Shown piece after piece: positions 1-24,372 of a stretch of DNA of 24,372 nucleotides; within the stretch, counting starts at the first letter, position 1; the number at the start of each line of letters is the position of its first letter. The DNA is taken from the IMG/VR virus record IMGVR_UViG_3300004369_000867, positions 1 to 24,372 of that record, one strand, 5' to 3'. The notes beneath the pieces are model-generated. The model saw only the letters and a program-made list of their open reading frames with translations, was not told the origin of the DNA and made no database searches. The position numbers and the translations under genes are program-made. Source of the DNA: a virus.

Positions 1-1
1 T

Positions 2-1696
2 TCTGATGCTTGCGTGGGAAGAGACGACCCCTTGGGTTCCTGTCTTTATGGTCCACAAGCGTATGTTGACGCAACTGTTCTTGACCCAACTCCAGTTACC
101 ACAACTACGAGTAGCACTACAACTACTACAAGTACAACAACCACTACAAGTACTACAACAACAGTTCCACCAGTGACTACAACTACAACCGTCTATGTGT
201 CAACAGTAACAACCACTACTGAACCAGAACCTGAGCCAAAACCTGAGCCAGAACTTGAGCCAAAACCTGAGCCAGAGCCTCAGCCAGAGCCTGAACCAGA
301 GCCTGAACCAGAGCCTGAGCCAGAACTTGAGCCGGAAGAAGAAACTACAACGACTACTTCTGTTCCTGAGACCATTTTTGAAGAGCCTTCAACAACGAGC
401 ACCACTGTTTGGGAACTTGAAGAAGAAGACGAAATAGCGACAACATCTATTCCTCAATATGAGGATGAACAGCCAGAAGAATCCCAGCCAGTAGAGCCAG
501 ACCAAGTAGAGGAAATAGAAGAAGAATCATCAGAAGTAATCATATCACCTGATGAGGCAATTGCGCCAGAAGAGTTTGAAACAATTCTTGACAATATAAC
601 AAATGGGGATTTTGAATCAGAAGATATCCTTGAGTTTGTAGATAATCTCAGCAATGAGCAGGTAGAAAATTTATTTGAGGAAATAGATACCGAGCAGGCT
701 GTTGAGGTGCTAGAGGAATTAACAACGCAGCAGTTAATTGAGACACTAGAGAATGTATCTGTAGAAGTTATAACAGAGGTTCTGGATGATCTTTCAGACG
801 AAGTAGTTAATGACATTATTGATAATATTGAGTCAGAAGAACTACTAGAAGTTATTGAGGAATTAAATGAAGAAGAAACCACTAATCTTGTTGAATCAAT
901 AGATTCCAAAGATGGGCTAGAAAAAGTATCTGAAGCAATATCTGATTCAGATGAGCCAATTGAAGCGGAAGTTGCAACAGCAATTATTTTAAATGAAAGC
1001 TTTAATGAGGTTTCTGAAGAGACAGCAACGGCGGTGTTTGAAAGCATTGATACGAGTTCTTTTTCAGGAGAGCAAAAGGATGAAATAGCAGAATCACTGA
1101 CCGAAGCGCCGGATGAAATTAAAGATGTTTTTGAAGAAGAGATTGATATTTATGGAGACGGGTTTAACGACTACACACCAGTTGGATCAGCAATTGATGT
1201 TGGGGAAAGAAAGACAGTTATTGCTGCAGTCGCTACATTGACTGCAACAGTTGCCGTTGCGGGGGCATCGCCCACTCCAAGTGCCCCATCGGGAGGCTCC
1301 TCGTCATCAGGAGGCTCCCCATCGGGCTCAGGAGGCTCAGGGGGCTCTTCTAATGGTAGTTCTGGTGGAGAAGCCCGCTCACGCAAAGAAGAAGAAGCTG
1401 GGGGGATGGCGGGAGAGATTGCTGGCCCAGATGGCGATGGTAATGATACGAGTTATGCACGTAATAGCATTTTCAAGTATTATATAAAGGAGGGAAATGA
1501 AATGAAGAAATTTAACTGGCTTGGTTTTAGTAAAAAACTTTGGGATATAACAGCTGGACTAGCCTTTACTTTGGCTGGCAGCTTTGTTGTTTATATTACC
1601 CTGTCTGGCTCAACTCAGAGGCTTGCTGGAATTGCAACACTTATTGCCCTCTTTGTTCATTACTTAAGTGAAATCTTAAAAAATGACACAGAATGA
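2..1696 (+). CDS. Acidic Thr-rich/Pro-Glu-rich membrane-anchored protein, 5' end cut by the window
   Basis: The frame is open from base 2, so the gene probably starts before the window; the GTG at 14 has no ribosome binding site. Visible order: a short Cys-containing segment (SDACVGRDD), a Thr-run linker (about 95-220), an EP/KP repeat (221-343), a very acidic helical region (about 560-1150) of short 11-15-residue units with the pattern L-x-x-hydrophobic, resembling superhelical MgtE-N-type repeats, a hydrophobic segment (KTVIAAVATLTATVAVAG, about 1210-1263), a Gly/Ser linker (1280-1370), and a C-terminal part with two predicted membrane helices. Thr-run linkers of this sort are common in actinobacterial surface proteins. 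I do not recognise a function; a cell-envelope or virion-surface role is a guess. The last 64 codons have their own strong ribosome binding site and are listed separately. The opposite-strand open frame at 454-1047 is a shadow of the acidic repeats. Confidence 0.6.
   Translation, partial: SDACVGRDDPLGSCLYGPQAYVDATVLDPTPVTTTTSSTTTTTSTTTTTSTTTTVPPVTTTTTVYVSTVTTTTEPEPEPKPEPELEPKPEPEPQPEPEPEPEPEPEPELEPEEETTTTTSVPETIFEEPSTTSTTVWELEEEDEIATTSIPQYEDEQPEESQPVEPDQVEEIEEESSEVIISPDEAIAPEEFETILDNITNGDFESEDILEFVDNLSNEQVENLFEEIDTEQAVEVLEELTTQQLIETLENVSVEVITEVLDDLSDEVVNDIIDNIESEELLEVIEELNEEETTNLVESIDSKDGLEKVSEAISDSDEPIEAEVATAIILNESFNEVSEETATAVFESIDTSSFSGEQKDEIAESLTEAPDEIKDVFEEEIDIYGDGFNDYTPVGSAIDVGERKTVIAAVATLTATVAVAGASPTPSAPSGGSSSSGGSPSGSGGSGGSSNGSSGGEARSRKEEEAGGMAGEIAGPDGDGNDTSYARNSIFKYYIKEGNEMKKFNWLGFSKKLWDITAGLAFTLAGSFVVYITLSGSTQRLAGIATLIALFVHYLSEILKNDTE
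95..220 (+). repeat. Thr-codon low-complexity tract
   Basis: ACN-rich trinucleotide tract encoding Thr runs broken by Ser, Val and Pro. It acts as an unstructured, possibly O-glycosylated linker in comparable actinobacterial proteins (family knowledge). The tract mixes ACA, ACT, ACC and AGT codons, so it is not a pure microsatellite. Confidence 0.8.
221..343 (+). repeat. Glu-Pro (EPEP/KPEP/ELEP) codon repeat
   Basis: About 41 residues of alternating Glu-Pro with Lys, Leu and Gln substitutions, built from imperfect copies of the hexamer GAGCCA/GAACCT. Such (EP)n/(KP)n stretches form stiff extended rods, as in TonB-like spacers, so this could span a cell-wall or capsid-surface distance. Confidence 0.8.
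1502..1696 (+). CDS. Possible separate small two-helix membrane protein (in-frame internal start; holin-like)
   Basis: An AAAGGAGGG Shine-Dalgarno (1486-1494) sits 8 nt before an ATG at 1502, in frame with the larger upstream ORF. Starting there gives 64 residues, MKKFNWLGFSKKLWD..., with a charged N-terminus, two hydrophobic stretches (about residues 16-33 and 39-57) and an acidic end (ILKNDTE). That is a normal layout for a small phage membrane protein or holin. The site lies directly upstream of two more small membrane proteins and an endolysin. Either the fusion, the short form, or both may be made; the strength of the site argues that the short form is real. No stop codon separates it from the upstream reading. 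Confidence 0.55.
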   Translation: MKKFNWLGFSKKLWDITAGLAFTLAGSFVVYITLSGSTQRLAGIATLIALFVHYLSEILKNDTE

Positions 1697-1711
1697 TCAA
1701 TAGTGTATAAT
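1683..1711 (+). promoter_or_regulatory. Sigma70-type promoter for the lysis cassette
   Basis: ATGACA (1683-1688, 5 of 6 to TTGACA) and a perfect TATAAT (1706-1711) are separated by 17 nt. The predicted transcript start near 1718 lies in the gap between the upstream stop and the ATG at 1745. A short GCCC/GGGC inverted repeat (1720-1723 and 1728-1731) precedes the ribosome binding site. Confidence 0.6.
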
Positions 1712-1744
1712 TATGTTATGCCCATTGGGGCAAGGAGGTGATCC

Positions 1745-1975
1745 ATGTCTACTAAGTCACAAAACTTAGATCAAGTAGTAAAAGGCGGTGCACTCGGAGT
1801 TTGGGTGTATCTAGCTTCAAAACAGAATCTGGATGCGGAGGTTATTGCGGCTCTTACACCAGCGATTGCTTACGCTCTTGCATGGCTGTCAACAAAGGTT
1901 GGCGATCCAAAAATCGCTTCGTTTTTAGCACAGAAGCCTGCCCCTGAAAAGCCGGCAGCAAAAAAGAAGGCATAA
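1745..1975 (+). CDS. Small membrane protein, holin candidate
   Basis: 76 residues. The start ATG is preceded by AAGGAGGTGAT (1732-1742), a near-perfect anti-16S match. Two hydrophobic segments are visible (GALGVWVYLA, about residues 15-24, and VIAALTPAIAYALAWLS, about residues 33-49), followed by a Pro/Ala/Lys tail ending AAKKKA. Size, membrane segments and the positively charged tail fit a phage holin, and the gene sits two genes before an endolysin in an apparent operon headed by the promoter at 1683. The call rests on context and topology, not on a recognised family signature, so a lysis regulator or other inner-membrane protein is possible. Confidence 0.5.
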   Translation: MSTKSQNLDQVVKGGALGVWVYLASKQNLDAEVIAALTPAIAYALAWLSTKVGDPKIASFLAQKPAPEKPAAKKKA

Positions 1976-1978
1976 CCC

Positions 1979-2239
1979 ATGGATCAAGTCAAGAATATAT
2001 GCCTTCGTATATTGGCGACTTTTTCAGCTTCAGGGCTAGGTGTCATTGGAGCAGGTACGATTGCTGGCGTTCCCGTTTGGAAGGCGGTTTTTATGGCGGG
2101 GATTGCTGGCGTTGCTACTGTTGTTGAAGGATTGTCACGTGCATTCCTGGATGATGGTAAACTAAGTGTTGATGAAATTAATCAAGTCTTTAGTAAGGTT
2201 GATAAAAAGAATATCAAAAAAAATGAGGAGGAGTTCTAA
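1979..2239 (+). CDS. Small membrane protein, holin candidate 2
   Basis: 86 residues, 3 nt after the previous stop, with AGAAGG as ribosome binding site inside the upstream gene. Two hydrophobic helices (about residues 8-28, ILATFSASGLGVIGAGTIAGV, and residues 32-50, VWKAVFMAGIAGVATVVEG) are followed by a hydrophilic tail (DDGKLSVDEINQVF, then Lys/Asn/Glu-rich). The pattern of two Gly/Ala-rich helices followed by FLDDGKLSxDEIN resembles small proteins encoded beside endolysins in actinobacteriophages, and I favour a holin or holin partner. Its stop TAA at 2237-2239 abuts the endolysin start, and the endolysin ribosome binding site lies inside this gene, implying translational coupling. Confidence 0.55.
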   Translation: MDQVKNICLRILATFSASGLGVIGAGTIAGVPVWKAVFMAGIAGVATVVEGLSRAFLDDGKLSVDEINQVFSKVDKKNIKKNEEEF

Positions 2240-3055
2240 ATGAGCGTTAAATGGAACATTATTGCTCCAGTTAAAAAGCCAGCAGATCTTGCCGGCATTG
2301 CCCCCGGCAAGTTGCCGGAAAGGTTGTTGAAGCCTGTTAAAGGTGGAGGCAAGTTGCACTGGAGAGCTGCTGCTGCTTGGGATGCAATGGTTGAGGCTGC
2401 AAAGGCTGATGGTCTTGAATTAAAGCCAACATCGTCTGGAGACACATATCGCTCATTTGAATCTCAACTTATGGCATTTAGACAAAGATATCAAAAAGAA
2501 CCAATTGAAGGTGCAAGTACAAGAACCTTTCAGGGAATTAAGTGGTATAAAAAATCACCAAAATTGGCGAGCCTTGCTGCGCCCGGTACCTCACAGCATA
2601 ATAGCGGATTGGCTGTCGATGTTCATAGCGCAGGTGAGCCAAAGAGGTTGAATTGGTTAATTGATAATGTTAGAAAATTTGGGTTTAGTTGGGAATTAGT
2701 TCCAGAAGAACCATGGCATTTGCGATACACCGAGGGTGACAATCCTCCCGCAGCTGTTGTTGAATATATTACAAAGACTGGTGGTGTAGCACCAGCCCAA
2801 CCAGCAACATCAGCCCCATTGCCAAATCAAAATAGAAAAAAAGAAGCAAAAGATTTGCCAGAAATTAGAAAAGGCTTTAAAGGTCGTGCTATTGTAAGAG
2901 CACAAAGGCTTCTTACCAGGCATGGTTTTGCATGCAGGCCTGATGGAGATTTTGGTCCTAAAACACAGGCTCAGGTTAAAGCATTTCAATTAAGTCGCGG
3001 GATTGAGCCATCTGGTGAAGTTAATCTTCTTACTTGGGAAGCATTGCTGAGTTAA
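2240..3055 (+). CDS. Endolysin: M15 (VanY-type) D,D-/L,D-carboxypeptidase with C-terminal peptidoglycan-binding domain
   Basis: 271 residues with the GAGGAGGAG ribosome binding site inside the preceding gene. The N-terminal catalytic domain shows the M15 zinc signature: SQHNSGLAVDVH gives ligands H120 and D127, and EEPWHLRY gives catalytic E157 and ligand H160; YRS with R71 fits the conserved substrate-binding arginine. After a Pro/Ala linker (about residues 184-200), residues about 207-271 (IRKGFKGRAIVRAQRLL ... GDFGPKTQAQVKAFQ) are a PG_binding_1 repeat. It is expected to cut the peptide stem of peptidoglycan at lysis once a holin opens the membrane. There is no signal peptide, which fits holin-dependent release. 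All key residues are present. Confidence 0.92.
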   Translation: MSVKWNIIAPVKKPADLAGIAPGKLPERLLKPVKGGGKLHWRAAAAWDAMVEAAKADGLELKPTSSGDTYRSFESQLMAFRQRYQKEPIEGASTRTFQGIKWYKKSPKLASLAAPGTSQHNSGLAVDVHSAGEPKRLNWLIDNVRKFGFSWELVPEEPWHLRYTEGDNPPAAVVEYITKTGGVAPAQPATSAPLPNQNRKKEAKDLPEIRKGFKGRAIVRAQRLLTRHGFACRPDGDFGPKTQAQVKAFQLSRGIEPSGEVNLLTWEALLS

Positions 3056-3063
3056 TCAATTGT

Positions 3064-3072
3064 TGGTAAAAT
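3064..3072 (+). promoter_or_regulatory. Extended -10 promoter before the fibre module
   Basis: TGGTAAAAT forms an extended -10 (TGn plus TAAAAT) in the short gap after the endolysin stop. A poor -35 (TTGCTG, 3044-3049) lies 17 nt upstream. It would drive the genes from 3088. Confidence 0.4.
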
Positions 3073-3087
3073 CTAATAGGAGATACC

Positions 3088-3420
3088 ATGCCAGCAACTA
3101 GAAACATTGAAATTTATCAGGGCGATAATTATGCCCATCAATTAACATTGAAAGATAGCGCTAATGCTGTCATTAATATTACATCAAGGACATACTCCGG
3201 TCAGATTAGAAAAAGAAGAACATCCGATACTATTTCTGCAACTTTTTCTACTGAAATTACAGATGGGGCTAACGGCGTTGTTGTTTTTAGCATGCTCCCA
3301 GCAACAACTGCGGACTTAAGAGCGGGTACCTATGTTTACGACTTCCAAGAACTTAATGGTGCCGTAGTAACGACAATATTGACAGGAAATGCTGTCGTTA
3401 CTGGAGAGGTAACTAGATAA
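3088..3420 (+). CDS. BppU-like/Ig-fold baseplate or fibre accessory protein
   Basis: 110 residues, ribosome binding site AGGAG (3078-3082). The all-beta sequence runs IEIYQGDNYAHQLTL ... INITSRTYSGQIRKRR ... ATFSTEITDGANGVVVFSM ... LRAGTYVYDFQE ... GNAVVTGEVTR. This follows the pattern of the N-terminal domain of receptor-binding-protein adaptors such as BppU and similar Ig-like virion proteins (a GD start, a strand ending in SGQIRK, and a G-x-Y-x-Y-D-x-Q strand). It probably connects fibres to the virion or decorates it. Its stop overlaps the next ATG (TAATG), so translation is coupled. The family match is from memory of the pattern. Confidence 0.6.
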   Translation: MPATRNIEIYQGDNYAHQLTLKDSANAVINITSRTYSGQIRKRRTSDTISATFSTEITDGANGVVVFSMLPATTADLRAGTYVYDFQELNGAVVTTILTGNAVVTGEVTR

Positions 3421-3659
3421 TGTCTGATTTGACAGTATTGCAAGTCTATCCCTCTGTAATATCTAATGTTTCTCAAGTAACCCAGACTACTGTGTTAACA
3501 CAAAGTAGTGGTACAATTAATTTAGCAAGTTTAAGTTTAAGTAATACGGCACCAGTTGATGTTGCGAGATCGGCATCTGTTGGGGTAAGCAATGTGGCAG
3601 CGAGAGCTGACCATGTACACAGCGCAGCAGATTTGCTGGTTGACGGAGGAAGTTATTAA
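3420..3659 (+). CDS. Small virion/fibre-associated protein with DHVHS motif
   Basis: 79 residues, start overlapping the previous stop (TAATG) and stop overlapping the next start (TAATG). It is Ser/Thr/Val-rich (beta-type) with a C-terminal segment SASVGVSNVAARADHVHSAA and ends DGGSY. HxH motifs occur in phage fibre proteins, where they can bind metal in a trimer (T4 gp12 and long tail fibre proteins are known cases). Its position between an Ig-like adaptor and a fibre suggests a small fibre subunit or chaperone. No family recognised with certainty. Confidence 0.5.
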   Translation: MSDLTVLQVYPSVISNVSQVTQTTVLTQSSGTINLASLSLSNTAPVDVARSASVGVSNVAARADHVHSAADLLVDGGSY

Positions 3660-4660
3660 TGGCTAATAAAATTAGAATTAAGCGTAGAGCAGCTGGAGGT
3701 GCCGCAGGCGCACCGGCATCTTTAGAAAATGCAGAATTAGCATTCAATGAAGTTGATGATGTTCTTTATTATGGTGAAGGCACAGGTGGCGCTAATGGAA
3801 CTGCCACACAGGTTCTTGCAATTGGTGGCTCTGGTGCATTTACTACACTGAGCGGTAATCAAACCGTTACTGGTGACAAAACATTCTCTGGTGTCGTTAT
3901 TGTTCCAACCCCAAGCGCAAACACTCATGCCGCTACAAAAGCTTATGTAGACACCGCAGTTTCTGGTGTGTCTACAACTTTCACCGCTGGTGGTGACTCG
4001 GGTACTGTTACAATTACAACTGGCGTAGATACGCTAACAATTGCTGGTGGAGTTGGTTTAACATCTACTGCTGCTGCAACAGACACGGTTACAATTAATC
4101 TTGACGACACAGCCGTTGTAGCCGCAAACTATGGCGCAGCAGGCACTGTTGCGACATTTACGGTTGACGCACAAGGTAGATTGACTGCTGCTTCTAATAC
4201 AGCAATTTCAATTACTGCTTCACAAGTTAGCGACAGGGCAACGAATCTTGTAACCGGCCTAACAGGCACAGCAAATGAGATTACTGTTTCTAACTCCGGT
4301 GTCGGCGCAGTAACATTGAGCCTTCCATCTAACGTTACAATTGCAAACAATCTTACTGTAACTGGTGATCTTTTAGTTAGCGGTAATACTACAACGCTAA
4401 ACACAGCAACACTTACAGTTGAAGATAAAAATATTGTTTTAGCAAATGTTAGCACCCCAACTGATATAACAGCAGATGGTGCTGGCTTTACAATCAAGGG
4501 CGCAACAGACAAAACTCTTAATTGGGTTGACGCAACAGATTGCTGGACATCTTCTGAGAATTTCGACTTGGCTTCGGGCAAAGTGTTTAAGATTAATAAC
4601 ACAGCGGTGCTGAGTGGGACAAACTTGGATAATGTTACTGTCGATGGCGGCACTTTCTAA
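3659..4660 (+). CDS. Tail-fibre-like structural protein (beta-repeat fibre)
   Basis: 333 residues, no cysteine-rich or enzymatic features apart from one Cys. The N-terminal head MANKIRIKRRAAGGAAGAP ... LENAELAFNEVDDVLYYGEG is the small module that begins many phage fibres (the MANKIxIKR ... GELAxN ... LYxG pattern). The middle (TVTGDKTFSGVVIVPTPSA, AATKAYVDTAV) and end (NLTVTGDLLVSGNTTTLN, VEDKNIVLAN, ADGAGFTIKGATDKTLNW, TSSENFDLASGKVFKINN) match the beta-rich repeats common in marine and freshwater phage fibres. It is expected to be trimeric, elongated and on the virion surface. Which appendage it forms cannot be told from sequence. Confidence 0.75.
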   Translation: MANKIRIKRRAAGGAAGAPASLENAELAFNEVDDVLYYGEGTGGANGTATQVLAIGGSGAFTTLSGNQTVTGDKTFSGVVIVPTPSANTHAATKAYVDTAVSGVSTTFTAGGDSGTVTITTGVDTLTIAGGVGLTSTAAATDTVTINLDDTAVVAANYGAAGTVATFTVDAQGRLTAASNTAISITASQVSDRATNLVTGLTGTANEITVSNSGVGAVTLSLPSNVTIANNLTVTGDLLVSGNTTTLNTATLTVEDKNIVLANVSTPTDITADGAGFTIKGATDKTLNWVDATDCWTSSENFDLASGKVFKINNTAVLSGTNLDNVTVDGGTF

Positions 4661-4669
4661 AGGAGCCAC

Positions 4670-4897
4670 ATGGCTAATGTTATAAAAATTAAAAACTCTG
4701 GAACTGCAAACTCAGCTCCCACTGCCAACTCTCTTCAGTACGGAGAGTTGGCTATCAACTATGCAGATGGTTTAATCTTTTATAAAGATTCTTCCAATAC
4801 TGTTGTTTCTTTTGACGTAAGTGGAACATTTAGTATGACGCAAGTTGGTGATGACTTAAGTGATCTTCAAGTGTCTGTTGCGATGCAGACGTTTTAA
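4670..4897 (+). CDS. Small paralogue of the fibre N-terminal module
   Basis: 75 residues with a good ribosome binding site (AAAGGAG, about 4660-4666). The sequence MANVIKIKNSGTANSAP ... LQYGELAINYADGLIFYKD aligns with the first 45 or so residues of the upstream fibre (MANKIRIKR ... LENAELAFNEVDDVLYYGE), followed by a short end (VGDDLSDLQVSVAMQTF). It may cap or organise the fibre, or be the remnant of a second fibre gene that lost its shaft. Confidence 0.6.
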   Translation: MANVIKIKNSGTANSAPTANSLQYGELAINYADGLIFYKDSSNTVVSFDVSGTFSMTQVGDDLSDLQVSVAMQTF

Positions 4898-4915
4898 TGC
4901 CTAAAACCTAATTTC

Positions 4916-4924
4916 TGGTACAAT
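4916..4924 (+). promoter_or_regulatory. Extended -10 promoter, predicted leaderless transcript of the connector gene
   Basis: TGGTACAAT (TGn plus TACAAT 4919-4924) lies 8 nt before the ATG at 4933, and there is no Shine-Dalgarno. A normal -10 to +1 distance puts transcript start at about 4931-4933, so the mRNA would begin at or within 2 nt of the start codon. Confidence 0.5.
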
Positions 4925-4932
4925 TGAATATT

Positions 4933-5880
4933 ATGGATGATGTCAAAATCAATACAAGTAAAACTCTTACATTGACGCTTCCTAGCGACCCTACGAGTAA
5001 TATTGTCTCTGTTAGTCTTTATCACGAATTTGGTCCTCTCGTTTCTGGCCCAACGAATGCAACACGAACAAGCGCTGGGGTTTATACAATCACATATGGG
5101 CAGGCGGCTTCTGGTATATATATACTAAATAGCGCTGGTCGGTACAAAGCTGATTTTACTTACACCGTTTCTGGCACATCCTATAGTCAGTCTCAATACA
5201 TTAATGTATATACTCCATATTTAGATATTGATATATTCTTTACAGACCATCCAGAGCTAGAGACGGACTATTATGATCAGTTTGATAAACTTGAAAAAAG
5301 AGTTAGGAATATAATTAACACTTTCTGTGGTCAATCTTTTCAGTTTTACCCAAACAAGTTTATGATTCTTCAAGGAACCGGGAAAAAGACAATGCATCTC
5401 CCCCTTCCTATTTCAACTCTTAGAAAGGTCACTGCAAATATTGGGGATGAAGATGAAGAAATTATTCACGACTCAACCGATGCAACACTAAATCATATTG
5501 AGAAATCAAGAGAGCCTCACAATTTCCAGAGTTCATATTATATTCAGTTTAGAAAATCATATCTTGAGAAAACTCAAAGAATTATTTATGAATCAAATTT
5601 TGATGAAAATAATGATTTTAAAATTGAAGGGGATTTTGGATGGCAATTTGTGCCCAATAATATTGAGCAAGCCGCTGACTTGTTGATGGTTGATGCAATG
5701 AGTGATGATTCTGAAATTAGAAGACGCGGTGTGATTGAGGTTCAGTATGACACTGTTAGGTATACTATGACAGGTTCAAGTTCTGATTCAAAAGCATCAT
5801 TCTTTGAAACAACTGGAAATATTGATGCGGATGTGCTGCTCATGGATTATACACTTTTTATAATGGATTATGTGGTTTAG
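4933..5880 (+). CDS. Head-tail connector (gp6/adaptor-like) with Ig-like N-terminal extension
   Basis: 315 residues from ATG 4933; the TTG at 4924 is in frame but lies inside the predicted -10 box, so I reject it. Residues about 1-95 are an all-beta Ig-like domain (TLTLTLPSDP ... GVYTITYG ... GRYKADFTYTVSG ... YINVYTPYL). Residues about 97-315 carry the connector signature: FFTDHPEL ... LEKRVRNIINTFCGQSF, then IEGDFGWQFVPNNIEQAADLLMVDAM, typical of helical ring adaptors that bind below the portal. It should form the first ring of the neck. The following genes (closure, gp10-like, terminator) are in the classical neck order. The Ig-like extension is unusual for this family. Confidence 0.7.
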   Translation: MDDVKINTSKTLTLTLPSDPTSNIVSVSLYHEFGPLVSGPTNATRTSAGVYTITYGQAASGIYILNSAGRYKADFTYTVSGTSYSQSQYINVYTPYLDIDIFFTDHPELETDYYDQFDKLEKRVRNIINTFCGQSFQFYPNKFMILQGTGKKTMHLPLPISTLRKVTANIGDEDEEIIHDSTDATLNHIEKSREPHNFQSSYYIQFRKSYLEKTQRIIYESNFDENNDFKIEGDFGWQFVPNNIEQAADLLMVDAMSDDSEIRRRGVIEVQYDTVRYTMTGSSSDSKASFFETTGNIDADVLLMDYTLFIMDYVV

Positions 5881-6255
5881 ATGGCTAGCTCTCAACTACT
5901 TAAGCTTCCTCATAAGATAGATATCTATACCAAATCAATCACCACAAGTGTTGCTGGTCAAAGAACTGTTACTTATACAAAAGCAACAACAATAAAAGCA
6001 TTTTTTCAACCGATAAATTCAGAAAGAAGAGTTTCTCCATACATTGATAACATTGATGAATATCAATTTTTTATTTCTCATAAAGATGCATCTTATATTT
6101 CTTATGAAAATAGAATTCAAAATATTGTTGATAATCTCGGATCTGTAATATACTCAAATCCACTAGAAATTATTAATATTGTTAAACAACCAGGTATAAC
6201 TGGTAAGATAAATTATCTACAGATTATAGCAAGAGTGGTGGTTGAAAATGCTTAG
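5881..6255 (+). CDS. Head closure / head-tail joining protein (SPP1 gp16-like)
   Basis: 124 residues, starting directly after the previous stop with only a weak ribosome binding site, so probably coupled. KLPHKIDIYTKSITTSVAGQ ... TIKAFFQPINSERR ... YQFFISHKDAS ... EIINIVKQPG ... QIIARVVVEN follows the beta-barrel pattern of phage head-tail joining or stopper proteins (about 110-125 residues). Its place between the connector and the gp10-like gene supports this. It would plug the DNA channel after packaging. Confidence 0.7.
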   Translation: MASSQLLKLPHKIDIYTKSITTSVAGQRTVTYTKATTIKAFFQPINSERRVSPYIDNIDEYQFFISHKDASYISYENRIQNIVDNLGSVIYSNPLEIINIVKQPGITGKINYLQIIARVVVENA

Positions 6256-6799
6256 CATAAGAATTGATAAAAGAGTTAATGCTCAACTTGATGTGGCTGC
6301 AGTTTATGCGGAGTCTTTGCCAAACAGAATCGAAGCCGCTCGGTCGGTGGCTTTGGAGATGTCAAAAAGAGAAGTCAAGAATAAACTTCCACAGCTTGGT
6401 CGTCCGGCTAAATACTTGGTTGTTCAAGTTGAAGGCTTCGGTCCAGTTGGTGCCAGTCTAAGGATTAGCCCACAGAAATCAAACAGGTCAAGCAGGTCTG
6501 GGTATGATCGTGGTCTAGCAGCGACTGTTTTCTTGACTGGTAGACGAGGTGGGATGATTATCTCTGCAAAATCGGGTAAATTTATGAAGCTAAGAAAAGG
6601 AAGTGTTGCTCAAGGGTATCCGCCGTATTTAAGAACTGCAAAGTTGGGTAAATTAAAATCCAACAAGCAAGATGTTCGCAGCACTGTAAGGCAAATTACA
6701 TTAGCCAACCTTAGAAAGACCTTCCAGGCGCAGGGGTTCGGACCAAAGGGTGGAGTCGGTAGGCCAGGCTCTGATGCTCCATCACAGGCGGGGATCTGA
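6248..6799 (+). CDS. HK97 gp10-like neck/minor tail protein
   Basis: 183 residues from ATG 6248, overlapping the upstream gene by 8 nt; an in-frame TTG at 6242 is possible but less likely. The N-terminal helix (LDVAAVYAESLPNRIEAARSVALEMSKREV) followed by a basic beta-rich middle (RISPQKSNRSSRSGYDRG ... VFLTGRRGGMIISAKSGKF) and a C-terminal helix (VRSTVRQITLANLRKTFQ) resembles the HK97 gp10 family. That family sits between head closure and tail terminator genes and helps join head and tail. Identification is by position and general pattern. Confidence 0.6.
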   Translation: MLSIRIDKRVNAQLDVAAVYAESLPNRIEAARSVALEMSKREVKNKLPQLGRPAKYLVVQVEGFGPVGASLRISPQKSNRSSRSGYDRGLAATVFLTGRRGGMIISAKSGKFMKLRKGSVAQGYPPYLRTAKLGKLKSNKQDVRSTVRQITLANLRKTFQAQGFGPKGGVGRPGSDAPSQAGI

Positions 6800-6800
6800 T

Positions 6801-7214
6801 ATGCCAATTAGCGTATATGATATAAATTCCTATTTAAAAGCAGACACAGACCTTGCAAATATTGCTGGCAAAACCATGAACTTTTTCCCAGCCCATGGCT
6901 ATGGTAATGAGCCAGCACCATTTGTTGTCTATTTCTACTATCCATTCATTCCCTCGGTTGAGTCATACTGGAATAGGTATGACTCAATAAGGTATTCAAT
7001 TTATGACAGCGATGTAGATAGGTTGTTCCGAACGGGTGAAAGATTCATTGAATTACTTGGGATAGCAGACCAAATCCAAGGGAATGTTCCAAGCTCAAAT
7101 GTTCGGGTATTATCATCATATCTGACATCTTCTAATTTTATTGAGCCATTAGAGAAAGAGGGCTGGTATCAAATGGATCTTGATTTTTCGGTCTATTCAG
7201 TAAGTCTGACATAA
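6801..7214 (+). CDS. Tail terminator/completion protein
   Basis: 137 residues from ATG 6801, one base after the preceding TGA; a longer in-frame reading from 6750 overlaps the upstream gene and lacks support. It begins MPISVYDINSYLKADTDL and contains APFVVYFYYPF, RYDSIRYSIYDSD and RLFRTGERFIELLG, the order of short helix, beta sheet and helix seen in tail terminators of the HK97 gp11/lambda gpU type (about 130 residues). It would cap the tail tube at the head-proximal end. The position right before the major tail protein region fits. Confidence 0.65.
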   Translation: MPISVYDINSYLKADTDLANIAGKTMNFFPAHGYGNEPAPFVVYFYYPFIPSVESYWNRYDSIRYSIYDSDVDRLFRTGERFIELLGIADQIQGNVPSSNVRVLSSYLTSSNFIEPLEKEGWYQMDLDFSVYSVSLT

Positions 7215-7221
7215 AAATTGG

Positions 7222-7230
7222 TGCTATAAT
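7222..7230 (+). promoter_or_regulatory. Extended -10 promoter with predicted leaderless start at 7236
   Basis: TGCTATAAT is a full extended -10 with a consensus TATAAT (7225-7230). The ATG at 7236 is only 5 nt downstream and has no Shine-Dalgarno, so the transcript should start at or next to the A of the start codon. It may also supply extra transcripts to the major tail protein. Confidence 0.6.
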
Positions 7231-7235
7231 AAGAT

Positions 7236-7430
7236 ATGGATTACAATATAATTACCTACATTGGCAAGACCCCAGGGTATCTGGTCAACATAGGAAACAA
7301 GGTTTATGATTTTGAGTGGCAAAAAGGTCGAGGAATCGGTCGCCGCTCTAATGAAATAAAGCCCGAACACGCATTGGTAATATCCAAATGGCGAGATCGG
7401 AAAGGCAAAAAAATATTTGTCTTAGAATAA
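7236..7430 (+). CDS. Small basic protein of unknown function in the tail module
   Basis: 64 residues: MDYNIITYIGKTPGYLVNIG ... YDFEWQKGRGIGRRSNEIKP ... HALVISKWRDRKGKKIFVLE. It is basic, with no membrane segment, and appears as one small beta/alpha fold. Reading YxFxW-KG then P-x-HA resembles short proteins found near neck and tail-tube genes of actinobacteriophages, but I do not recognise a named family. It has its own consensus -10 and lies immediately before the major tail protein. No ribosome binding site, so leaderless initiation is likely. Confidence 0.55.
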   Translation: MDYNIITYIGKTPGYLVNIGNKVYDFEWQKGRGIGRRSNEIKPEHALVISKWRDRKGKKIFVLE

Positions 7431-7448
7431 CAAATAGGAGGAATACAT

Positions 7449-8027
7449 ATGGCAGTCAATGTTTCTAACATTGTCGTGGGTGAAGCAACCGTTAAGACGG
7501 GTGTTTCTAACATCGCAATGTCAAACAATGATTTTGATTCTCTCACAGATGTAGGCGCAACCAGTGGTGGCGTTGAAATCTCTTGGGAGCCAGACATGGT
7601 TGACATCGAGATCGACCAATACGGTGACGCAGCAAAAGTCATTCAGTCAAAAGTTAAGGTAATGGTTAAGACCACCCTTGCAGAAGGCACATTGAATAAC
7701 TTGGCTACGGCTTGGAGCTATGACAATTCAAATGGTGGTGCAGACATCCAGGTAAACAATGATGGTGCAAACACAAAGACATTGCTCTTCGGCACACAGT
7801 CGGTGAATCCATTCGAGTATGCTTTGCAAGTCGCAGGCAGCGCTCCTGGTACAACAGCATCGGTGACAAAATCACGTAAGTTTAATACAAAGCGTGCGGT
7901 GTCTTTTACATCGTCAATGCTTTCAATGAAGCGTGCTGAAGCCACAATGTTTGAGGTATCGTTCAGGGTTCTGCCCGTTACTGAAGACACTGGTTACGAG
8001 TACGGTAAGATCATTGATCAGACCTGA
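7449..8027 (+). CDS. Major tail tube protein
   Basis: 192 residues with a strong AGGAGG (7436-7441) 7 nt before ATG, as expected for an abundant virion protein. Beta-rich; begins MAVNVSNIVVGEATVKTGVS and contains DVGATSGGVEISWEPDMVDIEIDQYGDAAKVIQSKVKVMVKTTLAEGTLNNLATAW, the pattern of tail tube proteins (a GATSGGV segment, then strand-turn-strand with 'EIDQYG' and a helix). Its location between tail terminator and tail assembly chaperones, with the tape measure beyond, makes the identification firm. Codon choice looks smoother and more GC-rich than its neighbours, in keeping with high expression. Confidence 0.8.
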   Translation: MAVNVSNIVVGEATVKTGVSNIAMSNNDFDSLTDVGATSGGVEISWEPDMVDIEIDQYGDAAKVIQSKVKVMVKTTLAEGTLNNLATAWSYDNSNGGADIQVNNDGANTKTLLFGTQSVNPFEYALQVAGSAPGTTASVTKSRKFNTKRAVSFTSSMLSMKRAEATMFEVSFRVLPVTEDTGYEYGKIIDQT

Positions 8028-8055
8028 TTCTAATTAAAAATAACGAATCTGGAAT

Positions 8056-8095
8056 TCCCCGGCACCTAGGTATGATATACTGAAAGTGTCGGGGA
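8056..8095 (+). promoter_or_regulatory. 10-bp inverted repeat enclosing an extended -10 promoter
   Basis: TCCCCGGCAC (8056-8065) pairs with GTGTCGGGGA (8086-8095) with one G-U wobble, loop 20 nt. Inside the loop is TGATATACT (8073-8081), an extended -10. As RNA it is a GC-rich hairpin after the major tail protein gene but without a U-run, so it may be a processing or attenuation hairpin; as DNA it could be an operator around a promoter for the chaperone genes. Confidence 0.55.
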
Positions 8096-8134
8096 TATTT
8101 CATTCTCGTATCACAACACAGGAGATAATAAAAA

Positions 8135-8443
8135 ATGTCAAATAATGACTTGTTTAAGGGAGTAGAAATCACTTTTTCTGATGGGAAGAAGAGAACTATT
8201 AAGCCCCTAACAATCAAGAACCTTCGTGAATTTATGAAGGTTGCAAACAATATGAAAAGCAATGACGAAAGCGGAATGTCTGATGAAGATATTGACAAGA
8301 TGGTTTCCGCTGCGGCGATTGCCTTGAAAAAAGCAGATCCAGAACTTGCTGCTGACAGAGATGCCCTTGAGGAAATTCTTGACTTGAGCACCTTTGCCCA
8401 GGTGATGGCTGCTGCCATGGGTAACGACCCAAACCCTCAGTAG
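8135..8443 (+). CDS. Tail assembly chaperone, short form (gpG-like)
   Basis: 102 residues, ribosome binding site AGGAGA (8120-8125). Mostly helical and acidic: GVEITFSDGKKRTIKPLTIKNLREFMKVAN ... DIDKMVSAAAIALKKADPEL ... LEEILDLSTFAQVMAAAMGN, typical of gpG-type chaperones, where a short beta start is followed by a helical bundle and a DLxTxxxVMxAAMG C-terminus just before the frameshift site. It keeps the tape measure soluble and helps recruit tail tube subunits. The last codons carry the heptamer CCCAAAC (8428-8434), and a fraction of ribosomes should shift into the -1 frame to make the longer form. Confidence 0.85.
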   Translation: MSNNDLFKGVEITFSDGKKRTIKPLTIKNLREFMKVANNMKSNDESGMSDEDIDKMVSAAAIALKKADPELAADRDALEEILDLSTFAQVMAAAMGNDPNPQ

Positions 8444-8793
8444 GAGATGGTCAAGGTTCGGACGAACCACTTAATTGGGACGACCTGCCTCTCCTAAAAT
8501 ATGAAGCCGAAGTTTTTGTCCACACAGGGGCGTGGCTTAGCCTAGAAGAACTTGAAGAGTCATTAATTCTGCACGAATTATTTTTGTTGTATCGTGCATG
8601 TGCAAATGCATTCTCTAGAAATCTCAAGGCCATGGCTATGGTTCAAGGTGCTGAAGGCGTTGACCTTGATGAAGATTGGTATGATACGGAATCTGCCAAT
8701 CAAACAAAAGCTGATTCAGTTATGAGAATGCACGACATGCCGGGTATGGCAGCGTCTGGTCTATCCTTAGGATACGAAACTTCAAGTGAATAA
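8135..8793 (+). CDS. Tail assembly chaperone, long form made by -1 frameshift (gpGT-like)
   Basis: Reading zero frame from 8135 to the AAC ending at 8434, then -1 frame from 8434 to the TAA at 8791-8793, gives 219 residues: 100 from the G part plus 119 from the T part. The T part runs PSVGDGQGSDEPLNWDDLPL, then HTGAWLSLEELEESLILHEL, LYRACANAFSRNLKAMAMV, then an acidic tail. The -1 frame has a stop at 8422-8424 and is open from 8425, so the shift must occur between 8425 and the zero-frame TAG at 8441; CCCAAAC lies in that window. The ATG at 8632 and others are weak, so a separate T gene is unlikely. Location before the tape measure gene is the classical one. Confidence 0.85.
8428..8434 (+). 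promoter_or_regulatory. Programmed -1 ribosomal frameshift slippery site CCCAAAC
   Basis: XXXYYYZ heptamer in correct phase: zero-frame codons CCA AAC re-pair as CCC AAA after slipping back one base. A small hairpin GGTTC-GGAC-GAACC (8455-8468) begins 20 nt downstream and might contribute to stimulation, though the spacing is longer than the usual 5-9 nt. Confidence 0.88.
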
Positions 8794-8817
8794 AGCATTG
8801 ATTTTATTGCTTTTTTT
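8792..8817 (+). terminator. Probable rho-independent terminator after the chaperone genes
   Basis: AAAGCA (8792-8797) pairs with TGCTTT (8808-8813), and the run of seven T (8811-8817) continues from the stem. The stem is only 6 bp and partly A-T, so termination may be partial, separating tape measure expression from the upstream transcript. Confidence 0.5.
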
Positions 8818-8826
8818 GCTTTAGCA

Positions 8827-8842
8827 TGTCATAATTTACAAT
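8827..8842 (+). promoter_or_regulatory. Tape measure promoter, near-leaderless
   Basis: Two overlapping -10 candidates: TGTCATAAT (8827-8835, extended -10) and TACAAT (8837-8842). The second is exactly 8 nt from the ATG at 8851, the same spacing as at the connector gene. No Shine-Dalgarno precedes the ATG, so transcription from either gives a 5' leader of about 0-9 nt. Confidence 0.45.
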
Positions 8843-8850
8843 GGTAAACT

Positions 8851-11800
8851 ATGTCTGATATTGATGTCATTATACGTGTACATACACAAGGTGTTCAAGA
8901 AATTGGAAACCTTAGCGCTTCGCTTAGAGGCCTTAGCACATCGTTGCGGAATATCAATGTTCCAATGTCAAAACTTGACACTAGCTCAAGAGCTGTATAT
9001 AAAGCGCTAGGGGTTACTTCTCGTGGCGTTGATAATCATGCAAAATCAATTAAGGAATTGGTTAGAAACCAAAGAGTTCTTGGAGCCGAAACCAAAAATA
9101 TTACAAGAGATTTAAACGGTTTAAGAAATGCTTACGCCTTGGCCGGAAAAGAATCTACATCCCTAGGTAGAGCTATTGGGGTCAGTGCCACCCAATTGTC
9201 TGGATTTTCAAGAACATTTCGGGGGATGCGACTAAGGGCATTCGGCTCAGATCTCAGCAGTATTTCTCTCAGGATGACCAAGCTTGGTAAAGATGCCCAG
9301 TTTGTGGGTAGAAGCTTGATGATTAACTTGACTTTGCCACTTGCAACATTTGCTCGGGTGGGGCTGCGGAGTTTCTTGGCAATAGAAAAACAACAGGTTC
9401 GGCTTGTTAAGGTTATGGAAAACTTGGCTAGCACTGCGGACATAGCGAGAGAAAAAATTCTAGGACTTGGCTCAACGGAAGCCCTAACGCCTGAGCAGGA
9501 AGTTCGTGCCAAGGGGATGGTTAAGTCCTTTAAGGATATGGATGATGCCCTCACCGCCTTGTCGTTAAAATTTGGTGTATCAAAAGAACTTACAACATCT
9601 TTAGCTGCTGACTTTGCTGAACTCGGTATAACTTCAGAAGAAAATGTTAAAAGCATTACAAGGCTTACCCTTGAGATTGAAAAACTCGGAAGCATGGATG
9701 TTGGTCCAGCGCAGGATTTGTCACAAGCTCTTTTCTTCCAGTCAAAGAGAGCATTTGAAGTCACTAGGGCATTTGAAAAACTGACAACGGCGCGGCAAAG
9801 AGAAGAGAAGGCCATCAAGTCTTCTATAACACAAATGTATTTATTCAATGCAATTGAAAACGCAACTGCATTAACGCTCGAAGATTTGGGCGATTCGTTT
9901 TCTGAAATTTCAGCCATGGCAGTAAGTTATGGTTTGTCAATGACAGAAGCAGCAGCCCTGCTTGCTCCAATGAAAGCGGCCGGTCTTGATGTTGGCGCTT
10001 CCGCCAACTCAATCAAGGTTTCACTCCAGAGATTGTTGGCTCCAACAAAACAAAATACTCAGGAATTGCAAAAACTTGCAGAGCGATTTGGGGTCGCAGG
10101 TGATGCGCAGAATGAATTTGCCATGTCAACAAAAACAGGTCTTGTTGGTCTTAGTGCCGTTGTCAAAATGTTTGATAGGGTAAGAAAATCATCGCAGGGC
10201 TCCGAGGGTGCTTTGCGATTGATGTCCGATTTGTTTGAAAAGCGCCAAGGGCCAAGAATGTATTTAGCAATTGAGCAGCTTGCTGATTTTAACAATGAAT
10301 TGGCAAGGGTAGATGATGAATTTGCAAATCTCAATGTTGAAACAGCAGAAGCAAGACTTGTTAGGGCAGCCGAGAGTGCTACTGGGGCATTTACAAATTT
10401 CAACACCACTGTTGTTCCTAAAACAATTAGATCTTTTCAGGATATTGGAAAAGTCGCAAGAATTGCTAGTGCTTTCGAAGGTCAAATAATTGAATTTGAG
10501 CCGGGGGTGGAAACAAAGATTACGACGCAAGATATAGCTAATGCAAAAGCAATGAGAAAGGCAGTTGCTGATACGGTTTTGGAAGCCAAGCGTCTAGAGG
10601 GAATAGACATTATTTCTGAAGTAAAAACCGAGTCTGGTAGAGCGTTAATGATCCAGCTTGCGGGTGCCACTAATGCTGCTGATGTTGCACAGCAAGAGTT
10701 GGCAAGAAGCCTTGCCACAGCAGGTGTCTCAATTGAGTCGCTAAAAACTACATTCAAAATGTTTGCTGCGGACATTGTATCTGGTTTAATGCCAACAATT
10801 AAAAGTCTTTCTGAGAGAGTTCAGCAAATGTATAATACATGGAATTCGGAAGACTTCGCACAAACACGACAAAATATAATTAGACTTATTACGGTTGTCG
10901 GTGGCATCTTGACAATCCTTGGTCCAATTACTCTTGCCGTTGGTACATTGCAATCAGTGATTGGTAAATTTGGATTGGTTATAAGTAGATTTGTTCCCAA
11001 ACTAAAAAATGTTGATGGAGAATTTACAAGGCTGGGGCAAAGTGCTCAATTTGCAAAAAAACAAATAAATGGTGTTTACGAAGCGTTTGTGCAAGCGGCT
11101 GGAATGAGAGCAACTGGAAATGCTCTCGCCGCCTCCCCCCCGCTCCCCACGGGTCTAGCCAGCCCTGCATTTGTTCCAAAAATGCCCGAGGCTGTAACTG
11201 CTGCAAGAAGAGCGCAGTTGATTGATCAACAAAAAAGAGAGGCGATGCGAGCAGCGGGCGTTACGGCTGCAGAAAGAAGAATGGCGCAAAAAGAATTTGC
11301 CGCCGGCACAAAGGCTCCAACAACTGGTGCTAGGGCCAGGGGTACATCTGGGAGATTTCTTCCAAGGAATGTTGTTGAGGGGTTAAGAATAATTGAGGCA
11401 AGTGAAGTTGCTCGCGTTACACCTACTGGCGTTGGCTCTAAACCATCAACTGGAAGATTTGCATCGCGCACCGAAGCAATGCTTGCTCCAATCAGAAGAC
11501 AAGAATCTGTATTTGCAAGAAGCCCATATCTTAAAGAAGCAGGTGTCTCTACTGATAGAATGGGAACTAGATTCATTCGTCGCGGTAGGCTCATTACAGA
11601 GGGGCAAGCTGATGATTTGGCTTTGGGTGGTTTAAGGGGTGTTAGAGGTCAAGCTGGCATACTTCGTGATAGATTAAGGAGTGGAATTAGAGCAATTCCA
11701 TCCCGCCCAGGCATTGCTGCCGCAAGGGCAGCAGCCGCCATAGCTCCATCAACTGGCGCAGGCGCTGTTAAGGGTGCAGCCGCTGGTATTAAAGCAAGCA

Positions 11801-14800
11801 CGGTAGCCATGGCCCAAAATATGAGTTCCGTCAAGGGGGCAAAGGATGCGATGGCAGCCCTCAATGCTCAGTATGGCGCTTTTGGTGAAAAACCGGGAAT
11901 AATAAAGAAGATGTCAACTGCGATGCTGGGCTTTGTTAAGAATCTAAAATTTGCAACCCTTGCTGCAAGAATTTTCAAAATGACTCTAATGTTTAGTGGT
12001 GTTGGAGCAATAATTGCAGTTGTTGCGGGCATTATATACTTGGTAGTTCAAAATCTTGACAAAATTAAAGGCTCCGCAAAAGTTATGGAGCCACTGAAGA
12101 GAGCCTTCACTGCTGTAAAAGATGCAGTATTCATGATGATTAGGCCAATTCAAGATTTGTTTGGCATGTTTGGATCAGGGGGAGATGAGGGTGCAAAAGC
12201 TGGCAATGCGATTGTAAAAGCATTTGAAGGTATGGCTGCGGCAGTTGAATTCGTTGCTGGTTTATTTAAAGTTTTTGTTGAAAAGGTAATTCAGCCGTAT
12301 CTCTATGGAATAGTAAATATAGTTATGGCTGTTGTTTCAATGTTTAAAGGTAATTGGGGGGATGCTTTTAATTTCTTGCTTGCAGGTGTTGGGTCAGTAG
12401 TTAAGGGAGTTATTAATCTCTTTATTGGGTTGGGATCTGGCATAATATCAATTATCGCTAAGGCGATAACAATGGTTCTTGATGTTTTTGGGAAAATCCC
12501 AATTATTGGCGGCGTATTCAGATTAGCAAGTAAGGGAGTTAATGCTCTTGCAAATGGCGCAAAATCTGTTCTTAAAACCGTTGGTGGCTTTGCCACTGGG
12601 CAACTAGATAAAATAATTGACAAGGGCGTAAAAAAGAGCAAAAACGCAATACAGAAGGGCAAGAAGCCAATAGTCGATACAGCAGAAGATATTGGAGAAG
12701 ATGCTGGTGAGGCTATTTCAAATGCATACGGTAACGCTGATATGGATAGTGCCAGCGATAAAATCAAGAAAAAAATTAAAGAAGGCTTAGCGGATAAAGC
12801 CCAAGAACTTTACGATTATGTTGTTGAAAGATTTTCAAGTTCAATAAGTAAATTCGTTACTGAAAGCGTTAAGGCTCTTAATAAGCAAAAGGAAGCTGCT
12901 CTTAAAGTCTTTGATATTCAAATTAATACACTCGTAAAGCTTGAAAAAGCAGAAGAGTCGCTGACTAGAGCAAAAGAGTATGAAACTAACAGAAGAAAAC
13001 TTATTGATGACGCTGCTCTCCGTCAACAAAATTATGTACGCGATCGTGCACTTGCTATTTATGAAGGTCGTGTTGACGATGCCAGAATTCTAGATCAAGA
13101 AGAGCGGGTTGCGTCTAGGGAGTCCGATTCAGAAATTGCAACACTTGATCAGGGTAGAAGAAAAGATCTCGCTAAGGAAAACCTTGAATCCTTAAAGGAT
13201 GCAATTAAAGATGCACAAGAGGTTGCTGGTAGATTTTTTGATGAATCAATTGAGAAATTCCAAGAAGCAGCTGCGCACATTACCAGAATAGCTCCAGTTA
13301 CACAAGAGCAGTATGCTGCTCAGCTTGAAGAACTCCGATTGAAGACAGTTGAATACTCAGACAAAAACAATCTAGAGTTCGGAGCAATGTTTGAAAAGTT
13401 TGCTACAACAATAACTGATAGGATGCCAAATACGGTTGACCAGTTTGGGGTGGCACTGGGGGCTTTTGCTACTCCACTTGATGAACTTGTGACTCTTGCT
13501 ATGAACAAATATGGTTTAGGCTCGGAGTCTGATAATACCCTTTTGGGTGTTACCAAGCAGATGTCTGATTCAGTCATTGGTATAACACTTGGAATGCTGG
13601 TTGACATTGGTGATACGTTTACGACAGCAGCCCCAGCAGTCGTAGAGCAGTTTGGTGATGTTACTGGTGGAATTACCGGAGAGATTGGCACATTCAAGAC
13701 TGAAGCGCTCGGATTGTTTACAACACTTCTTTCAGAAGTAAAACTTGAGTTTATTACGCCTTTCCAAAAAGCTCTTGATGAAGCTGAGCCAACAAAAGTA
13801 TTTAATGAGGCAATAATTGATGGCAATGAAGAAATCTTAAACAGCTTTAGAAAGATTCTTGCACTCAATCCCGATTTGATGGACAAGATAAGTAAAAGCT
13901 TGGACCCAGCAATTAAAAAATATCTTGCCCTGCAAGCTGCTGCTGAGGCTGCAGCTGATGCAATGAATAATGCTGGCGGTGCCCCTCCTGGTAATTATAC
14001 TGACGTTTATGCTGGGATGGATGCCGAAACCCGGCGATTTGCCAGAATCAAAGAGGGCATTGACGCAAACATACGCACTTCCTTGATGAGCCAGGGCGAT
14101 TCGTATTCAAGAAGATTAGCGCAGTCGGGTAATTTCCAAAGAATATATGAAAATAGAAATACTGAATTACTCAACAAGTTACCCATTCAGATACGAAATC
14201 GTGCAAATGCTAACCCTTTGAATCGCGAAGTTGGTGGTCCAATTCCAAAAGGTGGTGTATTGGGTGCAGACGGGATGGGTGTTACTGGCTTCCTGAATGC
14301 TCCAACAACTCAAGGGATTCCTGCAATTCTACATGGTGGGGAGTTTGTTATTAATGCAGAAGCTGTCAAGAGAGTTGGCCTTGGTGCATTGGCAAAGATT
14401 AATGACTCAAGAATTCCAAAGTTTAAGAAGGGTGGATTTGTGGGTGCGCCAGATCGGGTGGAAAGAATGGCGCTCGCTAGAAAAAAAGAAAAGGCGATGA
14501 ATTTTGCAACTGCGTCTGTTGGGAATTTTAAAAGAGCTGTTGAGAGAGCAGAGGCTCCAGTTAAAGATACAAGAAGTTTTAAACAAAAAACTTTTGATGT
14601 TGTTAAAGGTCTTGGAATGGTTGCTAAAAATGCTGCGGGGGGTGCCATTAGTCAATTTAGTAAAATTGGAGCACAAGATGGCTTAATTGATAAGTTGACA
14701 AGATTTGATAAATCAAGTGTTGATCTAATAGCGGGTGGCATTGGAAGATCCGGCAAAATATTAAAAGGGGCATATAGCAATGTCCTTTTGCCAATAGCAG

Positions 14801-17800
14801 AAAGTTTTAATGCTACTTTTATAAATCCTGCTATCAATACTGGCGGAAGACTTATTGGTAAAAAACCAAACCTTCGTCAAGCCGGGATGGTTGAGAGTGC
14901 CATGAATATAGCCGATGTCGTATCAACAGTTTTCACCCTAGGTGCAAGTAAAGTCGCTACAACCACTGGTAAGGCTACATTAACTGCAGTACTGAGAGAG
15001 GTGGCAAAAGGATCTGTAAAAACATCGGATGAGATGATGGCTCAAAAATTGGTGACGATGGGGATGTCAGGAAAATTCCCCACAATGGCTTCACAATTAA
15101 CGCCAAGCAATTTTGGTATTGATGCAACATCCTTTAGACCAAAAGCTCCAATAAGAGATGTTCGTATGGTTATTCCTCAGCAACTTGCTCTTCCGGCTGG
15201 TCCACGAATAGGTAAAAATCTGCCTGCTGTAATTCAACGACCACTTAACATAAAAACTGAAAAAGTGCTTGGTCGTTCTGTTCTGCCTGAAGATTTTGAT
15301 CGCCTCGGCTTTCTTTTCTCCGATAGTTCCGAACAATTTATCACTCAAGCAAAAGGCGGGTATATTCATGATATTTTAGGCGAAAAAGTCGGATTTGGAT
15401 TAAGTGATGATTTATTAAAAAATGTTCCGACTTTAAGAGGGGTTCAAAATATTCCTTTAAACCCCCTTGATATTACTGGGACATCAAAAACCGGTCAAGA
15501 TGCCGTTAGTACGGTAAGCGGATGGCTTGAAGCGCACGTTGGGTATGCATCTAGAGGCGGTGATGTTCATGATACATATGTATCAGCACTCCTGCACGCC
15601 GCCTCAGTAAAAAAGAATCTTCAGGCTCAGCTTGAATATGTCAATTTAATGCTAGAAGGAAGAAAGGCGACAGCCATGAAAGCCGCTCGGTTGAATACGC
15701 CTGAGATTATTAGCGAAGGCAATCTGCTGGCCATTCAAAGGGATCCTCGGATGAAGAACTTGAATTTTGATAAGTTGATGGCTGTTCACGAAACATCATA
15801 TCCATTTGAAATAGATGAAATTGGTGATGCCATTTTGCGTCCAACAAGTGACTATATAAAAATTCCGACAAGTGATGGTGAAGAAATCTTCAGAGACACA
15901 GTTCATTTTGCATTAAATCACGTTGTGAAGCCAATAGCAAATAGATCAAGTGTACCTCGTGAAACAGGTCGGCTAATAGCCATTAAATTAAAAGATCTAA
16001 TTGATGCCAACCCCATGGCAGTTGAAAATATAATGGGTGTAGACACATATTTTACTCCAAGACCTGGTGAGGGGATCAGGTTCCCTGCTGGCAAGTATGA
16101 AATTCTTGATTACAATAATCTGCCAGTTCAGGGCTACACTGGTGAACAGGAGCAAAGGCTAAACGAGATTTTTGGGAGATTACAAGGGCTTGATATGCGT
16201 GAATACATTCCTGGTGAGAGCATGGAGGAGTCTATAGAAAATGGTTGGCGGACAATCATACACAGGTTAAGACTTGAACCAGACGTTGGTGGTCACGGGT
16301 TGGATGATTCTGTGCAAACGGGCGCTGTTTGGAATGCTATAAGTGGTTTTAGACAAGCACAGGAATATTCTATAAGAATGGGAAGGCATTTTGATGACCA
16401 GGTTTTGGGCACATATTCTGTTACAAAAAACTTTGCTAAAGGACAAATGCCCGGTTTCAGAGATGACCCATACGGTTTTAAATATTTGCTCAACTCGTTT
16501 GGTGAAGCAAGTCCTAATGCCTTTGCAAGAATAATTGGAAGAGACCCTTTTATGCAAGCAGGCACCATCCCTATGGAAAATCCTGCGCTGAATGCAAGGA
16601 TTGTAAGAATTATGAAAAGGATACAGAAGGAATACGTTATGAGAAATAGCATGGGACCAATCGAAATGCCAGCCGCTTCTGTTCAGGATGCAATGCTGCC
16701 AGTTACCAGAAGAAGTGCTGATTCAATTGCGTATGTCAGAGATGCCGACCCATTAGATCTCATGGGGAACACCCCATTTACCCCTCCAGTAATTAAACCT
16801 CCTCTTGCGGCTAGAAGCTTCAGCGAGCAGATGGAAGTCTTTAGAGCCCTTAACGGCTTGGCTAGTGCTAAAAATGCGCCACTCCGGCCCTATCAGCAAA
16901 CACTTATTGAGGAGTACACAAATACCTTCAATAAACTCTTGACCTTGAGGGCGCTTGATTTGTCTGGGAATAAAGTTGGTCTTGAAGCCTATGTTGCCAG
17001 AGTTGGGAAACTGTATGGAGCCGATGGCAGCTTTGGTCATCCAATTAAACCAAATTCAGGCATACCACTCATGGAACGGATGGAAGCTGCGGGGTTGTTT
17101 AGTGGTTCTTTGCGTTTTGCCGATGTTCTTGATAATCCAGAAATTCAGCAAATGATAGATGTCTTGATGAGGGATACGAATCAAGCAATGAGGGCTGGTT
17201 CGGTTGTGTATCCGGAAAATATTGAAACCTATCGTGGTCTATCCCTATTGGCTCCAGTAGACGATCCCAGAAAGTATTTGGATCACCTATATAGACCGGG
17301 GTACACGCTTCCTGGTCAGTATGCATCAACATCCGTCAACGAAGAAGTTGCTAAAAGTTTTTCAAGTGGTCCTCTCCTTAAGTCCACCAATCCATACTCC
17401 TCGACATACGAAACAATCCCAATCTTGGAGCATATCACTATTCCAAAAGGCAATGAAGTTTTTTCGCCAAGTTATTACGGTCTAGGATTGCAAAATGAAA
17501 GAGAAATTATTATACCTCCAGCATACAGATTAAGAGTTGATGATATTTTAGAGCCAGATGCTGGTGGAAATGGATATTTTAGAGTCCAAGCAACTGCAGT
17601 AAAGGCTGCTGCTATGGCTGGCTTAGGGGGAGTCGGTATTGTTGGGGCATCAATGATCCCCACCCCAAGCCAAGCGCAAGCAATGACCGCTGACACAATG
17701 GAAAGGGTGCAAAATCAAAAAATTGCCTATTATGAATCGGTTAGGCGCTTGAATGAATTTATTGCGGGTGGAGAAACAAACAATGTTTCTGATCCATACA

Positions 17801-18618
17801 ACGCAATACATTCACGCATGGAGCCAGTAGCCGATTTGACATCCATGACAATACGGCAAGCTATTGATTTTGCAAACCAATTTAAATTAAGCAATACGGA
17901 GAGTTCTGGAGCAATTGGTAAGTATCAAAATATTCCGAAGTACCTAGGCGACAGAGCTCGCCTTGCTGGATTTAGTCTAGATAGTCTCTATGACGAAAAA
18001 ACTCAAGAACTTATTGCTCAATCTTTTCTACTGAAATCTCTTGGTGGCAATGGCATAGGTCTTGAAAATTATTTGAGTGGTAGAAAATCTCAAAAGTATA
18101 TGATAGATAGAATTGCAAATATCTATCGTGGCATGCCAGGATCAGATGGTCGGTTCGTGGGCGGAGGGGGCAATAAAACAGGTTCCGACCTCAACATGTT
18201 GGGGAATCTTAAAAATTATCTAACCGCAGTCAAATCATTTTATATGCCGGGGTTCAAAGAAGGTGGCTTTGTTGGTGGAATGCCATCAACGGCAATCCCA
18301 GCCATGCTTCATGGTGGCGAATATGTAATTAATGCCAAAGCGGTTCAACAACTTGGATTGCCGTATCTCAATGCAATGAATCAAATTAGCCAATCACAAT
18401 TTAGACCGCCATCTTCAAGGGTCAATGCTCCAACTGGGGCCGTAACAAATAATGTCAGTACTGTAAATATCCAAGTTGAAAACTTTGTTGGGGAAGAAGC
18501 TTGGTTTGAATCAATGATGGAAGAATACAATATCAATGTCTTACCAAAAAATCAAAAACTTGCTGGTTTAGAAAAGAGAAGATTTTCAACCTACAACGGG
18601 ATTAATCAAGGTCTATAA
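8851..18618 (+). CDS. Giant tape measure protein with embedded ADP-ribosyltransferase and muramidase domains
   Basis: 3255 residues, unusually long for a tape measure (most are under 2000). Residues 1-560 are a TP901/lambda-type core (MSDIDVIIRVHTQGVQEI start, long helices, VSYGLSMTEAAALLAPMKAAG). Gly/Ala-rich linkers occupy about 750-1020; membrane-type segments lie near 1041-1070 and 1144-1230 (GVGAIIAVVAGIIYLVV and following), as expected for a protein that inserts into the host membrane at ejection; charged helices at about 1278-1475. A typical tape measure end motif, IPAILHGGEFVINA, occurs at about 1823 and again at about 3149 (IPAMLHGGEYVINA). Between them lie an unrecognised domain (about 2090-2560), an ADP-ribosyltransferase (about 2735-2905), a hydrophobic AQA-ending segment (about 2918-2944), and a lambda-lysozyme-like muramidase (about 2970-3130). 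It sets tail length and is ejected into the cell. The next gene starts on its stop codon. Confidence 0.9.
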   Translation: MSDIDVIIRVHTQGVQEIGNLSASLRGLSTSLRNINVPMSKLDTSSRAVYKALGVTSRGVDNHAKSIKELVRNQRVLGAETKNITRDLNGLRNAYALAGKESTSLGRAIGVSATQLSGFSRTFRGMRLRAFGSDLSSISLRMTKLGKDAQFVGRSLMINLTLPLATFARVGLRSFLAIEKQQVRLVKVMENLASTADIAREKILGLGSTEALTPEQEVRAKGMVKSFKDMDDALTALSLKFGVSKELTTSLAADFAELGITSEENVKSITRLTLEIEKLGSMDVGPAQDLSQALFFQSKRAFEVTRAFEKLTTARQREEKAIKSSITQMYLFNAIENATALTLEDLGDSFSEISAMAVSYGLSMTEAAALLAPMKAAGLDVGASANSIKVSLQRLLAPTKQNTQELQKLAERFGVAGDAQNEFAMSTKTGLVGLSAVVKMFDRVRKSSQGSEGALRLMSDLFEKRQGPRMYLAIEQLADFNNELARVDDEFANLNVETAEARLVRAAESATGAFTNFNTTVVPKTIRSFQDIGKVARIASAFEGQIIEFEPGVETKITTQDIANAKAMRKAVADTVLEAKRLEGIDIISEVKTESGRALMIQLAGATNAADVAQQELARSLATAGVSIESLKTTFKMFAADIVSGLMPTIKSLSERVQQMYNTWNSEDFAQTRQNIIRLITVVGGILTILGPITLAVGTLQSVIGKFGLVISRFVPKLKNVDGEFTRLGQSAQFAKKQINGVYEAFVQAAGMRATGNALAASPPLPTGLASPAFVPKMPEAVTAARRAQLIDQQKREAMRAAGVTAAERRMAQKEFAAGTKAPTTGARARGTSGRFLPRNVVEGLRIIEASEVARVTPTGVGSKPSTGRFASRTEAMLAPIRRQESVFARSPYLKEAGVSTDRMGTRFIRRGRLITEGQADDLALGGLRGVRGQAGILRDRLRSGIRAIPSRPGIAAARAAAAIAPSTGAGAVKGAAAGIKASTVAMAQNMSSVKGAKDAMAALNAQYGAFGEKPGIIKKMSTAMLGFVKNLKFATLAARIFKMTLMFSGVGAIIAVVAGIIYLVVQNLDKIKGSAKVMEPLKRAFTAVKDAVFMMIRPIQDLFGMFGSGGDEGAKAGNAIVKAFEGMAAAVEFVAGLFKVFVEKVIQPYLYGIVNIVMAVVSMFKGNWGDAFNFLLAGVGSVVKGVINLFIGLGSGIISIIAKAITMVLDVFGKIPIIGGVFRLASKGVNALANGAKSVLKTVGGFATGQLDKIIDKGVKKSKNAIQKGKKPIVDTAEDIGEDAGEAISNAYGNADMDSASDKIKKKIKEGLADKAQELYDYVVERFSSSISKFVTESVKALNKQKEAALKVFDIQINTLVKLEKAEESLTRAKEYETNRRKLIDDAALRQQNYVRDRALAIYEGRVDDARILDQEERVASRESDSEIATLDQGRRKDLAKENLESLKDAIKDAQEVAGRFFDESIEKFQEAAAHITRIAPVTQEQYAAQLEELRLKTVEYSDKNNLEFGAMFEKFATTITDRMPNTVDQFGVALGAFATPLDELVTLAMNKYGLGSESDNTLLGVTKQMSDSVIGITLGMLVDIGDTFTTAAPAVVEQFGDVTGGITGEIGTFKTEALGLFTTLLSEVKLEFITPFQKALDEAEPTKVFNEAIIDGNEEILNSFRKILALNPDLMDKISKSLDPAIKKYLALQAAAEAAADAMNNAGGAPPGNYTDVYAGMDAETRRFARIKEGIDANIRTSLMSQGDSYSRRLAQSGNFQRIYENRNTELLNKLPIQIRNRANANPLNREVGGPIPKGGVLGADGMGVTGFLNAPTTQGIPAILHGGEFVINAEAVKRVGLGALAKINDSRIPKFKKGGFVGAPDRVERMALARKKEKAMNFATASVGNFKRAVERAEAPVKDTRSFKQKTFDVVKGLGMVAKNAAGGAISQFSKIGAQDGLIDKLTRFDKSSVDLIAGGIGRSGKILKGAYSNVLLPIAESFNATFINPAINTGGRLIGKKPNLRQAGMVESAMNIADVVSTVFTLGASKVATTTGKATLTAVLREVAKGSVKTSDEMMAQKLVTMGMSGKFPTMASQLTPSNFGIDATSFRPKAPIRDVRMVIPQQLALPAGPRIGKNLPAVIQRPLNIKTEKVLGRSVLPEDFDRLGFLFSDSSEQFITQAKGGYIHDILGEKVGFGLSDDLLKNVPTLRGVQNIPLNPLDITGTSKTGQDAVSTVSGWLEAHVGYASRGGDVHDTYVSALLHAASVKKNLQAQLEYVNLMLEGRKATAMKAARLNTPEIISEGNLLAIQRDPRMKNLNFDKLMAVHETSYPFEIDEIGDAILRPTSDYIKIPTSDGEEIFRDTVHFALNHVVKPIANRSSVPRETGRLIAIKLKDLIDANPMAVENIMGVDTYFTPRPGEGIRFPAGKYEILDYNNLPVQGYTGEQEQRLNEIFGRLQGLDMREYIPGESMEESIENGWRTIIHRLRLEPDVGGHGLDDSVQTGAVWNAISGFRQAQEYSIRMGRHFDDQVLGTYSVTKNFAKGQMPGFRDDPYGFKYLLNSFGEASPNAFARIIGRDPFMQAGTIPMENPALNARIVRIMKRIQKEYVMRNSMGPIEMPAASVQDAMLPVTRRSADSIAYVRDADPLDLMGNTPFTPPVIKPPLAARSFSEQMEVFRALNGLASAKNAPLRPYQQTLIEEYTNTFNKLLTLRALDLSGNKVGLEAYVARVGKLYGADGSFGHPIKPNSGIPLMERMEAAGLFSGSLRFADVLDNPEIQQMIDVLMRDTNQAMRAGSVVYPENIETYRGLSLLAPVDDPRKYLDHLYRPGYTLPGQYASTSVNEEVAKSFSSGPLLKSTNPYSSTYETIPILEHITIPKGNEVFSPSYYGLGLQNEREIIIPPAYRLRVDDILEPDAGGNGYFRVQATAVKAAAMAGLGGVGIVGASMIPTPSQAQAMTADTMERVQNQKIAYYESVRRLNEFIAGGETNNVSDPYNAIHSRMEPVADLTSMTIRQAIDFANQFKLSNTESSGAIGKYQNIPKYLGDRARLAGFSLDSLYDEKTQELIAQSFLLKSLGGNGIGLENYLSGRKSQKYMIDRIANIYRGMPGSDGRFVGGGGNKTGSDLNMLGNLKNYLTAVKSFYMPGFKEGGFVGGMPSTAIPAMLHGGEYVINAKAVQQLGLPYLNAMNQISQSQFRPPSSRVNAPTGAVTNNVSTVNIQVENFVGEEAWFESMMEEYNINVLPKNQKLAGLEKRRFSTYNGINQGL
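14317..14403 (+). repeat. Tape measure end motif, copy 1
   Basis: Encodes 29 residues (1823-1851) beginning IPAILHGGEFVINAEAV and ending AKIN. It shares 18 of 29 residues with the copy at 18295-18381. The phrase HGGExVI is commonly found near the C-terminal end of phage tape measures. A GGFVG box follows shortly after (within 14418-14453). Confidence 0.8.
15769..16110 (+). other. Uncharacterised domain inside the tape measure, with VHETSYPF / VHFALNHVV / DTYFTPRPGEG motifs
   Basis: Residues about 2307-2420 carry three well-defined segments: VHETSYPF (H2313, E2314), RDTVHFALNHVV (H2352, N2356, H2357) and VDTYFTPRPGEGIRFP (D2398). The dense His, Asp, Asn and Arg content differs from the low-complexity Gly/Ala/Ser regions of the tape measure and suggests a folded, perhaps catalytic domain. 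I do not recognise a named family and assign no function. Confidence 0.45.
17050..17560 (+). other. ADP-ribosyltransferase (R-S-E class) domain in the tape measure
   Basis: Residues about 2735-2905. YRGLS gives R2795, ASTSVNEEVAKSF gives the STS motif (S2826-T2827-S2828), and QNEREIIIPPAYRLRV gives the ExE motif (E2883, E2885), followed by the usual I-I-P-x-x-x-x-x-R-V end strand. This is the ordered signature of arginine-directed mono-ADP-ribosyltransferases (VIP2/C3-exoenzyme-like fold, also phage T4 Alt and Mod). These enzymes move ADP-ribose from NAD+ to a protein residue. The strand preceding the third motif (ILEHITIPKGNEVFSPSYYG) also fits. Target is unknown. Confidence 0.8.
17761..18240 (+). 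other. Lambda-lysozyme (gpR)-like muramidase domain in the tape measure
   Basis: Residues about 2971-3130. IAGGETNN places E2975 like the catalytic Glu of lambda endolysin (SEGTDN); SGAIGKYQNIPKYLGDRARL parallels lambda TGAGRYQLLSRWWDAY; then YDEKTQELIAQSFLL parallels the SPKSQDAVALQQI helix and DRIANIYRGMPGSDGRF the CSNIWASLPGAGYG segment. Lambda R is a lytic transglycosylase (GH104). In a tape measure such a domain would open the host wall locally during DNA entry. The comparison is from memory of the lambda sequence. Confidence 0.7.
18295..18381 (+). repeat. Tape measure end motif, copy 2
   Basis: Encodes IPAMLHGGEYVINAKAV and following residues (3149-3177), preceded by FKEGGFVGG (18253-18279), which echoes FKKGGFVGA after copy 1. 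This copy is in the usual place, near the C-terminus. Confidence 0.8.
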
Positions 18619-19034
18619 TGACTATTCAAAATCAACAAGCGGGTATAACTCATCTCGTTGTTATCAATGGGCATGAAATAACTGAGCACAATCGTCGCTT
18701 CGATCAAAATTATAAAATGAATTCCGCAGACATTGAATTAGCAAATGGCAATAAGAGAAGATTTATTAAAAAAAATAAAAATTCATACACGCTCTTTTTT
18801 TCTTATCTTCCAAATAAAACAACATATACCATTGATGGTCGTAAAGCAAGAGATTTTTTATTGGAATTAGCAAGAACTCCATCAAGCGCATCTTTGTCAA
18901 TCAAACTTGACCCATCCGAACCGTTTTACAATACAACGGTTTATGTTGATTCCTATTCAGAAACGCTACTTCGCCGGGATTTTTCAACTCAATGCGCTTA
19001 TTACGATGTCAACATAACACTGGTCGAGGCTTAG
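18618..19034 (+). CDS. Distal-tail-type protein, short paralogue
   Basis: 138 residues; ATG overlaps the tape measure stop (TAATG). It starts with a beta strand and a short motif, LVVINGHEITEHNRRFDQNY, and ends with YVDSYSETLLRRDFSTQCAYYDVNITLVEA. The whole chain corresponds to the C-terminal 140 residues of the next gene (SLLMLDGVPLTNQNRKFAV ... ITNYSENLIRRDLVSDVYYFDCTMSLQEV), so the two are tandem paralogues. The position right after the tape measure and the all-beta fold point to a distal tail (Dit-like) or tail-tip ring protein. Actual Dit family membership is inferred from position. Confidence 0.65.
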   Translation: MTIQNQQAGITHLVVINGHEITEHNRRFDQNYKMNSADIELANGNKRRFIKKNKNSYTLFFSYLPNKTTYTIDGRKARDFLLELARTPSSASLSIKLDPSEPFYNTTVYVDSYSETLLRRDFSTQCAYYDVNITLVEA

Positions 19035-19035
19035 T

Positions 19036-20100
19036 ATGTCAGAGTTTGGATTCTATTCATTTTCAGAACCGTTTGGTATTGACTTTAATACTCCTGATGA
19101 AGCAATCGGGGCGGTTTCATCAATTGTTATTGAATCAAATGCTGTAATTAATATTACAAAGATAGCATTTGCGAACCTATCTGTTTCTGTAGATAGCGAT
19201 GCTTCCATTGTTGCTAGAAGAATAATTCACGCGCAATCAGAAATTATTGTAGATGGAGCAACATTAACTCTTGGTACCAGAGTTAAGTTGGCTTCTATTG
19301 CAATATCGATAGCATCTAATGCGGTTGTTGAATCTGAAAAGATTGCATTTGCATCAACTGAAATTTCAGCGAACTCGAACCTTTCCGCTACAGGAATGAG
19401 ATTTGCCACAGCGTCATCGTCTATTGAATCAAATTCAGATGTGTCTGCTTCAATGATAAAAGAAGCAATGGCATCTGCATCAATAATTGCATCAAGCAAT
19501 ATGTCCATAGTGGCAACTAGGATAATGACAATCGCATCCAGTATTAGCAGTAATGTCAATATTGCGGTTCTTGGTAGAATATCATTAATAACAGCAAGAA
19601 TAGTTATTTTCAACAACTCTTCAATTACTGCTCAAACAATTAAATTTAGCAATTCAGCAATAACAGATTTGTCGGTTATTAGATCACTGCTTATGCTTGA
19701 TGGTGTGCCGTTAACAAATCAAAATAGAAAATTTGCTGTTGATGCAACTCCTATCTACATACAGAATCTTAACTGGCAGGGTGATGCTTCAAGATACTAT
19801 AAGAATGCATCGGCAAACTCAGGGGCAAAACGGGTATTTAACTTGCAATGGTCATTTATTCCAAATTATGAAAATAAAACTGTGGATTTAAGAGCTTCAA
19901 GAAATTATTTGAATACAAAATCCAAGGATGGCGATGTTCACACCCTGACAATCATTAAGCAAGACGATAGTGGTACATCGCCGTATACGGAAGAAAGCGT
20001 GGATGTCCTAATAACTAATTATTCAGAAAATCTAATCCGAAGGGACTTGGTTAGTGATGTATACTATTTTGATTGCACAATGTCGCTGCAGGAGGTCTAA
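19036..20100 (+). CDS. Tail-tip protein with about nine 20-residue beta repeats and a Dit-like C-terminal domain
   Basis: 354 residues, starting 1 nt after the previous stop. Residues about 27-211 are roughly nine 20-residue units of the form S-I-x-x-x-S-N-x-x-V-x-A-x-x-x-K-x-A-x-A, for example SSIESNSDVSASMIKEAMAS, predicted to form a beta-rich solenoid or extended stalk. Residues about 213-354 are homologous to the whole preceding protein, sharing the NQNRKF/HNRRFD start and the YSEnLiRRDl end. The repeats appear added to a duplicated ring subunit, giving a ring protein with a protruding arm. Ser/Ala/Ile richness is unlike the neighbours. The opposite-strand frame at 19227-19616 is a shadow of the repeats. 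Confidence 0.65.
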   Translation: MSEFGFYSFSEPFGIDFNTPDEAIGAVSSIVIESNAVINITKIAFANLSVSVDSDASIVARRIIHAQSEIIVDGATLTLGTRVKLASIAISIASNAVVESEKIAFASTEISANSNLSATGMRFATASSSIESNSDVSASMIKEAMASASIIASSNMSIVATRIMTIASSISSNVNIAVLGRISLITARIVIFNNSSITAQTIKFSNSAITDLSVIRSLLMLDGVPLTNQNRKFAVDATPIYIQNLNWQGDASRYYKNASANSGAKRVFNLQWSFIPNYENKTVDLRASRNYLNTKSKDGDVHTLTIIKQDDSGTSPYTEESVDVLITNYSENLIRRDLVSDVYYFDCTMSLQEV

Positions 20101-23100
20101 TGATAACAATTGATCAATACGGCAAAGACTTGTCATCCGATTTTAATACAGCCATTGCGTCAAAAGCTCAAAAAATAAAACCAAAAGTTATTGTAACTTG
20201 GCTAGATAGTCGTCACCTTGACAACTTGGTTGTTACTACAAACGATCCCCACGCAAACTTAAGTTATCCGAACATAGGATTCTATTTCCAGCCATCACAG
20301 GCTGCCAATGGTGTTGAAAAACAATCTTTTACATGGGGCGTTGCCGGTGCAAAAGATGTTAATGGTCATGTTATTAAATCAGATGGAACTTGGTACACAA
20401 TGCCATCTTTAACAACATCGGATCTATCCAACACAAGACTGGACGGAACCCTGGAGTTTGGATGGTGGTCTGGAAGTGTCAGCAACAGCACTGCCCACAA
20501 TTCATATACCGGTTATGGTTTTGCTACAGATCCCTATGTCGATTTAGCCTTCACATCAAGAAAAGTCAACAAGATAAGAGTTGTCACATCTCAATATTAT
20601 GGTCAGATAAGTGACTATACACTGCAAGCTTACGACAGCTCGCTTAATCTTGTAACCTCCCAGTCGGGTTCTATTCAGAATGATTCTTATTATACCGATC
20701 ATATCCTTAGTAGTGCGCTTTCAACACAAAACATTGCAAAGATAAGAGTTACTGTCCACAGCACCAAGAATTCACAAGACTACGCTCGAATTCAAGAGGT
20801 CGTTCCAATTTTTGAGCAAGATATGAGTGATTATGTCATATCTGTGAGTGCTAATAGAACACGCGATGTCCATTCAACAAGTTTGCCAATTGGAGGAAGC
20901 GAAACATCCTCTGCAAGTATTCGTTTTGATAACACAACAAAGAAATTTAATATCTTTGACAGCAGCTCTGAGTTTGGTCAATATATGAAAAAAGATATAG
21001 AGGTTAATATCTACAGTGGTTGGAGAATAAAGAAACCTTCTGATGCAAACCTTGACGATGTATATTTAACAACTTTTTTAACTGCAAATGCAAACTCTAG
21101 CGCCACAACTCTGCTAGTAAACGATCTTTCGGTCTTTCCAGCGGGCGGTAATGGAAATCATTTTACTGTAATACTGGATAAAGGAAATCAGTCTGAAGAG
21201 ATTATTCTATGCTCAGGAACAACATCTCCAAATATTTTAAATGTTGTTTCTCGAGGATATAGTGATACTTCTTCAAAGTCTCATACTTTGGAATCATCTG
21301 TTTCGTTTGAAATTTATGAATATGTAAAGAATGGAACCTTTTATGTCGATGAATGGGGCTCCCAGAGTTCGGACATGACCGTTAGTGCCTCAATGCAGGA
21401 CTGGACAAAATATTTAAATGAAAAAAGTATTAAGTATGGCTTTCTAGAAAGTAATGCATATGCTGGTGATGCAATCGAGGCCTTGCTGTTGCGTGCAAAC
21501 TTTCCAAAGTCAGATATTTATAAATTAAATAAATACTCCAAGGGTGCTCTTTTATCTGGCGCAATTGCTGGTTATTCATTTGATGAAGACACAATTGACA
21601 GAAGTGGAAACAGCATAGTTCCATCAACTGGTCTCCGGGCTAGATTTTGGGGTATGCCTTCAAACAAAAGAGACATATCCGTAAAAGATATTCAGGCTGA
21701 TGCCCTTGATAAACAACTAACAAAGCTTGATTTAGCACTTGGTCAAACAAAATTTATAAGTCCGTCATTTACTACTCTATCTAAAAACATATCTTCCAGC
21801 CCATCCAACGCTGTTCAATTGGTTGATTACTCTTTTACCGGTACCAATTCAACAGTTTACACTGATTATTACAATGGCGTTTTTGATGGCTATTATATCC
21901 CAAGATCAAGTGGTAATCAAACAATAGTTGTCAATATAACAGGTGGCGGTGTTAGGGTCTATCTTGATGATGCAATAATACTTAACAAATTTAGAAATCA
22001 TGAATCAAATACTCGGCTTGAGAGCTCCACAGTTAATCTAACAGCAGGGGTTCCAAGAAAGATACGGGTTGAATTTTTTCATCCCGAAAACAATGGCGCA
22101 TCTCCAAGTTTTAGAATTTCTCTTCTCAAGAATGTCGGTGGCTCTGATGTAATTATAACAGCAGATGAGTGTACGACTATTGCGCCATCTGACTCAATAG
22201 GGGTACGCAACGGCCCCACAACACTAACATCGCAGGATCCTTATCTTATGAGAAATAATGGTGTCTATATTAACAACCCCAAGCTTTCTCAAACAACTGG
22301 TCTCGTTTCAGATCCAGAAGATACATCCGTGCTCCTTGAATCAAGTGCTTATATTAGAATACCAAACCATCAAAGCATTAATGTCGTTAATGCAAACTCA
22401 ACCCTTTACACAGGAGAGTGGTCTTTTGAGTTCTACGGTAAATTCAATAACGGCTCATTTAGCGATGATGGGGAATATATAAGCAACTGGGCAAATGCGA
22501 CTCCGACATCTGGTTTTGAATTCTTTAATACATCTGCCTCAAATGGCTTTAAGATAAGAACACTGTCTAACTCCTCAGTAATTACCGAGACGGTTTCTTC
22601 AAACACCGCCTTGTCAAGTAGTGAATTTTCTCATGTTTTTGTTACTTTTGATGAAACCAAAATGTACTACTATGTAAATGGCGATTTAAAAGCAAACACA
22701 ACCCTCGTTGGAACTCCAATCGCATTTGCTAATGATATAACAATTGGTGGGCGTGGAGCATCGTATACAGCCAATGTAGGCGAGGTTGCTCCGTCAACAA
22801 TTAGAAGCTTTATCGTTGATGAATTTTACATATACAATAGTAGCCTTGATGCATCACAAGTTAAAGACAGATATATCGAATCACAAATTCAACCATTAAC
22901 AAAATTTGCATTTCTCTATGGAAATGATCAAACAATAAAACAAATAATTGATGATATTACATTTGCCGAGCTAGGTCGGTTGTATATCAATGAACTTGGT
23001 CAAGCAAAGTATGAGCACTATTTTAGATTTTTTGAACCATCAATTCCCCAGCATTCAAATATTCAATCAACAATTAGTGATTCTAATTTTATAATTGATG

Positions 23101-24029
23101 CTGGATTTTCTGTACAGCTTCAATGCAATAAAGTTACTATACCCCTGTCAGGAATCCAGAAGGGGACTGGTAGTAGGCAGCAGCTGTGGGTTGCTGAAGA
23201 GGACACCACTCTTGCCACGGTTGAGTTGTCTGCGAATCTAACATCAAATGCAAATGTGGTATTCTTTTCATCCAATACAGATATTCCATTCCCCAGTGCC
23301 GGACTTATAAAAATTGGTAGTGAAATTATAAAATACAATAGTAGAACAGGTAACTCTTTCACTAATCTGGAAAGGGGGCAATATCAAACAGTGGCAGCAT
23401 CGCACACTATTAACAACGGTAATGCATCAAAGATTAGAGAGACCAAGTATTACAATGTCACTTTCCAGAAAGCACCCGCGTTTAATGTTGATAGCCCATT
23501 TATAACTGCAATACGGATTGAAGAGCCGGATCTTATTGAAATTCACAAGTATTTACCATACCCCTATGGTGCTGAATTAATTGTCGCTGCCTCCAATACG
23601 GCCCCAGTAGGAAAGATTGTTTTTCTTCAAGGGGTTGATAGAGAGACACAATACCGTTTTGCAACATCTATTGCTGGTCAGGCAGTTGAGACAGCCGAAA
23701 ATAATTCTGATATTAAAACCCAATCGTCCAGCGTAAACGAGAGCATTAAGAAATATGGATTAAAAGACATTACAATTGAAAGCGAATTTATCAATGATGC
23801 AGTCCATGCTCAAAAACTTGCTGATTTTATAATTAGCAAAACTCAGATACCCGTCCCAATCCTGAATGTCAATACGATCATTATGCCAAAAATTCAACTC
23901 GGGGATCGGATAAGGATATCCAATATAACTTCTCTTGGCATTGTAAATACTGATTATTGGGTGCTATCATATAGTAGGTCTATTGGAGATAGTTTTTCAC
24001 AGCAAATGATTGTAAGGCAGGTTTCTTGA
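20100..24029 (+). CDS. Large baseplate/tail-tip protein with discoidin-like, PA14-like and LamG-like carbohydrate-binding modules
   Basis: 1309 residues from ATG 20100, which overlaps the previous stop and has GGAGG at 20091-20095; the TTG at 20073 is rejected. Residues about 154-244 look like a discoidin/F5-8-type module (KVNKIRVVTSQYYG ... YTLQAYDSSLNLV). Residues about 508-678 resemble PA14 (LRARFWGM ... GVFDGYYIPRSSGNQTIVV ... GGGVRVYLDDAIILNKF). Residues about 746-927 resemble LamG/concanavalin-A (IRIPNHQSINV ... WSFEFYGKF ... SHVFVTFDETKMYYYVNGDL). A small domain occurs twice (about 336-401, EEIILCSG...VVSRGYSDT...KSH, and about 1051-1106, SEIIKYNS...LERGQYQTV...ASH). The C-terminal 300 residues look like a tail hub domain. 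Probable role: tail tip hub that also binds host surface glycans. Confidence 0.7.
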   Translation: MITIDQYGKDLSSDFNTAIASKAQKIKPKVIVTWLDSRHLDNLVVTTNDPHANLSYPNIGFYFQPSQAANGVEKQSFTWGVAGAKDVNGHVIKSDGTWYTMPSLTTSDLSNTRLDGTLEFGWWSGSVSNSTAHNSYTGYGFATDPYVDLAFTSRKVNKIRVVTSQYYGQISDYTLQAYDSSLNLVTSQSGSIQNDSYYTDHILSSALSTQNIAKIRVTVHSTKNSQDYARIQEVVPIFEQDMSDYVISVSANRTRDVHSTSLPIGGSETSSASIRFDNTTKKFNIFDSSSEFGQYMKKDIEVNIYSGWRIKKPSDANLDDVYLTTFLTANANSSATTLLVNDLSVFPAGGNGNHFTVILDKGNQSEEIILCSGTTSPNILNVVSRGYSDTSSKSHTLESSVSFEIYEYVKNGTFYVDEWGSQSSDMTVSASMQDWTKYLNEKSIKYGFLESNAYAGDAIEALLLRANFPKSDIYKLNKYSKGALLSGAIAGYSFDEDTIDRSGNSIVPSTGLRARFWGMPSNKRDISVKDIQADALDKQLTKLDLALGQTKFISPSFTTLSKNISSSPSNAVQLVDYSFTGTNSTVYTDYYNGVFDGYYIPRSSGNQTIVVNITGGGVRVYLDDAIILNKFRNHESNTRLESSTVNLTAGVPRKIRVEFFHPENNGASPSFRISLLKNVGGSDVIITADECTTIAPSDSIGVRNGPTTLTSQDPYLMRNNGVYINNPKLSQTTGLVSDPEDTSVLLESSAYIRIPNHQSINVVNANSTLYTGEWSFEFYGKFNNGSFSDDGEYISNWANATPTSGFEFFNTSASNGFKIRTLSNSSVITETVSSNTALSSSEFSHVFVTFDETKMYYYVNGDLKANTTLVGTPIAFANDITIGGRGASYTANVGEVAPSTIRSFIVDEFYIYNSSLDASQVKDRYIESQIQPLTKFAFLYGNDQTIKQIIDDITFAELGRLYINELGQAKYEHYFRFFEPSIPQHSNIQSTISDSNFIIDAGFSVQLQCNKVTIPLSGIQKGTGSRQQLWVAEEDTTLATVELSANLTSNANVVFFSSNTDIPFPSAGLIKIGSEIIKYNSRTGNSFTNLERGQYQTVAASHTINNGNASKIRETKYYNVTFQKAPAFNVDSPFITAIRIEEPDLIEIHKYLPYPYGAELIVAASNTAPVGKIVFLQGVDRETQYRFATSIAGQAVETAENNSDIKTQSSSVNESIKKYGLKDITIESEFINDAVHAQKLADFIISKTQIPVPILNVNTIIMPKIQLGDRIRISNITSLGIVNTDYWVLSYSRSIGDSFSQQMIVRQVS

Positions 24030-24372
24030 TGATTAATGAAACAGGGGTGTATTTTTTTCCTGGTGGTGGACACGATCACGATGGGGAAAATTCAAGCACT
24101 ATTGACACAAACTTTTATTCTATTTTTGATTTTCCATGGACTACAGAAATTGGTGGTCCGGATAGACGAGCAAGATTAACAAACAACTACAATGTTTTTA
24201 TAAATAATCTGATTAGAGCGGTGAATCTTGCCATAATAGAACCAGCGGGTATAAAATTTCAACCTGATTCAATTAACGGCAGTTCCGCTATTATTGCAAA
24301 CACTATAACGGGTAATACGATTGCAGCCGGAACCATTACTGGTGATTTAATTGATGCCGGAACCATTACTGG
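24029..24372 (+). CDS. Fibre protein, 5' part (runs off the window)
   Basis: ATG at 24029 overlaps the preceding TGA (TGATG), and the frame stays open to the window end, giving at least 114 residues. It starts MINETGVYFFPGGGHDHDGEN, and the HDHDG box is a recurrent motif in tail fibre N-termini; HxH pairs can bind metal in trimeric fibres (known for T4 gp12). The visible end shows 10-residue beta repeats (NTITGNTIAAGTITGDLIDA, then GTITG), which typify fibre shafts. Following the tail hub gene, it is the likely adsorption fibre. Product length cannot be given. Confidence 0.7.
   Translation, partial: MINETGVYFFPGGGHDHDGENSSTIDTNFYSIFDFPWTTEIGGPDRRARLTNNYNVFINNLIRAVNLAIIEPAGIKFQPDSINGSSAIIANTITGNTIAAGTITGDLIDAGTIT
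24326..24372 (+). repeat. 30-nt tandem repeat in fibre gene
   Basis: GCCGGAACCATTACTGG is present at 24326-24342 and exactly again at 24356-24372, period 30 nt (10 codons, AGTITG units). A related, weaker unit (ATAACGGGTAATACGATTGC) precedes it. The array continues past the window. Confidence 0.85.

Follow-up and report, generated by a model that had tools for sequence, protein, structure and literature searches.

Does an open reading frame that holds a second gene, in the same frame, at its 3′ end give rise to one membrane protein or to two? The question is raised by the beginning of a virus record of 24,372 bases, IMGVR_UViG_3300004369_000867, the whole of which is referred to here as the window. 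The long open reading frame encodes, from N- to C-terminus, a stalk rich in Thr, Pro and Glu, acidic helical repeats that resemble MgtE_N, one transmembrane (TM) segment, a Gly/Ser linker and a hairpin (Table 1). The Shine-Dalgarno (SD) sequence AAAGGAGGG is separated by a spacer of 7 nucleotides from the in-frame ATG at 1502-1504, from which the 64-residue protein MKKFNWLGFSKKLWDITAGLAFTLAGSFVVYITLSGSTQRLAGIATLIALFVHYLSEILKNDTE would be made. The preliminary description of this arrangement, an SD and in-frame ATG giving a two-helix membrane protein that is also the C-terminus of the long one, was accurate. A hydropathy scan finds two hydrophobic segments in the 64-residue product, and in an AlphaFold model of the C-terminal 194 residues (mean pLDDT 51.7 overall) the hairpin is helical, with pLDDT of about 70-79, while the linker preceding it is modelled without structure. 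Both methods place the C-terminal membrane region of the long protein in the short product as well. Of 13 ordinary gene starts checked across the window, 12 have a weaker predicted duplex with the anti-SD than the internal SD has, the exception being the start at 1745.

Table 1. Features at the junction of the long frame and the nested gene, and the genes that follow.
Feature	Positions	Strand	Remarks
Long open reading frame	2-1696	+	5′ end cut by the contig edge; stop 1694-1696
First TM segment of the long protein	1214-1270	+	Residues 405-423; hydropathy scan; conserved module A4
Conserved NSIFKY motif	1463-1480	+	Directly before the junction
Internal SD, AAAGGAGGG	1486-1494	+	Core GGAGG 1489-1493; duplex -12.8 kcal/mol
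Nested gene, in frame with the long frame	1502-1696	+	64-aa two-helix membrane protein; stop 1694-1696
Hairpin TM helix 1	1547-1603	+	Long-protein residues 516-534; hydropathy and structure model
Hairpin TM helix 2	1622-1678	+	Long-protein residues 541-559; hydropathy and structure model
Next gene, 76-aa protein	1745-1975	+	One hydrophobic segment
86-aa holin-like protein	1979-2239	+	phrog_443 holin, E 4.4e-6
Endolysin	2240-3055	+	VanY peptidase and peptidoglycan-binding domain

Relatives were collected by scanning viral contigs with the C-terminal part of the protein, the hairpin, its version from phage DSL-LC01 and the upstream TM module. This gave 91 non-redundant loci (≤97% identical) with a hairpin and upstream sequence; they are not independent of each other, and counts of loci overstate the number of evolutionary events. 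Their contigs are mostly metagenomic, with predicted hosts, and the phage family is large and uncultured, its hosts probably being freshwater actinobacteria. Only one relative in the phage collection has a name, Actinomycetia phage DSL-LC01, whose genome was assembled from a metagenome and whose predicted host belongs to the Actinomycetia (PMC10611076). Its protein WJZ48438.1 (944 aa) is encoded by the same fused gene, annotated as a single hypothetical protein, and the internal SD and ATG lie six residues downstream relative to those of the window. A scan of genome contigs with the hairpin found no cellular relative. A cellular origin was considered and set aside: the hairpin scan was empty, and the upstream module gave one contig, from a metagenome-assembled genome labelled Gammaproteobacteria. 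That contig (L229, JAURLY010000091.1) encodes the fused gene and may be a misbinned viral contig. No second copy of the hairpin was found across the 12 larger phage records searched. Separately, the 267,766-base record IMGVR_UViG_3300042868_009074 carries two copies of the nested gene (L342 and L344), near 43-53 kb and 260-268 kb.

In profile searches, residues 11-54 of the hairpin match positions 2-45 of phrog_29041 (55 positions, E 7.6e-6), and the hairpin of an L299-type split gene matches it better (E 3.6e-10). This family has no assigned function, and the window hairpin differs in being, in addition, the tail of a long protein. A Pfam search with the hairpin gave no useful match. A virion structural protein, suggested by matches to phrog_8516 and phrog_4150, was rejected because the matches were weak and the module alone did not reproduce them.

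The two parts are fused in one open frame in 84 of the 91 relatives and are separate genes in the other 7. A local frameshift or assembly error, which the preliminary description had asked to be checked, is excluded because the 84 share the same open frame. Neither programmed frameshifting nor stop readthrough applies at the junction in this genome, the frame being open throughout with no stop or change of frame between the parts. Elsewhere in the window, at 8135-8793, there is a probable tail-assembly-chaperone -1 frameshift, of a kind that is ordinary in tailed phages: the slippery sequence C CCA AAC (8428-8434) stands at the end of a 102-aa open reading frame, and the -1 frame is open to 8793, before the tape measure gene (8851-18618).

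An in-frame ATG preceded by an SD that pairs with the anti-SD at -8 kcal/mol or below is present at the junction in 74 of the 84 fused relatives, compared with 7 of 2125 windows of 28 codons (0.33%) in the rest of the same long frames. The codons beneath the SD are chosen in a way that keeps it. Where its first codon encodes Lys it is always AAG, where Arg always AGG, and where Glu it is GAG except in the clade with the SD AAGGGGG; Gln is CAG and Thr is ACG in the relatives bearing GGAGG. With AAG, AGG, GAG, CAG, ACG or GGG each followed by GAG, the GGAGG core survives replacement among Lys, Arg, Glu, Gln, Thr and Gly. All 41 aligned relatives have G as the third base of this GAG codon; the tree shows no change there, whereas third positions change 7.3 times on average. 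Similar tripeptides elsewhere in the same frames contain GGAGG in 5 of 226 cases. A divergent clade with Glu-Gly-Gly, Gln-Gly-Gly or Ala-Gly-Gly at this point has AAGGGGGT or CGGGGGGT, which pair at -10.8 to -12.7 kcal/mol. The 28-codon, tripeptide and third-base controls rule out an SD produced by chance codon use.

In distant members of the family the start signals also move together. In L065, L146, L279, L320, L321, L147, L239 and others the SD and ATG are relocated, in frame and 5-10 nucleotides apart: in DSL-LC01, L146, L279, L320 and L321 the ATG is five or six residues later and AAGGAG has shifted with it, while L147 and the KYxEGTM group have an ATG one residue earlier and a shorter spacer. 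The distance from NSIFKY to the hairpin varies among the fused relatives by whole codons only. Synonymous resampling gave p values mostly between 0.01 and 0.2 for single sequences, with one at 0.39 and L138 at 0.73; this support is modest for each sequence, and its strength is the sum over lineages that are not independent. Overall, the patterns indicate that selection acts on the internal start beyond the amino acids it encodes.

The exceptions fall into a few groups. The members of one clade (L198, L201, L202, L207, L216 and L283, called here the W clade) keep the SD and the fusion and have lost the in-frame start, with TGG where the relative L147 has ATG; the ATG nearby is out of frame and encodes 11-16 residues. 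The combination of a conserved SD with an out-of-frame ATG and a peptide of 11-16 residues is seen in L196, L198, L201, L202, L206-L210, L216 and L283. Outside the W clade the ATG is present in 36 of 36 aligned relatives. L054 and L138 keep the ATG without an SD, and L229, L304 and L355 have weaker SDs. Because these groups exist, a separate hairpin is not strictly required everywhere, and the fusion-only clade suggests an independent function for the hairpin-tailed long protein.

Comparison of the relatives for a stop codon between the two parts, as the preliminary description had proposed, found one in the 7 split loci (L237, L267, L337 and L289/L297/L298/L303), where the hairpin is a separate homologous gene. 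In L237/L238, L267 and L337 this gene is in another frame, its start overlapping or nearly adjoining the stop of the long gene. The long protein ends ...NSIFKYPEEL in L237/L238, where the stop overlaps the next start (TAATG); ...NSIFKYLED in L267, where the ATG is two bases past the TAG; and ...NSIFKYKENS in L337, where the overlap is TGATG and the small protein is N-terminally extended. Thus in L237, L267 and L337 the long protein stops 3-4 codons past NSIFKY, and the small proteins of L237 and L267 begin close to the position of the internal start. In L289 and L297-L303 the long protein ends GGGRRRR, again with TGATG. Some members of the family thus have the hairpin as an independent gene, which shows that it can be encoded as a separate protein. 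On a tree of the short hairpins, parsimony with a split outgroup gives two changes between the split and fused states; many nodes are weak, and either fusion or fission may have come first. Rather than an unconserved SD in a fused form that is always intact, the relatives thus have an SD in nearly all fused genes and a fusion that is not universal. Of the two readings offered at the outset, a stop codon lost between two genes or one frame making two products, the latter is well supported, and the relatives with an intervening stop make both part of the story.

The long protein itself appears to be exported. Many of the homologues with a complete 5′ end have a clear signal peptide, 44 of 67 showing a hydrophobic segment within the first 45 residues when start sites are chosen automatically. 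The ectodomain of L148 is an L-type lectin (E 1.6e-40), and weaker matches were obtained to an SUEL lectin (L008), PA14 (L004) and fibronectin type III (L207). After the ectodomain the homologues have the TM segment about 145-150 residues from the end, then the Gly/Ser linker and the hairpin. L148, L008, L004 and L207 share a conserved C-terminal anchor but differ in their ectodomains, as though the outer part had been exchanged. The predicted topology has the N-terminal part exported, the TM segment running from outside to inside, the linker and NSIFKY in the cytoplasm, and the hairpin passing in-out-in; a free hairpin would share the N-in, C-in topology predicted for the tail.

Among phage genes with two in-frame starts, the dual-start holin S105/S107 of lambda resembles the window in being a membrane protein near lysis genes. 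Its starts, however, are a few codons apart and its products near-equal holins, whereas here hundreds of codons separate the starts, the long form of complete homologues is hundreds of residues larger than the hairpin and is another type of protein, and linkage to lysis genes is not universal. In lambda C/Nu3 the C-terminal part of a larger gene is made separately from an internal in-frame start. The same is true of gene II/X of filamentous phages, as it would be in the window, although the C/Nu3 and II/X proteins have other functions and are not membrane hairpins. The best reading is that the closest analogue is M13 gp1/gp11 and not a lambda-type holin/antiholin, because lysis genes lie downstream on the same strand only in some clades. 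M13 gp11 is made from an in-frame internal start as a shortened protein that retains the membrane anchor, and it forms a complex with gp1, with which it co-purifies (PMC5408679, PMC9228878). Gene I/gene XI of M13 and f1 is, like the window, a membrane-protein gene in which such a start yields a short, C-terminal, anchored product, and here too the frame is continuous and the internal start has its own SD. The likeness is one of layout: gp1 has a cytoplasmic ATPase, whereas the long part here is exported and lectin-like, and, unlike M13, this family includes relatives with the two parts as separate genes.

It would seem likely, with a probability of roughly 80%, that the one reading frame specifies two products, an exported long protein with a hairpin tail and a free hairpin, that assemble together. 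Translation from the far 5′ start would give the long protein, with its signal peptide, variable lectin, PA14 or beta-rich ectodomain, Thr/Pro/Glu stalk and acidic helices, continuing through the single TM segment and the disordered Gly/Ser linker to the two-helix hairpin. The internal SD and ATG would load ribosomes to make the 64-residue hairpin alone, although this start could be occluded by elongating ribosomes. Because the two products have the same predicted topology, the free hairpin would most likely associate in the host membrane with the hairpin-tailed protein, in the way that M13 gp11 associates with gp1. The conserved open frame, the internal start signals, the split relatives and the layout of signal peptide and TM segments are read directly from the sequences; from them we infer the production of both proteins in cells, their complex and its role.

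Three other explanations were weighed against this two-product reading. The fused protein could be the sole product, with the SD-like sequence acting as a translation pause that aids insertion of the hairpin or arising as a by-product of the codons. An SD directly before a membrane segment would suit a pause, and the W clade does retain the SD without an in-frame ATG, but a pause does not account for the invariant ATG outside that clade, for the joint shifts of SD and ATG, or for split relatives that encode the hairpin as its own gene starting at about the same point, and this explanation is very unlikely. It is also improbable that the short protein alone matters and that the fusion reflects neutral loss of a stop, leaving the tail of the long protein as tolerated noise. 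The long proteins that end shortly after NSIFKY in split relatives are presumably functional without a hairpin; nevertheless, 84 fused relatives have no stop, their length changes are of whole codons, and the W clade retains the fusion having lost the short start.

A lysis-timing pair, with the hairpin as holin or antiholin and the long form as its tethered antagonist, competes on function and is compatible with two products; we consider it unlikely. In its favour, the hairpin precedes the 76-aa membrane protein, the holin-like protein and the endolysin on the same strand, and holin-like or endolysin homologues are present in the DNA examined for 77 of the 81 distinct loci. The protein at 1979-2239 has a far stronger match to phrog_26427 (E 4.9e-23) than to phrog_443; the former is labelled nuclease, seemingly in error given the two hydrophobic segments of the protein. 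The same-strand order is, however, a feature of the window clade, and elsewhere the lysis genes are encoded on the other strand or lie at a distance: 25 loci from several clades have the holin-like gene in the opposite orientation, 1-4.6 kb away, while the long protein always adjoins the hairpin. Among the upstream modules compared, all those with a complete 3′ end have a hairpin next, either fused or as a separate gene, and because of this the module and hairpin are tied to each other more tightly than to the lysis genes. Moreover, there is already a separate holin-like gene, and the long product is an exported protein of lectin-like type. The likeness to holin/antiholin systems drawn in the preliminary description is unsupported as such, given starts hundreds of codons apart, a surface protein with a signal peptide, and lysis genes outside the operon in many clades.

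An extension of the two-product reading can be offered tentatively. The infected host may carry the lectin-like protein on its surface, displayed on a platform formed by oligomers of the free hairpin that the same gene encodes. Lineages of this widespread family may have switched between split genes, a nested gene with dual products and fusion only through small indels at the junction, with the ribosome-binding site kept.

Nested in-frame genes are usually missed by annotation, and the single named genome of this family indeed lists a long hypothetical protein only. As its members include split, nested and fusion-only forms, the family provides a test of how nested genes arise and of what is gained from the separate product. 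It also draws attention to a large class of phage proteins, signal-peptide-bearing and lectin-like, that are anchored in the membrane of the infected cell.

What the first reader, a model, noticed from the sequence alone, without database searches (positions are those of the whole stretch)
17050..17560. ADP-ribosyltransferase domain inside a tape measure protein
The three ordered motifs of an R-S-E ADP-ribosyltransferase (YRG R2795, STS 2826-2828, ExE 2883-2885) are intact. Tape measure proteins leave the tail during ejection and can reach the host envelope or cytoplasm, so the domain could be delivered at infection, as T4 Alt is from the head. An enzyme placed in the ruler itself would be a distinct delivery route and could modify host RNA polymerase, translation factors or a defence protein (target is inference).
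Basis: partly seen in the sequence, partly recalled or inferred. Interest (0 to 1): 0.88.

Follow-up and report, generated by a model that had tools for sequence, protein, structure and literature searches.

The report
ADP-ribosyltransferase cassette in phage tail ruler
A phage's tail-length ruler protein carries, near its far end, an intact-looking enzyme domain of the kind that chemically tags host proteins, sitting in a slot where related phages carry nothing or other cassettes, which suggests the ruler may double as an injected effector carrier.

Summary
ORF 8851-18618 (3255 aa) is a tape measure protein (TMP), and residues 2731-2925 (17041-17625) are an R-S-E ADP-ribosyltransferase (ART) domain: R2795, STS 2826-2828, E2883/E2885. 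Sequence, profile-profile and fold comparisons agree, and the motifs are kept in a relative at about 33% identity. Catalysis, virion presence and injection were not tested.

The domain is not in the conserved ruler body. It lies in a roughly 1270-residue insertion (1870-3135) between the body and a conserved C-tail, upstream of an endolysin-like domain. Of 20 related contigs spanning this site, 13 have no cassette and 7 have one or two; one of the 7 has an ART. In two phages with flanks 97-99.7% identical in DNA, the cassettes lying between LHGGE(Y/F)V motifs are unrelated, so cassettes are exchanged.

Best reading: an exchangeable virion effector that leaves with the TMP at infection and ADP-ribosylates a host protein (target unknown). 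Close precedents are T4 Alt, MuF-VIP2 head fusions, muralytic motifs in mycobacteriophage TMPs, and TMP-like effectors of contractile injection systems (Tme, Sle1). In three ART surveys of annotated phages no hit was named a tape measure protein.

The parts
8851..18618 (+). tape measure protein gene, 3255 aa, one open frame
   Evidence: PF10145 above cut-off; phrog_5448 E 2.3e-26
8851..14457 (+). conserved TMP body, residues 1-1869; hydrophobic segments at residues 679-711, 1048-1066, 1146-1223
   Evidence: aligns over 1-1864 or 1-1869 with shorter TMPs in L005, L015, L021-L023 at 42-52%; hydropathy scan
14329..14349 (+). first LHGGEFV copy (residue 1827), marks the body end of the cassette site
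14458..18255 (+). inserted cassette, residues 1870-3135; 13 of 20 relatives that span the site have no cassette there
15115..16680 (+). residues 2089-2610, shared at 63% with the TMP of L003, which has no ART
15880..16110 (+). residues 2344-2420, an unidentified conserved domain before the ART in both the window and L001
   Evidence: 38.6% to L001; no Pfam, PHROG or PADLOC match, PDB best E 0.31
17041..17625 (+). ADP-ribosyltransferase domain, residues 2731-2925
17233..17235 (+). R2795 of the YRG motif
   Evidence: kept in L001 and L016; Arg in 11 of 13 aligned ART domains
17326..17334 (+). S-T-S 2826-2828
   Evidence: the first Ser is invariant in 13 of 13 aligned ART domains
17497..17505 (+). 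E2883-R-E2885 (ExE)
   Evidence: both Glu invariant in 13 of 13 aligned ART domains (four of the ten external rows were found through a pattern for this motif)
17722..18150 (+). endolysin-like domain, residues 2958-3100
   Evidence: phrog_90 endolysin E 1e-7; L016 equivalent E 4.9e-9; no Pfam, NCBIfam or meaningful PDB match
18256..18615 (+). conserved C-tail of the TMP, residues 3136-3255, with the second LHGGEYV copy (residue 3153, from 18307)
   Evidence: dN/dS 0.036 between window and L001

Best explanation
It is a virion-borne effector: a mono-ADP-ribosyltransferase domain of the R-S-E (VIP2/Alt/C3-like) class, fused into the phage tape measure protein as an exchangeable C-terminal cassette. 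Shown by computation: the ART homology and fold, its place in one unbroken TMP ORF, its presence or absence among relatives at one site, and cassette exchange at that site in other members of the group. Inferred from published TMP biology: the C-terminal end sits at the tail tip and leaves first, the endolysin-like domain helps pass the wall, the ART reaches the cytoplasm where NAD is available, and the body forms the channel. Inferred from the enzyme class: it transfers ADP-ribose to a host protein early in infection, with the ExE form suggesting arginine as acceptor (recalled rule, not tested). Rough likelihoods (judgement): ART homology 0.97; active enzyme 0.85; delivered at infection 0.65; acts on a host protein 0.5-0.6.
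For: ART homology. Fold. Catalytic motifs kept in L001 (85% over the domain) and L016 (32-33%). TMP identity. Independent contigs: L016 has TMP body, ART, endolysin-like domain and C-tail in one ORF; L001 has ART, endolysin-like domain and C-tail in one ORF. Modularity: 13 of 20 spanning contigs have no cassette. Exchange: L009 and L011 have flanks 97.2-97.5% identical upstream (blocks of 3671 and 2727 bases) and 99.7% downstream (10,260 bases), with no blastn match of 100 bases or more between the flanks at this site and no blastp match at 1e-5 between the cassettes. C-terminus at the tail tip and TMP release: passages of PMC13033339 and PMC10721106. Enzymatic C-terminal domains on TMP-like cargo: passages of PMC11126660 and PMC13277306.
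Against: No assay, proteomics or infection data. The tail lumen of a siphophage is about 35 A wide and the TMP trimeric (PMC13033339), so folded ART domains would not easily fit; they would have to be extended or refold after ejection. dN/dS of the ART core between window and L001 is 0.42, far laxer than the C-tail at 0.036. The window domain alone is below the Pfam cut-off, PHROGs and NCBIfam have no match, and the distant relative L016 is hit neither by Pfam nor by the external ART HMM; it is linked through its similarity to the window. The first AlphaFold2 run with three sequences failed (pLDDT 35.7); the good model used an alignment with ten other ARTs, so the fold match partly depends on that alignment. 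ART is in only one of the 7 cassette-bearing spanning relatives, plus the window and the partial contig L001. No exchange event involving the ART cassette itself was caught between near-identical phages.
Confidence: 0.6

Rival explanations
1. The ART is active but works in the producing cell, late in infection, from newly made TMP before or instead of packaging (for example on tail proteins, on the TMP itself, or on host factors). Nothing is delivered.
For: TMP is made in the cytoplasm, where NAD is present (general knowledge); no evidence here places the domain in the virion or target cell.
Against: Relatives have the same TMP body and C-tail without any cassette (13 of 20 spanning contigs), so it is unlikely to be needed for assembly; a free-standing gene would serve as well; the neighbouring endolysin-like domain suits entry better than assembly.
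Confidence: 0.17
2. The domain keeps the ART fold but is not catalytic in this setting: a binding or spacer module tolerated in the TMP.
For: ART core dN/dS of 0.42 is not strict; long cassettes are tolerated at this site.
Against: R, STS and ExE are all kept in L016 at only 33% identity, which a spacer would not need.
Confidence: 0.12
3. The ART acts outside the cytoplasm, at the envelope, for example on surface proteins to bar competing phages.
For: Published TMPs reach the envelope; the domain lies in the C-terminal part, the end placed at the tail tip in the solved cases.
Against: NAD is scarce outside the cell (general knowledge); nothing in the sequence points to a surface target.
Confidence: 0.07
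4. The fusion is an artefact of metagenome assembly or a chance motif match.
For: The window joins an L003-like stretch to an L001-like stretch at residue 2610/2611, and reads are not available.
Against: L001 and L016, from other IMG records, carry the same ART, endolysin-like, C-tail order in one ORF; homology tests are strong.
Confidence: 0.02

Closest known systems
T4 Alt (and ModA/ModB), R-S-E ARTs of T4-like phages
   Same: R-S-E ART; Alt is packaged in the virion and injected with DNA (PMC5512222 section 9); proteins named Alt, modA and modB are among the fold matches
   Different: Alt travels in the head as a separate protein; here the ART is a domain of the tail TMP
MuF-VIP2 fusions (Microbacterium phage Percival, Stenotrophomonas phage AXL1) and MuF toxins
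   Same: VIP2-like ART fused to a structural head protein (passages of PMC7302621 and PMC9206674); MuF toxins as a class are proposed to be injected (passages of PMC5576092)
   Different: head/portal-side protein, not the TMP
TMP-related effectors of contractile injection systems: Tme (Streptomyces davawensis) and Sle1 (S. lividans)
   Same: TMP-like cargo with a functional, exchangeable C-terminal domain (passages of PMC11126660 and PMC13277306)
   Different: contractile systems of bacteria, with endonuclease or deaminase-like domains; here an apparently viral tail gene cluster, an ART, and a cassette between body and C-tail
Mycobacteriophage TM4 TMP motif 3 (and Rpf-like motif 1)
   Same: enzymatic motif inside a phage TMP; motif 3 aids infection of stationary cells and counts towards tail length (passages of PMC1796659)
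   Different: peptidoglycan hydrolase acting on the wall, not a protein-modifying effector
Polyvalent proteins (Iyer et al. 2017)
   Same: long, predicted-injected multi-domain proteins combining ART, lysozyme and other domains
   Different: their ARTs are of the HYD2 clade; [quoted passage not shown]

Membership tests
R-S-E ADP-ribosyltransferases (PF03496, ADPrib_exo_Tox) | Arg, STS and ExE motifs in order and in register with family members | tested here: met
R-S-E ADP-ribosyltransferases (PF03496, ADPrib_exo_Tox) | ART fold | tested here: met
   Foldseek and VIA-align to Vis, C3bot, CDTa, Certhrax, and Foldseek to VIP2; model from an alignment that includes ten other ARTs
R-S-E ADP-ribosyltransferases (PF03496, ADPrib_exo_Tox) | score above Pfam's curated cut-off | tested here: inconclusive
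   window 18.9 bits, below 23.4; L001 24.8 bits, above; L016 no hit
R-S-E ADP-ribosyltransferases (PF03496, ADPrib_exo_Tox) | catalytic R, S and E close together in the model | not tested
   model coordinates not available
R-S-E ADP-ribosyltransferases (PF03496, ADPrib_exo_Tox) | NAD-dependent ADP-ribose transfer | not testable with these tools
   needs an enzyme assay
Phage tape measure protein | TMP family match and place among tail genes | tested here: met
   PF10145 above cut-off, phrog_5448; upstream ORF 7449-8024 matches phrog_2175 (Ig domain, E 1.2e-24) and, weakly, major tail families (E 1.5e-5); three ORFs of similar size follow in the same order in L001, L003 and L016, the first 92% identical in L001 though without a PHROG match
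Phage tape measure protein | length sets tail length | not testable with these tools
   needs electron microscopy of the virion
T4 Alt-type injected head ART | separate protein packaged in the head | tested here: not met
   the ART is a domain of the TMP ORF
Polyvalent proteins | several unrelated enzymatic domains in one injected polypeptide | tested here: inconclusive
   ART plus endolysin-like domain plus an unidentified domain in one TMP; injection not tested; no zinc-protease motif in the window cassette
TMP-related CIS effectors (Tme, Sle1) | contractile-injection gene cluster with DUF4157 domain or partner | not tested
   the window is a 24 kb fragment; no search for sheath or DUF4157 was made

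The most novel reading that the evidence does not exclude
In this phage group the TMP is a general, plug-in effector carrier: a conserved ruler body and tip anchor with a cassette site marked by LHGGE(Y/F)V motifs, into which whole effector modules (ART, metzincin-like protease, other unknown domains) are swapped, so that the first protein to enter the cell is the weapon; the domain order (anchor, wall hydrolase, effector, membrane segments, ruler, read from the C-terminus) is the order of delivery.
Probability: 0.45. Interest if true: 0.82.

Novelty: new variant of a known kind. Interest (0 to 1): 0.66.

Why it matters
If true, a tail ruler can deliver a protein-modifying enzyme ahead of phage DNA, a route different from head-packaged Alt or MuF fusions. 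The near-identical phages with unrelated cassettes (L009 and L011) look like a clean case of recent TMP domain exchange, which a 2023 survey said it could not confirm for TMPs (passages of PMC10684548). It also links phage TMPs to the TMP-related effectors of contractile injection systems and makes two questions directly testable: whether cassettes count in tail length, and whether ADP-ribosylated host proteins appear at once on infection.

Tried and rejected
AlphaFold2 with three sequences over 269 residues failed (pLDDT 35.7). Scans for more ART-bearing TMPs: protein and alignment queries in viral contigs returned only L001 and L016 (as L090). The first DNA pattern was mis-designed (one residue too few between Gly and Asn) and its three hits are not ARTs on inspection. 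The corrected pattern gave 8 stretches: L001 and L016 again (L094, L101) and six with other ARTs, two pairs of which are alike (L096/L099, L097/L098). The genome scan gave two hits that are not ARTs on inspection. An HMM of the TMP ARTs run over ORFs of 60 aa or more in the loci then held found no further ART-bearing TMP. The ART domain, its L016 relative and the upstream domain have no match in annotated phages, nor has one of the external ARTs. Surveys there with three other ARTs gave 26, 38 and 43 records (overlapping, every record listed); no feature under a match was named a tape measure protein, though some are hypothetical or unannotated. PHROGs, NCBIfam and PADLOC gave nothing for the ART. 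The PDB sequence search with the 13-row alignment (Vip2 at 1.5e-26) is partly circular, since ten members are plain ARTs; with two TMP sequences only, the same search gave just E 0.042, so I rest. DNA repeats at the ends of the window's cassette were not found: the LHGGE copies are alike in protein only. Loci L026-L089 match mainly around the LHGGE motif and were not surveyed for cassettes. Considered and rejected: a chance motif match, and ART as part of the ruler body.

Beyond the listings I saw passages only of PMC7302621, PMC7824862, PMC9206674, PMC12487901, PMC5576092, PMC13033339, PMC10721106, PMC4524720, PMC13277306, PMC11126660, PMC1796659 and PMC10684548; of PMC5512222 the outline with abstract, section 9 and passages. 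None of what I saw reported an ART inside a phage TMP; the other listed papers were not opened.

Full report
Observation. The window is a 24,372-base virus record. ORF 8851-18618 encodes 3255 residues. It matches PF10145 above its cut-off and PHROG tape measure families, best E 2.3e-26. A loose ordered motif pattern arises in 8 of 2000 shuffles of the whole protein, so motifs alone would not settle it.

Is it an ART? The window domain scores 18.9 bits with PF03496, below the 23.4 cut-off, and the family is not listed for the whole TMP at E up to 1. Its 85%-identical relative in L001 scores 24.8, above the cut-off; the distant L016 domain has no Pfam hit. To test with less circularity I collected ten ART domains from other viral contigs. 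Their loci were reached through a DNA pattern for the ExE motif, so that motif is biased in four of the ten; the other six are further domains of two of the same loci. An HMM of these ten, containing no TMP sequence, hits the window domain at E 8.3e-7 and L001, but not L016, and none of 200 shuffles of the domain nor its reversal. Profile-profile comparison of the TMP set (window, L001, L016) with the ten gives 96.9% probability and E 1.4e-10, with YRG, STS and ExE in register. In the 13-row alignment six columns are invariant: S2826 of STS, F2837, P2865, G2867, E2883 and E2885 (window numbering). Arg is present in 11 of 13 rows; L096 and L097 have YSG.

Fold. A first AlphaFold2 run on three sequences failed (pLDDT 35.7). 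A second on the 13-row alignment gave pLDDT 73.7 and pTM 0.70 for residues 2731-2925. Its best solved matches are ARTs: Vis E 2.2e-7, Certhrax, C3bot and VIP2 (1qs2, 7.7e-7), at probability 1.00; VIA-align gives Z 11.1 to C3bot and 11.0 to Vis, with 143 of 996 chains at Z 8 or more. Anthrax lethal factor, which has a VIP2-like domain (recalled), is in both lists. Among viral predictions the top 50 of 338 include Alt, modA, modB, VIP2-like, head and portal proteins; none shown is named a tape measure protein.

Where it sits. Relatives show three parts: a conserved body (residues 1-1869), an insertion (1870-3135) and a conserved C-tail (3136-3255). Of the contigs found through the C-tail, the next gene and the cassette I examined the 23 distinct ones with a strong C-tail match; the 64 weaker loci L026-L089 were left out of this count. 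L001, L006 and L010 are too short to judge. Of the 20 that span the site, 13 have one LHGGE(Y/F)V copy and no cassette between body end and C-tail (L004, L005, L007, L015, L017, L018, L019, L020, L021, L022, L023, L024, L025; L019, L020, L024 and L025 are the more distant), and 7 have two or three copies with cassettes between (L003, L008, L009, L011, L012, L013, L016). Several contigs are near-duplicates (L008 and L009, for example, are 99.6% identical over 14.9 kb), so these are counts of contigs, not lineages. The only ART among the 7 is in L016 (HMM over ORFs of the loci then held), which has body, ART, endolysin-like domain and C-tail in one ORF. L001, a partial contig, has ART, endolysin-like domain and C-tail at 82% to the window. 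L003 shares window residues 2089-2610 at 63% but has no ART.

Exchange. L009 and L011, from different IMG records, match at 97.5% and 97.2-97.3% in DNA over two blocks up to just past the first LHGGE copy, and at 99.7% for 10,260 bases from just before the second, with no blastn match of 100 bases or more between (E 1e-10); the cassettes have no blastp match at 1e-5. The two upstream blocks are separated by another unaligned stretch of about 750 bases inside the TMP body (L009 3672-4422), so the cassette site is not the only variable place. L011 (and L013) carries a metzincin-like HExxHxxxxxH with SIMDY; L009 carries another type, related at 50% to that of L012. So cassettes are replaced as blocks at this site, recently by the identity of the flanks. 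I did not catch such an event for the ART cassette itself. In the window no strong DNA repeat flanks the cassette, so the route of exchange is unknown.

Neighbouring domains. Residues 2958-3100 match phrog_90 endolysin at E 1e-7, and the L016 equivalent at 4.9e-9; Pfam and NCBIfam give nothing and the PDB sequence search nothing meaningful. Residues 2344-2420 are a conserved domain of unknown identity, also before the ART in L001. Hydrophobic segments in a simple scan lie only in the body, residues 679-1223.

Selection. Between window and L001, dN/dS is 0.42 for the ART core, 0.48 for the whole domain, 0.69 for the linker and endolysin-like part, 0.75 for the part before the ART and 0.036 for the C-tail. 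The ART is constrained, though loosely, as for an effector or for a module under weaker constraint.

How it most likely works. Published structures put the TMP C-terminus in the tail tip, and the authors propose or cite TMP release as a channel through the envelope (passages of PMC13033339 and PMC10721106). Read from the C-terminus the order here is tip anchor, endolysin-like domain, ART, unknown domain, membrane segments, ruler. I infer that the C-terminal end leaves first, the wall is opened, the ART reaches the cytoplasm and ADP-ribosylates a host protein. None of these steps is shown. The lumen is about 35 A wide and the TMP trimeric in phage Douge, so the cassette must be extended or refold; the Sle1 authors propose the same for a TMP-like effector. 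The ExE form suggests an arginine acceptor (recalled). Rivals are late action in the producing cell, a non-catalytic module, or action at the envelope.

Known and new. Virion ARTs are known (Alt; MuF-VIP2 fusions), and VIP2 genes lie near terminase in some mycobacteriophages. Enzymatic motifs in phage TMPs are known, the tested one being muralytic. TMP-related carriers of exchangeable domains are known in contractile injection systems. The combination here, an R-S-E ART as a cassette in a phage TMP, was not seen in the listings I searched or the passages I read (searches), nor named as such in three ART surveys of a collection of 50,697 phage records (26, 38 and 43 records matched). I class it as a new variant of a known kind.

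Noticed in passing
L095 (complement, ORF of 1916 aa) and L100:2-2617: Single ORFs with five and three R-S-E-like ART domains, separated in L095 by eight copies of a KH(A/G)DHDQS(D/E)HGxWA linker. [quoted passage not shown]
   Followed up: partly
L011:7761-9633, L013, L003:4736-8095: TMP cassettes with metzincin-like zinc-protease motifs (HExxHxxxxxH/D, Met-turn SIM); weak family matches for L011 only (Reprolysin_5 E 0.028; TIGR03296 E 0.0054, far below cut-off).
   Followed up: partly
L008:2452-4725, L009:6969-9242, L012:7436-9688: A third kind of TMP cassette with an HGGP motif domain of unknown fold; N-terminal part of L008 and L012 weakly like DUF6861 (E 7e-5 and 1e-4, below cut-off).
   Followed up: partly
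L009:3672-4422 and L011:4400-5033: A second variable stretch, inside the TMP body, between otherwise 97% identical blocks; it corresponds to about window residues 780-996.
   Followed up: no
15880-16110: Conserved domain (motif RDTxHxxLNHxV, DTxFxP) before the ART in the window and L001 and also in L003; no family found. Might be another effector.
   Followed up: partly
2240-3055: M15 peptidase (VanY) with peptidoglycan-binding domain, probable endolysin; its best PHROG hit is a tape measure family (phrog_16823, E 1.6e-38), so this wall hydrolase may also occur inside some TMPs.
   Followed up: no
L096 and L097: Each has a second ART-like ORF about 4-5 kb further along the same strand; the aligned one has YSG in place of YRG.
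   Followed up: no
8851-18618: No cysteine in six TMP regions counted, 3027 of 3255 residues.
   Followed up: no
20073-24029: Large protein two genes after the TMP with PA14 and laminin-G/lectin-like domains, a likely glycan-binding tip protein.
   Followed up: no
2-1696: Open-ended ORF very rich in Thr and in Glu-Pro repeats, with a hydrophobic segment near its C-terminus (by eye).
   Followed up: no
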